From contig NZ_CP087723.1 in the NCBI RefSeq assembly GCF_024972735.1, forward strand, positions 2,232,001 to 2,296,000: DNA of 64,000 nt, read 5' to 3'. How positions within the stretch are numbered: position 1 is the first letter of the stretch; every line of letters begins with the position of its first letter. The notes beneath the pieces were generated by a model that searched no databases, was not told the origin of the DNA, and was given only the letters and a program-made list of their open reading frames with translations. This stretch comes from Halalkaliarchaeum sp. AArc-CO. Lineage in GTDB: Archaea > Halobacteriota > Halobacteria > Halobacteriales > Haloferacaceae. Positions 1-64,000 of this stretch are shown in pieces. The position numbers were made by a program, and so were the translations under genes.

Positions 1-1
1 G

Positions 2-691
2 CGCCAGCTCGCAGCGGAGTTGGACGTCGACGAAAACGTGGACCGTCACCCCGACCTGGCGACGACGGCCGAATCCGAAGACAGGCTGTTTACGACGCTC
101 GGGACGACGACACGCCGGGCGAAGATGCAGCGGCGGGACGTGTTGCTGACGGACACCGTGGGCTTCATTTCGGATCTGCCACACTGGCTCGTCGAGTCGT
201 TCCAGTCGACGCTGGACTCCGTCTACCGGGCCGACCTGGTGTTGCTCGTCGTCGACGCGGGGGAGCCGACCCAGACGATGCGCGAGAAGCTCGTTACCTC
301 CCACGACACCCTCTATGAACGCAACGAGGCACCGATCGTCACCGTGTTCAACAAGATCGATCGGATTAGCGACGAGGAACTCGCGGAGAAACGCGCTGCG
401 ATGTCGGACATCGCCCCGAACCCGGTGGCCGTGTCGGCGAAAACCGGCGCCGGGATCGACCGCCTGCGCGAGCGCGTCGAGGAGGAACTACCCGACTGGC
501 ACCGGGAACGGCTGTTGTTGCCTCTCTCGGAGGCGACGATGGGCGTCGTCTCCTGGATCCACGACAACGCGCACGTAAAAGAGGAGACCTACTCCGAGGA
601 GTACGTCACCCTGGAGTTCGAGGCCAGACCGGCAGTCGTCTCGAAGGCCCGGGCGAAAGCCGCCGAGATCGCGCCGGCCGAATCAGTCTGA
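2..691 (+). CDS. hflX: HflX-type ribosome-associated GTPase, C-terminal part (5' end outside window)
   Basis: The open frame enters from the left edge in frame 2, so the N-terminal HflX domain and the G1 P-loop lie outside the window. What remains is the second half of the GTPase domain. It shows G3 (DTVGFI), the HflX-typical run after it (LPHWLVESFQSTLDSV), G4 (NKID) and G5 (SAKTG), followed by a short C-terminal extension. HflX proteins bind the large ribosomal subunit and split stalled or idle ribosomes, using GTP. Its stop codon lies inside a 25-bp tandem duplication shared with the convergent gene. The family call is firm; the in vivo role is by homology only. Confidence 0.93.
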   Translation, partial: RQLAAELDVDENVDRHPDLATTAESEDRLFTTLGTTTRRAKMQRRDVLLTDTVGFISDLPHWLVESFQSTLDSVYRADLVLLVVDAGEPTQTMREKLVTSHDTLYERNEAPIVTVFNKIDRISDEELAEKRAAMSDIAPNPVAVSAKTGAGIDRLRERVEEELPDWHRERLLLPLSEATMGVVSWIHDNAHVKEETYSEEYVTLEFEARPAVVSKARAKAAEIAPAESV

Positions 692-731
692 GAGGATCGG
701 CTCGAGATCAGTCTGAGAGGATCGGCTCGAG
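682..731. repeat. Perfect 25-bp tandem duplication spanning two convergent stop codons
   Basis: Positions 682-706 and 707-731 are identical 25-mers. The first copy carries the hflX stop (689-691). The second carries the stop of the leftward bat-type gene (708-710). Collapsed to one copy, the two stop codons would sit a few bases apart, so the duplication leaves both proteins unchanged. Confidence 0.95.
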
Positions 732-1352
732 GAGTTTCGTCTGGGCGGCCGCGAGGTGTTCTGCGAACGTCGAGTGGCTGATCCCCAGCGCCTCCGCGAC
801 ATCGCCCGCGTTCGTCCCACTGTCGTAATCGAAATAGCCCATCGCGAAGGCGGTCCGGACCACCTCGCGCTGGCGCTCGGTGAGCCGGCTTCGGTTGACG
901 AGCACGTAATCGTCACCTGCGCCGTCGTTCTCCCGCACGAGGTGGCGCAGTCGAACGTCGTCGAAGGCCGCCTGGAGGTCTGACACCACGGATCTGACCG
1001 CTTCCACGTCGGACGCGTACAGCCACAGGAAAAGCGCGCCGTTCTCCGCGCGGATCGCCGAGATGGGCGTCCCCGAGCGTTCGACCACCTCACAGACGCA
1101 GTCGTCGGCCGTCTCTCGCCTGAACCGATAGACGTCGATCCCGTCGGCGGAGAACACCTTGCGGATCTCCTCATCGGAAAGCGACTCGGTACCCTCCGGC
1201 GTGGTCAATTCGAACTCCTCGATGACGGCGCCCGACTCGACGCGAGAGGACCGCGTCACGCCATCGATCGGCCCGTCGATCTCACTGGAAGCACGAGCGA
1301 GGGGACATCCCGTCGCGTTGCGAACGACGAAGGCCGCCCGTATTCCGCTCAT
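708..1352 (-). CDS. Bat-type HTH-10 transcriptional regulator
   Basis: 214 aa. The C-terminal ~60 residues form the HTH-10 domain of the bacterio-opsin-activator family: LTERQREVVRTAF, then MGYFDYDSGTNAGDVAEALG and ISHSTFAEHL as the recognition region. The N-terminal ~150 residues match the unnamed sensory half common in haloarchaeal family members and show no obvious cofactor motif. These proteins are DNA-binding regulators; target and signal are unknown here. It converges on hflX and runs in the same direction as the upstream CBS-domain gene. Confidence 0.85.
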   Translation of the reverse strand: MSGIRAAFVVRNATGCPLARASSEIDGPIDGVTRSSRVESGAVIEEFELTTPEGTESLSDEEIRKVFSADGIDVYRFRRETADDCVCEVVERSGTPISAIRAENGALFLWLYASDVEAVRSVVSDLQAAFDDVRLRHLVRENDGAGDDYVLVNRSRLTERQREVVRTAFAMGYFDYDSGTNAGDVAEALGISHSTFAEHLAAAQTKLLEPILSD

Positions 1353-1429
1353 AACGTAAAAGCAAGCCTACGAACTCAAAGAGTAGACTGGTCGTTGCCA
1401 ATAACTGAGAACGGGTGTGGGGGGAGCGA

Positions 1430-2653
1430 TCAGCCTTCGAGCCACCAGCCGAACCGTTTCTCCCAGAACTCCTCGTCCCGCGGCTTCTTGCTCTTGCCGT
1501 AGGTCTTCCGGTCCTGGATCCGCCGCTGGAGCACCTCGCGCGCCTCGCCGATGGCGTGGCTCGCGCCGTACCCCTCCCCGGATGCCATGTACAGCCCGCG
1601 GTCCGTGTGCAGACGGATTCGCGCGAGCAAAAGCGGCGTCCCTCGCAGCGTCTCATCGTGCTCGTGGAGGTGGATCCTCGCGTCGAGCACCGTCATGTTC
1701 CCGTCCCGCTGGTCGAACGAATCGACCATCTCCACGACCTCCGGGTAGCTCATGTCGTCCAGCAGGTCGCTGCCGTACAGCTGGACCGCCCGCGTCCCTT
1801 CGGCCTCCCAGGTGAGCGCCTCCAACACGTCGGTCTTCGTGACGATCCCGTTCGCCCCTCCGTCGTCGACGACGACGAGCGCCGAGCCGCCGACGTCGAA
1901 CATCTCCCCGACGGCCTCCTGTAGCGTCCGGTCGGGCGCGATCGTCCGCACGGGCGAGACCATGACGTCCCGGACCGGGAGTTCGAGCATCCGGGCGAGC
2001 TCCCCTTCCCGTGCGCCGTAGCCGCCGCGCCTGGTTCGGCCGGCGCTGTGGGCGATCTCCCCGCCGAAGGGATCGGTGCCGGCGGCGTCCCCGCCCTGGC
2101 TTTTCCCCTCGGATCTGACGACGACCCCCATGACGTCGTACAGGCTGAGGATACCGACCGCGTCCCCGTCGTCGACCACCGGAAGGTGGGCGATCCGGTT
2201 GTCGCGGAGCACGTGCAACGCCTCTCCGAACGTCGAGTCGGGGGCCACCGAAACGAGATCCTCGCTGTAGACGTCGGCGACGGTGGCCGAATCGAGGAAC
2301 GGTTCGACCGCACCGAGAACGCCGTCGGCAGTGACGACGCCGACCAGTTCACCGCCGTCGATTACGGGGAGGAACTGGGAATCGCTTCCAGTCATCAGCC
2401 GAGCGACCTTGCGGACGTCCTCGTCGGGCGCGAGCTGTGGAACGTGCCACACGAGCGACCCGAGCTTCTCATCGGGAGGGTGATAGGAGCTCGCGAGCTG
2501 CCGTCTCGTTACCACCCCCTCGACGTCCCCGCCTTCCTCGCGAACGACGACCCCTTTGACCGACGGATCCTCGAAGGTCCCGACCAGCTTCGAGACCCGT
2601 GCGTCGGGCGTAAACTCTACGTACTCCGTCGATACGATGTCGGCAATATCCAT
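1430..2653 (-). CDS. Four-CBS-domain protein with HPF/RaiA-like C-terminal domain (possible ribosome hibernation factor)
   Basis: 407 aa from an ATG at 2653; the frame stays open upstream but that extension is Arg/Pro-rich and unlike the protein. Four CBS repeats fill about residues 1-290: a first pair from DIADIVSTEYVEFTPDARV, a second from LPVRDVMVSPVRTIAPD. CBS pairs bind adenine nucleotides or SAM. The last ~100 residues (NMTVLDARIHLHEHDETL ... LLLARIRLHTDRGLY, then a helix EAREVLQRRI) have the beta-alpha-beta-beta-beta-alpha pattern of HPF/RaiA ribosome-binding proteins. Nucleotide-gated ribosome silencing is an inference; a plain CBS regulator is the alternative. Confidence 0.75.
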   Translation of the reverse strand: MDIADIVSTEYVEFTPDARVSKLVGTFEDPSVKGVVVREEGGDVEGVVTRRQLASSYHPPDEKLGSLVWHVPQLAPDEDVRKVARLMTGSDSQFLPVIDGGELVGVVTADGVLGAVEPFLDSATVADVYSEDLVSVAPDSTFGEALHVLRDNRIAHLPVVDDGDAVGILSLYDVMGVVVRSEGKSQGGDAAGTDPFGGEIAHSAGRTRRGGYGAREGELARMLELPVRDVMVSPVRTIAPDRTLQEAVGEMFDVGGSALVVVDDGGANGIVTKTDVLEALTWEAEGTRAVQLYGSDLLDDMSYPEVVEMVDSFDQRDGNMTVLDARIHLHEHDETLRGTPLLLARIRLHTDRGLYMASGEGYGASHAIGEAREVLQRRIQDRKTYGKSKKPRDEEFWEKRFGWWLEG

Positions 2654-2828
2654 TGTTCTGTGGGTAGGTCCGCTCGGGATATCTCCGTTCCGATGCTCAC
2701 AATCGGGATCCCGCGTTTTTGCGTTCCCGAATGGACGTTTGTCTGCCAGTTCCAAGTAGTTCGGGGGTGGTTCTCACCCCGCGGGAAGAAAGCGTTCGGT
2801 GGGGCCGTCCCGTTCGACCGAGGGGAGG

Positions 2829-3599
2829 CTACAGTCGCGAGAGGAACTCCTCGAGTGCGGCGTTGAACGCGGTCGGCTGTTCGAGCATCGCGAGGTGGGC
2901 GGCGTCCTCGACGTGGGCTAGTCCGCAGTCGGGGATCTCCTCGGCCAGGAACTCGTGATACCACGGCGGAGTGAGCTTGTCGTGTTCCCCGACGACTGCA
3001 AGCGAAGGTACGTCGATTCCATCGAGGCGGTCTCGAACGTCGAACGCGTGGCAGGTCCGGAAGTCCCGTTCGGTGACTGCCCGTCCGGCAGCTTCCATCG
3101 ACTCCCGCGAGAGTTCGAGCAACCGCTCGTCGGGATCGTGAAACAGTCGGTTCCGGGCGTGGAGGAAGTCGACGGCCCGATCGAAGTCCTCCGAGAGCCA
3201 CACGAGCAGGTCCTCGAGCACCGAGAGCTTCGCGCCCGTCCCGACCAGTACGAGCCCGGCAGGATCGAATTCGCGCTCGAGTGTGACCCACATGGCGACC
3301 GCCCCCCCGAGCGAGTTGCCGACGAGCACGTCCGCGCCCGTCTCCTCGGCGACCGCCTCGACGTCCGCCGCGTACGCCGAAAGCGACTCGACCCCGGCGT
3401 TGGCGTCGACGTCGTCGCTCTCGCCGTGTCCCGAAAGGTCCAGCGAGACGATTGGGTAGCGATCCGCCAGCCGGGACTGGCTCTTCCAGACGCCGTGGCT
3501 TCCCCCGCTGCCGTGGACACACAGAAGCGACGGCCCCGTCCCGCCCCGGTCGGACACCCGATAGGCGATCTCCCGCCCGTGGTGGCGCACTCGTTGCAT
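2829..3599 (-). CDS. Alpha/beta-hydrolase fold protein
   Basis: 256 aa from the ATG at 3599; the longer open frame adds a non-homologous tail. The oxyanion region LCVHGSGGSHGVW is followed by the nucleophile elbow GNSLGG (Ser), the acid region VVGEHDKLTPP (Asp) and the catalytic His in DAAHLAMLEQP, so the triad is complete. The family includes esterases, C-C hydrolases and haloperoxidase-like enzymes, and the substrate cannot be told from sequence. It is soluble, with no signal peptide, and sits as a lone leftward gene upstream of the CBS gene. Confidence 0.88.
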   Translation of the reverse strand: MQRVRHHGREIAYRVSDRGGTGPSLLCVHGSGGSHGVWKSQSRLADRYPIVSLDLSGHGESDDVDANAGVESLSAYAADVEAVAEETGADVLVGNSLGGAVAMWVTLEREFDPAGLVLVGTGAKLSVLEDLLVWLSEDFDRAVDFLHARNRLFHDPDERLLELSRESMEAAGRAVTERDFRTCHAFDVRDRLDGIDVPSLAVVGEHDKLTPPWYHEFLAEEIPDCGLAHVEDAAHLAMLEQPTAFNAALEEFLSRL

Positions 3600-3786
3600 A
3601 CCTCGAAATCCGACGCCCGAAGATAAAAACCCCACCTGCTCCCCATTCGCCGCCTCGAACGGTCGCCACCACCGCATTTCCTGCGGTTCGACGGACGTCA
3701 GTGGTGTGAACCGCAATTCTACCGTTGAGCCATCGAAATCGCCGAATCATCGGGATATCCGGCTTGTGTCCTCGGTTATAGTAATC

Positions 3787-3825
3787 GATATATTTAAATA
3801 GTCTTGCACCTAACCTGTAGTTAGG
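3787..3825 (+). promoter_or_regulatory. Promoter of the Hsp20-like/cdc48 pair, with an inverted repeat
   Basis: An AT-rich TATA element (tatatttaaata, 3789-3800) lies about 35 nt before the ATG at 3832. CCTAAC (3809-3814) and GTTAGG (3820-3825) form a 6-bp inverted repeat with a 5-nt spacer between the TATA box and the start codon, where a repressor could block initiation. Binding is untested. Confidence 0.6.
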
Positions 3826-3831
3826 ATACTT

Positions 3832-4140
3832 ATGAACCAACAGCTACAGATCGATCGTGACGGCGGATTCCTGCGCCGGTACAACTACGGCGATCGGGTC
3901 GTCATCGCCGCCGACCTCTCCGTCGCAGACGAGGCGGTCGACGTCGACGTCGTCGGCGACACCGCCATCGTCGTGATCGAACACGACGGGGGGATCGGCG
4001 AGTCCGAACTCGATCTCCCGCACGGCGAGACCAGCGCCACGGTCAACAACGGCGTGCTTACGATCGAGATCGAAACGGATCGGACCGAAGACGCTATCGG
4101 ATCAGGCGACGATTCGACCGAACTGGACGAGAACGCATGA
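3832..4140 (+). CDS. Small Hsp20/alpha-crystallin-like protein
   Basis: 102 aa. The sequence is mostly short beta strands ([41 protein letters not shown]) ending in the alpha-crystallin-like GVLTIEI strand, with an acidic tail. It resembles an Hsp20 core without the long N-terminal oligomerisation arm, a form often found next to cdc48 in haloarchaea. The stop codon overlaps the cdc48 ATG (ATGA), implying translational coupling and a shared role in protein quality control or delivery of clients to the AAA ATPase. Partnership is inferred from gene order. Confidence 0.7.
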
Positions 4141-6398
4141 AGCTCACAGTCAAACCACTCAAACAGAAAGACGCCGGGCGTCGCCTCGCGGCGATCGATC
4201 GGGTCGCCGCCGAGGAGATGGGGCTTTCGGGCGGAGACTTCATCCGCATCGAGAGCCACGAGGGCACCGCCGTCGCGCGGGTGTGGCCCGGCTACCCGGA
4301 GGACGACGGTACGGGCATCGTCCGGATCGACGGCCAGCTTCGACAGGAGGCCAACGTCGGGATCGACGACCGCGTGACCGTCGAGAAGGCCGACGTCGAA
4401 CCGGCCGAGCGCGTCACGATCGCGTTGCCCCAGCGGCTCGGCATCCGCGGCAACCTCGAGTCGCTCATCCGTCGCGAGCTCGGCGGCCGGCCCGTGACGA
4501 AAGGACAGAGCGTCCAGCTCCCGCTCGGGTTCGGCTTCATAGGCGGCCAGTCGCAGGCGATCCCGCTGAAGATCGCCTCGACGACGCCGTCGGGCACGGT
4601 CGTGGTTACAGACTCGACGGAGGTCGAGATCAGCCAACGTCCCGCAGAGGAGATCCGGGAGGCCGGACCGGAGGACGCCGCGGACGCGCCCGACGTCACC
4701 TACGAGGACATCGGGGGGCTCGACGAGGAGCTCGAGCAGGTCCGAGAGATGATCGAGCTGCCGATGCGGCACCCCGAGCTGTTCAAGCGGCTCGGCATCG
4801 AGCCACCAAAGGGCGTCCTCCTGCACGGCCCGCCCGGGACCGGAAAGACGCTGATCGCGAAGGCGGTCGCAAACGAGATCGACGCCTCCTTCCACACAGT
4901 TTCCGGCCCGGAGATCATGTCGAAGTACTACGGCGAGAGCGAAGAGCAGCTCCGGGAGGTGTTCGAGGAGGCCACAGAGGAGGCGCCCGCGATCATCTTC
5001 ATGGACGAGCTCGACTCCATCGCCGCAAAGCGCGAGGAGGCCTCCGGTGACGTCGAGCGCCGGGTCGTCGCACAGCTGCTGTCGCTGATGGACGGCCTCG
5101 AAGAACGCGGACAGGTGGTCGTCATCGGCGCGACCAACCGCGTTGACGCGATCGATCCCGCGCTGCGCCGCGGGGGGCGGTTCGACCGGGAGATCGAGAT
5201 CGGCGTCCCCGACCGGGACGGCCGCAAGGAGATCCTCCAGGTCCACACCCGGAACATGCCCCTCGCCGACAGCGTCGACCTCGACGAGTACGCCGAGAAC
5301 ACCCACGGCTTCGTCGGCGCCGACCTCGAGAGCCTCGCAAAGGAGGCGGCGATGACCGCACTCCGGCGGATCCGCCCGCAGCTGGACCTCGAGAGCGAGG
5401 AGATCGACGCCGAGGTGCTCGAGTCGATACAGGTCCGGAAAAGCGACTTCAAGGAGTCGCTGAAAGGGATCGAACCCTCGGCGCTCCGGGAGGTGTTCGT
5501 GGAGGTCCCCGACGTCACCTGGGAGGACGTCGGCGGCCTCGCGGACACCAAAGAACGCCTCCGCGAGACGATCCAGTGGCCCCTCGAGTATCCCGAGGTG
5601 TTCGAGGAGCTCGACATCCAGTCGGCCAAGGGCGTCCTGATGTATGGACCGCCGGGGACGGGCAAGACCCTGCTCGCGAAGGCGGTCGCCAACGAGGCCG
5701 AGTCGAACTTCATCTCGATCAAGGGGCCCGAACTGCTCAACAAGTTCGTCGGCGAGTCGGAGAAGGGCGTCCGCGAGGTGTTCTCGAAGGCCCGCGAGAA
5801 CGCCCCGACGATCGTCTTCTTCGACGAGATCGATTCGATCGCGAGCGAGCGCGGCAGCCACACCGGCGATTCGGGCGTCTCCGAGCGCGTCGTCTCCCAG
5901 TTGCTGACGGAACTGGACGGGCTGGAGGCGCTGGAAGACGTCGTGGTGATCGCGACGACCAACCGGCCTGACCTGATCGACTCGGCGCTGTTGCGCCCCG
6001 GCCGGCTCGACCGTCACGTCCACGTGCCCGTTCCCGACGAGGAGGCCCGCCGGGCGATCATCGAGGTTCACACTCGAGAGAAGCCACTGGCGGACGACGT
6101 CGACCTCGACTCGCTGGCCCGGCGGACGGAGGGGTACGTCGGCGCCGATCTCGAGGCGGTGTGTCGCGAGGCCGCAATGGCCGCCTCCCGGGAGTTCGTC
6201 CACAGCGTCTCCCCCGAGGAGGTCGGCGAGTCGGTCGGCAACGTTCGGATCACCGCCGACCACTTCGAGCAGGCGCTCGACGAGGTGAACCCGAGCGTCA
6301 CCCCCGAAACCCGGGAGCGCTACGAGGAGATCGAACGGCAGTTCAAAAAGAGCGACGTCGAACGCGACGACGCCGAACTGGGCCGGACGTTCCAGTAG
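4137..6398 (+). CDS. cdc48: CDC48/p97/VAT-type AAA+ ATPase
   Basis: 753 aa, full family length. The N-terminal ~180 residues form the double-psi barrel plus beta clam that binds substrates. D1 has Walker A GPPGTGKT near residue 230 and Walker [11 protein letters not shown] near 285. D2 has Walker A GPPGTGKT near 504 and Walker [11 protein letters not shown] near 558; both rings keep the catalytic Glu. The protein is a hexameric unfoldase that extracts and unfolds proteins, feeding the proteasome in archaea. It lacks the long C-terminal tail of eukaryotic p97. Coupled to the upstream Hsp20-like gene by a 4-nt overlap. Confidence 0.97.
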
Positions 6399-6426
6399 TC
6401 GATGAGGCGACCGGTTCGCCGGGGGT

Positions 6427-6436
6427 TCGATTTTTC
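6427..6436 (+). terminator. T-tract at the cdc48 / beta-propeller convergence
   Basis: A short T-run (6431-6435) follows the cdc48 stop by about 30 nt and abuts the stop of the opposite-strand gene. It fits an archaeal U-tract terminator, but the call rests on position and composition alone. Confidence 0.4.
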
Positions 6437-7788
6437 TACCGTCCGCGGTTCGACGCGCCGTCGACTGGGCGGACGCCGATGCCGTGGAAATCGCTGTTTT
6501 CGTCGCCCGGAGCCGGCCGAACGACCTCGACGATCTCCCGCGTTTCGATGTCGAGCACCGAGAACCCGGGGTTGACACCCGTCGCGGCGTGCGGATCGCC
6601 CGAAAGTGGGTTCGGTCCCCGGAGCGTGACGAACATGTATTCGTCGTCGGGGGAACTCCACATGATGTCGGGGGAGTCGCCGTCGGGCGGCACCTCGGTG
6701 TTGGGCCCGAACTTTTCGATCCTCTCGACGGTGTCGTCGTCCGGCTCCGTTGCATCGTCGTCGGACGGATCGACGACTATTCCGTCGTTCGTCTCCCTGT
6801 TGAGGAGCCACAGTTCGAGTTCGTCGGTTTCTGCGAACCAGAAGCCGTGCGCGTCGACCCCGCCCGAGTCTCGGGCGATAGCTTCGGGCTCGATTGTCTG
6901 GCTCTCGCCGACAGTATTCCCCTCGGTGTCGATCGGTCGGTGAACCTCCGTATCGAAGACGTACCACTCGCCGACGCCCTCGAGGTCGTCGTCCGGATCC
7001 GACGGGAGCCCCGCAGTGAGGTAGAATCGATCCCGTTCCGGATGGGCGATCGTCCCGCAGTTCGTCGGAACGTCCGTGGGCGGGAACGCCGCCTCGAGTT
7101 CGAACGTCTCGGCGTCGAGGATCGCCAACCCGGCGTTGTGGTAGCTCGGCCCGAGTGTGTGATAAGAGTAGCCGTCGGCGGTGTAGTCGTGGCAGATCGG
7201 TCGCAGCTCCCCGTCGTCTTCATCGAACTCACCGTATCGGTCCCCGACCAGCTCCTCGATTTCGCTTGCGACGTTGATTTCGTCGACGATTTCGAACTCC
7301 TCGTGTCGGAGATCCGCATCGACGCGTTTGATCGTCCCTTCGCCGATCACGTCGACCTGGATGTGTCTGTCGTCCGGTGTAAAGCCCGCAAAGTGGCTCC
7401 CCGGGCCCGTGTCGATCACGTCGACGACTCGCTTGCTCGGCGTGTGAATGACGGCTACGTCACCGGATCCGGTGTTTGCGGTCAGGGCGTACTGATAGTC
7501 GGAGGAGTAGGAAATCATGTGAGGCGTTTCGATTCCCCGAGCACCCAGATCGACGACGTCCTGAAGACGGAACTCGGGTTCGCCACGCCCGCGCCTGTGG
7601 GGACGATAGACGTACAGCGTGTTCGTCCCCTGATCCGCCGCCCAGATCTCGTATCCCGGACCGTTCCCGGGGGCGGTGTCCGACCGCTCGGATCGTCCGG
7701 CAGCCGATCCTGGAATCGTTCCGAGAACGAGGCCTCCTGCCGCCGCTTTCACGACGTCGCGTCGTTTTGGTGGTCGCATCGTGGCCAT
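6436..7788 (-). CDS. Tat-exported beta-propeller (YVTN/WD-like) protein
   Basis: About 450 aa from ATG 7788 (ATG 7779 is also possible). The N-terminus has a twin-arginine signal: KRRDVVKAAAGGLVLG then a small-residue cleavage region, so folded export is likely. The body has repeated blade-like segments (YEIWAADQGTNTLYVYRP, YALTANTGSGDVAVIHTPSK, YMFVTLRGPNP, FSVLDIETREIVEVVRPAPG) like YVTN/selenium-binding-type propellers. It is rich in Asp, His and Glu but has no haem motif, and its function is not recognisable. The next gene upstream, in the same direction, is a bat-type regulator. Confidence 0.75.
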   Translation of the reverse strand: MATMRPPKRRDVVKAAAGGLVLGTIPGSAAGRSERSDTAPGNGPGYEIWAADQGTNTLYVYRPHRRGRGEPEFRLQDVVDLGARGIETPHMISYSSDYQYALTANTGSGDVAVIHTPSKRVVDVIDTGPGSHFAGFTPDDRHIQVDVIGEGTIKRVDADLRHEEFEIVDEINVASEIEELVGDRYGEFDEDDGELRPICHDYTADGYSYHTLGPSYHNAGLAILDAETFELEAAFPPTDVPTNCGTIAHPERDRFYLTAGLPSDPDDDLEGVGEWYVFDTEVHRPIDTEGNTVGESQTIEPEAIARDSGGVDAHGFWFAETDELELWLLNRETNDGIVVDPSDDDATEPDDDTVERIEKFGPNTEVPPDGDSPDIMWSSPDDEYMFVTLRGPNPLSGDPHAATGVNPGFSVLDIETREIVEVVRPAPGDENSDFHGIGVRPVDGASNRGR

Positions 7789-7944
7789 AATAAAAAGACC
7801 CACAATAATGAGGCTTGGGCATGTAACTAAATACTCCGCTATCTCGGAGATACTGTGACTGAATTACGTTATCTCGCGGAGCCACATCGAATGACACTCC
7901 AGCCGGTCGTCTGGAGCGAACAGAATAGGGATCCCGCGTGTCGT

Positions 7945-8610
7945 TTACTCCACCCGTTCCGTGTCGGGATCGACGATCGTCATGCCGATGAGTCGGGTGA
8001 GACCGCGTCGGAGCCGGCCGCTCGCGGCGGCGGGCGAGATGCCGAGTTCGTCAGCGAGCTCCACCAGGGAGATCCCGCGCGGCTCCTCGAAATAACCGCG
8101 TTCGAACGCCGTCACGAGCGCCTCGTGTTGTTCTGCCGTGAGACCGTAGCCGTCGTCGTGTTCCCGTTCGCTGATCTGGTGGAGTTCCAGTACGTCGAAC
8201 GTAAAGGAATTGTCCCGGGCGTACTCCCAGATCTCCGCCAGTACCTCGCGGCTGGGAAGCTGCCAACGTTCGATCCACCCGTTCGAGAAGGATCTGGCGT
8301 CGAGTGACATCCCGCCGACCTCGGTCACCTTCGGCGCAATCAGTTTCGTCTCGTCGGTGAAGATGATGCCGTACACCAGCTGGTCCCCGTAATCGGACAT
8401 CAACTTCGCCTCCTCGACAGTGTGATCTTCAGCGAGAATGTCGTCGATCGGCTGGTCGAACTCCCCCTCGAAGACGATGTAGTACATGTTGTGCTGCGGA
8501 TCGGTGGCGACCTCCGGAAGCACCCGAACGTCGCCCCGGGGAAGCGACCGGATAGTGTGGGCGAGAGCCATGTCCGGATGAGAGTAATGGATCTTCGTGA
8601 TGGTGCTCAT
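7945..8610 (-). CDS. Bat-type HTH-10 transcriptional regulator
   Basis: 221 aa. The C-terminal HTH-10 domain starts at LTAEQHEALVTAFERGYF and continues EPRGISLVELADELGISPAA, then ASGRLRRGLTRL. The N-terminal ~150 residues are the family's variable signal-input half (MYYIVFEGEFDQPIDDIL, DYGDQLVYGIIFTDETK). It runs toward the exported propeller gene and may control it or the one-carbon island that starts just to the right; neither is shown by the sequence. The ATG at 8610 lies ~27 nt after a TATA-like element, which suggests a leaderless mRNA. Confidence 0.87.
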   Translation of the reverse strand: MSTITKIHYSHPDMALAHTIRSLPRGDVRVLPEVATDPQHNMYYIVFEGEFDQPIDDILAEDHTVEEAKLMSDYGDQLVYGIIFTDETKLIAPKVTEVGGMSLDARSFSNGWIERWQLPSREVLAEIWEYARDNSFTFDVLELHQISEREHDDGYGLTAEQHEALVTAFERGYFEEPRGISLVELADELGISPAAASGRLRRGLTRLIGMTIVDPDTERVE

Positions 8611-8627
8611 TGGAGGTCCCTTGAGCG

Positions 8628-8642
8628 AGCGAACCTATAATT
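8628..8642 (-). promoter_or_regulatory. TATA element for the bat-type regulator at 7945-8610
   Basis: Reading leftward, the sequence AACAATTATAGG lies about 25-30 nt before the ATG at 8610. This is the spacing of a haloarchaeal leaderless promoter. Confidence 0.5.
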
Positions 8643-8719
8643 GTTCAGTGTTGGGCTGGCGCCCCAGAAGCTGCAGTCCGTCCCGAAGCGATTGCCGTCT
8701 ATCGGTTACCGCCGGCCGA

Positions 8720-9748
8720 CTACGCGGTGTCGATGTCGCCGGCGTCCATGGCTTTCTCGACGGCCTCGACTGCTTCGACCATGTTCTCGAGTTTCTCGCG
8801 GGCGATCGGTCGCTCCACCGGCTTGAGCCCACAGTCCGGCGTGATCGTCAGCTGTTCGGGGGGGACGATCGACACCGCCTCCTCGATCCGGGCCCGGATC
8901 TCCTCGACCGAGTCGACGTCCCGGTCCTGCGGATCGACGACGCCGAACCCGATGTCGACGGTGCCGTCGTACTCTGCGAGCACGTCGGCCGGGTCGTCGG
9001 CGTCGTCGCTGGCGAACTCCAGATCCACTTCGTCGACCGGGAACGAGAACATCTCCGGGGCGAGGTTGTCGTAGTTGCCAGAACAGACGTGAACGCCCAG
9101 ACGGACGTCGTCGGGAACCTCCTCGGCGATCCGCGAGAGGCTCTCGTGGGCCAGCTCCGAATGTGGGGAGATCCCGAGCCCTGGCTCGTCGATCTGGATC
9201 CACTCGACGCCGGCGTCGACGAGCCGCGCGACCTCCGCAGCGACCAGTTCCGCGAGATCCGCGGTGAGCTCCCCGACGTCATCGTACGCCTGCGGCTGGC
9301 TGAACGACGCGAGCGTGAACGGCCCCGTCACCGTGACCTTGATCGGACAGTCGGTGACTGTCGTGGCGAACCGGTAGTCGTCGACCAGCCACGGCTGGCT
9401 CGAGGAGACCTCGTCGACGATCGTCGGCATCCCCGTGTTCCAGCCGGTTCCGTCCCCCCCGCCGTCCTGCTCCATGTTGTCGATAAACCGCGCGAAGTAT
9501 TCGATCATTCCCTCCCGCCGCACCTCCCCGTCGGTAACGACGTCCAGTCCCATCCGGTCGAAGACGTTCACGACGGCCCGGCTGGCGTCGTCCAGCGCTT
9601 CCTCGACCGTCTCTTCGGAGACCGAGCCGTCGGCGTGCGCGTCCTCGATCTCGGCAAGCCACGCCGGCCGGGGATAACTGCCGACGACTGTCGTCAAAAG
9701 GAAGCTCTCCGTTTCGTGGTCTGGGGGACGGAATCGTTCGCGCGTCAT
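8720..9748 (-). CDS. MetE catalytic-domain ('core') methyltransferase
   Basis: 342 aa from ATG 9748; an upstream ATG at 9796 would add 16 residues. It corresponds to the C-terminal catalytic half of cobalamin-independent methionine synthase and lacks the N-terminal folate-binding half. The zinc ligands are recognisable as HVC (His and Cys about residues 220 and 222), a Glu 24 residues after the His, and the Cys in PDCGLKP 84 residues after the first Cys, matching MetE spacing. VGSYPRP and QIDEPGLG are also family motifs. Core MetE proteins in other prokaryotes take methyl from methylcobamides or corrinoid proteins. Placed beside a corrinoid methyl-transfer set, it may make methionine from that pool; homocysteine use is inferred from the family. 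Confidence 0.85.
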   Translation of the reverse strand: MTRERFRPPDHETESFLLTTVVGSYPRPAWLAEIEDAHADGSVSEETVEEALDDASRAVVNVFDRMGLDVVTDGEVRREGMIEYFARFIDNMEQDGGGDGTGWNTGMPTIVDEVSSSQPWLVDDYRFATTVTDCPIKVTVTGPFTLASFSQPQAYDDVGELTADLAELVAAEVARLVDAGVEWIQIDEPGLGISPHSELAHESLSRIAEEVPDDVRLGVHVCSGNYDNLAPEMFSFPVDEVDLEFASDDADDPADVLAEYDGTVDIGFGVVDPQDRDVDSVEEIRARIEEAVSIVPPEQLTITPDCGLKPVERPIAREKLENMVEAVEAVEKAMDAGDIDTA

Positions 9749-9796
9749 TGTCCCGTGGTAAGGGTCGACCGGAATAATCGTTTGGCTTACCGGCAC

Positions 9797-10080
9797 GATC
9801 GGCGAATGTATCAGTAAAAATTCACATAATCATAATGTGACTGTTGTACAGATATACTGAACCGCAGATAGTAAACCCGAGTGATTCCTCACCGGTAAAT
9901 TGGACATGCAACTTATTGAAATATACTCAAAACCTCATTTTCCAAAGTACTAAACGAAAATAACGATGTATTCCACACTCTTGTCCGAACTTCTCTCGAA
10001 ACGCGGTTATGACATATTCCCTACTAGAGTGCGATAATATAAATTATCGTACTACAATATTCACGACCGGCGGCGGTCGT
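9797..10080. other. AT-rich intergenic region upstream of the MetE-like gene
   Basis: No convincing gene is present. Its low G+C contrasts with neighbouring coding DNA. It contains a near-perfect 17-bp palindrome (9823-9839) and several TATA-like stretches (around 9910-9920, 10035-10050). It should hold the leftward promoter of the MetE-like gene and the end of the ETF transcript. Confidence 0.6.
9823..9839. promoter_or_regulatory. 17-bp palindrome, operator candidate
   Basis: CACATAATCATAATGTG is symmetric apart from its centre and one mismatched pair. It lies 27 nt upstream of the alternative ATG (9796) of the MetE-like gene, within the expected promoter. Its core ATAATCAT recurs just before the corrinoid-protein gene (27638-27645). 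Confidence 0.45.
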
Positions 10081-11043
10081 CTACTCCTCGAGCTCTTCGA
10101 TGAGCCGCGGGACGACCTCGTGGAGGTCGGCGACGACCGCGTAGTCGGCCTTCTGCATGATCGCGGCCTCGGGGTCGGTGTTGATCGCGATCACGTTCTC
10201 GCTTCCCTTGCAGCCGACCCAGTGCTGGACGGCCCCGCTGATGCCAGCGGTGATGTACACCTCGGGGGCGATCTTCGCACCCGTCTGGCCGATCTGGTCG
10301 TCGTGGGGTCGCCACCCCTCGTTGACCGCCGCGCGGGTGGCGCCGACCGTCCCGGTGAGCAGATCCGCGAGCTCCTCGAGCTGATCGAAGTCCTCCGCGC
10401 TGCCGACGCCGCGGCCGCCACCGATGACGACCCGGGCCTCCGACAGGGGGATACCCTCCATGTCGGACTCCTCCTGCCGGACGACGCGGACGGCGACGTC
10501 CTCGTCGTCGAGGTCGGGCGCGAACGGCTCCACGGCGGTATCGGCCGCCGCGTCGGCGGGCTCGGCGGACACCTCGTGGGGGACGACCGTAAGCAGCTTG
10601 ACGTCCGCCTCGAGCTCGGCGTGCTCGATGAGGCTGCCGCCCCAGCGCTGGCGGGTGACCCCGTACACGTCGCTGGCCTCGACTTCGGTACAGCTCGTGG
10701 CCAGCGGCACGTCGAGCTGCGTCGCCAGGTGCGCGAGCACCTCGTGACCGCGGTCGCTTCCGGGAGAGACAACCGTCCCGGCCGACAGCTCTTCGACGAG
10801 CTGGGCCAGGCTCTTTGCGTACCCTTCCGGTGCGTAGGCGTCCAGCAGGTCGTGCTCGATCGCACACACCTGATCGACGCCGTACGCCGAGAGATCCTCG
10901 GCGACGTCTCCTGCGCCGTCACCGAACGCGGCAGCGACGAGCTGTTCGTCCTCCTGTGTCGCGACGTCTCGGGCGAACGTGACCGTCTCCAGGGAGACGT
11001 CGTCGACCGCGCCGGCGTCGTGTTCGACGAGTGTAAGTACCAT
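10081..11043 (-). CDS. etfA: Electron transfer flavoprotein, alpha subunit
   Basis: 320 aa. The C-terminal FAD-binding domain carries the ETF-alpha signature GQTGAKIAPEVYITAGISGA, followed by QHWVGCKGSENVIAINTD. The N-terminal half is the adenine-nucleotide-hydrolase-like ETF fold. ETF takes two electrons from flavoprotein dehydrogenases and passes them singly to ETF:quinone oxidoreductase, which is not encoded in this window. It starts immediately after the ETF-beta stop codon (no intergenic bases), so the two are co-transcribed. The dimethylglycine-dehydrogenase-type gene directly upstream is its obvious electron donor. Confidence 0.95.
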   Translation of the reverse strand: MVLTLVEHDAGAVDDVSLETVTFARDVATQEDEQLVAAAFGDGAGDVAEDLSAYGVDQVCAIEHDLLDAYAPEGYAKSLAQLVEELSAGTVVSPGSDRGHEVLAHLATQLDVPLATSCTEVEASDVYGVTRQRWGGSLIEHAELEADVKLLTVVPHEVSAEPADAAADTAVEPFAPDLDDEDVAVRVVRQEESDMEGIPLSEARVVIGGGRGVGSAEDFDQLEELADLLTGTVGATRAAVNEGWRPHDDQIGQTGAKIAPEVYITAGISGAVQHWVGCKGSENVIAINTDPEAAIMQKADYAVVADLHEVVPRLIEELEE

Positions 11044-11808
11044 TTAGACCACCTCCAGATCTTCGAGCACTTCGACGACGTCCACGGCCGCCTCGGGGCT
11101 GTCCCCGAGCACTTCCGCGGGGCTGTCGTCCTGTTCCGGCACCTCGAGTTCGACCTTCCGGACGTCCGTGACGTCCTCGGGTTCGGCGCCGCTGCGGTCG
11201 ACGTCCGTCTGGCGGGCCTGCATTCGGCTCCGCATCGACGGGTATCGCGGAGTGTTTACGCCCTCCTTCACGGTGACGACAGCGGGCATCGGAACCTCGA
11301 AGACGTCGTTGCCGCCGGGCACTTCGCGCTTCGCGATCACGGTGTCGCCGTCGACTTCGACATCCTTGATTCCGGTGACGACCGGCAGGCCGAGCTGGTT
11401 CGCCACGCGGATACCGACCTGGTAGTTCTGTGCGTCGGCGGACTCGTTTCCGAAGAACAGCAGGTCGTACTTCGACTCGCCGTCCTCATCGCTCACGGCC
11501 TCGGCGATCTCGCGGGCGGTGGTGATCGGACCCCACTCGTGATCTCCGGCCTCGAGCAGCTTCGCCTCGTCTGCGCCCATTGCGACGCCCGTGCGGAGCT
11601 GTTCGGTGGCGTCCTCGTCGCCGAGCGTCAGCACCGTCGAGGTGCCGCCGTTCTCCTCGACGAGGCTGACTGCCTCCTCGATAGCGCACTCCTCGTGCGG
11701 GCTGATTGTGTAGCCGATGCTGCTGGCGTCGACGTCCTGTTTGTCGTCGGTCAGTACGATCTTTGCGCCCGTGTCGGGCACGCGCTTGATACAGGCTATG
11801 GTTTCCAT
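11044..11808 (-). CDS. etfB: Electron transfer flavoprotein, beta subunit
   Basis: 254 aa. It begins METIACIKRVPDTG, typical of ETF-beta, and has the conserved IGYTISPHEECAIEEAV and VANQLGLPVVTGI segments and the signature region around EVPMPAVVTVKEGVNTPRYP. It binds AMP/FAD structurally and forms the dimer with EtfA. The upstream flavoprotein gene ends 65 nt earlier on the same strand, separated by a strong hairpin. That arrangement makes a three-gene unit of dehydrogenase, ETF-beta and ETF-alpha. Confidence 0.95.
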   Translation of the reverse strand: METIACIKRVPDTGAKIVLTDDKQDVDASSIGYTISPHEECAIEEAVSLVEENGGTSTVLTLGDEDATEQLRTGVAMGADEAKLLEAGDHEWGPITTAREIAEAVSDEDGESKYDLLFFGNESADAQNYQVGIRVANQLGLPVVTGIKDVEVDGDTVIAKREVPGGNDVFEVPMPAVVTVKEGVNTPRYPSMRSRMQARQTDVDRSGAEPEDVTDVRKVELEVPEQDDSPAEVLGDSPEAAVDVVEVLEDLEVV

Positions 11809-11831
11809 GGTTGTGTGTTGAAGTGATTACT

Positions 11832-11865
11832 GGAACGCTAAAGAAACCGGGGGTTTCAGCGTTCC
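11832..11865 (-). promoter_or_regulatory. Intercistronic hairpin between the flavoprotein gene and etfB
   Basis: GGAACGCT (11832-11839) pairs with AGCGTTCC (11858-11865), and GAAACC (11843-11848) pairs with GGTTTC (11852-11857), with a 3-nt loop and a small bulge. No T-run follows in the leftward direction, so a processing or stability element, or a partial stop that sets ETF dosage, is more likely than a full terminator. Confidence 0.6.
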
Positions 11866-11873
11866 TACAGGGC

Positions 11874-14393
11874 TTACTGCAGGACGCGGTCGTTGCTCGG
11901 ATCGAACAGCGGCTTGCTGCCGACTCGCTCGACGGTGACCGGGTAGTGGTCACCCATGTATTCGACCTGCAGGCTCTCGCCTTCCTCTGCGTACTCCTGT
12001 GGGATGTACGCCATCAGCAGGTGCTTGCCCAGGGACGGACCGGTGCCGGCACTGGTTACGTACGAGCGACGGCCCTCTTCGTCGACGAGCACGTTGCCGT
12101 CCTGATCGAGGACCGGCTCGTTGCCCGTCATGAACCGCGGCTCGCCGCCTTCGGGGGCGTGGTCGTCGACGGTGAGGGTACACAGCGTGGCGACGTTCTC
12201 CTCCTCGATCGCCTCTGCGTACGCCTCCTTGCCGATGAAGTCCTCGTCCTTGACGCCGTGGAAGGTGAGGCCTGCCTCGGCGGGGTTGTACTCCAGTTCG
12301 AGCTCGTGGCCGTACAGCCGGTAACCCTTCTCCATGCGACCGGTGGTGCCGTAGACGCCCATGCCGACCGGACGGATGTCGTACGCTTGACCTGCCTCGT
12401 AGATGAGGTCCCACAGGCGGCCGCCCTGCTCCATCGGGGCGTACAGCTCCCAGCCGAGTTCGCCGACGTAGGAGATGCGGAACGCCCAGACGTCGACCTC
12501 GCCGAGCGTGAGTTCCTGTGCGGTGTACGGCGGGAACTCCTCGTGGGAAACGTCTTCCTCGGCGAGATCCTGGATGACGTCCCGGGCGTTGGGGCCCCAG
12601 ACGCCCAGGGTCGCAAGCGACGACGTCTTGTCGACGATGCGGACGTCCAGATCGCCGATGTTGTTGCGGAACCACCGCTTGTCGGGACCGGTCTCTCCGC
12701 CGCCGGTCATCACACGGAAGTGGTCCTCCGCGAGGCGAGCCATCGTCAGATCGGAGACGAAGCCGCCGTTCTTCGCGAGCACGGGAGTGTACACCGATTC
12801 GCCGACGTCGATGGACGTATCCGCGACCATGACCTTCTGGGTGAACTCCTCGACGTCATCGCCGACGAGATCGAGGATACCGAAGCCCATGTCGCCGATC
12901 ATGCCGACGTTGTCGCGCATGTGGAGATGCTCGCCCAGGATGATCTCGGACCACCAGCGACTGTCCCACTCGTTGGGACGCTGGAGGCCGTCGAGTTCGT
13001 CCTCGTACTTCTCGAGGAGGTCCTCGTTGGACTCGAACCACTGCGGGCGCTCCCAGCCGGCGGATTCGAAGAACTCCGCGCCGAGTTCCTCCTGCCGGCC
13101 GTAGAAGGCGCTCTGGCGGAGGGGACGCGAGGACTGCCACTGCTCGCGCGGGTGGACGATGTCGTAGATCTTCTGGAATCCTTCGTGGGCACGCTCTTTG
13201 ACGAACTTCTTGGAGGTTCCGTAGCCCTCGAAGCGGTTGACGTCGGACTGGTGGAGGTCGACCTCGGGATAGCCCTGGGTCATCCACTGGGCGGTGTACT
13301 TCGCGAACGCCGGCGCTTCCTTGATCCAGATCGCCGCACACGACCAGAGGCCGTCGACGTCGTCCATCGGGCCGACCAGCGGCATGCCGTCCGGCGTGAC
13401 CGAAAGCAGGCCGTCGATCGCGTGACGGATCTCGGCGTCCTCGAGGATTTCGGGCATGATCTCCAGGGCGTGCTCCATCGACGGATCGAACGCGTCCTGG
13501 GTCAGCGGCGGCTGCGTCGGCGACAGCGGCGCCTCCTCGTTGGACGGGACGTCCTCGACGTCCCACAGGATCGGCCGGTGCTCGTAGGAGCCGACCTCCA
13601 TGTCGTTACCGCTCGGCCGCTCGTACATCTGGGTGTCGACGTCACGGACGATCGGGAAGCCGACCTCCTCGCCGGTCTCCTCGAGTACGTCGATCGGACC
13701 GACGCTGATCATCTGGTGGACGGCCGGTGTGAGCGGGATCTCGGTGCCGGCCATCTCCGCGAGCTTCGGGGCCCAGAGGCCGGCGGCGATGACGACCTCG
13801 TCGGCGGAAACCGTTCCGCGGTCGGTCTCGACAGCCGAGATCGCGCCGTCTTCGACGTGAATGTCGGTTACTTCGGTGTTTGCAAACGACTGCAGCACAC
13901 CCCACTCCTCGGCTTCCTTTCGCTTGATCTCGCCGAACCGGAGGGGGTCACAGACGCCGGCGTTGGGCTCCCAGAAACCACCCTCGATGATGTCCTCGTT
14001 GATGTACGGGACCATCTCTTTGACTTCCTCGGTGGAGATGATCTCCGCGTCCTGACCCCACGACTTCGAGGAGGCGATCTGGCGGCGGAACTCCTCCATT
14101 CGCTCCTCGGTTCGGGCGACCTCGATACCGCCGCTGTTGGTGAAGAGGTCTTCCTCTTTGTACTGTTCCATCGCGTCCTTCGTCAACAAGGCCATCTCCT
14201 TGTTGTGCTCGATGGGGAAGATAAAGTTGGACGCGTGGCCGGTGGATCCACCCGGGTCCGGGAACGGCCCCTTGTCGATGAGAACGATGTCCTCGCGGCC
14301 CTGGTCCGCGAGGTGATACGCGAGGCTCGTTCCGACGATCCCTGCGCCGATAATGACGGTGCCTGCCTTCGACGGCAGCTCTTTACTGCTCAT
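11874..14393 (-). CDS. Dimethylglycine/sarcosine dehydrogenase-type FAD protein with folate-binding GCV_T domain
   Basis: 839 aa, the length of mitochondrial DMGDH and SarDH. About residues 10-370 are the DAO-type FAD oxidase domain (Rossmann motif VIIGAGIVGTSLAYH). His53 in GSTGHASN aligns with the His that carries covalent FAD in DMGDH. A short FAO_M linker is followed by the aminomethyltransferase domain (about 430-830; YVGELGWELYAP) that binds tetrahydrofolate. The family removes an N-methyl group, sends electrons to ETF and delivers methylene-THF. Its neighbours are etfBA. Substrate could be dimethylglycine, sarcosine or both; sequence alone does not decide. Confidence 0.88.
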   Translation of the reverse strand: MSSKELPSKAGTVIIGAGIVGTSLAYHLADQGREDIVLIDKGPFPDPGGSTGHASNFIFPIEHNKEMALLTKDAMEQYKEEDLFTNSGGIEVARTEERMEEFRRQIASSKSWGQDAEIISTEEVKEMVPYINEDIIEGGFWEPNAGVCDPLRFGEIKRKEAEEWGVLQSFANTEVTDIHVEDGAISAVETDRGTVSADEVVIAAGLWAPKLAEMAGTEIPLTPAVHQMISVGPIDVLEETGEEVGFPIVRDVDTQMYERPSGNDMEVGSYEHRPILWDVEDVPSNEEAPLSPTQPPLTQDAFDPSMEHALEIMPEILEDAEIRHAIDGLLSVTPDGMPLVGPMDDVDGLWSCAAIWIKEAPAFAKYTAQWMTQGYPEVDLHQSDVNRFEGYGTSKKFVKERAHEGFQKIYDIVHPREQWQSSRPLRQSAFYGRQEELGAEFFESAGWERPQWFESNEDLLEKYEDELDGLQRPNEWDSRWWSEIILGEHLHMRDNVGMIGDMGFGILDLVGDDVEEFTQKVMVADTSIDVGESVYTPVLAKNGGFVSDLTMARLAEDHFRVMTGGGETGPDKRWFRNNIGDLDVRIVDKTSSLATLGVWGPNARDVIQDLAEEDVSHEEFPPYTAQELTLGEVDVWAFRISYVGELGWELYAPMEQGGRLWDLIYEAGQAYDIRPVGMGVYGTTGRMEKGYRLYGHELELEYNPAEAGLTFHGVKDEDFIGKEAYAEAIEEENVATLCTLTVDDHAPEGGEPRFMTGNEPVLDQDGNVLVDEEGRRSYVTSAGTGPSLGKHLLMAYIPQEYAEEGESLQVEYMGDHYPVTVERVGSKPLFDPSNDRVLQ

Positions 14394-14655
14394 ACGTGAA
14401 CTACATTATCAGCCAATCCTAAAAAACACTATCCCATCAAGATTTCATGTCTTTATTATCCCCGACGAGGAACGCCGGATCCGACGCCTCACGCCCGACA
14501 GGATCGGCGAAAACCGAACGTTGCAAACTCTCGTTGTTCGCAATGACTTTAATTATATTTAACTATATATCCCTAACTCTTGCCGTTAAATAGTTCGCTC
14601 CTTTAAGTGCTCCATTACAACAGTAGGAATGTTATCGTAGTGAACGGTCCGGCGT

Positions 14656-15048
14656 TCACTCCTCGTCGACCACCACGTACTCCCCGAAGTCCTCGACGGT
14701 GCCGACAGTCGGTGCTCCGAGCATGAGCCACACTGCCTCACCTTCGTCGGCGTCGTTCAAAAGTTGTCGCGGTGTCTCCGAGGGAACGCGGACGACGCCC
14801 CACTTCGGCACGTCGACGAGATCGCCTCCGATCCGAGCTCTTCCGGGACCGGACAACAGCACGAACACCTCCTCCTGGCGCTCGTGTTTGTGGTACCCGG
14901 TGACGTCCCCCGGGGACAGCCGGATGAAGTTTACCCGCATCTCCGTTGCGCCGAGAGCCTCCGTTAGCTTTCGGTGGTTGAGCCCGGACTCGGGGAACTG
15001 ATCTGGTTCGATCTCGTCGGGATCGACGACGGTGTACTCGTGGGACAT
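14656..15048 (-). CDS. Small single-domain cupin
   Basis: 130 aa from ATG 15048. Cupin motif 1 is visible as GYHKHERQEEVFVLLSGPGR (two His and a Glu as likely metal ligands) and motif 2 near WGVVRVPSETPRQLLND. Such proteins are often metal-dependent isomerases or dioxygenases, or small-molecule sensors. It is divergent from the corrinoid-activator gene and shares a 132-bp intergenic region with it, so a role in this methyl-transfer system is plausible but not proven. Confidence 0.8.
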   Translation of the reverse strand: MSHEYTVVDPDEIEPDQFPESGLNHRKLTEALGATEMRVNFIRLSPGDVTGYHKHERQEEVFVLLSGPGRARIGGDLVDVPKWGVVRVPSETPRQLLNDADEGEAVWLMLGAPTVGTVEDFGEYVVVDEE

Positions 15049-15180
15049 CGTTCGGACAATCCGAGTCGTTGTGAATATACTTTTTGTCAACTAATTATAT
15101 CATGCGCGGTTCGTGCCGAGGTACCAAACAACGGCGACACGCTTTTGACTGGGGGTTCCTGTTTTCCAACAGAAACCTAC
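15049..15180. promoter_or_regulatory. Divergent promoter region, cupin / RACo
   Basis: A leftward TATA-like element (AAAGTATATTC on the minus strand, about 15074-15084) lies ~30 nt before the cupin ATG. A second AT-rich box (aattatat, 15093-15100) faces the RACo-type gene, whose ATG at 15181 would then have a leader of roughly 55 nt. Both genes could be controlled from this one region. Confidence 0.45.
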
Positions 15181-17133
15181 ATGAGTGACGATTCGACTGT
15201 GCGATTCTCCCCCTGGGAAACCAGCGTCGACGTCGAGGAGGGAACAACCCTTCTCGAGGCAGCCGACCGAGCGGGACTTTCGATCGAGAGTCTCTGCGGT
15301 GGGGAGGGTCTCTGTGGAACCTGCAAGGTCATCGTCGACGACGGTGAAGACTGTCTGTCCCCCGTAACGGACGCCGACGAACTACTGTTGTCCGAAGAGC
15401 AGCTCGAAGCGGGCTATCGTCTCTCCTGTCGTGCGAACGTCGAATGCAGCCCGGTAGACGTCACGGTTCCGAACGTCTCACAGAACACTGGCGGCGTCGT
15501 CCTCACCGAGGGTCGCGAACTGGAGGTCGACCTCGATCCAGTGGTCACAAACTACCACCTCGAGCTGTCGCCGCCGTCGCTTTCGGACAACACGGCCGAT
15601 CTCGAGCGCGTGGGCGAGGCGCTCGAGGATAACTACGGGGTCACGATCGAGGAGATCGATCGAACTGTCCATCAGGAGCTTCCGAACCTGATTCGCGGGG
15701 CGGAGGCCGACGAAAAGCTCCACGCAACGGTGACGGTGTACGACGACGAGGAGATCATCGACGTCACGCCGGGATGGGACGAGACCATGTACGGGCTGGC
15801 GATCGACATCGGCACGACGACCATCGCCGTCTACCTCGTCGACCTCCAGACCGGCGATCGCGCTGCGGTGAGTTCGCGGATGAATCCACAGAGCAAGTTC
15901 GGCGGCGACATCATGAGCCGGATGCGACACACCCGGCGAAGCGAGAACGGTCGCGAGGAGCTCCAGGACGCGATCGTCGGCGGGGTAAACGAGCTCGTCG
16001 AGGAAGTAATCGAGGAGGCAGGGATCGACGCCGAGGACGTCTACGAGGCGGTGTTCGTCGGGAACACCGCGATGCATCACCTCTTTTTGGGGATCGATCC
16101 CCACTATGTCGCCGGCTCCCCGTACGTGGCGGCCAACCACGCCCCCGTCACTGTCAAGGCCAGAGAACTGGACATCGACATCAACCCCGCCGGCTACCTC
16201 TACTGGCTCCCGATAAGCGGCGGCTGGGTCGGACCCGACAAGGTGTCGGTGCTCCTGGTGTCACAACACCACGAAAACGAGGAGCTCACCGTCTGTGTCG
16301 ACATCGGGACCAACGGCGAGATCTCGGTCGGAAACAGCGAACGGATGTGGTCGACCTCCGCGCCGGCCGGTCCCGCCCTCGAAGGTGCAGAGATCACACA
16401 CGGCGTACGCGCCCAGGACGGCGCCGTCGAGTTCGTCACCATCGACGCGGAGACGCTTTCACCCGACCTCGAGGTCATCGGCGAGGAACCGCCCATCGGG
16501 ATCTGTGGGTCGGGGATCATCGACGTGCTCGCGGAACTGTTCGAGGCGGGCGTGATCGACCAGCGGGGGCAGTTCCAGGAGGAGCTTCTGGATCATCCGC
16601 GGCTCAGGCGAAACGCCGACAACGTCATCGAGTACGTGCTCGTCTTCGACGAGGAGTCCGGGATCGACGGCGACGTCGTCGTCACCCAGAACGACCTCCG
16701 GGAGATCCAGCAGGCGAAGGCCGCGATCCAAGCTGGCACCCGCGTGTTGATGGACGAACTCGAGATCGACGCCGTCGATAGGGTCGTCCTCGCGGGGGCG
16801 TTCGGCAACTACATCGATCCGGAGTCCGCGATGACGGTCGGCCTGTATCCCGACGTCGACTTCGACGCAGTCGAGTCCCTCGGCAACGCCGCCGGGATCG
16901 GCGCACAGCTCGCGCTGTTGAACCGGGAGAAGCGGGCCCAGGCCATGGAGATCGTCGATCATGTCGAGTACTTCGAGATCGCCGGGACCGAAGTGTTCCG
17001 GAACAACTTCATGGAGTCGATGTACGTCCCCCACCAGCGGATCGAACTGTACCCCAGCGTCCTGGAACGGATCGGCGAGTTCGACGAGGAGCGGGGTGTC
17101 GTCGTGCGGGACGGACAGCGGGCCGAACGATGA
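15181..17133 (+). CDS. RACo-type reductive activator of corrinoid proteins (2Fe-2S ferredoxin + ASKHA ATPase)
   Basis: 650 aa from ATG 15181; the open frame extends further up but the added residues are non-homologous. Residues 1-95 are a [2Fe-2S] ferredoxin with ligands Cys39, Cys45, Cys48 (CGGEGLCGTC) and Cys83 (LSCRA). A linker domain follows, then an ASKHA-fold ATPase from about residue 203 (YGLAIDIGTTTIAVYLVDL) to the end. This is the architecture of RACo, which spends ATP to reduce inactive Co(II) corrinoid protein to Co(I); methanogen RamA carries 4Fe-4S clusters instead. Its ATGA overlap with the DUF1638 gene suggests coupling. Confidence 0.92.
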   Translation: MSDDSTVRFSPWETSVDVEEGTTLLEAADRAGLSIESLCGGEGLCGTCKVIVDDGEDCLSPVTDADELLLSEEQLEAGYRLSCRANVECSPVDVTVPNVSQNTGGVVLTEGRELEVDLDPVVTNYHLELSPPSLSDNTADLERVGEALEDNYGVTIEEIDRTVHQELPNLIRGAEADEKLHATVTVYDDEEIIDVTPGWDETMYGLAIDIGTTTIAVYLVDLQTGDRAAVSSRMNPQSKFGGDIMSRMRHTRRSENGREELQDAIVGGVNELVEEVIEEAGIDAEDVYEAVFVGNTAMHHLFLGIDPHYVAGSPYVAANHAPVTVKARELDIDINPAGYLYWLPISGGWVGPDKVSVLLVSQHHENEELTVCVDIGTNGEISVGNSERMWSTSAPAGPALEGAEITHGVRAQDGAVEFVTIDAETLSPDLEVIGEEPPIGICGSGIIDVLAELFEAGVIDQRGQFQEELLDHPRLRRNADNVIEYVLVFDEESGIDGDVVVTQNDLREIQQAKAAIQAGTRVLMDELEIDAVDRVVLAGAFGNYIDPESAMTVGLYPDVDFDAVESLGNAAGIGAQLALLNREKRAQAMEIVDHVEYFEIAGTEVFRNNFMESMYVPHQRIELYPSVLERIGEFDEERGVVVRDGQRAER

Positions 17134-17945
17134 GCGAGCACACCGAACAGAACTCGCTCGGAATCGTCGCCTGTGAGACGCTGTATGCGGAGCTCGAACA
17201 GATCGCGCCCGACGCGACGGTTCGGTACGTCCCACAGGAGTATCACGAATTTCCCGTGAACGTCCCACGGAACGCGGAGATCACCGAGTTGATCGACCGG
17301 TACGTGCGGGAACTCGAAGACGCCGGCGTGGATCGGATCCTCCTCCTGTACGACGCCGACGACGAGGCGCTGTCCGGGATCCAGACCCGTCAGGTACCGC
17401 TGTTCCGAAGTCGGGCCGGCGACTGCGTCTCGGTGTTCCTCCACGGTATCGAGCCCCTCGAGTTCGGCGAGCGGAAGGCAAGCGGGACGTACTATCTCAC
17501 GCGCGGGTGGATCGACCGCGGCCTCGACGCCCACAAACTGTACCGGGGATTCCTCGGTGAGGGGGAGCAGCTGATCGAACAGTTCGATCGGGCGAACGCC
17601 GAGCCCGACGAGCTTCGGATCAGCTGGCCGGACACCGGCGGGTTCGAACGGGCCGTCGAACGCGGACAGGGAATGTCCCGGGAGGCGATCGGACGCTTCT
17701 TTCACGACGTCGTCGGGTTCTACGACCGTGTGGTTCTGACCGACACCGGCACGTGTCTGGAGTTTCACCGGGAGTACGCCGAGTCGTTCCGGACGTTCGT
17801 GGCAGAACTGTCCGCCGAACACGGCGACGGACACGACGTGACGCTCTCGATCGTCGACGGCGACACGTCCGTGCTGGAATCGCTCGTCGATCCGGATGAA
17901 GACACCGAACACCTCGAACGGCATCCACCCGGAACCCCCCTGTAG
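17130..17945 (+). CDS. DUF1638-family protein associated with corrinoid methyltransferases
   Basis: 271 aa. It has the DUF1638 layout: an N-terminal CETLYAELE segment, LLLYDADDEALSG, the diagnostic SGTYYLTRGWIDRG, and LTDTGTCLEFH near the end. The family is known from methylamine and other corrinoid methyltransferase loci in methanogens and acetogens, but its biochemical role is not established. The ATG lies inside the RACo-type stop (ATGA), so the two are probably made together. An auxiliary role in corrinoid handling or metal/cofactor binding is inference. Confidence 0.82.
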   Translation: MSEHTEQNSLGIVACETLYAELEQIAPDATVRYVPQEYHEFPVNVPRNAEITELIDRYVRELEDAGVDRILLLYDADDEALSGIQTRQVPLFRSRAGDCVSVFLHGIEPLEFGERKASGTYYLTRGWIDRGLDAHKLYRGFLGEGEQLIEQFDRANAEPDELRISWPDTGGFERAVERGQGMSREAIGRFFHDVVGFYDRVVLTDTGTCLEFHREYAESFRTFVAELSAEHGDGHDVTLSIVDGDTSVLESLVDPDEDTEHLERHPPGTPL

Positions 17946-18040
17946 CTCTCGCTGGTCTGCGTCCTCGCAGACGGAACCGCCCAACGACGGAATGCAAAAC
18001 GCTGTTTCCAGAACACAGTGTTTCTTCTCGGGAGAGCAAA

Positions 18041-18107
18041 GTATAATTTCACTCTTCCAAACATATATCCCGGCTTCGACCATACAAGACGTAGGAGAAA
18101 CCGACAG
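18041..18107 (+). promoter_or_regulatory. Promoter and ribosome-binding site of the MetF-like gene
   Basis: A TATA-like gtataatttc (18041-18050) lies ~60 nt before the start, and a Shine-Dalgarno-like aggaga (about 18093-18098) lies ten bases before the ATG at 18108. The SD supports the 18108 start over the longer open frame and indicates a leadered transcript. Confidence 0.55.
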
Positions 18108-18938
18108 ATGACAGCCGACGACATCAGGGCTCTGCTCACGGATCCGCGCTTCGAGTTGCTACCGTTCGACAGCTTCTACGATCAGGCCGACCAGCTTCCG
18201 GAGAGATCGAAGATCGCCGTTACGGCGTCACCGGATCTCGGGATCGACAGAACCATCGAGGTGTCGCTGGACGCCGTCGAGCGCGGGTTCAGGGTGACGC
18301 CTCACATCGCCGCCCGGGGCGTCAGAGACGTCGATCACCTCCAGGAGATCGCCGACCAGTACGAGGAGGCCGGCGTCTCCGACCTGTTCGTCGTCGGCGG
18401 CGACAACGAGGAGCCGGTCGGCGAGTTCGAGTCGGCCCACGACGCGCTTGTAGCGCTTTCGGAACACGGCTACGACTTCGAGGAGGTCGGGATCGGCGGC
18501 TACCCCGAGGGACATCAGAAGATCGACGACGCGACCCTCGCGGAGGCGCTCGAAAAGAAATCCCCGTACGCGACGTACGTCGTTACCCAGCTGTGTTTCG
18601 ATCCCGACGCGATCATCGAGTGGAGCGAGGGAGTCCACGATCGAGGGATCGAACTCCCGGTCCACGTCGGGATTCCCGGCGTGGTGAAGTACAAGCGGTT
18701 GCTGCAGATCTCCCGAAAGGTCGGCGTCGGCGATTCGATCGGTTTCCTGCGCAAGACGACCGGGATCACCGGCTTCGTCAAGCAACTCGTCGGATCGCGG
18801 GGGAACTACACACCGGACAAGCTCGTCGAGGAACTCGCACCCTACGGGGCGGATCCGGAGTCCCCGATCGAAGGCGTTCACCTGTACACGTTCAACCAGG
18901 CCGCCGACACCGAGGAATGGCGGCAGAAAGTGCTGTAG
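18108..18938 (+). CDS. Methylenetetrahydrofolate reductase (MetF) family protein
   Basis: 276 aa TIM-barrel flavoprotein. Family motifs are GGDNEEP after the first strands, GYPEGHQ (the MTHFR AGYPEGHP region), TQLCFDP and GVHLYTFN near the C-terminus. MTHFR interconverts methylene-THF and methyl-THF. Between a methyl-THF-forming methyltransferase and FolD, the oxidative direction (methyl-THF to methylene-THF) is likely here, though biosynthetic supply of methyl-THF is also possible. It is slightly shorter than bacterial MetF (~290-300 aa). The MtgA-like gene follows 65 nt downstream. Confidence 0.88.
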   Translation: MTADDIRALLTDPRFELLPFDSFYDQADQLPERSKIAVTASPDLGIDRTIEVSLDAVERGFRVTPHIAARGVRDVDHLQEIADQYEEAGVSDLFVVGGDNEEPVGEFESAHDALVALSEHGYDFEEVGIGGYPEGHQKIDDATLAEALEKKSPYATYVVTQLCFDPDAIIEWSEGVHDRGIELPVHVGIPGVVKYKRLLQISRKVGVGDSIGFLRKTTGITGFVKQLVGSRGNYTPDKLVEELAPYGADPESPIEGVHLYTFNQAADTEEWRQKVL

Positions 18939-19003
18939 CGGCTCAAAAAGACCCGACGATAAGTTACAAAGAAATAAGGGTGCTCCCACAGTAATTGTAC
19001 GCG

Positions 19004-19924
19004 ATGTTCACGTTCGAATCGGAGCAAGAGGTGTACGACATCAACGGCGTCAAGATCGGTGGGCAACCCGGCGAGCATCCCACCGTGATGGTCGGCAGTA
19101 TCTTCTACAAGGGCGACTCACTGCTCGAGGACCCGAAGACCGGCGAGTTCGACGAGGAAGGCGCCCGCGAGGCGATCCGGATGGTCGAGGAAGTCTCCGA
19201 GGAAACCGGCAACCCCGCGATGCTCGACGTGATCGGCGACTCCCCGGAAGCGCTGATCAAACACGTCGACTTCGTCGCCGAGGAGACCGACATCCCGATC
19301 TTCATGGACGGCCCCACCCCGAAGATCCGGTCGGAGGCCGCCAAACACGTCGGCGAGGTCGGCATCCAGGACCAGATCATCTACAACTCGATCGAGTCCA
19401 GCACCAAGGAGGTCGACATCGAGATCGAGGCGATTCAAAACGCCGGCATCGACGCCGCCGTCCTGCTCAGCATCGACACCAAGAACCTCACCCTCCAGGG
19501 ACGGTTCGACGCCCTCGATGAGAACCTCGAAGTCGCCGAGGAGGCGGGCATCTCGAAGACGATCGTCGATCCGGCCGTCATCGACATCCCCGACTCCGGG
19601 TTCGCGGCGAAGGCGATCCACGAGATCAAAGACCGGTACGGCATCCCGGCCGGCTGCTCCCCGCACAACGAAGTGATCCGGTGGGAGATGGACGACCCGC
19701 TGAGCGAGGACACAAAGAAGCTCCGCCAGGCGGTCGCCAACTCCGTCATCGTCCACCTCGGGGCAGACTTCAACCTCTACGGGACGATCCACAGCGCCCC
19801 GGAGATGTACTCGGTGGTCTCGCAGGCGGACGCCTACGTCGGCTACGCCGCCCAGATGGCCTACGGCCGTCGCCCCGCCCAGGATCACCCGCTGTACAAG
19901 ATCTTCCGCAAGGGCGGGAACTGA
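19004..19924 (+). CDS. MtrH/MtgA-family methyltetrahydrofolate:corrinoid methyltransferase
   Basis: 306 aa from ATG 19004 (MFTFESEQEVYDINGVKIGG); an in-frame TTG nine bases earlier is less likely. The fold is the MtrH/pterin-binding TIM barrel: GGQPGEHPTVMVGSIFY at the start, DVIGDSPEALIKHVDF, then IFMDGPTPKIR and PAGCSPHNEVIRW. The family contains MtrH of methanogens and MtgA of glycine-betaine demethylation, which moves methyl between corrinoid protein and THF. Since haloarchaea use folate rather than methanopterin, methyl-THF is the expected product. It sits between metF-like and formate dehydrogenase genes. Confidence 0.9.
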   Translation: MFTFESEQEVYDINGVKIGGQPGEHPTVMVGSIFYKGDSLLEDPKTGEFDEEGAREAIRMVEEVSEETGNPAMLDVIGDSPEALIKHVDFVAEETDIPIFMDGPTPKIRSEAAKHVGEVGIQDQIIYNSIESSTKEVDIEIEAIQNAGIDAAVLLSIDTKNLTLQGRFDALDENLEVAEEAGISKTIVDPAVIDIPDSGFAAKAIHEIKDRYGIPAGCSPHNEVIRWEMDDPLSEDTKKLRQAVANSVIVHLGADFNLYGTIHSAPEMYSVVSQADAYVGYAAQMAYGRRPAQDHPLYKIFRKGGN

Positions 19925-19987
19925 CGCTTCGAAGAACAGTTCGGAACACGCGATCGGGAAAACGGTTCGGTACGCAGTTTCGCCTTT

Positions 19988-22105
19988 TCAGTCGTCCGCG
20001 GGCGCGTCGTCGGGGGCCTCCGCGGGTTCGATCCCGACCTCGACCTCCGCGGCCGCGGCTTTGTACTCGGGGATCTTCGCGCGCTCGTCGAGCACGTCGT
20101 TGGTCAGCCGGTTCGCAGAGGCGGCCGCAAAGTGTGGCGTCGTCCAGACGACACCCTCTTTGATGTCCTCTGTGACTTGTGCGAGCAGGGTGATCTCGCC
20201 GCGGCGGGACTTCAGCTTCACGTAGTCGCCGTCCTCGATCCCGTAGCGCTCTGCGTCGTTCGGGTGGACGTCGACGAAGTTCTCGGGGTGCTGCCGATTG
20301 AGCGTCGGCGAGCGCCGACTCATCGTCCCGGTGTTGTAATGCTCTTCGAGTCGGGCGGTCGTCAACACGAGCGGGTACTCGTCGTCAGGGACCTCCTTGG
20401 GTGGCTGGTGAGTGACGCCCTCGATCTTCCCGAGGCCGTTTTCGGTATCGAACTCCTCCTCGTAAAGGTACATGTCCCCCTCGTCGCCGGGCTCGTAGCA
20501 GGGCCACTGGACCCCCTCCTCGCCGAGCCGGTCGTAGTCCATGCCGTAGTAGATCGGACACACCTGACGAAGTTCCTCGAAGACGTCCTCGACGTCGTCG
20601 AATCGGAACTCCTTCTCGCCGAACAGCCGGGAGCCGACCTCCATCAGGATGTCGAGGTCGTGTTTCGTGTCCTCGTGGACTTTCTCGACCCCGCGCATCC
20701 GCTGGACCCGGCGATCGGTGTTGGTGACGGTGCCCCCGCGTTCCGCCCAGGTCGTCGCCGGCAGGATGACGTCGGCCAGCTTGGCCGTCTCGGTCATGAA
20801 GATGTCCTGGACGACCATGAACTCGAGCTCCTCGAGCCGCTCTTCGACGCGGTTGCCGTCGGGCTCGCTCATGATCGGGTTCTCACCCATCACGTACAGC
20901 CCGTGGACCGAATTGCCGGCCTCGTGAGAGATCTCGACGTTCGTCAGGCCGGGCTCGGGCGGCACCTCGAAGCCCCACACCTCCTCGACGCTCCGGCGGG
21001 CCTCGTCGTCGTCGACCAGCTGGTAACCCGGCAGGACGTTCGGCATCGCACCGACGTCACAGGTCCCCTGGACGTTGTTCTGGCCGCGAAGCGGGTTGAC
21101 GCCCGTGCCCGGTCTGCCGAGGTTGCCGGTGATCAACGCGAGGTTGATCTCGTTTTGGACGTTGTCGACGCCGCAGGTGTGCTGGCTCATCCCCATGCCG
21201 GTGAAGATGGCGGCGTTGTCTGCGGTGGCGTACTTCTCTGCGGCCGCCTCGATGTCCGAAAGCGGGACGCCACACTCCTCGGCGGCGGCTTCCTTGTCGA
21301 AGTTTTCGAGTGTCTCTTTCAGGTGCTCGAACCCCTCGGTGCGCTGGTCGATGAACTCCTCGTCGATCCAGCCGTTCTCCAGGATCGTTTTCAACACGAC
21401 GTTCAGGAGAGGGATGTCGGTTCCCGGCTTCAGCTGGAGGTGCATGTGCCGGTCGGTCTCGTCGATCTTGAACGACCGGGTCGTCTTGTTGGCGTGGGGA
21501 TCGACCTGGATCACCGTCGCTCCCTCGAGAACCGCCTGCCGGAAGTACTGACTGTTGGCGATCGGGTGCTGTTCGCCCGGGTTCGCCCCCTGGATCCACA
21601 GCACGTCCGCCTCGTCGCGGAGGTCGGCCATGCTGTTGGTCATCGCGCCCGCACCCAGACTCGTCCGCAGCGCCCACACGGTCGAGGCGTGGCACATCCG
21701 GGTGCAGTTGTCGACGTTGTTGGTGCCGTAGCGCCTGGCGAGCTTCTGGAGGAGGTAGTTCTCCTCGTTCATCACCTTCGAGGAGCCGAAAAAGCCCATC
21801 GCGTCGGGGTCGTGTTCCTCGCGGATCCGCCCCATCTCCGAGACGACGAGGTCGTACGCCTCTTCCCAGGTGGCCTCGCGGAACTCCCCGTCCTCCCGAA
21901 TCAGCGGTTCGGTGAGTCGGTCCTCGTGGTCGACGACCTCGGTTGCGGCGCCGCCCTTGATACAGACGCGCCCCTCGTTTACCGGTGCCTCGCCCCACGG
22001 CATGAACCGCATGTCGCCGGGTTCCTCTCCGGGTCGAACCGAGATACCACAGCCGACGCCACAGTACGGACAGATCGTCTTCACTGGCTCGTCGTCACTG
22101 GACAT
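19988..22105 (-). CDS. fdhA: Formate dehydrogenase, catalytic (alpha) subunit, molybdopterin type
   Basis: 705 aa from ATG 22105 (GTG 22114 is the alternative). The N-terminal [4Fe-4S] binding motif is CPYCGVGCGI plus VCIKG. The catalytic residue is a Cys rather than selenocysteine, in NVDNCTRMCHAST: the second Cys, about residue 138, is followed by the His that assists in E. coli FdhF. The molybdopterin-dinucleotide-binding C-terminal domain is complete (LTTARLEEHYNTGTMSRRSP). It oxidises formate to CO2 and is cytoplasmic (no Tat signal). No beta, gamma or diaphorase partner is adjacent, so its electron acceptor is unknown. Confidence 0.88.
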   Translation of the reverse strand: MSSDDEPVKTICPYCGVGCGISVRPGEEPGDMRFMPWGEAPVNEGRVCIKGGAATEVVDHEDRLTEPLIREDGEFREATWEEAYDLVVSEMGRIREEHDPDAMGFFGSSKVMNEENYLLQKLARRYGTNNVDNCTRMCHASTVWALRTSLGAGAMTNSMADLRDEADVLWIQGANPGEQHPIANSQYFRQAVLEGATVIQVDPHANKTTRSFKIDETDRHMHLQLKPGTDIPLLNVVLKTILENGWIDEEFIDQRTEGFEHLKETLENFDKEAAAEECGVPLSDIEAAAEKYATADNAAIFTGMGMSQHTCGVDNVQNEINLALITGNLGRPGTGVNPLRGQNNVQGTCDVGAMPNVLPGYQLVDDDEARRSVEEVWGFEVPPEPGLTNVEISHEAGNSVHGLYVMGENPIMSEPDGNRVEERLEELEFMVVQDIFMTETAKLADVILPATTWAERGGTVTNTDRRVQRMRGVEKVHEDTKHDLDILMEVGSRLFGEKEFRFDDVEDVFEELRQVCPIYYGMDYDRLGEEGVQWPCYEPGDEGDMYLYEEEFDTENGLGKIEGVTHQPPKEVPDDEYPLVLTTARLEEHYNTGTMSRRSPTLNRQHPENFVDVHPNDAERYGIEDGDYVKLKSRRGEITLLAQVTEDIKEGVVWTTPHFAAASANRLTNDVLDERAKIPEYKAAAAEVEVGIEPAEAPDDAPADD

Positions 22106-22295
22106 TTCGATCACCCGAGAACGTAGCTATTTTCGAGTGCTTCCGCGCCATCGGCGACGGATTCCCGGTCGGTGTCGTAATCAGAGTCATACGTCTCAAA
22201 CTGCGGCTCCAGCTGCATGAATCTTTCTCGGAGGAGCGTCGAACCGCTCGCCCGATCGGGAAAACGTTGATCCGAGTGGATCCCTAGCCGACTGC

Positions 22296-22895
22296 ATGGA
22301 ACTTACGCCCTCGCTGATCGAAGAAACTGCCACGGCGTATCGAACCGAAGAGGCGCTGTACGCAGTCGAGTCCGACCACCTCGAGATCCTCCCGAAGACG
22401 TTCGAATCGGGGGAGTACGGTCGCCGGGACGTCCAGTGGCCGATCCGGTGGTACTACCGCCGGCATCTCGGCGCGTTCCCCGACGAAAAGCGGCGCGAGT
22501 CGGAATCCCGGTTCCGCGACAACGAGTTCGACACAGTAACCGAACGCATCGAGGAAGCGAGAACCGCCGAATCGTCGACGGAGGCGGTCGACTCCCTCAC
22601 GGAACTTCCCGCCGTCGACGTCGGCGTCGCCTCGGCGTTTCTGTTTTTCATAGACCCGTCCCGCTACGTCGCAGTCGGGGCCCGCGAGTGGCACACACTC
22701 CGGGAGGCGGGCGAACTGGATGAACCGTACCCCGACGAGCTCTCGGCTGCCGACTACGAACGATATCTCGGAGCGTGCCGCCGCGTTACCGATCGCGTTG
22801 GCTGTGACCTGTGGACGCTGTACCGGGCGCTGTGGCGCCTTTCGGACGACACGTCGCCGGGGCAAAAAACAGTACTCGAAAGTGATCGGAGCTGA
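22296..22895 (+). CDS. Uncharacterised haloarchaeal protein with HhH-GPD-like features
   Basis: 199 aa, start ATG 22296. The central LPAVDVGVASAFLFFIDP resembles the helix-hairpin-helix LPGVG region of HhH-GPD proteins, followed by VAVGAREWHTLREAG and a C-terminal helix ending DLWTLYRALWRL like the RALW end of that fold. The glycosylase catalytic Lys/Asp pair is not clear, so enzymatic function is doubtful. It is the only non-metabolic gene in the core of the one-carbon island, divergent from fdhA. Functional assignment: none. Confidence 0.6.
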   Translation: MELTPSLIEETATAYRTEEALYAVESDHLEILPKTFESGEYGRRDVQWPIRWYYRRHLGAFPDEKRRESESRFRDNEFDTVTERIEEARTAESSTEAVDSLTELPAVDVGVASAFLFFIDPSRYVAVGAREWHTLREAGELDEPYPDELSAADYERYLGACRRVTDRVGCDLWTLYRALWRLSDDTSPGQKTVLESDRS

Positions 22896-22912
22896 GAGCG
22901 GCGATCGGCGGC

Positions 22913-24625
22913 CTAGAAGAGGCCGGAGATAGTGCCGTCGGCGTCGATGTCCATGTCGGCGGCGGCGGGACGGCCCGGCAGGCCGGGCAGGTCCATCACG
23001 TCGCCGGTCAGAACCACCAGGAAGCCGGCGCCCGCAGACGGGTACACTTCACGCACGTCCAGCGTCCAGCCCTCCGGGACGCCCTTCTTGCTGGGGTCGT
23101 CGCTGAAGGAGTGGAACGTCTTCGACATCACGATCGGCATGTCGTCGAGGTCCAGTTCCTCCATCCGCTCGATGTCGTCTTCCGCGCCGTCGACGTAGTT
23201 GACGCCGTCGGCGCCGTAGATCTCCGTCGCCACCGTCTCGATCTTCGATTTGATCGACTCTTCGGTGTCGTAGAGGAACTCGAAGTCGGCCTCGTTGTTC
23301 TCGACGGCGTCGGTGATCTTCTCGACCAGTTCCACGCCGCCTTCCCCGCCTTCCGAGAAGACGTTCGAGACGCCCGCGCGGATCCCCTGGGATTCACAGT
23401 GGTCGATGACGGCCTGAATCTCCTCGTCGGTGTCCTGGGGGAACCGGTTGATGGAGACGACGACCGGCACGCCGAACTGCTGGAGGTTCGCGGCGTGCTT
23501 GTCGAGGTTCTCCAGGCCGGCCTCGACCGCCTCGACGTCCGGTTCTTCGAGTTCGTCCATGTCGGCGGGCCACATGTCCTTGCCGTGGTATTTGAGTGCC
23601 CGCACGGACGAAACCAGCACGATCGCCGAGGGTTCGACGTCGCCGAAGCGGCTCACGACGTTGAGGAACTTCTCTGCGCCCAGGTCCGAGCCGAAGCCGG
23701 CCTCGGTGAGCACCCAGTCGGCCATCCCGAAGGCAGCCTGGTCGGCGATCAGCGAGTTGGTGCCGTGGGCGATGTTCGCGAACGGACCCGCGTGCACCAG
23801 CGCCGGCGTGCCCTCGAGCGTCTGGACCACGTTCGGCTTCAGCGCGTCCCGCAGCAGGATCGTCGCGGCGCCGGTCGCCTCGATGTCGTCGACGGTGATC
23901 GGCTCGCCGTCGGTGTCGTACGCGATGATGATGCGCCCGACGCGTTCCTTGAGGTCCGCAAGCGAGTCAGCAAGCGCCAGCACGGCCATCAGCTCGGAGG
24001 CGGCCGTAAGCAGGAAGCTGGCCTCGCGGGTGTGACCGCCGGATTCGCCGCCCAGGCCGACGACCATGTTGCGCAGCGCGCGGTCGTTCATGTCGATGGC
24101 GCGCTTCCAGGAGATGTTGTTCGGGTCGATGTCGAGTTCGTTGCCCTTCGAGAGGTGGGCGTCCAGCATCGCCGAGATGAGGTTGTGCGCGGCCGTCAGC
24201 GCGTGAATGTCGCCGGTGAAGTGGAGGTTGATGTCCTCCATGGGGAGCACCTGCGAGTAGCCGCCGCCGGCGGCGCCGCCCTTGATGCCGAAGACCGGGC
24301 CCAGCGAGGGCTCGCGGATGGCGATCATGGCCTGACGACCCGTGTGGTTGAACGCCTGACCGAGGCCGACGGTCGTGACCGTCTTGCCCTCGCCCATCGG
24401 CGTCGGGGTCATCCCGGTTACCAGGACGAGATTTGAGTCCTCGGAGCGCTGGTCTTTGAGCCGCTCGACGGCGTCCATCGACAGTTTCGCCTTGTGGTCG
24501 CCGTACAGCTCAAGGTCGTCCTCGGAAAGGCCGAACGGCTCGACCACGTCGGTGATGTGTTCCAGGTCCGCGTCCTGTGCGATCTCGTAATCCGTCGGGA
24601 ATCCGCTATCCTCGTCTGAAGACAT
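22913..24625 (-). CDS. fhs: Formate--tetrahydrofolate ligase
   Basis: 570 aa from ATG 24625. The ATP/formate-binding P-loop-like motif TPMGEGKT is at residues 75-82 and the conserved EPSLGPVFGIKGGAAGGGYS follows. The enzyme makes 10-formyl-THF from formate, ATP and THF, and works in reverse to make ATP in some fermenting organisms. Here it stands between formate dehydrogenase and the MttB-like gene. In a methyl-oxidising pathway, reversal would release formate and make ATP, while the forward direction would feed purine and serine synthesis. Confidence 0.95.
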   Translation of the reverse strand: MSSDEDSGFPTDYEIAQDADLEHITDVVEPFGLSEDDLELYGDHKAKLSMDAVERLKDQRSEDSNLVLVTGMTPTPMGEGKTVTTVGLGQAFNHTGRQAMIAIREPSLGPVFGIKGGAAGGGYSQVLPMEDINLHFTGDIHALTAAHNLISAMLDAHLSKGNELDIDPNNISWKRAIDMNDRALRNMVVGLGGESGGHTREASFLLTAASELMAVLALADSLADLKERVGRIIIAYDTDGEPITVDDIEATGAATILLRDALKPNVVQTLEGTPALVHAGPFANIAHGTNSLIADQAAFGMADWVLTEAGFGSDLGAEKFLNVVSRFGDVEPSAIVLVSSVRALKYHGKDMWPADMDELEEPDVEAVEAGLENLDKHAANLQQFGVPVVVSINRFPQDTDEEIQAVIDHCESQGIRAGVSNVFSEGGEGGVELVEKITDAVENNEADFEFLYDTEESIKSKIETVATEIYGADGVNYVDGAEDDIERMEELDLDDMPIVMSKTFHSFSDDPSKKGVPEGWTLDVREVYPSAGAGFLVVLTGDVMDLPGLPGRPAAADMDIDADGTISGLF

Positions 24626-24849
24626 GGCTACGTGGGATAACAAAGTCCACCATTAAGAAAGATGCTGTTTAGTCCTACACTCGTTTAAGTACCCTCGAGA
24701 AATTGTTCGTTTGATTGGTGAATAACCGTGAATAAGGTTGACAAGCATGGGGTTTTACTCGAAAACGGTAGATTGGATCCGGTCGAGTCCGAACGGGTCG
24801 ACGGGAAGACGCCCGAAGAAGAAAACGGAGAACTCAGTCGCTCGAGGAG

Positions 24850-26307
24850 TCAGTAGGCGGTTTCGGTGGCTTCCGCGACGTACGCCTCGATGTCCTCTTC
24901 GATCTCTTCGTCGATCGGCGGGCGCTCGTACTCGTCGAGCCGGTTTTGCACGCGGTCGTGTCCCATCTCGAATCCGGTCTTTTCGCCGTCCTCCTCCCAG
25001 TCGCCGTGGGAGCGTTTGTCGAACACCTCGGTGCGGAACAGCTCGTCCCGCGAGTGGGTGAGAGTGTGCCGCTTGCTGAGGAAGTGGCCCGCGGGTTCGA
25101 CCTCCTCCATGAGATCGAACGCGAAGCTCTCCTCGTCGATCTGGAACCCCTCGTCGATCCGCTCGAGGTTCCGGATCAGCTCACAGTCCAGCACGAACTT
25201 CTCCGGGGAGATCGCCGAGTACGACTCCAGGATGCCACACGAGTGGAGTACGAAGTTGATCCCCGAAAACTCCGCGGCGGTGAGCGTCATCATCGACTCG
25301 AAGCCGGCCTGGTAGTCGACCGACTTGGAGTCCGAGAGGCCGCCGCCGCCCCGGGAGGGGACTCCGTAGTACCGCCCCATCTGTCCGGCAAACGAGATGA
25401 ACAGCGCCGATTCGGGGCTGCCGATCGACAGCGAGCCGTACCGGACGTCGATGTTCGAGGAGGGAACGCCGTACACGACGGGCGTTCCCGGGTTGACGAG
25501 CTGGGCCAGAGCGATCCCGGTGAGGTTCTCCGCGTTCGCCTGCGCCATCGCGCCCGAAAGCGTCGCCGGACCCGACGCGCCGGCCATCGTGAACGAGGAG
25601 ACCACCGCGGGCTGGCCGTTCTTCGCCATCGTGAGCAGCCCACCCAGCATTTTCTTGTCGAGACTCCGGGGCGGGACCGTGTTTATCAGCGCCGCCGCGT
25701 ACGGCTTCGACAGCTCCGGATCCCCGTTGGCGATACCGACCATCTCCAGACCGGCCTCCGTCCGGTCCTCGCCGTAGGCCGACACCATCGGCACCTTGTC
25801 GGTGAGCGTGAGCGACCGCTTTACCATCTCGAGGTGTTTCACTTCCTGGTCGACGTCGTTGGGCTCACAGACGTTGTACCCGGCGGAGTTGAGCACGTCC
25901 TCGGTCTGGACGAGCTTCATCATCGTCTCGTAGTCCTCGATCGTCGACTTCCGACGCCCCTCGTCGAACGTCCGGAAGTTCGGCGCGCCGTAGCCCGGCG
26001 CACGCAGCGGCTCCCCGGACTCGCCGCCGATCGTGACGTTGTTATCCGGATTGCGCGCGTGTAGGGTGAACGACGAGGGAGCTTCCTCGACGGCGTCCTC
26101 GATCACGTCGCGGGGGATCGTCACAATGTTGTCCTCGTGGACCTCCGCGCCGTGTTCCTCGAAGACCTCGATCGCCTCCTCGTGGTTCAGCTGGATCCCG
26201 ATCTCCTCGATGATGTGGATCGCTGCCTCGTGGATCGCTTCCTCGCCTTCCTCCGTGAGTCGGTCGAAGGATGGCACCGGCTGCGTTTCCGTATCGTATT
26301 CTTTCAC
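24850..26307 (-). CDS. MttB-superfamily (non-pyrrolysine) methylamine/betaine:corrinoid methyltransferase
   Basis: 485 aa, full length for the trimethylamine-methyltransferase superfamily. Conserved stretches are APGYGAPNFRTFDEGRR, FTMAGASGPATLSGAMAQAN, GSPESALFISFAGQMGRYYG and FVLHSCGILES. In true MttB a pyrrolysine precedes the GMLES-like segment; here that position lies in HSCGILES (355-362) and no in-frame amber exists, so this is a non-Pyl member such as the glycine-betaine methyltransferase MtgB. It would transfer one methyl from a quaternary amine to Co(I) corrinoid protein. Glycine betaine is the leading substrate guess given the BCCT carriers and DMGDH, but carnitine or proline betaine homologs also exist. 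Confidence 0.88.
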   Translation of the reverse strand: MKEYDTETQPVPSFDRLTEEGEEAIHEAAIHIIEEIGIQLNHEEAIEVFEEHGAEVHEDNIVTIPRDVIEDAVEEAPSSFTLHARNPDNNVTIGGESGEPLRAPGYGAPNFRTFDEGRRKSTIEDYETMMKLVQTEDVLNSAGYNVCEPNDVDQEVKHLEMVKRSLTLTDKVPMVSAYGEDRTEAGLEMVGIANGDPELSKPYAAALINTVPPRSLDKKMLGGLLTMAKNGQPAVVSSFTMAGASGPATLSGAMAQANAENLTGIALAQLVNPGTPVVYGVPSSNIDVRYGSLSIGSPESALFISFAGQMGRYYGVPSRGGGGLSDSKSVDYQAGFESMMTLTAAEFSGINFVLHSCGILESYSAISPEKFVLDCELIRNLERIDEGFQIDEESFAFDLMEEVEPAGHFLSKRHTLTHSRDELFRTEVFDKRSHGDWEEDGEKTGFEMGHDRVQNRLDEYERPPIDEEIEEDIEAYVAEATETAY

Positions 26308-26332
26308 GGCTGGTTGTGAGTACCAGTGACTC

Positions 26333-26346
26333 CCCCATAAACATTT
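26333..26346 (-). promoter_or_regulatory. Promoter element of the MttB-like gene
   Basis: On the minus strand AAATGTTTATGG lies about 30 nt upstream of the ATG at 26307, the spacing of a haloarchaeal TATA box with little or no leader. Confidence 0.45.
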
Positions 26347-26401
26347 CCTGGTGGACGCGACAGCTGAGAAAAGACGACTGGCAGTCTCGAATCGGCAGCG
26401 G

Positions 26402-27295
26402 TCAGGGAAGCTCGACGTCGACGTCGTTCTGGAGGCTCGCTGCCTTCACCGTGTTGTACAGAAGCATCGTGATCGTCATGGGACCGACGCCGCCGGGCAC
26501 GGGCGTGATCGCGGAGGCTTTCTCCTTTGCGGATTCGAACTCGACGTCGCCGACGAGCTCGTAGCCTTTCTCGTTGTCGGCGTCGACGCGGTTGACCCCC
26601 ACGTCGATGACGACCGTGTCCTCGCTGAGCATCGAGCCGTCGACGAACTCGGGGACGCCGACCGCGGCGATGACGATGTCGGCGTTTCTCGTCTTCTCTG
26701 CGGTGTTTTTCGTCCGGGAGTGACAGACGGTGACCGTGGCGTTGCCGAGTTTCGTCTTCTGGATCAGCAGGTTCGCCATCGGCTTGCCGACGATGTTCGA
26801 CCGACCGACGATGACCGCGTCCTTGCCTTCCGTGTCGACGTCTGCCGCCTCCAGCAGCTTCTGGACGCCGAACGGCGTACAGGGTTTGAATCGGGCGTTG
26901 CCGGCGACGAGTTTGCCGACGTTTTCCGGGTGGAAGCCGTCGACGTCCTTCATCGGATCGATGTACTCGAGAACCGCACGCTCGTCGACGTGATCCGGCA
27001 CGGGCATCTGAACGAGGATACCGTGAACGGCCGGGTCCTCGTTGAGTTCGTCGATCTTGTCGAACAGCACTTCCGCGGGCTCGTCGGGATCGATCTCGTG
27101 GTGGAAACTTTCGATGCCGATCTGCTCGCAGGCTTTCTGCTTCATCGAGACGTACGTCTCGCTGGCGCCGTCGTCGCTCATCAAGACGGTCGCCAGCCCC
27201 GGAGTAACCCCCTCCTCCTCGAGAGTGTCGATGCTCGATTCCAGCTCGGATTTGATGCGATCGCCGACCTCGTTTCCGTCGATTATCTCTGTCAT
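26402..27295 (-). CDS. folD: FolD: methylene-THF dehydrogenase / methenyl-THF cyclohydrolase
   Basis: 297 aa. The catalytic region YVSMKQKACEQIGI includes Lys52, equivalent to the essential FolD Lys; DVDGFHPENVGKL and the NAD(P) motif IVGRSNIVGKP are intact, and the C-terminal PVPGGVGPMT loop is canonical. It converts methylene-THF to 10-formyl-THF in two steps and makes reduced nicotinamide coenzyme in the oxidative direction. It lies immediately upstream of the MttB-like gene on the same strand (94-nt gap), linking methyl transfer with folate oxidation. Confidence 0.97.
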   Translation of the reverse strand: MTEIIDGNEVGDRIKSELESSIDTLEEEGVTPGLATVLMSDDGASETYVSMKQKACEQIGIESFHHEIDPDEPAEVLFDKIDELNEDPAVHGILVQMPVPDHVDERAVLEYIDPMKDVDGFHPENVGKLVAGNARFKPCTPFGVQKLLEAADVDTEGKDAVIVGRSNIVGKPMANLLIQKTKLGNATVTVCHSRTKNTAEKTRNADIVIAAVGVPEFVDGSMLSEDTVVIDVGVNRVDADNEKGYELVGDVEFESAKEKASAITPVPGGVGPMTITMLLYNTVKAASLQNDVDVELP

Positions 27296-27669
27296 AGTTA
27301 TGGATCTTCGCGCGCACGAGTCGAATCAGCTGCCGCTCGACTCGTCGCCTTCCGTTCGACAGTTTTCCCGAGGCGCTAATTAAGTTATTGCTCGGTGTTT
27401 CGGGCATTTATAAGCGCGGCCCGACCTCCGCCGGCTACCGGCGACAACGGCGACCCCTTCGACCCATGTGCAACTACAATAGGACTTATGAATCTATAAT
27501 TGTACTGCAATCGAACCAATCCGTAAAAAGATAAATCATCCTACAAACCGCCCGGAGAGCCGCCACGTTGCCGATTTCCACAACGGGAGAGAAGTGAAAA
27601 CCGCCGTCGTGTCTGATAAGAAAAACAAGCTTTATGGATAATCATGGTTATTCTCCACCCACTGGACAC
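27296..27669. other. Divergent intergenic region, folD / corrinoid protein
   Basis: No gene is supported in this ~370-bp stretch. The left half should contain the folD promoter. The right half is AT-rich (27470-27540 and 27600-27660) with a TATA-like agctttatgg (about 27628-27637) and an imperfect palindrome at 27638-27651 that lies over an upstream ATG (27634) of the corrinoid gene. Confidence 0.55.
27638..27651. promoter_or_regulatory. 14-bp palindrome before the corrinoid-protein gene
   Basis: ATAATCATGGTTAT is symmetric except for one transition pair, flanked by TGGA/TCCA in inverted orientation. It sits between the TATA-like box and the ATG at 27670 and shares the ATAATCAT core with the palindrome before the MetE-like gene. 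Operator function is a guess. Confidence 0.4.
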
Positions 27670-28380
27670 ATGACCGATACCAATGGGGACGACAGCGCTG
27701 GCGAAGAAGAAGTCGAAGACGAACTGTTACTCGAGATCCAGGAATCGATCATCAATCTCGACGAGGAACGGACCGAGGAACTGACCAAACAGGCGATAGA
27801 CGAGGGGTACGATCCGCTCGACATCCTGCAGAAGGGCCTGACGAAGGGCGTCAAGACTGTCGGTGACAAGTTCGGACGCGGGGAGGTTTTCCTGCCCGAG
27901 CTGGCGATGTCGGCAGACTGCATGCGTGCCGGCGTCCAACACGTCGATCCGCTGCTTGCGGACCTGGAACTGGACGAAGACGACACCGGCGGGAAGTTCC
28001 TCATCGGCACCGTCGACGAGGACATCCACAACATCGGGAAAAACATCCTCATCACGATGTTGAAGGCCAACGGCTTCGAGGTCGTCGACCTCGGCGTCGA
28101 GATCGAAAACGAGGAGTTCGTCGAGGCCGTCAAGGAACACGACCCGGACATTCTCGGCATGTCCGCGCTGATGACGATGACGATGGACCACCAGCAGGAA
28201 GTCATCGAACTTCTCGAGGAGGAGGGTCTCCGCGACGATCTGAAGATCATGGTCGGCGGTGCCCCCACCTCACAGGAGTGGTGTGAGGAGATCGGCGCCG
28301 ACGGCTACGGCGACAACGCCGACGCCGCCGTCGAAGTCGCAAAGCAACTGGTCGAAGAACAGCGGGCCGCGAAGGCGTAA
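27670..28380 (+). CDS. Corrinoid (B12-binding) methyl-carrier protein, MtgC/MttC type
   Basis: 236 aa from ATG 27670; ATG 27634 is possible but overlaps a palindrome. An N-terminal four-helix cap (about 20-105) is followed by the Rossmann-like B12 domain with the base-off ligand motif D118-x-H120-x-x-G123 (DIHNIG), MSALMTMTM and VGGAPTS as the nucleotide-loop contacts. His120 is the lower axial ligand. It shuttles methyl between the MttB-like and MtgA-like enzymes. The acidic N-terminal extension (GDDSAGEEEVEDE) is a typical halophilic addition. Confidence 0.95.
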   Translation: MTDTNGDDSAGEEEVEDELLLEIQESIINLDEERTEELTKQAIDEGYDPLDILQKGLTKGVKTVGDKFGRGEVFLPELAMSADCMRAGVQHVDPLLADLELDEDDTGGKFLIGTVDEDIHNIGKNILITMLKANGFEVVDLGVEIENEEFVEAVKEHDPDILGMSALMTMTMDHQQEVIELLEEEGLRDDLKIMVGGAPTSQEWCEEIGADGYGDNADAAVEVAKQLVEEQRAAKA

Positions 28381-28443
28381 CTTTCACTCCGTGCGAAATG
28401 CGGAAGGTCTCTCCGTAAATAAACCACCTCAACCTTCAACAAA

Positions 28444-28602
28444 CGACGGCAGTTTTATAACAGATCCCCGAGTTGGATCAGGATGACCCACGCAAATGTT
28501 ACGGGTCGTTTGACAAGATCGACTATGTCACGGACAGTTGAAGCGAATCGACGAACCGGACAGACGAAACCAGGTCGACCGACGGCAGTTTTATAATAGA
28601 TC
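28444..28602. repeat. Duplicated 23-bp promoter-like element upstream of the BCCT gene
   Basis: Positions 28444-28466 and 28580-28602 match at 22 of 23 bases (CGACGGCAGTTTTATAAyAG plus atc), each carrying TTTTATAA. Further 3' of each lies GACCCAC at similar distance (about 28485 and 28621). The unit is repeated 136 bp apart, the second ~60 nt from the BCCT start codon. It looks like a duplicated promoter/operator. Confidence 0.7.
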
Positions 28603-28634
28603 AATGAGTCGTTTGGAAACGACCCACATATGGG

Positions 28635-28650
28635 TTTACGAGAACGTAAA
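28635..28650 (+). promoter_or_regulatory. Inverted repeat just before the BCCT start codon
   Basis: TTTACG (28635-28640) and CGTAAA (28645-28650) form a perfect 6-bp inverted repeat with a 4-nt loop, 12 nt before the ATG at 28663. It would be in the mRNA leader, where it could act as an operator or hide the start site. Confidence 0.45.
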
Positions 28651-28662
28651 TAACGATTAAAT

Positions 28663-30279
28663 ATGAGCCAACAACAATCGCAAGGAAAACTGGACAAGTT
28701 CACGAGCGAACTGGACTACGTCGTGTTCGGCATCGGCGTAGTGGTGGCAGCACTCGCAGTCGCGGCGTTCATTCTCCGGGAAGAGGCGGCGTCCGCGGCG
28801 ATGTGGGACGTAAACGACTTCCTGTGGACGAACCTGGGGTGGGCGTACCTGCTCATCATGTTCACCCTGGTCGTGTTCGTCTTCTTCCTCATACTCGGGC
28901 CGTGGGGGAACATCAGGCTCGGTGACGAGGACGAAGAACCCGAATTCACGTTCCTGTCGTACTTCGTGATGCTGTACTCGGCGGCGATCGCCGCAGGGAT
29001 CGTGTTCTGGGGTCCCACGGAAGGCGTCGTCTTCTTCGGCGATCCCTTCGAGCAGGGGATCGGATACCTCGGTTATCCGGGAGAGGGTGAGGCCGCAGTC
29101 GCCGCGATGCAGTACACGTTCTTCCACTGGGGGATCTCGGCGTGGACCGGATACGTGGTGATGGCGCTTCCGATCGCCTACCTCGCGTACCGGTACGACG
29201 CGCCGCTTCGCATCTCGACGGTGATCGCCCCGTGGGTCGGGCTGGATAACCTCGACAGCGTCTGGGCGAAGATCATCGACATCGTCGCGGTGTTCGCCAC
29301 CATCGGCGGCGTCGCGACGACGCTCGGACTCGTCGGCTCCCAGTTCCTGGTGGGACTGGAATACGCCTACGGGATCGAACTGGGCGACATGGGGACCGTC
29401 ATCACGATCACCGGACTGACGATCGCGTTTACGATTTCCGTCGCGGCCGGTATTCGCAAGGGGATCCGTCGGATCTCCTACTTCAACATGGCGCTGTTCG
29501 CGCTGTTGATGGTCGTCATCTTCTTCATCGGCCCGACCCGGTTCATCATGACGACCGGGACCGAAGCGGTCGGTAACTACATCAACGACTTCATCAACAT
29601 GAGCCTCTACACGGAGGCGTCGATGGCCGAGCCGACCGGCTTCGTCGGTGGCTGGACCGTCTTCTACTGGGCGTGGTGGTTCTCGTGGGCGCCGTTCGTC
29701 GGCCTGTTCATCGCCCGGATTTCCCGGGGGCGGACTGTCCGACAGGTCGCCTTCACCGGCGTCTTCGCCGCGACCGGCGTGACGATCCCGTGGTTCGCCA
29801 CGATGGGCGGTACGGCGATCTGGATGGAGGCGAACAACGTCGCACCGATCCTGCAGGTGTACGAGGAGTTCGGCTTCGACGAGGCCGTCGTCGGCTTCCC
29901 GATGTTCGAGGCCCTGCCGCTCGGCGGGGTGTTCATGTTCCTGTTCCTCGTGTTGATCACGACGTTCTTCATCACCTCCGCCGACTCGTCGACGCTGGCG
30001 CTTGGAATGCTCACCACCGGCGGTGCGGAGAGCCCGTCGACGATCAACCGCGTCATCTGGGGAGCCCTCATCGGGCTGTTGGCCTCGATCCTGATGGTCG
30101 TCGGCGGAGTCGACGCGCTACAGGCCGCGGCGATCATCACCGGCGGTCCGTTCGCGCTCATCCTGTTGCTCGCCGTGGTGTCGATGGCTGTCCTGTTCGG
30201 GAAGCGCCGTGCGATCTTCCTGCAGGAGGAAGAGTCGCTGCCCGGCACGTCGGTCGACTTCGTACAGGACGACGACTGA
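28663..30279 (+). CDS. BCCT-family transporter (betaine/choline/carnitine type), divergent subtype
   Basis: 538 aa with about 12 membrane helices. The family signature on TM8 is clear: FYWAWWFSWAPFVGLFIARISRGR. FHWGISAWTGY corresponds to the substrate-site aromatic region. The glycine-rich TM3 motif that reads GMGIG in sodium-coupled betaine carriers is AIAAG here (residues 108-112), so coupling or substrate may differ from BetP. Short cytoplasmic tails, without a long osmosensory C-terminal domain, favour nutrient uptake over osmoregulation. It directly follows the corrinoid-protein gene. Confidence 0.92.
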   Translation: MSQQQSQGKLDKFTSELDYVVFGIGVVVAALAVAAFILREEAASAAMWDVNDFLWTNLGWAYLLIMFTLVVFVFFLILGPWGNIRLGDEDEEPEFTFLSYFVMLYSAAIAAGIVFWGPTEGVVFFGDPFEQGIGYLGYPGEGEAAVAAMQYTFFHWGISAWTGYVVMALPIAYLAYRYDAPLRISTVIAPWVGLDNLDSVWAKIIDIVAVFATIGGVATTLGLVGSQFLVGLEYAYGIELGDMGTVITITGLTIAFTISVAAGIRKGIRRISYFNMALFALLMVVIFFIGPTRFIMTTGTEAVGNYINDFINMSLYTEASMAEPTGFVGGWTVFYWAWWFSWAPFVGLFIARISRGRTVRQVAFTGVFAATGVTIPWFATMGGTAIWMEANNVAPILQVYEEFGFDEAVVGFPMFEALPLGGVFMFLFLVLITTFFITSADSSTLALGMLTTGGAESPSTINRVIWGALIGLLASILMVVGGVDALQAAAIITGGPFALILLLAVVSMAVLFGKRRAIFLQEEESLPGTSVDFVQDDD

Positions 30280-30287
30280 CGACGCAA

Positions 30288-30310
30288 CCGTTTTTCCGTT
30301 TTTTTATCCG
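30288..30310 (+). terminator. T-rich terminator after the BCCT gene
   Basis: Two T-tracts (ccgtttttccgttttttta) begin about ten bases after the BCCT stop, in a convergent gap with uspA. Oligo-U tracts are the main archaeal termination signal. Confidence 0.6.
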
Positions 30311-30368
30311 GCGATAGCGGCGGCTCCCCCGCAACGACGACAAGAAAAACGAAACTACCCGCGTTGTG

Positions 30369-30809
30369 TCACTCGAGCTTCGGCCGACGGATCGTCACGA
30401 CCGGCACGTTGGAGGTGCGGACGACCTTCTCCGTGACGTTGCCGAGGAGATAATCCTCGATCCCACTGCGGCCACGCGTCCCCATCACGATCGCGTCGAT
30501 GTCGTTCTCGTCTGCGAATTCGATGATCTCCTCGTAGGGCTTGCCCTTCCGGATCGCCGTCTCCGACGTCAGGCCCCGCTCCTCGGCCATCTCGGCGACC
30601 CGACCGGTGAGCTTCTCCCCGTACTCCTCCATCTCGTCCATCGTCTCGGCCTGTTTGAGCGACTTCGAGGGGAGCCCGCTCACCTGGGACTCGATGACGT
30701 ACAGGACGCAGACGTCCGCACCGAGGTCCTCCGCGAGGTCGAGACCGTGTTGTGCCGCCGCTTCGGCTTCGTCGCTACCGTCCGTCGGAATCAGTATCTG
30801 ATCGTACAT
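30369..30809 (-). CDS. Universal stress protein, UspA family
   Basis: 146 aa. MYDQILIPTDGSDEAEAAAQ opens the fold and the ATP-binding motif GTRGRSGIEDYLLGNVTEKV (G-x2-G-x9-G-N) is complete near the C-terminus. A single-domain USP is typically a dimeric ATP-binding stress protein. It converges on the BCCT gene and faces away from ilvA. A TATA-like TTTTATAACC on the minus strand (30850-30859) is ~40 nt upstream, and a 6-bp inverted repeat CAGTTG/CAACTG (30814-30834) lies in the leader. Confidence 0.93.
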   Translation of the reverse strand: MYDQILIPTDGSDEAEAAAQHGLDLAEDLGADVCVLYVIESQVSGLPSKSLKQAETMDEMEEYGEKLTGRVAEMAEERGLTSETAIRKGKPYEEIIEFADENDIDAIVMGTRGRSGIEDYLLGNVTEKVVRTSNVPVVTIRRPKLE

Positions 30810-30980
30810 GTGTCAGTTGCCTCCGTGACAACTGTAATGACTAACGGTGGTTATAAAATTGTTTGTGTGAAGAGTTGAGCCTATTAGGCATCTTCCCGAG
30901 AAAACTCGGTGAATATCAGATTTCTCCCGGAAGAATTCGTGCGTCACGAAGAGTGAGCTCCCGCCGATGCCGTCACCGGT

Positions 30981-31089
30981 GCACTTATACCACGGTCGCC
31001 ACGAGTAGCGTCCGTTCGAAGGGGCGCTACCCACAGCGTCGTCACACAGCGGTAGTCACAGCGCGCACCGTGACGACGACGGCTGTGGG
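30981..31089 (+). promoter_or_regulatory. ilvA promoter with structured ~100-nt leader
   Basis: A TATA-like cacttatac (30982-30990) would place transcription start near 31015. The leader then contains a long inverted repeat: 31030-31045 (CCCACAGCGTCGTCAC) pairs with 31070-31089 with a short bulge around a 24-nt loop. Upstream of it (30860-30980) no gene is supported. A leader of this size is unusual in haloarchaea. Confidence 0.5.
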
Positions 31090-31122
31090 CGTCTCGACAC
31101 ACGACAACCGATCACGCGAACG

Positions 31123-32358
31123 ATGACAGAAGGAAACACGCGAGTACGATACGAGGACATCGAACGGGCGAACGAACGGCTGGACGATCCATCAGTGGTA
31201 AAGCGAACGCCGGTAGAGCAGAGCACCTCGCTCGGAAAGATGGTCGGCGCTGCCGTCCATCTCAAGATGGAACATCTCCAGTGGACGGGATCGTTCAAAA
31301 CCAGGGGCGCATACAACAAGATCTCCCGGGCCGTCGAGGAGGGTGCCACGGAGTTCGTCGCCGCAAGCGCCGGCAATCACGCACAGGGCGTCGCGCTCGC
31401 GGCGGCCAAGTGTGGGGCGAACTCGACGATCGTAATGCCCCGTAACGCCCCACAGGCGAAGATCGACGCCACCCGGGAGTACGGTGCGACAGTCGAACTG
31501 GTCGGCCAGGACTTCCAGGAGGCGATGGCCCACGCGAAATCGCTCGCACGGGAGGGTGACGCGGAGTTCGTCCACGCCTACGACGACCCGGACATCGTCG
31601 CCGGTCAGGGAACACTCGGCGTGGAGATGTACGGGGACCTCCCGGCCGTCGACACCGTCGTCGTTCCGATCGGCGGTGGCGGACTGATAAGCGGGATCGC
31701 CGTGGCGTTCGATCACCTCTCGCCGGAGACTCGGGTCGTCGGTGTGCAGGCAACCGGAGCGGAGACGGTCCACGAGAGTCTCGACAAAGGGATGCCGGTT
31801 ACCCTCGAGAACGTAAACACTATTGCCGACGGGATCGCGACCGGCGGCGTCTCGGATCTCACGCTGGGGCTCATTCGCGAGCACGTCGACGAGATCGTTA
31901 CCGTGACCGACGGGGAGATCGCGAAGGCGATCCTGCTTCTGTTGGAGCGGGCGAAACAGGTCGTCGAGGGCGCCGGAGCGGCGTCGGTCGCAGCGCTTCT
32001 GGGCGATCAACTCGACGTCGAGGGCGAAACGGTGATGCCACTGCTGTGCGGCGGCAATCTCGACATGACGATGCTCCGGACGGTGCTCGTTCACGCGATG
32101 ACCGAGCGCAGGCAGTTGCTCGATCTCCGGGTGAAGATCGACGATCAGGTCGGCGTGATGGAGGAGCTGTCCGACATTCTCGCCACACAGGGTGCAAACA
32201 TTCACAACGTCCGCCACGACCGATCGGTCCAGGATCTGGAGATCGGCGAAGCGTACCTCGTCTTCGAGGTCGAAACCAGCGGCGTCGAACACGCGAGCGC
32301 GATCGTGGAGGCGATCGAATCCGCCGGCTACCCCGTCACCGACGTCACCCGGAGCTGA
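31123..32358 (+). CDS. ilvA: Threonine/serine ammonia-lyase (IlvA type) with ACT-like domain
   Basis: 411 aa. The PLP Lys is in TGSFKTRGAYNK near residue 60 and the phosphate loop in ASAGNHAQGVALAA; GGGGLISGIA is the second cofactor loop. Residues ~330-411 form an ACT-like domain (VKIDDQVGVMEELSDILATQ), the medium-length archaeal form. It deaminates threonine to 2-oxobutanoate for isoleucine synthesis and usually serine to pyruvate as well. Beside a glycine-yielding demethylation island, a catabolic serine-deaminase role is possible. Confidence 0.92.
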   Translation: MTEGNTRVRYEDIERANERLDDPSVVKRTPVEQSTSLGKMVGAAVHLKMEHLQWTGSFKTRGAYNKISRAVEEGATEFVAASAGNHAQGVALAAAKCGANSTIVMPRNAPQAKIDATREYGATVELVGQDFQEAMAHAKSLAREGDAEFVHAYDDPDIVAGQGTLGVEMYGDLPAVDTVVVPIGGGGLISGIAVAFDHLSPETRVVGVQATGAETVHESLDKGMPVTLENVNTIADGIATGGVSDLTLGLIREHVDEIVTVTDGEIAKAILLLLERAKQVVEGAGAASVAALLGDQLDVEGETVMPLLCGGNLDMTMLRTVLVHAMTERRQLLDLRVKIDDQVGVMEELSDILATQGANIHNVRHDRSVQDLEIGEAYLVFEVETSGVEHASAIVEAIESAGYPVTDVTRS

Positions 32359-32389
32359 TACGGACGAAAACCGGCTGTCTTCCGGCCGG

Positions 32390-33286
32390 TCACCGGCTCT
32401 CTTTCCACTCTCCGATCCCGCCCGGGTCGAGGTGGACGTGGACGTCGCCGACGTCCGCGATCTCGCTGACCCTCTCCACCAGCGCGGTTTCGACGTCGTG
32501 TGCCTCCCGCAGCGTCAGGTCGCCGTCGACCTCGACGTGAACCTCCACCTCGAGGGCGGTCCCGTCGTAGTACACCGCGAGGTCGTGGATGCCGTTGACC
32601 GCTGGATGGGACCTGAGCTGTTTCTCGATCTCGGCTCGCCGGTCGACATCCGGAGCCGCACCGACGAGGTATCGAACGTTCTCGCGGCCGATCTCGACCC
32701 CCTGGTAGATGACGAGCGCGCTGACGAACGCCCCCGCGAGCGGGTCGAGCCGAGGGACCTCCAAAAGCACCCCCAACACGCCCACGAGCGCCGCGATCGA
32801 GGTGTAGATGTCGTTCCGGCAGTCGATCGCCAGGGCCGCCAGCGCAGTCGAACCGAGGTCGGCGTTCACCAGATCGGTGTACCGGTAGACCAGATACATA
32901 TCGACGATCGCGAACGCGAGCGCCCCGACGAGCAGCCAGCTGAACTGGACGTCAGTCCCGAACACCAGCCCGCGTGCCGATTCGTACAGCAAGGTCCCCC
33001 CGAGAAGGACGATCACCGCACCGACGAACAGCGCCGTGAGGGGCTCGATACGCTGGTGGCCGTGCGGGTGTGTGGTGTCGGGCTCGTCGAACCGGCGGCT
33101 CCCCCAGACGAACACGACGATCGACGCCACCAGGTCCGCGATGGAGTGAGCGGCGTCGGCGACCAACGCTGCGGAGCCGAACGCCAGCCCCGCCGCCCCC
33201 TCGACGATGATCTTCGCCGCGTTACCGAGAACGTTGACGAGGGAGGCTCGCCGGAACCGACCTTTCCCCCCGCCGTCGTCGTCCAT
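32390..33286 (-). CDS. Cation diffusion facilitator (CDF) metal exporter
   Basis: 298 aa with six predicted membrane helices and a C-terminal cytoplasmic domain. Metal-site motifs are ADAAHSIAD in TM2 and the corresponding DCRNDIY region in TM5; HPHGHQR lies in the loop after TM2. The C-terminal ~80 residues form the ferredoxin-like CDF dimer domain. It exports Zn2+, Fe2+, Mn2+ or similar by proton exchange; the metal is not predictable. It converges on ilvA with 31 nt between the stops. Confidence 0.93.
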   Translation of the reverse strand: MDDDGGGKGRFRRASLVNVLGNAAKIIVEGAAGLAFGSAALVADAAHSIADLVASIVVFVWGSRRFDEPDTTHPHGHQRIEPLTALFVGAVIVLLGGTLLYESARGLVFGTDVQFSWLLVGALAFAIVDMYLVYRYTDLVNADLGSTALAALAIDCRNDIYTSIAALVGVLGVLLEVPRLDPLAGAFVSALVIYQGVEIGRENVRYLVGAAPDVDRRAEIEKQLRSHPAVNGIHDLAVYYDGTALEVEVHVEVDGDLTLREAHDVETALVERVSEIADVGDVHVHLDPGGIGEWKESR

Positions 33287-33316
33287 GGAAGTACTGTCCG
33301 GCGCGTCGTACTTAAA

Positions 33317-33946
33317 CTACTCCGACCGGTCGGCGCCCCACTGCCGGAACCCGTCGATCCCACGATCGTGCAACGCTGTGGAGACCTCGCCGACGCCGTC
33401 GACGAGCTCCTCGTGGTACTCGACCAGCCGCCCTTCGATCTCGGGATGTTTCCGGGCGAGGATCTGGGCCGCCGACAGCGCCGCGTTGAACGACTTGCCG
33501 GCGTCGACGGCGGTGATCGGCGCGCCGGTGGGCATCCCGATCACCGAGTCGACGGATTTCTCCTGGACGGGAACGCCGATCACCGGCAACGGATACGCGA
33601 TCGAGGCAGTCATGTTCGGCAGATCCGCCGACTTGCCGCCCGCGCCGGCGACGATCACCTCGATCCCGCGATCGCGGGCCGTCTCCCCGTAGGCGTACAT
33701 GAAGTCGGGAGTCCGGTGGGCCGAGACGACGTAGCTCTCGAAGGTGAACCGGGCCTCCGGCGGGTCGGCGAAGTCGGTCTGTTCGGCGAATCCGAGTTCG
33801 AACAGCGCCTCGTAGGCCCCCTCCATCGTCGGCAGGTCCGAGTCCGATCCCATGATGATCCCGACGTCCGGGGTGGTCTCGGGCTCCCGACGCTGGTCGG
33901 CTTCCGATTCGAGCCGGTCGATCAGTTGCTGGACGCGCTCGCTCAT
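33317..33946 (-). CDS. purE: PurE, N5-carboxyaminoimidazole ribonucleotide mutase
   Basis: 209 aa. Conserved PurE motifs are IIMGSDSDLPTM, VVSAHRTPD and AGAGGKSADLPNM, then VIGVPVQEKSVDS. It moves the carboxyl of N5-CAIR to make CAIR in purine synthesis. The N-terminal ~25 residues (SERVQQLIDRLESEADQRRE) are an added acidic helix. Its ATG overlaps the purK stop (ATGA), giving a purKE unit. Confidence 0.96.
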   Translation of the reverse strand: MSERVQQLIDRLESEADQRREPETTPDVGIIMGSDSDLPTMEGAYEALFELGFAEQTDFADPPEARFTFESYVVSAHRTPDFMYAYGETARDRGIEVIVAGAGGKSADLPNMTASIAYPLPVIGVPVQEKSVDSVIGMPTGAPITAVDAGKSFNAALSAAQILARKHPEIEGRLVEYHEELVDGVGEVSTALHDRGIDGFRQWGADRSE

Positions 33947-35163
33947 TGTTCCTCCACGGATCGATCCTCGACCGTCCCCTGCTTAAAAGTGAGCCCGTCG
34001 CGGAGCCGCCGTGCGCGTTCGAGGACGTCGGCACCGCCCTCCTCGTCGGGGGAACGCCCCGTCACGGTGAGATGGCCCATCTTCCGGAGCGGACGAACCT
34101 CGCGTTTCCCGTACCAGTGGAGGTGTGCGTTCGGCGCCGAGAGGACGGGATCGACGCCCGAAAGCGTCGCCACCGTCGACTCCTCGACGTCCCCCAGCAG
34201 GTTCGCGATCGCCGTCGGACATCGGCGGGTCGTCTCTCCGAGCGGCCAACCCAGCGTCGCCCTGACGTGGTTTTCGAACTGCGAGCAGGTCGCTCCCTCG
34301 ATCGTCCAGTGGCCGGAGTTGTGGGGGCGAGGGGCGATCTCGTTTACGAGCACCTCCCCCTCGCGGGTCTCGAACAGCTCGATCCCGTAGACCCCTCGTC
34401 CGTCGAGTTCCGCAAGAACGTCGCGTGCAACCGCCTGTGCGCGCTCGCGTACAGCCTCGCTCGCCCGCGCCGGCGTCACCGTCTCCCGGAGGATCTCCTC
34501 GCGGTGGATCGTCTCGGTCGTCGGATACGTTCGGACCGCCCCGTCGCCTTTCACGCCGATCACCGCGAGTTCTCGCTCGAAATCGAGAAACTCCTCGGCC
34601 ATGGCGTCGCCGCCGACCGAGTCGAGCGCCGGTTCGGCAGCATCGACCGTCGCGACCGGGAGGTTCCCCCGGCCGTCGTAGCCGCCCTCCCGGGCTTTCA
34701 GCATGACGCCGTCGTGTCGTTCGACGGTCCGTCGCACGTCTCCGGCGTCCTCGACCGCCTCGAATTCGGGCACGGGGATTCCGGCCGTCGCGAGTGTCTC
34801 CTTTTGAACCAGCTTGTCCTGTATCGTCCGCAGGGTCGACGGGTCCGGCTGAATCGGGACACCGGTTTCCTCGCTGACTGCGTCGAGAAGATCCGGATCC
34901 GCGAGCTCGATTTCGAAGGTCAAAACGTCCGCCCGATCCGCGAGCTGCCGTACCCCGTCGGGATCGTCGAAGTCGGCGACGATCTGGTCGCGCGCCACCG
35001 GCGCGGCGGGACAGTCCGGCGTCGGATCCAGAACGATCACCTCGACGCCGAGCGGGGCGGCCGCCTCCGCTAGCATCCGACCGAGCTGTCCGCCGCCGAC
35101 GACCCCGAGCGTCGGTCCCGGTAGTGTCACTGTCACGGCCAGTGGTTGTAGACGATCCTGCAT
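33943..35163 (-). CDS. purK: PurK, N5-carboxyaminoimidazole ribonucleotide synthase
   Basis: About 406 aa from ATG 35163 (ATG 35175 would add four residues). The N-terminal GVVGGGQLGRMLAEAA, the ATP-grasp segments (LKAREGGYDGRGN) and EIAPRPHNSGHWTIEGA are diagnostic. It uses ATP and bicarbonate to carboxylate AIR. The purK-purE overlap fits the bacterial-style two-step route. Confidence 0.95.
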   Translation of the reverse strand: MQDRLQPLAVTVTLPGPTLGVVGGGQLGRMLAEAAAPLGVEVIVLDPTPDCPAAPVARDQIVADFDDPDGVRQLADRADVLTFEIELADPDLLDAVSEETGVPIQPDPSTLRTIQDKLVQKETLATAGIPVPEFEAVEDAGDVRRTVERHDGVMLKAREGGYDGRGNLPVATVDAAEPALDSVGGDAMAEEFLDFERELAVIGVKGDGAVRTYPTTETIHREEILRETVTPARASEAVRERAQAVARDVLAELDGRGVYGIELFETREGEVLVNEIAPRPHNSGHWTIEGATCSQFENHVRATLGWPLGETTRRCPTAIANLLGDVEESTVATLSGVDPVLSAPNAHLHWYGKREVRPLRKMGHLTVTGRSPDEEGGADVLERARRLRDGLTFKQGTVEDRSVEEQ

Positions 35164-35439
35164 AAGGATTCTCACTTATGAAGGGATAGTTGCACTGTCG
35201 TGTGTATTTTCCGGTGATATCCGGCGGTGAACACCCCGCGCGCGGATAGAAGGATTCAAAAATCGGGGGCGGAAACATCCGGAGAGAGCCGGGTCGCGAG
35301 TGCGGAGACTCGCTGCTTGGCCCCGGTCCATCGACGCCGAGAGTGCCGCGAGAGCGGTGTGTCCGTCGATCGACAGGAGGAAACAGTCCATGAAACGGAG
35401 TACTACCGACACGTTCGACCGAGAGATCGATCACCCGGC

Positions 35440-35454
35440 GGAGGGAAGGAAATG
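35440..35454 (+). promoter_or_regulatory. Strong Shine-Dalgarno for the second BCCT gene
   Basis: GGAGG (35440-35444) lies seven bases before the ATG at 35452. This decides the start in favour of 35452 over the much longer open frame and implies a leadered mRNA. Confidence 0.7.
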
Positions 35455-37200
35455 ACCGACGACGACGGGGAGATCGAGGGGATCAGACACCTCTTTACCG
35501 CCGACACCGACCACGAGCCGGGGGAGAACAACGTCAGAACGCTCGGGTTCGACGTCCACCCGTACGTCTTCTTCGTCTCCGGGTTCGTTATCGTGGCGTT
35601 CGTTCTGCTATCCGTGCTGTTCACCGAGCAGGCGGGCGCGGCGTACGACTGGGCGTTCGAGTCGATCAATCAGTACTTCAACTGGTTTTACGTGATCGCC
35701 GCGAACCTCATCGTCGCGGCGGTGGTGTACTTCGCGTTGAGCCGCTTTGGCGACATCCGGATCGGCGGCGTCGACGCCGAAAAAGAGTTCAGCGACGTCT
35801 CCTGGCTGGCGATGCTGTTCAGTGCCGGCATGGGGATCGGCCTGATGTTCTTCAGCGTCGCGGAACCGCTGTGGCACTTCGACGATCCGCTGTTCGGCGT
35901 CGAGAGCCAGTCGGAGGCGGCAGCCGAGATGGCGATGGTCGTCACGTACTTCCACTGGGGCTTTCACCCGTGGGCGATATACGGTCTGGTCGGGCTCAGT
36001 CTGGCGTTTTTCATGTACAACAAGGGGTTGCCGCTTACGTTCCGGTCGGTGTTCTGGCCGGTGTTGGGCGAGCGGATCTACGGCTGGCCCGGCCACCTCA
36101 TCGACGTGTTGACCGTCTTCGCGACGCTTTTTGGCATCACGACCTCCCTCGGGCTGGGCGCCCAACAGATCAACGCCGGGCTGTCATTCCTGGGCGCTGA
36201 GGTGCTGGGTACCCAGATTCCGGTAGCGACACCGATCCAGCTGATTATCATCACCGTCATCACCACGATCACCGTGATATCGGTGCTGGTCGGGCTAGAG
36301 AAGGGGATGCGTCGGCTCAGCAACCTGAACATCGCATTAATCCTCGTGATGATGGGGCTCGTGCTGCTCATCGGGCCGGCGTTGTTCGTCTTCTCACTGT
36401 TCCCGCAGGCGCTGGGGTCGTATCTGGGCCAGTTCTTCGAGCTGTCGACGTTTACCAACTCCTTTGGAAACGTTCCCTACGAGGGCTGGCAGGGCTCCTG
36501 GACCATCTTCTACTGGGGCTGGTGGATCGCGTGGTCCCCGTTCGTCGGGATGTTCATCGCGCGCATCTCGCGGGGGCGGACCGTCCGGGAGTTCGTCTTC
36601 GGCGTGCTGTTCGTTCCGGCGCTGTTCTCCTTCAGTTGGATGGCGACGCTCGGGGGGACGGCGCTTCACTTCGAGCTGTTCACAGAATCGACGATCGTAG
36701 AGACGGTTACCACAGAGGGCGAGGAAGTCGCCATGTTCGAGCTGTTCACGATGCTGCCGCTCACGCTCGTGTTGTCCGGGCTCGCCGTGGTGCTGGTGAC
36801 CACCTTCTTCGTCACCTCCGCCGACTCCGGATCGATGGTGCTCGGTCACCTCAGCTCCGGCGGCAAACACGATTCTCCCCGGAACCAGCGCGTCTCCTGG
36901 GCGATCGCCGAAGGCGCGATCGCGTCCGTGCTGCTGCTGGGCGGGGGGCTGACTGCGCTTCAGACCGCCTCGATCACGGCCGGACTCCCCTTCGCCCTCG
37001 TGTTGCTGTTCATGGCGGTGTCGCTGAAACAGGGTCTCGAAGAGGAGTACCGGATACTCAACTCCGAGGAGTTCTCCGGCCTGATCGAGGAACTGGAAGC
37101 GGCCGGCGAGATCGAGGTCGACCGCTCCGGCGGTACCGTGGTAACCGAACTCGCGCCGGCGGACGATCGATCTGACGACGTCTCGACGGACGCGGATTGA
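35452..37200 (+). CDS. BCCT-family glycine betaine/choline transporter, BetP/BetT-like
   Basis: 582 aa. About 12 membrane helices between an acidic N-terminal tail (~36 residues) and a ~60-residue C-terminal tail. TM3 carries the canonical GMGIG (126-130) in FSAGMGIGLMFFSVAEPLWH, TM8 the signature FYWGWWIAWSPFVGMFIARI. FHWGFHPWAIYGLVG matches the substrate-site region. This is the canonical sodium-coupled type, in contrast to the divergent paralog at 28663-30279. Uptake of betaine-like compounds for osmoprotection or catabolism is expected. Confidence 0.93.
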   Translation: MTDDDGEIEGIRHLFTADTDHEPGENNVRTLGFDVHPYVFFVSGFVIVAFVLLSVLFTEQAGAAYDWAFESINQYFNWFYVIAANLIVAAVVYFALSRFGDIRIGGVDAEKEFSDVSWLAMLFSAGMGIGLMFFSVAEPLWHFDDPLFGVESQSEAAAEMAMVVTYFHWGFHPWAIYGLVGLSLAFFMYNKGLPLTFRSVFWPVLGERIYGWPGHLIDVLTVFATLFGITTSLGLGAQQINAGLSFLGAEVLGTQIPVATPIQLIIITVITTITVISVLVGLEKGMRRLSNLNIALILVMMGLVLLIGPALFVFSLFPQALGSYLGQFFELSTFTNSFGNVPYEGWQGSWTIFYWGWWIAWSPFVGMFIARISRGRTVREFVFGVLFVPALFSFSWMATLGGTALHFELFTESTIVETVTTEGEEVAMFELFTMLPLTLVLSGLAVVLVTTFFVTSADSGSMVLGHLSSGGKHDSPRNQRVSWAIAEGAIASVLLLGGGLTALQTASITAGLPFALVLLFMAVSLKQGLEEEYRILNSEEFSGLIEELEAAGEIEVDRSGGTVVTELAPADDRSDDVSTDAD

Positions 37201-37588
37201 CTTCCTCTCCGCCCGGCGGCGAAGATTCCTCCGTGGGTAATCGGCGAACGACGATCGAACGGACGAGCGAGCTCTCGCCGTGGATCCGACGAAAACGGAC
37301 GAATAGTAACTTTTCATATCATAATATTATTATTACTATTTAATTCAAATCCGGAAATCGGACGTGACCCACTACCGTAATTCAGCCGAGCTAGCCCGCA
37401 GGTTGTGGTAGTATCGAATCTACGGTTATAACTTTACCCGTAAGTTATGAACTAAGAGCAGAAATTGTTCGGAAGATCGTCTGTCCACCTCGGCCATCAC
37501 GAGAAGTCGATGTCGATATTTATGTGTAAATAGATATAGTACTATCAGTAATAAATGTCTTTCTGATATGTTCGTCGGGCTGTGAGAG
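37201..37588. other. AT-rich intergenic region, no gene seen
   Basis: Between the second BCCT gene and the end of the leftward agl23-like gene. It contains a very AT-rich core (37305-37350 and 37500-37570) and a 7-bp inverted repeat ATAACTT/AAGTTAT (37428-37434, 37442-37448). Short frames here lack haloarchaeal amino-acid composition. It could hold a small RNA or a remnant; nothing specific can be supported. Confidence 0.5.
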
Positions 37589-39406
37589 TCAAGACGGAAC
37601 GGGTCGAGCCGCGGACGCGAGCGCGTCTTCATCGAGGAAGATCGCGATCCGGAAGCCCCACAGCCGGGCCTCGTGTTCGCGGACGACGTAGCCGTCGAAA
37701 TGTGGGGAAAGCGCCTCGCGGTCCTCGGCGACAGCGATCACGACCGGAGGCGCGCCGTCGGCGACTTCGGCGGGATCGGTGTCGGGAGCGCTGCTTTCCA
37801 CCTCGGCGCCTGCGCGTTCGAGATACCACGGGAGCGGGAGCCGGTCGTACCACCCGGAACCGGCGGGTTTCTGGTCGTTGTCCGACTCGTTTGCGACGTA
37901 AAACGTCGACCCGCGTGTGGAGTGGTCGGCACCGACGAACAGCACGTCCGGGCCGTCCTCGTGAGTGGCGACGATCGCCTCGACGTCGTCGAGGGACTCC
38001 CGGAGATCGTTTTGCGGCTGGGCGTACTGGACGAGCTCGGTGTGGTCCGGGTTCGTCGAGTTCCAGTACGTCGCCGTCGGCACGAGCACCCCTGCGAGAG
38101 CGCCCAAAAGCAAAATCCCCGCGAGCGAAACCGCCACGGTGTCCTCTGAGACGATCCGACCGGATCCACCCCGGAGCCGATCCCGGAGCGCCGCCACGTC
38201 GATCCCCGCGAGGAACTCCCGGGCGACGAACGCGAGCCCGACGGCGGCGGGCACCGTCAACGGGACGACGACGTGGGTCGCAGTCCAGCCGGCCTCGATG
38301 TCCGTCGCCGCGGGGTAGCCGACGAAACTCGCGATCCCCCAGTAGAAACAGAAGGCGACGAACAGCCGGTTTCGACCCCCGAGAGTGTCGACAGCCATTC
38401 CCACCACGGCGAACACCGAGACGACAGCCGCGGCGTTGGCCATCGTCGACGCCAGCCCGAAGGCGTACTCCAGGTAGTCGTGTTCCTGCATGTCGCCGGT
38501 CATCCAGAGGTCGACGAGCTCGCGGGCGCTCCCGGCCGTCGCCTCCTGAAACACGCCCGGCAGAAGCGACGGGTCCGAAAGCGCCGCCCACAGCGTCGGC
38601 CGCGGGGCGAAAAACCAGACGACGATCGCGAGGAAGGTGATCGCGAGACCGACCGCGTGACCGGCGGTCCAGGCGACGGTTCGACGGTGCGTCGCCAGTT
38701 GTGGCTGCGTGGACCCGTCCTCACCACCTGCTGAATGACGGAGCGTCCGCCAGATGTCCGCGAGCCACCCGCGGACGGTGCCCCGGATCGATCGGTCCTC
38801 CCTCCTGGCCCGAACGAGCAGGTGATCCACCACCAGTGCCGTCGCGCCGGCGTAACACAGCAGATACAGCAGCGCGTTGCCCTTCGTCGTGAACGCGAGC
38901 GCGACGAGCGCGACGGCCGGATACAGCCGACGCACGTCCCGGGTCGAAATCGCACGGATCGCGAACCCGAGTGCGAACACGGAAAACGCCGCCACGAGGA
39001 CGTCGTTGCGCATGAACCGCCCGTAGTAGACGAGAACGGGATTGAACGCGAGCAGGAGTCCCAGCGCGACAACCTCGAGGTCGTCGAGATGATCCCGAAA
39101 CAGCCACGCCGCAAGCGGAAGCAGGCCGCCGACGAGGGCGACGACCAGCCGAGCGACGGCGTCCGTCGGCGCCAGTAGATCGAACACCGTCGAGTTTACG
39201 AGCGGGAGGAACGGCCCGTGAATGATCGGGTTGTATTCGAAGATCCCCGAGTCCGCGTACCGGAGGGTCCAGTAGCCCACGCGACCCTCGTCCCAGTGGA
39301 ACACGCGGGTCCCGAGGCCGACGAACCGGACGAACAGCGCTGCGACGACGACGAGTGACAGCGACAGGAGCCTCCGGTCGACGTCGCGTAGCCGCTCGGG
39401 GCGCAT
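37589..39406 (-). CDS. Agl23-type membrane glycosyltransferase (flippase-associated, GT39-like)
   Basis: 605 aa with many membrane helices, the first at residues ~13-30. An extracytoplasmic-loop motif HWDEGRVGYW resembles the acidic DE motif of GT39/PMT-type enzymes, and FNPVLVYYGRFMRNDVLVA is typical of the Agl23 family, linked with lipid-bound sugar flipping in haloarchaeal N-glycosylation. A soluble-like tail follows the last helix near residue ~470 (ATHEDGPDVLFVGADHST). Partners such as AglB are absent locally. Confidence 0.8.
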   Translation of the reverse strand: MRPERLRDVDRRLLSLSLVVVAALFVRFVGLGTRVFHWDEGRVGYWTLRYADSGIFEYNPIIHGPFLPLVNSTVFDLLAPTDAVARLVVALVGGLLPLAAWLFRDHLDDLEVVALGLLLAFNPVLVYYGRFMRNDVLVAAFSVFALGFAIRAISTRDVRRLYPAVALVALAFTTKGNALLYLLCYAGATALVVDHLLVRARREDRSIRGTVRGWLADIWRTLRHSAGGEDGSTQPQLATHRRTVAWTAGHAVGLAITFLAIVVWFFAPRPTLWAALSDPSLLPGVFQEATAGSARELVDLWMTGDMQEHDYLEYAFGLASTMANAAAVVSVFAVVGMAVDTLGGRNRLFVAFCFYWGIASFVGYPAATDIEAGWTATHVVVPLTVPAAVGLAFVAREFLAGIDVAALRDRLRGGSGRIVSEDTVAVSLAGILLLGALAGVLVPTATYWNSTNPDHTELVQYAQPQNDLRESLDDVEAIVATHEDGPDVLFVGADHSTRGSTFYVANESDNDQKPAGSGWYDRLPLPWYLERAGAEVESSAPDTDPAEVADGAPPVVIAVAEDREALSPHFDGYVVREHEARLWGFRIAIFLDEDALASAARPVPS

Positions 39407-39555
39407 GTCCGGAAATCCGCCCGGGGGAATACAACGTTTGTGTTCCGCGGCGGCGACGGACGGGGACCAACCGGTGACGAGGAGGGTGCTCCCAGCGAGT
39501 GGGAGAACCTGACGGGAACGGTAGTTCTATGATCGCTGCACTGCGTCGTTCGGAC

Positions 39556-39960
39556 ATGGTAACGCTCGGACTCGTGGTGGCACAGTTCAACGCAGAAGTG
39601 ACCGAACAGATGGAGACGGCGGCGAATTCGGCCGCACAGGAGCGCGGCGCGACCGTCGCGGAGACGGTGTATGTTCCCGGCGTGTACGACTCGCCGCTGG
39701 CTGCAGACCGGCTCGCGCGCCGGGACGCGGTCGACGCGGTCGCTGTCGTCGGTGCGATCGTCACCGGCGACACCGACCACGACCGGGTGATCGCCGACGC
39801 GACCGCCCAGGGACTCACGGAGGTGAGTCTCGACCGGGACACGCCGGTTACCTTCGGCGTCAGCGGCCCGGGGATGTCGGGTGCCGAAGCGAGAGAACGG
39901 ATCGACAAGGGCGCAGAAGCCGTCGACGCCGCCGTCGACATGGCTGGGGTGAAAGCATGA
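39556..39960 (+). CDS. ribH: 6,7-dimethyl-8-ribityllumazine synthase
   Basis: 134 aa from ATG 39556 (MVTLGLVVAQFNAEVTEQM). Conserved features are VYVPGVYDSPLAADRL, the GAIVTGDTDHDRVI loop with the catalytic His, and VTFGVSGPGMSGAEARER. It makes the riboflavin precursor lumazine from the diaminouracil and dihydroxybutanone phosphate. It overlaps the aminotransferase gene by ATGA. Confidence 0.95.
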   Translation: MVTLGLVVAQFNAEVTEQMETAANSAAQERGATVAETVYVPGVYDSPLAADRLARRDAVDAVAVVGAIVTGDTDHDRVIADATAQGLTEVSLDRDTPVTFGVSGPGMSGAEARERIDKGAEAVDAAVDMAGVKA

Positions 39961-41105
39961 GCGACGAGTTCGCCGCCCGCGTCGAGCGGGTCGAACCCAG
40001 CGCGACACTCGCCGTGTCGAATCTCGCGTCGGAACTGGAGGCCGACGGCGCCGACGTCGTCGACCTCTCGGTGGGCGAACCGGACTTCGACACCCCCGAA
40101 AACATCGTGGAGGCGGGCAAGGCCGCCATGGACGCCGGCCACACCGGCTACACGCCATCGAGTGGCATCCCCGGGCTGAAGTCGGCGATCGTCGACAAGC
40201 TGACCGGCCAGGGCATCGACTGCGGCTCGGAGAACCTCATCGTCACGCCCGGCGCGAAGCAGGCGCTGTACGAGACGTTCCAGACGGTCGTCGACGACGG
40301 CGACGAGGTCGTCCTGCTCGATCCGGCGTGGGTCTCCTACGAGGCGATGGCGAAGATGGCCGGCGCCGACCTCGAGCGGGTCGACCTCGCGCCGCACGAC
40401 TTCCAGCTGGAACCTGCACTCGAGGAACTCGGGGCTGCAGTCTCGGACGACACCGAGCTGCTCGTGGTCAACTCCCCATCGAATCCGACGGGCGCAGTGT
40501 ACTCCGACGCCGCCCTCGAAGGGGTTCGCGACCTCGCGGTCGAACACGACGTGACGGTGATCTCCGACGAGATCTACGAGCAGATCACCTACGACGCGGA
40601 TCCGACGCCGCTTGCGACGATCGACGGGATGGCGGACCGAACGGTGACGATCAACGGCTTCTCGAAGGCGTACTCGATGACCGGGTGGCGTCTCGGCTAC
40701 CTGTGTGCCCCCGAAGAGTTGATCTCGCAGGCGGGCAAGCTCCACTCTCACTCGGTGTCGTGTGCGGTGAACTTCGTCCAGCACGCCGGGATCGAGGCGC
40801 TCGAGGACACCGACGACGCGGTCGCGGAGATGCGCGACGCCTTCAGAGCGCGGCGCGACCTGCTCGTGGACCTGTTCGACGATCACGGTGTCGACGTCGC
40901 CGTCCCGGACGGGGCCTTTTATATGATGATACCCGTCGACGACGACGATCAGTCGTGGTGCATGGACGCTCTCGAGGACGCCCACGTGGCGACGGTGCCC
41001 GGCGGGGCGTTCAACGCGCCCGGCTACGCGCGGATCTCGTATGCCGCAAGCGAACAGCGACTGCGCGAGGCGGTCGACCGGCTCGCTGACGGCGGCTTCC
41101 TGTAA
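39957..41105 (+). CDS. Class I/II PLP aminotransferase (aspartate-aminotransferase-like)
   Basis: 382 aa. The PLP Lys lies in TINGFSKAYSMTGWRLGYL; NSPSNPTGAVYSD and ISDEIYEQITYD are fold-type I signatures. It resembles archaeal AspAT/aromatic aminotransferases; donor and acceptor cannot be told apart from sequence. Coupled to ribH by a 4-nt overlap, a pairing common in haloarchaea. Confidence 0.93.
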   Translation: MSDEFAARVERVEPSATLAVSNLASELEADGADVVDLSVGEPDFDTPENIVEAGKAAMDAGHTGYTPSSGIPGLKSAIVDKLTGQGIDCGSENLIVTPGAKQALYETFQTVVDDGDEVVLLDPAWVSYEAMAKMAGADLERVDLAPHDFQLEPALEELGAAVSDDTELLVVNSPSNPTGAVYSDAALEGVRDLAVEHDVTVISDEIYEQITYDADPTPLATIDGMADRTVTINGFSKAYSMTGWRLGYLCAPEELISQAGKLHSHSVSCAVNFVQHAGIEALEDTDDAVAEMRDAFRARRDLLVDLFDDHGVDVAVPDGAFYMMIPVDDDDQSWCMDALEDAHVATVPGGAFNAPGYARISYAASEQRLREAVDRLADGGFL

Positions 41106-41144
41106 CGTCGCTTCCCCGACCTCGCCTCGACCGCGCCCGGACGT

Positions 41145-42284
41145 CTATAGCCCGAGTTCCCGGCCGATGACGAGGTGCTGGATCTCGCTTGTCCCCTCGC
41201 CGATCTCCATTAGCTTCGCGTCCCGGTAGAACCGCTGGGGGGCGAACTCTTCGGTGTAGCCGTAGCCGCCCAGCACCTGCACCGCGTCCTCGGCGACCTC
41301 CCTTGCGGCCTCGCTGGCGTCGAGCTTCGCGAGCGCCGACTCGCGGGTGACCCGCTCGCCGCTGTCGTATTTCGCGGCTGCCCGGTGGGTGAGCAGTCGC
41401 GCACGTTCGGTCTTCCGGTGCATGTCGACCAGCTTGTCGCGGATCGCGTCGAACTCGCTTATGGGCTGGCCGAACTGCTCCCGCTGTGTGGCGTACTCTT
41501 TCGCCGCCTCGAAGGCACCCTGTGCGAGCCCGGTCGACAGCGCCGCGATCGAGATCCGACCGCCGTCCAGCGTCTTCATCGTCTGTTTCCAGCCCTCGCC
41601 TTCCTCGCCGAGCAGTCGATCTGCTGACAGTCGGACGCCGTCGAGGGAGATCTCGCAGGTGGGCGAGGAGTTGAGCCCCATCTTCTCCCAGACAGTCGTT
41701 ACCTCGAAGCCGTCGTCCTCGGGCGACACGATGAACGTGGAGATCCCGTCGTAGCCCGCCTCGGGGTCCGTGACCGCCTTCACGAGCACGCTGTTTGCGA
41801 CGGTGGCGTTGGTGATGAACTGCTTTGTCCCGTTCAGCACCCACTCGTCGCCCTCCTTCCGGGCGGTCGTGTCCATGTCGGAGGCGTCGGAGCCGGATTC
41901 CGGTTCGGTGAGCGCCCACGCCCCCAGCTTCTCGCCGGACGTGAGTGGCTCGAGCCACTCCCGTTTCTGCTCGTCGGTGCCGAACAGCTCGATCGGCTTG
42001 CTCCCGAGCGAGACGTGGGCCGCATACGACAGCCCGATCCCGCCCGAAACCCGGCCCAGTTCCTCGGTCACGAGCGCGTACATGAGCTGGTCGCCGCCTA
42101 GTCCGCCGTACTCCTCGCCGATTGGAACCCCCAGTACGTCGAGTTCGCCCAGCTGCTCGAAGATCTCCGCTGGAAACCGGTGGTCGTCCTCGATTTCGTC
42201 CGCGATCGGCTCGATCTCAGCTTCGCAAAACTCCCTGACGGTGTCGCGGATCATCCGGTGTTCCGCCGGCAGCTCGAAGTCCAT
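41145..42284 (-). CDS. Acyl-CoA dehydrogenase
   Basis: 379 aa from ATG 42284 ([15 protein letters not shown]). It keeps [15 protein letters not shown] for FAD binding, FITNATVAN, and the C-terminal catalytic-loop region [20 protein letters not shown] with a Glu positioned as in short-chain and glutaryl-type ACADs. It desaturates acyl-CoA and passes electrons to ETF. Chain-length preference is not predictable. Its upstream region contains a 31-bp tandem repeat shared with the divergent kinase gene. Confidence 0.95.
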
Positions 42285-42318
42285 ACGTTCACGTTCGCGT
42301 CCGGGCGCATAAATACCC

Positions 42319-42380
42319 CGAACGACCGTGATAGACCGCCGGTCGACGCCGAACGATCGTAATAGCCCGCCGATCGACGC
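42319..42380. repeat. Two tandem 31-bp repeats in a divergent promoter region
   Basis: 42319-42349 and 42350-42380 match at 27 of 31 bases with no gap. The unit length is close to three helical turns, so bound proteins would line up on one face. It lies between the divergent acyl-CoA dehydrogenase and RIO-like kinase genes and contains ACGATCGT in the second copy. Confidence 0.7.
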
Positions 42381-42434
42381 GGCCCTCCCGCGTTCGGTGC
42401 GATTTATACCTTCCGAGCACGTCGTACCGACGTG

Positions 42435-43244
42435 ATGGAACTTCGCCGCCTGGTTCGTGGCCGCCTCGACTGGCCACGGCTGGAGGCGGTCGCGGTGGAG
42501 CTGGCAGAGCGGTACGACCGCGACTGCGTGCACGTCAGGTTCCTGGAGGCGGACAACTGGCTCTCGACGCCGATGGTGCTCGACGAGGACCTGTTCGTGA
42601 AGGTGATCTCGCGACAGAACACCCTCGTTCACACCCTATTTACGACCGGACGGAACCTGGGGGCCTTCTCGGCCGGGACGGAGGGCTTTTTCGAGCGGTT
42701 CAAAACCCCCTACGAGATGGCGGAACACGAACTCGAAGCGACCCGGCGGATGCGCGAGCTGGGGATCAATGCACCCGAGCCGATCGAGGCCGTCGAGGTC
42801 GACGGGCTCGGCGTGGTGGTGCTCGAGTACCTCCCGGAGTTCCGGCCGCTGGATCGACTCGACGGCGAGGAGGCGCGGGACGCCGCAGTACAGCTGTTCG
42901 GCTCGCTGCGGACGCTTCACGACGCAGGACTGGCCCACGGGGATCTCAGAGCCGAAAACGTGCTCGTGCTCGACGGAGAACTGTACTTCATCGACGCCAC
43001 GAGCGTCAGCGACGACGCCCGAGAGGACGCCCGGGCGTACGATCTCGCGAGCGCGCTCGCGGCGCTGGAGCCGGTCGTCGGCTCCCGGGCGACGATCGAC
43101 GCCGCGCTGTCGGCCTACTCGACGGACGAGCTGCTCGCGGCGCGGCGGTTCCTGGACTTCGTCGCCATCCGACCGGACCACGAGTTCGACACGACGGCCC
43201 TGAAGGGGGAACTCGAAAAACGAGCGGACGGGACGCCACGGTAG
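42435..43244 (+). CDS. RIO-like atypical serine kinase
   Basis: About 269 aa from ATG 42435; a GTG three bases earlier is equivalent. Lys in EDLFVKVISRQN is the ATP-binding Lys. LAHGDLRAENVLVLDGE is the catalytic loop (HGDLxxxN), and YFIDATSVSDD is the metal-binding DFG-equivalent region, in ID-type form as in RIO kinases. The N-terminal segment is not the winged helix of Rio1/Rio2, so this is a RIO-like or Bud32-like family member of unknown target. Confidence 0.8.
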   Translation: MELRRLVRGRLDWPRLEAVAVELAERYDRDCVHVRFLEADNWLSTPMVLDEDLFVKVISRQNTLVHTLFTTGRNLGAFSAGTEGFFERFKTPYEMAEHELEATRRMRELGINAPEPIEAVEVDGLGVVVLEYLPEFRPLDRLDGEEARDAAVQLFGSLRTLHDAGLAHGDLRAENVLVLDGELYFIDATSVSDDAREDARAYDLASALAALEPVVGSRATIDAALSAYSTDELLAARRFLDFVAIRPDHEFDTTALKGELEKRADGTPR

Positions 43245-43297
43245 CCTGACGGACGGTGAGAGCGACTACAGGCCCTCATCTGGCGCGGCCCTCGCTT

Positions 43298-44311
43298 TTA
43301 TAGGGCGTCGTACGGTCCGGCTTTGGCTTCGGTGAGTCGGTCGATCTGCTGAGCGGTGAGGTCGATCGTCGCCGCCGCGAGGTTCTCGGTCAGCTGATCG
43401 ACCGTCCGGGCGCCCACGATCGGTGCGGTGACGCCCTCGCGGTGGATCAGCCACGCGAGGGCGGTCTGGGCCGGCGTCGCGTCGATCTCCGCGGCGACGG
43501 CGTCGAGTTCCTCGTGGAGATCGAAGTTCTCCTCGGTGAGATACGCCTCCCGGAACCGGCTCGACTCCGCCACCCGGGACTCGCCGTCGAGACCGTCTTC
43601 GCGACTGTACTTGCCGGTCAAAAATCCCTGGCCGAGCGGGCTCCACGGGCAGACTGCGAGGCCGCGCTGTCGGGCCATCTCCAGGTAGTCGCCTTCGATC
43701 TCCCGGTCGACGAGGTTGTACCGGGGCTGGAGCACGGTGAACGGCTCCCATCCCTCGCTGTCGGCGATCGCGTTCGCCCGGGCCACCTTCCAGGCGTTCG
43801 GCCGCATCGTCGAGGCGCCCAGATAGTGGACCTTGCCCGACTCCACGAGGCCGTTCAGGGTCTTCATCAGTTCGCGAGTGGTCGTCGCGTCGTCCCACCG
43901 GTGGATGTACAGCACGTCGACGTAGTCGGTGTCGAGCCGGTCCAGCAGGGCGTCGATCCGGTGGCGGACGTTCTTCCGGTTGGTTCCACGGCTGTTGGGG
44001 TCGCCCTCGCGGATCTGCCAGTAGATCTTGGAGGCGATCGTGAACCGCTCGCGGTCGCGCCCGTCGAGCCACTCGCCGATCCACCGCTCGCTGTCGCCGC
44101 CGCCATAGACGTCGGCGGTGTCGATATACCGGCCGCCTGCGGCCTCGTAGGCGTCCAGCAGTTCCGTGGCGCGCTCTTTTCCGATCTCCACGTTCCCCTC
44201 TTCGGTCTCCCTGCCGAATCGCCAGGTACCGAACTGCAGTTCGCTCGTGTGGATGCCGGTTCGGCCGAGCGGGACGAAGTCGAGATCGATCTCCTCGATT
44301 GGCTGTGTCAT
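43298..44311 (-). CDS. Aldo/keto reductase
   Basis: 337 aa from ATG 44311 (MTQPIEEIDLDFVPLGRTG). Catalytic tetrad positions are visible: DVYGGGDSERWIG (Asp/Tyr), SKIYWQIREG (Lys) and LYIHRWDDATTTRELM (His). QPRYNLVDREIEGDYLEMAR and IVGARTVDQLTENL are typical of the AKR NADP-binding face. Substrate unknown. Its start is divergent from the small membrane-protein gene. Confidence 0.93.
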   Translation of the reverse strand: MTQPIEEIDLDFVPLGRTGIHTSELQFGTWRFGRETEEGNVEIGKERATELLDAYEAAGGRYIDTADVYGGGDSERWIGEWLDGRDRERFTIASKIYWQIREGDPNSRGTNRKNVRHRIDALLDRLDTDYVDVLYIHRWDDATTTRELMKTLNGLVESGKVHYLGASTMRPNAWKVARANAIADSEGWEPFTVLQPRYNLVDREIEGDYLEMARQRGLAVCPWSPLGQGFLTGKYSREDGLDGESRVAESSRFREAYLTEENFDLHEELDAVAAEIDATPAQTALAWLIHREGVTAPIVGARTVDQLTENLAAATIDLTAQQIDRLTEAKAGPYDAL

Positions 44312-44423
44312 CAGTGTAGCGTTGGTGGGTTCAGGGAAAAGCCTGTAGCAACCGGAAACCTCCGGCGGGATGGCCAGCCGCAACTCGCGTACGTTTATTA
44401 GTGGCCACCAAGTAGCAGGCGGT

Positions 44424-44690
44424 ATGGAACCGGGCCGGTTCGTGAGTTACGTGTTCGTCTACCTGGGGATACTGTGGCTCGTCGAGTACGCCGTCTTCTA
44501 CCCGCTCCAGTTCGGGTTCCCGGACGTGATGTATCTGGGCGGCGGCGTGTTCTTCCTTTGGTTCGGCTTCTACAGGCGACTAAAGCCCGAAACCCACGAG
44601 AAACATCCGAAAGAACACGGTATCGAGTCGTACGGGTTCGCCCTCATCGCGGTCGTGCTGACGGTGATCTTCCTGTTACAGCTGTTTTGA
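44424..44690 (+). CDS. Small haloarchaeal membrane protein, three helices
   Basis: 88 aa from ATG 44424. Three hydrophobic spans at about residues 6-22, 30-45 and 68-86, joined by short charged loops (RRLKPETHEKHPKEHG). No motif gives a function. Divergent from the aldo/keto reductase, with about 110 bp between starts. Confidence 0.65.
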   Translation: MEPGRFVSYVFVYLGILWLVEYAVFYPLQFGFPDVMYLGGGVFFLWFGFYRRLKPETHEKHPKEHGIESYGFALIAVVLTVIFLLQLF

Positions 44691-44833
44691 CGGCCGAGGT
44701 TCGGTTCACTGTGCGGTTTTGTGCGACAGGGCGAGTGTCCCGAGAGGAGAGACTGTACCCGAATATCCCATTATTTGTTATGTTATTTAAAACCGGAACG
44801 GATTAAGGGAGACGCGTATGTACAGGGGTGGTA

Positions 44834-44843
44834 ATAAATACAC
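44834..44843 (+). promoter_or_regulatory. TATA element for the regulator at 44871
   Basis: AATAAATACA lies ~30 nt before the ATG at 44871, fitting a leaderless promoter. A further AT-rich stretch at 44765-44795 could be a second start or a binding site. Confidence 0.5.
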
Positions 44844-44870
44844 GTAAAGAATAACCCGCCCATTCAAATT

Positions 44871-45527
44871 ATGTCATCCGCACTCCACCCAGAACGGGAC
44901 CTAAAGCTCGAGTTGAGGGTGACCCCACCAAAATCGTGCGAGATACACAAACTCGACGGAGAGATCGTGAGTGTCAACCAACATCCGACGCACGGTGGAT
45001 TCTACTGTGAAATCGTCTATCGAACCGACGAAGGGGACGAGAAGACGTTTCACACGTTCAAAAAAGCGGGCTGTAACTGTCCCGCAAATGTCTTCGCGGA
45101 ACACGGCTGCGTGCCGACGGTGACCGGAGTCGACAGGGACAGCTGCCTGGTGACGACGTTTCTCTCCTCCCGAGAGCAGGCGACAGATCTCCTCGAAGAG
45201 CTGTCTGACCACACCGAAAACCTGGCCGTACGGCGCATCAGCGACAACGGGATCAAAAACCCGAGCGATGTCGTCGACTACCAGTCACGTACCATCGACC
45301 TCTCAGAGCTGACCGAAAAACAGAAGGAAGCGATCCAGCGCGTCTCCGATGCAGGTTACTACGAGCAGCCGCGCGAGACCACACTCTCGGAGGTGGCCTC
45401 GGAGCTCGATATCACCCAGTCGGCACTCTCTCAGCGGTTGCGGGCCGGTGAGAACAAACTGTTCCAGCAGTTGTTCGCAACTGACAACGGACGGGAAGAC
45501 CGAGTGGAAGAAGAAATCGGAACGTAA
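44871..45527 (+). CDS. Bat-type HTH-10 regulator with cysteine-rich sensor half
   Basis: 218 aa. The C-terminal HTH-10 starts at LTEKQKEAIQRVSDAGYYEQ and continues TLSEVASELDITQSALSQRL. The N-terminal half has six Cys (23, 46, 68, 70, 80, 92), among them CNCPANVFAEHGC, plus several His, which suggests a bound metal or Fe-S/redox switch. It lies directly upstream of, and in the same direction as, the ferredoxin-AOR block, so it is the probable local regulator. The sensing role is inferred. Confidence 0.82.
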   Translation: MSSALHPERDLKLELRVTPPKSCEIHKLDGEIVSVNQHPTHGGFYCEIVYRTDEGDEKTFHTFKKAGCNCPANVFAEHGCVPTVTGVDRDSCLVTTFLSSREQATDLLEELSDHTENLAVRRISDNGIKNPSDVVDYQSRTIDLSELTEKQKEAIQRVSDAGYYEQPRETTLSEVASELDITQSALSQRLRAGENKLFQQLFATDNGREDRVEEEIGT

Positions 45528-45648
45528 CTGTCCTGTACAGCAGATAGCGAACGTGTTTGCCAGATCCTCGTGTAGACCATCAAACGAAGACGGATACGTA
45601 GATGTGCAATCCTTTTGGATAATTTAAACAGCAGTATTAAAACAGTAG

Positions 45649-45680
45649 ATTGTTTATATACTTCTTCATATAAAGTACTT
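45649..45680 (+). promoter_or_regulatory. AT-rich promoter of the ferredoxin-AOR block
   Basis: Two overlapping TATA-like boxes, tgtttatatac (about 45650-45661) and catataaag (about 45668-45676), lie within a low-G+C stretch 50-80 nt upstream of the ATG at 45729. The longer open frame through this AT-rich region is not the true start. Confidence 0.55.
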
Positions 45681-45728
45681 ATCTCTAGAAGAGTCACCGT
45701 TTCGCCCGTCGATATCCTACCACTTGGT

Positions 45729-46460
45729 ATGGGAAATCAACCCCCAGAACCGGACGAAGGAACAGTTCCAGGAGATGATACGTCCAGGAGAAGTTTCCTG
45801 AAAGGAGCCGCCGTCGGAGTGGGTGCGGCAGCGGCCGGTGGGTCCGCCGGCTTTCTCGCGTTGCGAAACGAAGACACCGGCGACGTCGCGGCGGCGATGC
45901 CGGCTTCCGAGGGATACCTGTTGATCGATCCGGAGAAATGCGCGGGCTGTCAAAGCTGCATGCTGTCGTGTTCGGTCGGTCACGACGGCGAAGCGAGCCT
46001 CTCACAGTCGCGGATTCAGATCGTCGAAAGTCCATTTAAAGGATTCCCGGACGACATCGACGTGAATCACTGTCGGCAGTGCACGTATCCCGCCTGTGCG
46101 GAAGCGTGCCCGACGGACGCGCTCCACGCCGACGAAGAGACAGGGAACGTGAGGTTCGTCGACGAGGACAAATGCATCGGCTGTGAGCGCTGTATCGAGG
46201 CCTGTCCGTACGACCCCTCCCGTGTCACCTGGGACGTGAACAGCCAGACGGCCAAAAAGTGCGATCTCTGTGCTGACACCCCCCACTGGAACGAAGAGGG
46301 CGGCCCCGACGGCTCGCAGGCCTGTGTGGAAACCTGCCCCGTCGACGCCATCAAGTTTACCGAACAGATTCCCGCACAGGTCGGACCCGGTGCCTACGAG
46401 ATCAACCTCCGGGACGAACAGTGGGCAGAACTCGGTCTCTACGCAGGTGATGCCCTATGA
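45729..46460 (+). CDS. Tat-exported ferredoxin with four [4Fe-4S] sites (HybA/DmsB/YdhY type)
   Basis: 243 aa from ATG 45729. A twin-arginine signal (DTSRRSFLKGAAVGVGAAAA) precedes four cysteine clusters: CAGCQSCMLSC, CRQCTYPACAEACP, CIGCERCIEACP and CDLC...ACVETCP. This is the electron-transfer subunit layout of oxidoreductases such as DmsB, HybA and YdhY. Its ATGA overlap with the AOR gene makes it the likely AOR partner. The Tat signal implies an extracytoplasmic position facing the membrane cytochrome encoded downstream. Confidence 0.92.
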   Translation: MGNQPPEPDEGTVPGDDTSRRSFLKGAAVGVGAAAAGGSAGFLALRNEDTGDVAAAMPASEGYLLIDPEKCAGCQSCMLSCSVGHDGEASLSQSRIQIVESPFKGFPDDIDVNHCRQCTYPACAEACPTDALHADEETGNVRFVDEDKCIGCERCIEACPYDPSRVTWDVNSQTAKKCDLCADTPHWNEEGGPDGSQACVETCPVDAIKFTEQIPAQVGPGAYEINLRDEQWAELGLYAGDAL

Positions 46461-48499
46461 AAGGACACGCCGGAAAAATCCTCGACATCGATCTAACGAA
46501 CCGCGAGATAAGCACTATCGACACCAGCGAGTACGAAGAGTGGGTCGGCGGTCACGGGATGGGAACCGCCATCTTCTACGATCGGGTCGAGGACAAGACG
46601 ATCGACGCCTTCGATCCCGACAACGTCATCACGATGATGACCTCCCCGCTTGCGGGTACCGGCGTTCCCGCAGCGTCCGCCAGGACGGAGATTCAGGGAA
46701 TCAGCCCGCAGCCGTATCCCACCGAGTGGTTCAACCGGAGCAACTTCGGTGGGCGGTTCGCCTCGATGCTGAAGTACGCCGGATACGACGGCGTCATCAT
46801 CCAGGGCGCCGCCGACGAACCCGTCTGGGTGAACGTCGTGGACGATCAGTTCGAAATTCGGGACGCCAGCGACCTCTGGGGACTCGGTACCTGGGAAGCA
46901 CAGGCGGAAATCTGGAGCGAAGTCGGCCAGCGCGGCTGGAACCAGGTGGACGAAACCCGTGACTCCGGACGGACGACACAGAAGCCCGCCGTCGCCTGTA
47001 TCGGTCCTGCGGGCGAGGCCGAGATACGAATGGCGACCGTCCAACACGACGCCGGCAACGGCGCTGGCAACGCCGGTTTCGGTGGTGTCCTCGGCTCGAA
47101 GAATTTCAAGGCGATCAGCGTTCTCGGAACGGGCAGCATCGAAATCGCCGACCCTGCAGAGCTGCTTGAAGCACGTCTGTGGGCCCAGCGCGAGTATTCG
47201 TACGATCACGACGAGGATATCCCACAAGTGCGGGACTTCTACTCGTTCAGCCGATCTCCTGGCGAAGGGGATCTCGGAGGCGTCGTCGAAACGAAGGCAC
47301 GGCCCCAGGGCTGTGTCGGATGTCACAACACGTGTCGCAAACGAACCTCGAGCTCTCACGGGAACGAAAGTTCCTGCGTGGAGGCAGTGTACTACTCCGG
47401 CTTTGATTCCGCAAAACACGGAGAGACGACCGCTGAAACGGCTAAAGCAGCGGACATCGTCCAGCAGATGGGGTTCAACGCGTACACCCTGAACGCGGGA
47501 CTCCCGTGGCTCGAGGCGCTTCACGAGCAGGGCGTTCTCGGTGAAGACGGAGAAATCGAGGCCGACCTCCCCTGGGACTCCCTCGGGGAGGCGAGTTTCG
47601 TCGAGGAACTCGTCCAGAAGATCATCGACCGCGAAGGGATCGGCGAAGCCCTCGCAGAAGGCAACGCCAGGGCAGCCGAAGAGTGGGGCCGGCTGGAGCA
47701 AGATCTCGAATCGGGACTGCTCACACTCTTTGCATGGGGATACCCACAGCACTACGACGCTCGAACCGAAGTCGAATGGGGATACGCGACGATACTCGGC
47801 GCCAGGGACGTCAACGAACACGACTTCAACTGGCACGTTTACTGGCAGCCCCACATATCGATCCTGACCGGCGAGGAACCGCCAGTCTCGGCGGAAGAGC
47901 TCGCGAATATTATCGAAGAGAGCACGCCCCCTCACAACGTCATTCCCGACTACAGCGACGGAGCAATCTACTCCGAGGTGGCTGCAGAGCGAAACTCCTG
48001 GCACCGGCATTACAGTCGGTTCTACAAGCAGAGCGCACTGTTCTGTGACTGGGCGTTTGCAGACTTCACTAGCCCTTACACCGACGACAAGTCCGGAATC
48101 ACACCCGAAGGCGAAGAGCGGTTCCTCAACGCAGTTACAGGTATGGACATTACCTTCGAAGAAGGAATGGAGATCGGCCGCCGTATCTGGAACCTCGAAC
48201 GGTCGATCTGGACGCTTCAGGGCCGGCACCGCGACGACGAGGAGTTCGCAGCGTACAACTACGAGGAGCCGGCACCTGGTCCCTACTACCTCCCTGCGAA
48301 GGTCGACGGCGAGTGGGAGTACATCGACACAGGTGGGCGAAAGCTCGATCGTGGGAAGGTCGAGGAGTTCAAGACGTTATACTACCAGGAGGAAGGCTGG
48401 GACACTGAAACCGGACGTCCTACTCGAGAAACCCTCGAAGAACTGAATCTCGGCCACGTGGCCGACGAGCTCGAGGGCGAAGGGAAACTCCCCGGGTGA
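46457..48499 (+). CDS. Aldehyde:ferredoxin oxidoreductase (tungstopterin AOR family)
   Basis: 680 aa. The AOR N-domain is intact (GKILDIDLTNREIS, FNRSNFGGRFASMLKYAGYD, VIIQGAADEPVW). The [4Fe-4S] ligands are Cys286, Cys289, Cys293 (CVGCHNTC) and a fourth Cys near residue 530 in SALFCDWAF. The family holds two pterins around tungsten and oxidises aldehydes to acids or reduces them. No Tat signal is present; it could travel with the Tat-tagged ferredoxin or stay in the cytoplasm. It most resembles the YdhV-like branch by gene context (ferredoxin and cytochrome b). Substrate unknown. Confidence 0.9.
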   Translation: MKGHAGKILDIDLTNREISTIDTSEYEEWVGGHGMGTAIFYDRVEDKTIDAFDPDNVITMMTSPLAGTGVPAASARTEIQGISPQPYPTEWFNRSNFGGRFASMLKYAGYDGVIIQGAADEPVWVNVVDDQFEIRDASDLWGLGTWEAQAEIWSEVGQRGWNQVDETRDSGRTTQKPAVACIGPAGEAEIRMATVQHDAGNGAGNAGFGGVLGSKNFKAISVLGTGSIEIADPAELLEARLWAQREYSYDHDEDIPQVRDFYSFSRSPGEGDLGGVVETKARPQGCVGCHNTCRKRTSSSHGNESSCVEAVYYSGFDSAKHGETTAETAKAADIVQQMGFNAYTLNAGLPWLEALHEQGVLGEDGEIEADLPWDSLGEASFVEELVQKIIDREGIGEALAEGNARAAEEWGRLEQDLESGLLTLFAWGYPQHYDARTEVEWGYATILGARDVNEHDFNWHVYWQPHISILTGEEPPVSAEELANIIEESTPPHNVIPDYSDGAIYSEVAAERNSWHRHYSRFYKQSALFCDWAFADFTSPYTDDKSGITPEGEERFLNAVTGMDITFEEGMEIGRRIWNLERSIWTLQGRHRDDEEFAAYNYEEPAPGPYYLPAKVDGEWEYIDTGGRKLDRGKVEEFKTLYYQEEGWDTETGRPTRETLEELNLGHVADELEGEGKLPG

Positions 48500-48505
48500 T
48501 CAGTG

Positions 48506-48883
48506 ATGTCCGAACTACCCCCACCAGGTGAGGAGCTCGCAAAGCGGTTGATGCGGAAGGTCGACTTCGAAGACCGGTTCGTCGGCATCGACATGCACGG
48601 ACACAAGGGGAACACGAAAGAGAGACTCTACTCCCTGGAGTCGATTTCGACGTTCGTCGGCGTCGACGACAAAGAGTCACTCCAGATACACGGCTCGAGT
48701 GCGTCGATCCGCTACGTCGACTTCGAAGAACTCGCCGAGTGGCTGGAATCAGTCCACGGCGATCAGGAACTCGCCGATGCAATTCGACGCGAGATCGCAA
48801 TACACGACAACTTCAAAGACGAGGCGCAAGCCGTCCAACCGTTGCTCGAACGTCGCCTCGAGCAGGCGACGGAGGTGACATGA
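48506..48883 (+). CDS. Small uncharacterised protein of the AOR block
   Basis: 125 aa from ATG 48506 (GTG 48503 possible). It lacks Cys and membrane spans and is rich in acidic and His residues: GIDMHGHKGNTKERLYSLESI, then YVDFEELAEWLESVHGDQEL. Its stop overlaps the cytochrome ATG and it follows the AOR stop within a few bases, so it is a full member of the block. It may be a chaperone or assembly factor for the AOR or cytochrome; family not recognised. Confidence 0.75.
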   Translation: MSELPPPGEELAKRLMRKVDFEDRFVGIDMHGHKGNTKERLYSLESISTFVGVDDKESLQIHGSSASIRYVDFEELAEWLESVHGDQELADAIRREIAIHDNFKDEAQAVQPLLERRLEQATEVT

Positions 48884-49794
48884 TGAACTGGAGACGTCCG
48901 CTAATCGTCGGTGGGCTGCTCGTGGTGGCAGTCCTCGGATTCCTGCTCGCGGAGGCAGCCGCCCAGCTGTACCTCTGGCAGCCCTACCAGGCTGGGACGT
49001 ACTTCTACGAGATTCTCTTCGAGAGCCAGGCGTGGATGATACCGGCAGCGATCGCGCTCGGACTGATCTTCGGCGCCGTCTACGGCACCTCGGAGAAGTC
49101 CAAACAACTGTCCGAGGATCCCCCCGAACGTGACGGGTTCATCCAGCGGCACGCCGCTTTCGGGGCGTTCCTGGAACACTGGGTCGCAACTGTCGGTATG
49201 ATCCTGCTGGTGCTGTCGGGGATCTGGCTCGGCTTCCTGTTCGTTCCGCGGCTGGCAGGCACGACCGAAACAGTCGGACTCGCGCTCAACGTCCACTGGG
49301 TCGGTACTGGACTGCTCGTGTTCGCGGTCTCCTATCACGTCTCGGCGCTGTTTATGGGCGCTCACCGAGAGATCGTCCCGGAAGCCAGCGACTTCCGAAA
49401 GGCGGTTCGAGACGTCGGACACTATCTCGGGATGACCGACGCGCCCGAGGCTGACAAGTACAAACCGATTCAGAAGGTAAGTTACCTCGCGTGGGGCGCG
49501 CTCGTGGGAATCATGACGATTACGGGCGTCCTGATGGCGCTGGATTACGTCGCCGCAGTCTCGGGGAGCGTACGGGCAGCCTCGACGTTCCTTCACGAAC
49601 TGTTCGCGCTGTTTACCATCCTGTTTTTGCTGGCACACGTGGCGATCACGCTGATGCCGTCCCACTGGGCGATGTTGCGCTCGCAAGTGACAGGATGGAT
49701 GCCAGCCGACTACGTCCGTGAAAAGCTCCCGCGCTGGAACGTTCAGCGGCGAACCGACGGCGGGACGGAATCCAAGGAACCGCCGAACCCGTGA
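48880..49794 (+). CDS. Membrane cytochrome b (b561/FdnI/YdhU-like)
   Basis: 304 aa from ATG 48880. Five to six membrane helices with His at several of them: FLEHWVATVG, LNVHWVG, SYHVSALFMGAHRE, TFLHELFALF and LLAHVAITL, enough to hold two b-haems. Such proteins pass electrons between a ferredoxin-type subunit and the quinone pool. The long C-terminal tail is hydrophilic. With the Tat ferredoxin and AOR, it makes a membrane-bound oxidoreductase; direction of flow is not shown. Confidence 0.88.
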   Translation: MMNWRRPLIVGGLLVVAVLGFLLAEAAAQLYLWQPYQAGTYFYEILFESQAWMIPAAIALGLIFGAVYGTSEKSKQLSEDPPERDGFIQRHAAFGAFLEHWVATVGMILLVLSGIWLGFLFVPRLAGTTETVGLALNVHWVGTGLLVFAVSYHVSALFMGAHREIVPEASDFRKAVRDVGHYLGMTDAPEADKYKPIQKVSYLAWGALVGIMTITGVLMALDYVAAVSGSVRAASTFLHELFALFTILFLLAHVAITLMPSHWAMLRSQVTGWMPADYVREKLPRWNVQRRTDGGTESKEPPNP

Positions 49795-49816
49795 GCGCCG
49801 ATCCACCCACAAACAC

Positions 49817-51154
49817 ATGACCGACGTCCTGCTGTTCAACGCGCCGGTGGAGCAACCTCGCGGGAGTGCCCACGCCGGCCTGCACCCCCCACTGGGGCTC
49901 GGCTACATCGCAGCTGTCCTTCGAGACGCAGGCTACTCCGTGTCGGCGCGAGATCTGAACGTGACCGGGTTGAACCCGCAGCTGATCCGGCGCGTCGTCT
50001 CGCGAGAGTCACCGGCGATGGTGGGAATCTCGGCTCACACCGAGACGTACCCGAACGGGCTAGAGATCGCTGATCTCGCGAAGGCGGAAGCGCCGACGAC
50101 CGCCGTCGTCATGGGCGGTCCCCACGCGTCGGTTACCTACGAGCAAACGGCGATAGAACCGGCCGTCGACTACGTCGTCCGGGGGGAGGGTGAGTACGCG
50201 ATGCGCGATCTGGCAAGCGTGCTGGTCGGACGCGACGATAATGACCAGGACGAACTGGTCGCCGAGATCGAGGAGGTTCCCGGACTCGCGTATGTGTCCG
50301 CAGACGGTAACGTCGTGGCGACCCCCGAGCGGTCGATGATCGAAAACCCCGACGAGTTACCGTGGCCCGCCAGGGACCTCTTCCCGCTGGAACTGTACGA
50401 AAAACCCGGAAACGTCCTCTTTTCGAGAGGGGGGTGTCCGTTCAGTTGCCACTTCTGTGCGGTAAACAGCATCTGGGTCGACCGAGCACGGCGGTTCCGC
50501 AACCCGGAGGCAGTCGCACAGGAGGTCGAACACCTGCTTGTCGATCACGGGCTCCGACAGATCAACTTTGCCGACGACACCTTCACACTCCGGAGGGACG
50601 CCGTCCTGGAGCTGACCCACCGACTGGAGGCGATCGAGGCGCCGTTCCCGTGGGACTGGACATGTTCGACCCGGGTCGACCTCGTCGATCGGGAACTGCT
50701 TGAACAGTTAGCCCACGCCGGCTGCTCGGGCATCCAGTTCGGCGTCGAGACGGGTTCCCAGGAAATTCTCGACGCTACAGGGAAAAACATCACCTTGGAT
50801 CAGGCCCGGGAGGCGGTGTCGGCGGCCGCAGAGTTTGACATGGACGTGCTCGCCTCGTTTATGTTCCCCCACCCAGACGACACGGAGTCGTCGATCCGAC
50901 AGCAGGCCGAGTTCATGAGGGAGATCCGCGAACTCGGCGCCGACATTTCGATCGCGTTTACGACCCCGTATCCAGGGACGACATACGCCGAGATGACCGC
51001 CGAAAGCGACCTCGAAGTCGCCGCGGACGACTGGAACGAGTACGACGCCAAACACCTGATCATGTCGACCCGGAACCTCTCGTTTCCGGAACTCGAAGAG
51101 CTGTTCGAAGAGCTCGTTCGGGATGTTGGCCTGAAAAAGCGGGTGACCGCATGA
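49817..51154 (+). CDS. B12-binding-domain radical SAM protein
   Basis: 445 aa from ATG 49817. The N-terminal ~130 residues form a cobalamin-binding domain (HPPLGLGYIAAVLRDAGYSV, then VMGGPHASVTYEQTA), without the DxHxxG ligand, as in BchE-type class B proteins. The radical SAM cluster is CPFSCHFC near residue 207, followed by QINFADDTFTLRRDAV and FGVETGSQEILD. These enzymes methylate unactivated carbons or do related radical chemistry. It directly follows the cytochrome and overlaps the short AOR gene. Substrate not evident. Confidence 0.9.
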   Translation: MTDVLLFNAPVEQPRGSAHAGLHPPLGLGYIAAVLRDAGYSVSARDLNVTGLNPQLIRRVVSRESPAMVGISAHTETYPNGLEIADLAKAEAPTTAVVMGGPHASVTYEQTAIEPAVDYVVRGEGEYAMRDLASVLVGRDDNDQDELVAEIEEVPGLAYVSADGNVVATPERSMIENPDELPWPARDLFPLELYEKPGNVLFSRGGCPFSCHFCAVNSIWVDRARRFRNPEAVAQEVEHLLVDHGLRQINFADDTFTLRRDAVLELTHRLEAIEAPFPWDWTCSTRVDLVDRELLEQLAHAGCSGIQFGVETGSQEILDATGKNITLDQAREAVSAAAEFDMDVLASFMFPHPDDTESSIRQQAEFMREIRELGADISIAFTTPYPGTTYAEMTAESDLEVAADDWNEYDAKHLIMSTRNLSFPELEELFEELVRDVGLKKRVTA

Positions 51155-52116
51155 CTGACTCGCGTTTCCCGGACGGACACGTTCTCGAGGTCGACCTCAC
51201 GAACGAAGAATTGTCGCCGTACGAGGTTCCAAAAACCAGGGCTGGACAGGTTCTGGGTGGGCGGGAGCTCGGGTTGCGTCTTCTGCAGGAGGAACAGCCG
51301 TCCGAATGCTTCCCGTTCGACGAGAACAGCGTGTTGGTGTTCGCCGTGGACACGTCTGCCGAAACGAACAGTTCTGACGACGCCCGTCACTGGGTCGGGG
51401 GCGTCTCACCCCGGACCGGTGATCCTGGAGGATCGTGGGTCGAGGGACGGTTCGGAACGTCGTTAACGCGAGCCGGTTACGCCGGGATCGTCGTCCGCGG
51501 ACGGGCAGACGCGTTGACGACGCTCGTCGTCGAGGACGGAACCGCCCGGCTCGCCAAAACGACTCACCTCTGGGGTGCCAAAGTCGACGAATGCGAACGA
51601 GTATTGACCGCCGACGGTGGCGTGTGTGCGTGCGTCGGTCCGGCCGGAGAGAACTTCGTGAAGATCGCAGAGATCGTTCACGACGGCGACTGCCCCACGG
51701 AAGGGGACGGGCTCGGCGCAGTTATGGGCGCAAAGCGCCTGAAAGCGATCGTCGTCGACGGCGGCGTCCCGGTCAGCGACAACCAGTCCGGCCACGGTAC
51801 CGTGTGGTCCTTCCCGGAGGCCACCCCCGAAACGGCAGCCGAGATGCGCCGTCGTTGTCGACAGTACGGCCTCGACGCCGGGCGGGTGGAGGCTGCCGTC
51901 ACCGTCACGATCGACTCCCTCGAGGCATACGACTGGAGCGACGGGAACACACTTCTCGAACTCCTGGAACGGATCGCGTACATGGACGGAATCGGGGAAG
52001 TTCTCGGGGACGGAGTCGAGTCGGTTCACCGGCACCTGGGAAGCGACACCACCGGATCGGAAAGCGGCGCCATCCCGTCGCCTCGCACCGACGGCGGTGC
52101 CGAACGGCGCGACTAA
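51151..52116 (+). CDS. Shortened AOR paralog lacking the Fe-S ligands
   Basis: 321 aa. The first ~210 residues follow the AOR N-domain of the neighbouring full-length gene (VLEVDLTNEELSPYEV, FGTSLTRAGYAGIVVRG, VGPAGENFVKIAEIVHDGD, GAVMGAKRLKAIVV). It then jumps to AOR middle-domain sequence (CRQYGLDAGRVEAAVTV, RIAYMDGIGEVLGDGVES), missing the ~100-residue region that holds CxxCxxxC, and ends before the AOR C-domain. It is in frame and looks maintained rather than decayed. Possible roles: pterin carrier, subunit of the AOR complex, or assembly scaffold. Its ATGA overlap with the radical SAM gene shows common translation. Confidence 0.82.
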   Translation: MTDSRFPDGHVLEVDLTNEELSPYEVPKTRAGQVLGGRELGLRLLQEEQPSECFPFDENSVLVFAVDTSAETNSSDDARHWVGGVSPRTGDPGGSWVEGRFGTSLTRAGYAGIVVRGRADALTTLVVEDGTARLAKTTHLWGAKVDECERVLTADGGVCACVGPAGENFVKIAEIVHDGDCPTEGDGLGAVMGAKRLKAIVVDGGVPVSDNQSGHGTVWSFPEATPETAAEMRRRCRQYGLDAGRVEAAVTVTIDSLEAYDWSDGNTLLELLERIAYMDGIGEVLGDGVESVHRHLGSDTTGSESGAIPSPRTDGGAERRD

Positions 52117-52547
52117 CCCATCCACCCGATCTCCAGTTCGTCCAGATCCGTCATCTTCGGGGCGTACGGCTTGATGTCGAGGATCGGCGTCCCGTCGACG
52201 AGATCGAGGTTCGAAACCGAAAGCTCCGTCCCGGAGATTCCCCCCAGTTCCACGATCGACGTGCCGATCGGGTTCGGTCGGACGGGACCCGAGGTGGCGA
52301 AGATCCCCACCTCCCCGCGTGAAGCGATCGGGGTGACCCGGAGTCGCGTCTCCTCGACCCGGTGCAAATGCGAGACGAGCACAACGTGTGAAAACTCTTC
52401 GAGCCCCTTCAGCCCGGGCTCGTACTGGGGCTCGATGTGGACCGTTCCGGAGGCGTCGACGAACTCCTCGGACGGACGCGGGACCTCCTCCGGCTTCGAA
52501 AACGTCGATTCGACGACGCCGATCGGCTCGTACGTGACCGGTTCCAT
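52113..52547 (-). CDS. TrmO-family tRNA m6t6A37 methyltransferase (TsaA/UPF0066)
   Basis: 144 aa. It has the beta-barrel TrmO fold with FATSGPVRPNPIGTS, the SAM/tRNA-site motif of the family, FSHVVLVSHLHRV, and LDIKPYAPKMTDL at the end. TrmO methylates N6-threonylcarbamoyladenosine at position 37 of some tRNAs. Its stop overlaps the stop of the convergent AOR paralog by 3 nt. The start is divergent from the aldehyde dehydrogenase gene. Confidence 0.9.
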   Translation of the reverse strand: MEPVTYEPIGVVESTFSKPEEVPRPSEEFVDASGTVHIEPQYEPGLKGLEEFSHVVLVSHLHRVEETRLRVTPIASRGEVGIFATSGPVRPNPIGTSIVELGGISGTELSVSNLDLVDGTPILDIKPYAPKMTDLDELEIGWMG

Positions 52548-52652
52548 ACTGGAAAGAACCCCCGGAAGAGGTAACTGCTTTCGGTTTCAGCACGGGGACA
52601 CTGGGCCAGGGGGAGATGCCTTTTTGTCTCGGCGGCCGTTCCGTACGGATAC

Positions 52653-54173
52653 ATGTCCGACCCGTACACACATTACATCGACGGCGAGTGGACCGACGGC
52701 GCCGGCGAGGAGACGTTCGAAAGCGTAAACCCCGCGACAGGGGAGACGCTCGGGGAGTTCCGGCGCGGAACGCCCGCCGACGTCGACCAAGCCTCGCGGG
52801 CCGCCGGGGAGGCGTTCGAGGAGTGGCGAGAGATGTCCCACATCGACCGTGCGGAGTATCTCTGGGACATCTATCACGAACTCCGGGAACGGACCGACGA
52901 ACTCGGCGAGATCCTCACCAAGGAGAACGGAAAAGAGATCAGCGAAGGGAGAGCCGATGTCGTCGAGGCCGCCCACATGGTCGAGTGGGCCGCCGGGGAC
53001 GCCCGACACCCGAAAGGCGACGTCGTGCCATCGGAGATCCCCGAAAAGGACGCCTACATGCGGCGCAAGCCGCGGGGCGTGGTCGGCTGCATCACGCCGT
53101 GGAACTTCCCGGTGGCGATCCCGTTCTGGCACATGGCCGTCGCGCTGGTCGAGGGCAACACCGTCGTCTGGAAGCCCGCCGAACAGACGCCGTGGTGTGG
53201 CCAGGTCATCGCCGAGATGTTCGAGGACAGCGGCATCCCCGAGGGCGTGTTCAACATGGTGCAGGGCTTCGGCGACGCCGGCGCGGCGATCGTCGACCAC
53301 GACGCCGTCGACACGGTGCTTTTCACCGGCTCGGCGGAGGTCGGCCACGAGGTCGCCCAGAAGGTCGCCGCCGATCCCCAGAAGCAGGCTGCCTGCGAGA
53401 TGGGCGGGAAAAACGGGATCGTGATCACCGAAAACGCCGATCTCGACGTCGCCGTCCACTCGGCAGTGATGAGCTCGTTCAAGACCACGGGCCAACGCTG
53501 TGTCTCCTCCGAGCGCCTGATCGTCCACACCGACGTGTACGACGAGTTCAAAGAGCGGTTCGTCGACGTCGCGGAGGACGTCGCCGTCGGTGATCCGCTG
53601 GACGAGGACACGTTCATGGGCCCGCTGATCGAGGAAGCCCACGTCGAGAAGGTGACCAAGTACAACGAACTCGCCAGGAACGAGGGCGTGAACGTGCTCG
53701 TCGACCGAACCGAACTGGAGCCCGAGGAGATTCCCGAGGGCCACGAAGCCGGTCACTGGGTCGGGCCGTTCGTCTACGAAGCAGACCCCGACGAGAACCT
53801 CCGGTGCACCCACGAGGAGGTATTCGGTCCCCACGTGGCGCTGCTCGAATACGAGGGTGACATCGAGCGCGCGATGGAGATCCACAACGACACCGACTAC
53901 GGGCTGGCGGGCGCGGTCATCTCCGAGGACTACCGCCAGATCAACCACTACCGCGATCACGCGGAGGTCGGTCTCGCGTACGGCAACCTGCCGTGTATCG
54001 GCGCGGAGGTCCAGCTCCCATTCGGCGGGGTGAAGAAGTCTGGGAACGGCTACCCCAGCGCCCGCGAGGTGATCGAAGCCGTCACCGAACGCACCGCCTG
54101 GACGCTGAACAACTCCAGGGAAATCGAGATGGCGCAGGGTCTCTCGGCGGACATCAAGACCCGCGAGGAGTAG
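52653..54173 (+). CDS. NAD(P)-dependent aldehyde dehydrogenase superfamily member
   Basis: 506 aa. The nucleotide-site region is PWNFPVAIPFWHMAVALVEG, the oxyanion and general-base Glu region ACEMGGKNGIVI, and the catalytic Cys TTGQRCVSSERL. GNLPCIGAEVQLPFGGVKKS is close to the ALDH7 and semialdehyde-dehydrogenase type. Substrate cannot be fixed. Placed next to the AOR block it could use the same aldehyde, but it has its own promoter region and separate neighbours. Confidence 0.93.
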   Translation: MSDPYTHYIDGEWTDGAGEETFESVNPATGETLGEFRRGTPADVDQASRAAGEAFEEWREMSHIDRAEYLWDIYHELRERTDELGEILTKENGKEISEGRADVVEAAHMVEWAAGDARHPKGDVVPSEIPEKDAYMRRKPRGVVGCITPWNFPVAIPFWHMAVALVEGNTVVWKPAEQTPWCGQVIAEMFEDSGIPEGVFNMVQGFGDAGAAIVDHDAVDTVLFTGSAEVGHEVAQKVAADPQKQAACEMGGKNGIVITENADLDVAVHSAVMSSFKTTGQRCVSSERLIVHTDVYDEFKERFVDVAEDVAVGDPLDEDTFMGPLIEEAHVEKVTKYNELARNEGVNVLVDRTELEPEEIPEGHEAGHWVGPFVYEADPDENLRCTHEEVFGPHVALLEYEGDIERAMEIHNDTDYGLAGAVISEDYRQINHYRDHAEVGLAYGNLPCIGAEVQLPFGGVKKSGNGYPSAREVIEAVTERTAWTLNNSREIEMAQGLSADIKTREE

Positions 54174-54207
54174 CGAACGGTAGCGACGGGACGACTCGAG
54201 TTCCGTC

Positions 54208-55002
54208 TCACTCGCCGCCAGCGAAGCCACCCTGCCGCAGGGCCTCCTCGACCCCGACGTCGTCGTGGACGACCGCGGAGACCGCCCGTGCGATCGCCCC
54301 CGGGTCGTCGTGCTGGAAGATCGACCGTCCCATCGAGACGCCAGCGGCGCCGCCGTCCATCGCTCCCCGCACCATCTCGACGGTCTCCCGATCGGTCCCC
54401 TTCGAGCCGCCGGCGATCACGACCGGCAGTCGAGTCGACTCCGTGACGTGGATAAACGAGCCGCCGTCGCCGGAGTAGCCCGTCTTCACGACGTCGGCCC
54501 CCAATTCCTCCGCCAGCCGCACCGCGTGTCCCAGCGCCTCGGGATCCGACTCGTCGACGCCGGGACCCCTGGCGTACGCCATGGCGAGCACCGGAATCCC
54601 CAGGTCTGCCGCCTCCGTCGTGAGTTCCGCGAGATCCTCGATCTGTTTCGGCTCGTACGTCGAGCCGACGTTGAGATGCATCGACACCGCGTCGGCTCCC
54701 GCACGGACGGCGTCCCTGACCGTGCCGGTCATTCGCTTGTCGTTTTCGTCGGGGCCGATCGTCGTCGAGGCGTTCACGTGGACGACGTAGCCCGCGTCGT
54801 TTTTGTTCGGATGGACGCGAGGGGCGATCCCCTTCTGGGTGAGCACGGCGTCTGCGCCACCCGCCGTCACCGCGTCGATCGTCGATTCGATGTCTTTCAG
54901 CCCTTTTACCGCCCCCATGGTGATGCCGTGGTCCATCGGGACGATCAGGTACCGTCCGTCCGTCGAAATCCGTGTGAGCCGCGCGTCGATTCCCGGGTTC
55001 AT
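54208..55002 (-). CDS. Class I aldolase-like ADH synthase (2-amino-3,7-dideoxy-D-threo-hept-6-ulosonate synthase type)
   Basis: 264 aa from ATG 55002. The Schiff-base Lys lies in ADVVKTGYSGD; LIVPMDHGITMG and VLTQKGIAPRVHPN are typical of the archaeal aroA'-type enzymes. It joins a keto-sugar with aspartate semialdehyde in the archaeal shikimate entry route. It is placed right after trpA on the same strand, which favours this role over fructose-bisphosphate aldolase. Confidence 0.85.
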   Translation of the reverse strand: MNPGIDARLTRISTDGRYLIVPMDHGITMGAVKGLKDIESTIDAVTAGGADAVLTQKGIAPRVHPNKNDAGYVVHVNASTTIGPDENDKRMTGTVRDAVRAGADAVSMHLNVGSTYEPKQIEDLAELTTEAADLGIPVLAMAYARGPGVDESDPEALGHAVRLAEELGADVVKTGYSGDGGSFIHVTESTRLPVVIAGGSKGTDRETVEMVRGAMDGGAAGVSMGRSIFQHDDPGAIARAVSAVVHDDVGVEEALRQGGFAGGE

Positions 55003-55090
55003 CGTTCGTATGTTAGAGTGTATCAATCGTCGGTATGTAGCTTGCGAAGCACGCTCGCGTAAGGCCGTTGCGGTCCCGGCGGGGGTTGCG

Positions 55091-55969
55091 TCATTTTTGC
55101 CCCCGCGTTGCACCGGCCTTCAGTTCGCGGGCCTTCGCTTCGATGCGATCGGCGACGTCGTCGGCGGCGTCACCGTTCTCGACCCCTTCGGCGACGATGT
55201 CCACCAGCGCGGAGCCGACGATGATCCCGTCGGCGCCGGCTGCGACGATCCGTTCGGCCTGCTCGCCGTCGGCGATCCCGAAGCCGACCGCCTTGGGCAC
55301 CTCCCAGTCGGCGACCCGCGCGAGGCTTTCTTCGGTCTGGTCGGAGACGTCAGCCCGGGCGCCAGTGGTTCCCAGCCTGGCCTGGACGTAGACGTAGCCT
55401 GACACGAGCTCGCGCATCCGGTCGAGTCGCTCCCCCCGGGTCGTGGGGGCCACGATGAAGATCAGGTCCAGCCCGAACTCGTCGCACGCCTCCCGCAACG
55501 GGCCGGCCTCCTCGGCGGGGAGATCCGGGACGACGAACCCCGAGAGCCCGGCCTCGGCGGCGCGCTCGACGAACGCCCTCGGACCGCCCCCGTCCTCGCG
55601 CTCCGACGCCGGGTGGCGGCCGAACTGGTAGATCAGGTTGTAGTAGGTCATACAGACCAGCGGGACGTCGACGTCGAGCTCCTCGACGAACGCGAAGAAG
55701 CGCTCGGGGGTCATCCCCCCCTCGAGTGCCCGGACGATCGCCCCCTGGATCGTCGGTCCCTCGGCGATCGGTTCCGAAAAGGGCAGTCCGAGCTCGATCA
55801 CGTCGGCACCGCCGCGCGCCAGCGCCTCGACGTACGCGAGCGACGACTCGTAGTCCGGATCACCGACCGCAAGGTACGGCACGAACGCCGGTTCGCCCCC
55901 GAAGGCAGCCGCGAGCGCCGCGTCGTTGGCGACCGTCCCGATAGCCCCGGATCCATCCGCTCGACTCAT
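55091..55969 (-). CDS. trpA: Tryptophan synthase alpha chain
   Basis: 292 aa. [20 protein letters not shown] and [20 protein letters not shown] are the substrate-loop regions with the catalytic Glu and Asp; [12 protein letters not shown] and [13 protein letters not shown] are typical. It cleaves indole-3-glycerol phosphate to indole for TrpB. The ATG overlaps the trpB stop. Confidence 0.97.
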
Positions 55970-57240
55970 CGCAGTCCTCCCGAGAACAGCGACATGTCCG
56001 GGGCGTTCCCGATGTCGCGTTTCTCGGTTTCCTCGATCACCGTCTCGAGGTCCTTGTCACCCCGCCCCGAGACGGTGACGACGACGAGGTCGCCGAGGTC
56101 GTCCCGCTGTTGTTCGAGGTAACCGAACGCGTGGGCAGTCTCCAGCGCCGGGATGATCCCCTCGTCGGTCGAGAGTCGGTGAAACGCCTCGAGGGCGGCG
56201 TCGTCGTCGACGTTCGTGGCGGTCACCCGCCCCTCGTCTGCGAGCGCTGCCAGTTCGGGGCCGACGCCGGCGTAATCGAGTCCCGCCGACACGGAGTGAG
56301 ACTCCATGATCTGACCGTGACGATCCTGGAGGAGTTTCGTCCGCGCGCCGTGAAGCACACCCTCTCCACCGGTCGACAGCGTCGCCGAGTTGGGCGCGAC
56401 GCCCGCCTCCTCGTCGACTGACAGCGAGGAGCCGCCCGCCTCGACTGCGTACAGATCCACGTCCTCGTCGCCGAGAAACGCCTCGAAGGAGCCCATGGTG
56501 TTCGACCCGCCGCCGGCACACGCGAGCACGGCGTCGGGGAGCCGTCCCGTTTTCTCCTGTACCTGCGACCGTGCCTCCCGGCTGATGACCGCCTGGAACT
56601 CCCGGACCATCGACGGGAACGGGTGGGGACCCACCACGGAACCGATCACGTAGTGGGTGTCCTCGACGGTCGCCGCCCAGTCGCGCATGGTCTCGGAGAT
56701 CGCCTCCTTGAGTGTCCCGCGGCCGGTGGTCACGGGCTGTACCTCGGCCCCGTTTATCTTCATCCGGAAGACGTTCGGGCGCTGGCGGTTGATGTCAGTC
56801 TCGCCCATGTAGATCGTACAGGGCATGTCCAGATGCGCCGCAGCCATCGCGGTCGCGGTGCCGTGCTGGCCGGCGCCGGTTTCGGCGATGATCCGGTCTT
56901 TACCCATGTACTTCGCCAGAAGCACCTGTCCGAGGGCGTTGTTCAACTTGTGTGCCCCGCCGTGGAGCAGGTCCTCGCGCTTGAGATACACCTCGGTGTC
57001 GTACCGCCCGGAGAGGCGGTCCGCACGCTGGAGCGGCGTCGGCCGGCCGCCGAAGTCGTCGAGCCGGCGGTGGAACTCCTCCAGAAAGTCGTCCTCGTTT
57101 TCGAGCACGTACCGGCGGTAGGCGTCCTCGAGCTCCTCGAGCGCCGGCATCAGCGCCTCGGGAACGTACTGGCCGCCGTACCGGCCGAAACTGCCGTCGT
57201 CCGCTGCGTTCTCGTCGTCGCTGTGGGTTGCGTCGGTCAT
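55966..57240 (-). CDS. trpB: Tryptophan synthase beta chain
   Basis: 424 aa, TrpB1 type. [19 protein letters not shown] opens the protein, the PLP Lys is in [13 protein letters not shown], and [13 protein letters not shown] is the phosphate loop; [12 protein letters not shown] lies in the communication domain. It condenses indole with serine. Overlaps with trpC and trpA by 4 nt at each end make a coupled trpCBA. Confidence 0.98.
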
Positions 57241-58028
57241 GTCTGCTCCTCGGTGGCGGCAGCGAGCCGCCGGGTGTTCTCCGCGGGATCGCCGTCCATG
57301 ATCGCCGAGCCGACCAACAGTGCGTCCGCGCCCGCAGCCCGCATCCGCCTGACGTCCGCGGGTGTCGACACGCCGGATTCGGCGATCAGCGTCACGTCGT
57401 CGGGAACCGCCGGTGCCACGCGCTCGAACGTCCCCAGGTCCACCTCGAGCCGTCCGAGGTCTCGGTTGTTCACGCCGACGATCTCCGCGCCCGCCTCGAG
57501 CGCGTCCTCGAGTTCGTCTGTGTCGTGGACCTCCACGAGCGGTTGGAACCCGCGGTCGCGGGTCGCCTCGATCATTTCGGGCAGATCATCGCCCAGGAAC
57601 CGCGCGATCAACAGCGCGAGGTCGGCCTCGACGGCGTCGAGCTGTGCGGGCGACAAAAGGAAGTCCTTCCGGAGCACCGGCACGTCGACCGCCTCCCGGA
57701 CCCGCGCAAGTGCCTCGGGACTCCCGCCGAAGTGGTCGGGTTCCGTGAGCACCGAGATCGCGGCGGCGCCACCTTCGACCATCGCCCGCGCGAGTTCAAC
57801 GGGGTCGTCCGTTCGTTCCCCCTCCGTCGTCGGACTCGTCGGCTTTACCTCCGCGACGATCGGCACCCGACCGTCGGCCGCTGCCGCGGCGAACGCGTCG
57901 GCCACGGGTCGCGCGTCGACCGCGATCCGGTCGCCCCCGGAAGGCCCGGAGTCGGACGGTTCCCGGGTGCGGGCCGACGCGAGAATCGACCGGACTTCGG
58001 ATGCGAGCCCTTCCTCTGTTTTTACCAT
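57237..58028 (-). CDS. trpC: Indole-3-glycerol phosphate synthase
   Basis: 263 aa. [11 protein letters not shown] holds the catalytic Lys, [18 protein letters not shown] and [14 protein letters not shown] the other active-site residues, and [16 protein letters not shown] is conserved. It makes indole-3-glycerol phosphate. It is the first gene of trpCBA; the ATG at 58028 abuts three phased direct repeats, so control probably occurs there. Confidence 0.97.
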
Positions 58029-58030
58029 CT

Positions 58031-58060
58031 ATGTCCATCAATGTACGTTTATGTTCATAA
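58031..58060. promoter_or_regulatory. Three phased 10-bp direct repeats before trpC
   Basis: ATGTCCATCA, ATGTACGTTT and ATGTTCATAA occupy 58031-58060 with no gap, consensus ATGTnCrTnw, starting 3 bp from the trpC ATG. One repeat per helical turn is an operator-like layout. The middle copy includes TGTAC, similar to the TGTACA box bound by TrpY in methanogens. Confidence 0.5.
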
Positions 58061-58130
58061 GGCTGTCGCTGTGTGCACGTTCGACGCGGAGACACGGGTC
58101 GATGCAGGTACGGAAGGATCGGCCGCGGAC

Positions 58131-58355
58131 TCAGTCGCCTGCGTCGTCGGGATTACCGGGGTCACCAGGATTCGGTTCCGCACCCGCGATGGCGTCCTCG
58201 AGGCCGTCCCGGACGGCCTCGTCGATCCGGTTTTCGCCCCTAATTTCGCGGTCGTAGTTCTCTTGTTGTGGCTCCGTGACGCGTTCGTCACCAGTGACGG
58301 CGACGAACAGGTCGGCGAGTTCGCGGCTGCGGTCGGTGGATTGACTACTGCTCAT
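58131..58355 (-). CDS. Small acidic haloarchaeal protein
   Basis: 74 aa from ATG 58355 (MSSSQSTDRSRELADLFVAV). A short helical core (TGDERVTEPQQENYDREI) is followed by an acidic Pro/Gly tail (AEPNPGDPGNPDDAGD). Composition and upstream position are those of a real haloarchaeal gene, but no function is recognisable. It lies between trpC and the PEP synthase gene, on the same strand. Confidence 0.6.
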   Translation of the reverse strand: MSSSQSTDRSRELADLFVAVTGDERVTEPQQENYDREIRGENRIDEAVRDGLEDAIAGAEPNPGDPGNPDDAGD

Positions 58356-58443
58356 ACACCCGGTTTGGTACCGAAACACATAGTCTCGACACCTACCCAG
58401 TCAGGCTGTCGAAGATACCGAAAGAAAGTCAGGAAGCGGAGAC

Positions 58444-60810
58444 CTACCGCACCGAATCCAGGAGCAACTGCTGTTCGACCCGCTTTGCCTCGTGCTGAAC
58501 GTCACGCACGGCGTCGATGTTCGCCGAGATCGAAGAGACCCCTTCCTCGACGAGGAACCGAACCATCTCCGGTTTCGAGCCGGCCTGTCCACAGATGCTC
58601 GTCGCGACGTCGTGTTCCCGACACGTTCGGATGGTGGATCCGATGAGATCCAGCACTGCAGGGTGGAGCTCGTCGAACCGGTCGGCGACCTTCTCGTTGT
58701 TGCGGTCGACTGCGAGCGTATACTGGGTGAGGTCGTTCGTCCCGAAGGAGGCAAAGTCGATGCCAGTCTCGACCAGCTCCTCGATCCGGAGCGCGCTGGC
58801 GGGCGTCTCGATCATCACGCCCCAGGTGTGTGCGTTCGGGTCGATCCCCTCTTCGCGCATGAGTTGCTTCGCGCGTTCGACGTCGGCGGCGTCGTTCACG
58901 AGCGGCAACATCAGCTCGACGTTGTCATAGCCCATGTCGTAAAGGCGCCGGAACGCCGCCAGCTCCGCCCGGAACACGTCCGGTTTGTCCAGACTCCGGC
59001 GGATCCCCCGCCAGCCGAGCATCGGGTTGTGCTCGTTGGGCTCGTCCTCGCCCCCCTCGAGTTCCTTGAACTCGTCGGTGGGTGCATCGAGCGTCCGCGC
59101 GCGAACTGGCCGGGGATAGAACTCCTCGGCGACCTCGCGAATGCCGTCGACGATCTCGTCGACGTACGCGCGTCGTCCGTTTCGCTGGATGTAACGTTCG
59201 GGCGTCTGCCCCAGCGACAGCACCATGTGCTCGATCCTGAGGAGTCCGACGCCGTCCGCCCCGGTGGCTGCCGCGCGCTCGGCCGCCTCGGGGATCGAGA
59301 CGTTCACCTTCACCTCGGTGGCGGTCATCGGTTTGACAGGGGTCTGTGGCCGGACCTCCTCGGTGGGCTCGAACTCCGCTGCTAGCTGGGCCTCCTCGTC
59401 TGTACCCTCCCGGACAGTCCCCTTGTCGCCGTCGATGGTGACCTGCTGGCCGTTCGAGAGCGTCCGGGTGGCCGAGCCGGTGCCCACGACCGCCGGGACA
59501 CCGAGCTCGCGGGAGACGATCGCGGCGTGGCTGGTCATGCCGCCCTCGTCGGTGACGATCCCGGCGGCGCGTTTCATCGCCGGCACCATGTCCGGCATTG
59601 TCATTTCGGTGACGATGATGTCACCTTCCGCCACGGAATCGAGATGATCGAGCTTCGTGACGATCCGGACGGTCCCGCTGACGATCCCCGGCGAGGAACC
59701 GAGACCGCTCAACAGGACGTCGCCGTCGCCGTTCGGGCCCTCGTTGCCCTCGTCGTGTCTCCCGTTTCCACCGTTCGACCTCCCCTCGATCGGATCGAGC
59801 GATCCCTGATCCCGATCCTCCACGTCGCGGTGTGAATCGGCTCGTGAACCGCCTTCCGACTCCGCGATCGTCGTGACCGGTCGGGACTGCAGCATGAACA
59901 CATCGTCGCCGACGATCGCCCATTCGACGTCCTGGGGTCCACCGTAGTGAGATTCTACCCGCTCTCCGATCTCGACGAGCCGTTCGATCTCCGCGTCCGA
60001 GAGGACGCGCTCGGTCCGGCGGTCCTCCTCGACTTCGACTTCGACCGTCTCCCCGGTGTCAGGATCCTTGCACATCTTCGTCTTCTTGTCGGCGACGGTT
60101 ACATCAAGGATCTCGTCTGTCCGACGGTCGTACACGTAGTTGTCCGGCGACACCGACCCCGAGACGACCGCCTCACCGAGCCCCCAGGCGGACTCGATGA
60201 CCGCCTCCGGCTCGCCGGTGGAGGGGTGACTCGTGAACATGACGCCGGACTTCTCGGCGTCGACCATCCGCTGAACGACGACCGCGATGTCGACTGACTC
60301 GTTGTCGTACCCCTGGCGGTTGCGGTAGTAGATCGCCCGCTGGGTGAAAAGCGACGCCCAGCAGTCCCTGATCCGTTCGAGGAGGGCGTCCTCGCGGACG
60401 TTGAGAAACGTCTCCTGCTGGCCGGCAAACGAGGCGTCCGGCATGTCTTCTGCCGTTGCCGACGACCGGACTGCGACGAACGCCTCCTCCTCCTCGCCGC
60501 CGAAGCTCCGGTACGCCTCGAGGATCTCCGTAGCGACGTCTTCGGGGATCTCCGTCCCCGTGATCAGCTCCTCGGCGGTCTCGGCGGCCTCTCTGAGCGC
60601 GGCGGAGTCCTCGGGGTCGACATCCACGGCGGAGAACAGTTCTTCCTCGATGCCGGCCCCCTCGATGAAGCGCCGATACGTTCCGGCGGTGACGACGAAG
60701 CCCGGCGGCACGGGCAGCCCCGCGTCGGTGAGTTCGCCGAGCGAAGCGGCCTTGCCGCCAACGGTTTCCACGTCGTCGGCTCGAACGTCGTCCAGCCAAA
60801 TTACTGCCAT
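58444..60810 (-). CDS. ppsA: Phosphoenolpyruvate synthase
   Basis: 788 aa from ATG 60810. The N-terminal ATP-grasp domain (GGKAASLGELTDAG, AVRSSATAEDMPDASFAGQQ), the swivelling His domain with the phosphohistidine in TDEGGMTSHAAIVSR (about residue 425), and the C-terminal PEP/pyruvate barrel ending STSICGQAG-like TSICGQAGSKPEM are all complete. A ~50-residue acidic Gly/Asn-rich linker lies before the His domain. It makes PEP from pyruvate for gluconeogenesis, or may run in reverse in archaea. Confidence 0.96.
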   Translation of the reverse strand: MAVIWLDDVRADDVETVGGKAASLGELTDAGLPVPPGFVVTAGTYRRFIEGAGIEEELFSAVDVDPEDSAALREAAETAEELITGTEIPEDVATEILEAYRSFGGEEEEAFVAVRSSATAEDMPDASFAGQQETFLNVREDALLERIRDCWASLFTQRAIYYRNRQGYDNESVDIAVVVQRMVDAEKSGVMFTSHPSTGEPEAVIESAWGLGEAVVSGSVSPDNYVYDRRTDEILDVTVADKKTKMCKDPDTGETVEVEVEEDRRTERVLSDAEIERLVEIGERVESHYGGPQDVEWAIVGDDVFMLQSRPVTTIAESEGGSRADSHRDVEDRDQGSLDPIEGRSNGGNGRHDEGNEGPNGDGDVLLSGLGSSPGIVSGTVRIVTKLDHLDSVAEGDIIVTEMTMPDMVPAMKRAAGIVTDEGGMTSHAAIVSRELGVPAVVGTGSATRTLSNGQQVTIDGDKGTVREGTDEEAQLAAEFEPTEEVRPQTPVKPMTATEVKVNVSIPEAAERAAATGADGVGLLRIEHMVLSLGQTPERYIQRNGRRAYVDEIVDGIREVAEEFYPRPVRARTLDAPTDEFKELEGGEDEPNEHNPMLGWRGIRRSLDKPDVFRAELAAFRRLYDMGYDNVELMLPLVNDAADVERAKQLMREEGIDPNAHTWGVMIETPASALRIEELVETGIDFASFGTNDLTQYTLAVDRNNEKVADRFDELHPAVLDLIGSTIRTCREHDVATSICGQAGSKPEMVRFLVEEGVSSISANIDAVRDVQHEAKRVEQQLLLDSVR

Positions 60811-60900
60811 TCCTGTATCGGGAGGATTCACGACACGCCATATCAAAGTTCCGGAGGCCAAACCGCCGAAAAAGCGCTCACTCGGAGCTGAGTAGTGGTT

Positions 60901-61218
60901 TCAGGCGTCCCCGCCGACGAACGCTTCGGCGCCCTCGTAGTCCCAGAAGCCGCCCGCTCGCATCGCCTTCCCGACTGCCCTGTGGAGTTCGACGAAGTCC
61001 GCAAACTCCTCCTGTTCGACGTGTTCGAAGATGTCCCGCAACGCGACCACCCGCTCGTGGTTGATCCGGATCGGGTCGTCGCCGTACTCCTCGAGGAACG
61101 CCTCCTTGGAGAGGGGAAAATCCTCCTCCTCGTCGACCTTCTTTGCGATCACTGCGTGGCCGTACTTCCGCATTCCTTCGCTACCCTCCTCACCGTCGGG
61201 ATCGTGTGGCCAGTCCAT
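60901..61218 (-). CDS. DUF5785-type small haloarchaeal protein
   Basis: 105 aa. It begins MDWPHDPDGEEGSEGMRKYG, continues IAKKVDEEEDFPL and DPIRINHERVV, and ends GGFWDYEGAEAFV: a compact, mostly helical acidic protein conserved among haloarchaea. Function unknown. No Cys or membrane span. It sits between ppsA and tRNA-Ser. Confidence 0.75.
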   Translation of the reverse strand: MDWPHDPDGEEGSEGMRKYGHAVIAKKVDEEEDFPLSKEAFLEEYGDDPIRINHERVVALRDIFEHVEQEEFADFVELHRAVGKAMRAGGFWDYEGAEAFVGGDA

Positions 61219-61305
61219 ACGGGCCCGTACTCACACCCACCCGATAGAACTTGCGCTCCGAGCGTCGGGCGTCGGTTTCGTCGAAAACGGCGGAAAACCG
61301 AGACG

Positions 61306-61389
61306 CGGTGGGACTGGGATTCGAACCCAGGAGGCCTGACGGCCACCTGCTCTCAAGGCAGGCGCGATAGTCCACTCCGCCATCCCACC
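61306..61389 (-). tRNA. tRNA-Ser (anticodon TGA)
   Basis: 84 nt on the minus strand. The acceptor stem GGTGGGA pairs with TCCCACC and the discriminator is G. The anticodon stem-loop is CCTGC-CTTGAGA-GCAGG, reading TGA at 34-36. A long variable arm (class II) and GGGTTCGAATCCC as the T arm complete the serine tRNA. No intron and no encoded CCA are seen. Confidence 0.95.
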
Positions 61390-61452
61390 ACGTTTCGCAG
61401 TTGTGTGCGACCCCGCAAATGCGTGTCGGTGTCGACCGGATCCCGCTGCCGG

Positions 61453-62217
61453 TCAGTCGGACACCAGCGTCGGCTCGCCGTTCTCGATTTCGACGTCGAC
61501 GTCGAGATCCGAAAGGACAGTGGCCGTGTTGACTGGAACGATCCGTTCGGAGTCGACCCGTGCCCGCAACTGGACCAGCATCGCCGCCAGATCCCGTCCG
61601 GTTTCGATGGTCGGCTGCATTTCGACGAAGTCCACCTCGAGGTCGGCGTCCACGGCCCGATCCGCGAGCGTCGACAGCGCCGGCGGCTCCCAGGCGTCCG
61701 TAAAGTCGATCGGTTCGCGGAAGCCGGCGTAGTACACCCGTCCGCCGGGCGCCGGGCCGAGCACCGCGCCTGACTGTCGGAGTTTCATCGACGCCGAATC
61801 CAGAACCGTCCGGAAGAGGAACGGGACGGTCGGCCGTACGATCGCGACGGAGCTGGCTTCCTCCTCGCGGAGCAGATGCGTCGCGGTGTTGCCCGCCCGC
61901 GCGGAAAACGAGGAACCGACCTGGGGTTCGAACCGAACCGAATCCCGGAACTCCGGATCGTCGACCTCGTCGACGACGAGTGTTCGAAGCTGCGCCTCCG
62001 GGGGAATGTCGTCGCCGACACCGTCCGGGAAATCCGCCGCCGGGGCGTAGTTCACGAGCAGTGACCCGGCGGATCGCTCGACGGCGCGTACCGTGTCACG
62101 AAACAGCGCCTCGTACAGTTCGGCGGCGTCGGCGGCCGAAAGCGGGCTCGTCTCCACCAGTTCCTGGAGTACGTGACCTTCTTCGGGCGGCTCAGCGAGA
62201 ACGGCGACGATCGTCAT
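61453..62217 (-). CDS. DUF2064 (TIGR04282-like) GT-A-fold protein, degenerate active site
   Basis: 254 aa. The start resembles DUF2064 proteins (VLAEPPEEGHVLQELVETSP, then SAADAAELYEALFRDTV). The metal/nucleotide site that reads GSDxP in the family is RPTVP here, and the later DGGYY is PGGRVYYAG, so the Asp ligands are missing. A C-terminal extension (~60 aa) follows. The fold is probably kept without glycosyl- or nucleotidyl-transfer activity. It lies just upstream of tRNA-Ser on the same strand. Confidence 0.65.
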   Translation of the reverse strand: MTIVAVLAEPPEEGHVLQELVETSPLSAADAAELYEALFRDTVRAVERSAGSLLVNYAPAADFPDGVGDDIPPEAQLRTLVVDEVDDPEFRDSVRFEPQVGSSFSARAGNTATHLLREEEASSVAIVRPTVPFLFRTVLDSASMKLRQSGAVLGPAPGGRVYYAGFREPIDFTDAWEPPALSTLADRAVDADLEVDFVEMQPTIETGRDLAAMLVQLRARVDSERIVPVNTATVLSDLDVDVEIENGEPTLVSD

Positions 62218-62247
62218 ACCCGCGGTTCGTGCCGGGTTTCCTTGAAC

Positions 62248-63024
62248 TCACCGTTCCTGGCGGCCCTTCGTCTGCCGGTAATCCCGGCCGAGCACTCCCT
62301 CGATGAACTGTTTCACCCACGCCTCCTGTTGCTCGTCGGTCGCGCGTTCGGGCGCGAGCATCGGCACCAGTTCGAACCCCCGGCCCCGGATCGTCGTCGC
62401 GTGCGCCGCCTCGATGTCGAACGCCTCCGGCGGGCTGGTGGTGTACTCGACGGCGAGTGCCGCCAGGGTCCGGCCGCCGACCGGGACGATGACGTGTGGG
62501 TTGATCATCCGGATTTCGGCGGTCAAAAACGGGTCGCAGGCGCCGATCTCGTCGTCGGATGGGTTCTCGGGACCGTGACACCGAGTGAGATGGGTCACAT
62601 ACGCGTTGTCGAGAGGCAGTTCCCCAATTCCGTCGGAGCCTTCATCGGCGGCGATGTCGGGGTCCTCGTCGACCAACCCGACCGCCTCCAGGATCCGACC
62701 GAGGTCGGTGCCCTCGAGGATCGGATCTCCGGCTTCGTCGGCTTCCGGTGACGGTGCTTCGGCGACGAACAGGAAGTCGGCCGCGACGTCGCCGTAGCCG
62801 TGAACCACGTTCGATCGCGTCTCACAGCGACGGCAGTTCTCGCAGGTCTCGTCCATGCCGAACGGGTTCGAGGGCGTGTCCTGTCTGGCGTCCACGGCCT
62901 CCAGTTCGACCGGACGGCCAAAACGCTGTGGGTCGACCTGCTCCTCGAGAGCGTTACAGACAGCCGGAACGAGCGGTGCGGAGAACTGGCATACGGCGAA
63001 CGAATCACAACCCTTAACCGTCAT
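62248..63024 (-). CDS. Uracil-DNA glycosylase superfamily protein (family 4/5-like)
   Basis: 258 aa from ATG 63024, the longest start that avoids the initiator tRNA; ATG 62856 (before CENCRRC) is also possible. Cysteines in MDETCENCRRCETRSNVV can hold an Fe-S cluster, GYGDVAADFLFVAEAP matches motif 1, and VIVPVGGRTLAALAV the downstream region. It excises uracil from DNA, which matters in an organism with high DNA damage. Convergence with no partner; DinB lies on the other side of the tRNA. Confidence 0.8.
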   Translation of the reverse strand: MTVKGCDSFAVCQFSAPLVPAVCNALEEQVDPQRFGRPVELEAVDARQDTPSNPFGMDETCENCRRCETRSNVVHGYGDVAADFLFVAEAPSPEADEAGDPILEGTDLGRILEAVGLVDEDPDIAADEGSDGIGELPLDNAYVTHLTRCHGPENPSDDEIGACDPFLTAEIRMINPHVIVPVGGRTLAALAVEYTTSPPEAFDIEAAHATTIRGRGFELVPMLAPERATDEQQEAWVKQFIEGVLGRDYRQTKGRQER

Positions 63025-63042
63025 ACCCGATTTTTTTCTGGT

Positions 63043-63117
63043 AGCGGGATGGGATAGCCAGGAGATTCCGCCGGGCTCATAACCCGGAGATCGGTAGTTC
63101 AAATCTACCTCCCGCTA
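63043..63117 (+). tRNA. Initiator tRNA-Met (anticodon CAT)
   Basis: 75 nt. The acceptor stem AGCGGGA pairs with TCCCGCT with discriminator A. The anticodon arm CCGGG-CTCATAA-CCCGG has the three G-C pairs that mark archaeal initiators, and the T arm is GGTAGTTCAAATCTACC. The CCA end is not encoded. The start of the uracil-DNA glycosylase gene faces away, 18 nt to its left. Confidence 0.95.
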
Positions 63118-63125
63118 CTCCCACT

Positions 63126-63172
63126 TTTCCGGTTTCACCACGGACGGAGAATTTTCCAGTTTCACCACGGAC
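63126..63172. repeat. Two direct 20-bp repeats upstream of dinB
   Basis: 63126-63145 and 63153-63172 match at 19 of 20 bases (TTTCCrGTTTCACCACGGAC), with a 27-bp period. They lie between the tRNA and the dinB start, where a damage-response regulator or the tRNA 3' processing region could use them. Confidence 0.6.
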
Positions 63173-63211
63173 AGCGAAGGTTAACGGTCGTCCGACACCC
63201 ATTTCCCGTCG

Positions 63212-64000
63212 ATGGAGGCAGCCCGACTGCCCGGTACCGCCGACGAGGACGACCAGCGGATCGTCCTGCACGTCGATATGGACTGCTTTTACGCCTCCTG
63301 CGAGCGGCTGCGCGAGCCCGAACTCGAGGGGGAGCCGGTGGTCGTCGGCATGGGGTACGAGGCCGGCGAGACGAACGGTGCGGTCGCGACCGCGAGCTAC
63401 GAGGCGCGCGAGCACGGCGTCGAGAGCGCCCAGCCGATCTCCCGGGCGCTGGAGCAACTGCCGCGGATCGACGGCGAGACGGCAGACGGGACGGACACCG
63501 ATCACCGGGGACACTACCGGCCGGTCGACCTGGAGTTCTATCGAACCGTCGCAGCGGACGTGAAGTCGGTGTTACACGACTGCGCCGACGTCGTCCGGGA
63601 GGTGAGCATCGACGAGGCGTACCTGGACGTCACCGACCGCACCGGGTGGGATCCGGTTCCCGGCGGCGATCCGAGTGGGGCGGCGGGGCCGGCCGAGACC
63701 CGCCGGCTGGCCGAGGGGTACGCCAGACACGTGATCGAGCGGATCGACCGCGAGGCCGGCGTGCCCGCCAGCGTCGGCGTCGCACCCAACATGTCGACCG
63801 CGAAGATCGCCTCCGACTTCGACAAACCTAACGGTCTGACGGTGGTTCCACCGGGCCACGTCAGGGAGTTCCTTTCGCCGCTTTCGACCGCCGAACTCCA
63901 CGGCGTCGGTCCGGTGACAGCCCGTGAACTCTCGGAGCAGGGGATCGAAACCGCCGACGATCTAGCGGCGGCGGACCCGACGGAACTCGAAGCGCTGTTC
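63212..64000 (+). CDS. dinB: DNA polymerase IV (Y-family), N-terminal part; 3' end outside window
   Basis: The frame starts at ATG 63212 and runs off the right edge after 263 codons with no stop. The palm-domain motifs are HVDMDCFYASCERLREP (metal Asp pair) and VREVSIDEAYLDVTD, then SVGVAPNMSTAKIASDFDKP and LHGVGPVTARELSEQGI at the start of the HhH. Y-family polymerases copy past damaged bases. The ~35-residue insert (RIDGETADGTDTDHRGHY) is a halophilic feature. Positions beyond 64000 are unknown. Confidence 0.95.
   Translation, partial: MEAARLPGTADEDDQRIVLHVDMDCFYASCERLREPELEGEPVVVGMGYEAGETNGAVATASYEAREHGVESAQPISRALEQLPRIDGETADGTDTDHRGHYRPVDLEFYRTVAADVKSVLHDCADVVREVSIDEAYLDVTDRTGWDPVPGGDPSGAAGPAETRRLAEGYARHVIERIDREAGVPASVGVAPNMSTAKIASDFDKPNGLTVVPPGHVREFLSPLSTAELHGVGPVTARELSEQGIETADDLAAADPTELEALF

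Follow-up and report, generated by a model that had tools for sequence, protein, structure and literature searches.

Gene organization of the island

We analysed a 64-kb window (contig C2:2232001–2296000) of a 3.18-Mb haloarchaeal genome, which contains the locus of a putative membrane-associated WOR embedded in a discrete genomic island (Table 1). The first-pass annotation had described seven tightly packed genes here, and this description was borne out: all seven are open frames on the forward strand, as confirmed by family matches and, for the small protein, by conservation across genomes. The ferredoxin and WOR genes overlap by 4 bp, as do the radical SAM and mini-AOR genes, and the small protein gene overlaps the cytochrome b gene by 1 bp. 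The small protein, previously listed as an unknown product of 125 residues, is encoded by a genuine gene, but is one residue longer.

Table 1 Genes and extent of the island (positions in the 64-kb window)
Feature	Position	Strand	Description
HTH_10 (bat/DmsR-type) Cys-rich regulator	44871–45527	+	218 aa, 6 Cys; HTH_10 2.1e-15 and DmsR_N 7.9e-7, over the Pfam cut-off
Tat-signal WorS/HybA/NrfC-like ferredoxin	45729–46460	+	243 aa; 16 Cys, four [4Fe-4S]; Fer4 families
WOR large subunit (WorL), YdhV type	46457–48499	+	680 aa; AFOR_N 1e-55, AFOR_C 1.4e-39
Conserved small protein	48503–48883	+	126 aa, GTG start; homologues beside WOR in 7 loci
FdnI/YdhU-type cytochrome b	48883–49794	+	303 aa; Ni_hydr_CYTB 6.3e-16
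B12-binding-domain radical SAM enzyme	49817–51154	+	445 aa; B12-binding 4.3e-27, Radical_SAM 2.3e-25
Mini-AOR	51151–52116	+	321 aa; N domain and half of domain 2
Island	44691–52116		7,426 bp; 43 bp in congener G359 instead

The genome of a congener (G359) aligns as one stretch, with ~88% identity, to window positions 37558–44690 and 52117–60741, and the whole island is replaced there by the 43 bp of L069 9263–9305. The left edge of the island lies just after a small-membrane-protein gene, which ends at 44690 and is also present in the congener; the right edge coincides with the mini-AOR stop codon. The GC3 of the island is 0.69–0.78, and most of the genes closest to it on the two sides reach 0.82 or more; neither terminal repeats nor an integrase was seen at the island. 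Gain of the island in the host lineage is the simpler reading, and loss in the congener may be the alternative. Because the gene order is kept across genera and in another class, and the block is absent in one piece from the congener, its assembly goes beyond chance. The same window also contains a MopB (molybdopterin oxidoreductase) gene (19988–22114, − strand) and two more regulators that match the profile of the operon regulator (708–1352 and 7945–8610, both on the − strand).

Conservation and distribution of the gene set

The ferredoxin, WOR, small protein and cytochrome b genes are kept together at seven loci, which are spread over six genomes of haloarchaea and Methanonatronarchaeia, and the radical SAM gene is present in six of the seven loci. 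A search with the small protein found three haloarchaeal genomes besides the host among the 292 searched, and a search with the WOR found the same three (4 of 391 haloarchaeal genomes; the host is counted in both totals). Two of them, G001 and G007, belong to one genus, and G129 to another family. All three have the order regulator–ferredoxin–WOR–small protein–cytochrome b, with a radical SAM gene added in G001 and G007. Candidatus Methanohalarchaeum thermophilum has two sets in the order ferredoxin–WOR–small protein–radical SAM–cytochrome b, and G399, a member of its family, has ferredoxin–WOR–small protein–cytochrome b followed by two radical SAM genes. The set thus stays constant while the order of the cytochrome b and radical SAM genes shifts, which points to functional linkage. 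That three haloarchaea besides the host, as well as two Methanonatronarchaeia, show the gene order also removes the possibility, named in the first-pass annotation as fatal to its reading, that the order is peculiar to this genome.

A scan of named genomes found only Methanohalarchaeum and a fragment of a Dehalococcoidales metagenome-assembled genome (L045 2026–3099), in which the ferredoxin gene adjoins the N-terminal part of a WOR that shares 50% identity with that of the window; this WOR gene is cut off by the end of the contig. The Methanohalarchaeum genome (G408) encodes seven broad YdhV-type WORs (E ≤ 1e-60; C1:196057, 488845, 1150196, 1294025, 1302877 and 1540869, and C2:164847), each adjoining a Tat-type multi-cluster ferredoxin, and the archaeal family is therefore larger than the operon type found in the window. 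All seven WORs have a cysteine near the metal-ligand position described below, and several of the ferredoxins have a lipobox-like GVSGC.

Of 194 haloarchaeal genomes, four lack COX1: G001, G007 and G129, which have the locus, and G093, which does not. Both Methanonatronarchaeia also lack COX1. The locus is associated with COX1 absence (Fisher P = 1.3e-5 by genome and 0.004 by genus), in a test for which the host genome, which has COX1, was not randomly drawn. By the COX1 criterion, the host does not class as an obligate anaerobe. In related genomes, the set is almost confined to archaea without oxygen-respiring oxidases. G001 and G007 encode 10 and 9 MopB proteins, respectively, the same numbers as in the sulfur-respiring Halodesulfurarchaeum strains HTSR1 and HSR6 (PMC5437934), and these counts suggest that the two genomes are those strains. 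Within the literature collection searched, no paper pairs Halodesulfurarchaeum with the YdhV-type WOR family.

The WOR catalytic subunit

The window WOR contains both AFOR domains and all four ligands of the [4Fe-4S] cluster (Cys286, Cys289, Cys293 and Cys530), as expected of a Class V WorL (PMC13328260), and its best NCBIfam model is that of YdhV (2.9e-79), though the match is below the cut-off. Its Cys307 aligns with Cys336 of YdhV and, in a HMMER alignment, with Cys322 of BamB. Both cysteines are reported to bind the metal, and other WOR clades and characterized aldehyde oxidoreductases lack them (PMC12096430); the alignments suggest that Cys307 is likewise a metal ligand. Among nine further AOR-family proteins of the host genome, all eight that were inspected lack an equivalent of Cys307. 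The GPE[FY]E motif, which is usual in several of these paralogues, is replaced in the window WOR by ES-x-CV[ED], and His455 is kept in the alignment. An AOR in the strict sense has no protein ligand to tungsten and combines the second-shell GPEYE glutamate with a histidine, a description that the window WOR, despite its His455, does not appear to fit.

In a tree of 35 WORs, the window WOR groups with six archaeal orthologues and then with the bacterial Class V WORs (YdhV and those of Proteus and Cetobacterium somerae), Methanohalarchaeum WOR3 and BamB (SH-aLRT 98), and AOR, FOR and all the paralogues from the host genome lie on the opposite side. A tree of 22 WORs again unites the archaeal and bacterial Class V WORs (SH-aLRT 95), but places BamB on the AOR side, so that the two trees disagree on where BamB belongs. 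In both trees, the archaeal proteins join the three clade-41-type bacterial WORs, but form a long branch of their own. The sequence data thus support the placement of the window WOR in the Cys-type branch with YdhV. An AlphaFold model of the WOR (pLDDT 39, from a 3-row alignment) was too poor to use.

The first-pass annotation had treated this protein as a full-length AOR for aldehyde oxidation or acid reduction. A respiratory enzyme of this kind, in which a tungsten-dependent AOR passes electrons from extracellular aldehydes to quinone, would accord with the AFOR fold and the intact [4Fe-4S] ligands. Furthermore, the acidic residue two positions after Cys307, which is Glu or Asp in most archaeal WORs of the operon type, may together with His455 correspond to the catalytic pair Glu313/His448 of PfAOR, so that aldehyde chemistry is unlikely rather than excluded. 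Against it stand the ligand-position cysteine of the YdhV/BamB type, the missing GPE[FY]E motif and the separation of the window WOR from AOR and FOR in both trees. Moreover, the related C. somerae protein CsWOR41L, assayed without its small subunit, oxidized none of 46 aldehydes (PMC13328260). Nor need the protein be a tungsten enzyme: YdhV prefers molybdenum, and tungsten is therefore unproven for the window WOR.

BamB is a cytoplasmic CoA-ester reductase that functions with BamC–I partners. A BamB-like low-potential dearomatizing enzyme, or another two-electron organic reductase, that works extracellularly with quinol or a membrane partner as its driving force would share the Cys ligand column and agree with the grouping in the 35-WOR tree. 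However, the island has no BamC–I partners, an exported WOR would not meet CoA esters, and BamB falls outside the group in the 22-WOR tree, so that we hold this reading to be improbable.

Across five genomes examined, we also observed a branch of haloarchaeal AOR paralogues that lack the [4Fe-4S] ligand cysteines (with PDDAVPGGF and ADDF instead) and are otherwise full length. Its members include G000:C2:2821695 (L007/L034) of the host genome and the relatives L023, L024, L029 and L032; a cluster-less WOR would be odd.

The Tat ferredoxin and the cytochrome b

The ferredoxin, which most likely starts at the ATG at 45729, carries the Tat motif TSRRSFLKG. Its cysteines, exactly 16, are all kept in the aligned relatives, and SRRSFLK is kept in the orthologues. 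It thereby combines the four [4Fe-4S] clusters of the Class V WorS subunit with a Tat signal, which in Class V may be accompanied or replaced by a transmembrane segment (PMC13328260). The window WOR itself lacks a signal, and for bacterial Class V WORs, export on the Tat-tagged WorS has been predicted (PMC13328260). The earlier proposal that the enzyme leaves the cell on the ferredoxin is supported by this match, and the window WOR would accordingly be a passenger of the ferredoxin's Tat signal. Unlike FdnH, the ferredoxin lacks a membrane helix at its C terminus, which would suit a cytoplasmic WOR core with the Tat-like segment as a membrane anchor or vestige and no extracellular complex, but we give this little credence given the canonical SRRSFLK conserved in orthologues and the twin-arginine and lipobox-like GVSGC segments in several Methanohalarchaeum ferredoxins.

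The cytochrome b contains hydrophobic helices, and its profile, which includes YdhU, matches FdnI (1kqf_C, 8.7e-12) with the histidine columns aligned. H99, H138, H238 and H252 correspond to H18, H57, H155 and H169 of FdnI, which we take to be the ligands of its two b haems, and are the predicted haem ligands of the window protein; in G129, the third of these positions is occupied by Gln. The inclusion of an FdnI/YdhU-type cytochrome b in the conserved gene set argues for the membrane-linked respiratory complex that the first-pass annotation had envisaged. Its gene, which lies in the same operon, would also supply the further, membrane-associated subunit expected of Class V. Five other ferredoxin–WOR pairs of Methanohalarchaeum have no adjacent cytochrome b of the window type that we could recognize, indicating that this subunit is not obligatory.

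The small protein, radical SAM enzyme, regulator and mini-AOR

The small protein matches no family over the cut-off, and its PDB and Pfam matches are at chance level. We considered it as a homologue of YdhW or YdhT and found no similarity to either; its AlphaFold model (pLDDT 51, from a 2-row alignment) was too poor to use. It may be an assembly factor or a small subunit.

The radical SAM enzyme has CxxxCxxC at position 207 and a B12-binding domain, as in class B (B12) radical SAM enzymes. The cobalamin-binding DxHxxG is replaced by DLNVTG, and the Asn (DxNxxG) is invariant in the four aligned orthologues. Among 194 haloarchaea, matches with E ≤ 1e-60 occur in only three genomes, all of which have the WOR locus. 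The enzyme may function in maturation or modification.

An orthologue of the DmsR-like regulator heads the locus in G001, G007 and G129, and none was detected in the Methanonatronarchaeia loci; this regulator may be a switch for anaerobic respiration.

The mini-AOR gene is present as annotated, yet it lies outside the conserved set: it is missing from the six other loci, which led us to reject a conserved-subunit role, and is an extra of this one genome. The protein is missing ~114 residues that bear the cluster ligands and stops short of the C-terminal domain, with nothing left beyond domain 2, an architecture unseen elsewhere in 195 genomes of the order. It is 42% and 40% identical to full-length AOR-type proteins of G346 and G052, respectively, to which it is closer than to the operon WOR, and duplication of the latter was also rejected. 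The mini-AOR is probably non-catalytic, and a decaying copy or a binding or regulatory role is possible.

Proposed mechanism

The product of the island is probably an oxidoreductase of anaerobic metabolism that is anchored in the membrane, faces outwards and follows an FdnGHI-like plan, in which a YdhV (Class V)-type WOR would be the catalytic α subunit, the four-cluster ferredoxin the β subunit and the cytochrome b the γ subunit. The WOR would fold in the cytoplasm with a bis-MPT tungsten or molybdenum cofactor ligated by Cys307, and would then bind the Tat ferredoxin, so that both are exported together. On the outer face, electrons would move between the substrate and the metal, through the cluster of the WOR and the four of the ferredoxin, and between these, the two b haems and menaquinone, which in the methanogen relatives would be replaced by another membrane carrier. 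As for direction, we think it slightly more likely that the complex is a terminal reductase, with an external acceptor, than a dehydrogenase.

More tentatively, exported Cys-ligated tungsten or molybdenum enzymes might constitute a hidden anaerobic respiration of hypersaline archaea that acts on a non-aldehyde extracellular substrate, with the operon type requiring modification by the B12 radical SAM enzyme and a new small subunit.

Discussion

The closest described system is E. coli YdhYVWXUT (Class V, clade 41), and the resemblance to the ydh locus noted in the first-pass annotation holds for three proteins: the WOR with its Cys336 equivalent (31% identity), the Tat or anchored four-cluster ferredoxin (31%) and the b-type YdhU (22%). 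By contrast, no counterpart of YdhW, YdhX or YdhT was found in the island, which is archaeal and adds the 126-residue protein, the B12 radical SAM enzyme and the HTH_10 regulator. C. somerae CsWOR41 LSW shares the WOR branch and the Tat ferredoxin (PMC13328260), but has no adjacent cytochrome b or radical SAM gene and instead adjoins transporter, TatA/TatC, MoeA and FdhD genes. FdnGHI (formate dehydrogenase-N) has the same α–β–γ plan and a homologous cytochrome b with the four haem-ligand histidine columns, whereas the α subunit of the island is a WOR rather than a MopB protein, and its Tat signal is on β, not α. BamB of class II benzoyl-CoA reductase has a metal-ligand cysteine that aligns with Cys307, but belongs to a cytoplasmic multi-subunit complex without a Tat signal or a cytochrome b. 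The haloarchaeal and Pyrococcus AOR, FOR and WOR83 share the AFOR_N/AFOR_C fold, but those aligned have no Cys ligand, and they have no Tat ferredoxin operon and form a separate branch (WOR83 itself is absent from the tree).

The 2026 classification of Class V/clade 41 covers 380 bacterial taxa in 37 genera, bacteria only, and assigns no reaction to Class V WORs, including E. coli YdhV (PMC13328260). The archaeal host falls outside this range, which is a statement of sampling rather than of defining biochemistry. The archaeal loci appear to possess the Class V subunits, while having their own long branch and different partners from those of bacterial Class V.

What is new here is an archaeal Class V-type branch with a fixed, different set of partners, and a distribution tied to the absence of oxygen-respiring oxidases that narrows its function to anaerobic respiration. 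Since the radical SAM enzyme is found in haloarchaea only with the WOR locus, it offers a handle on maturation, and the organisms that carry the loci, having few competing systems, are suited to tests of what Class V WORs do.
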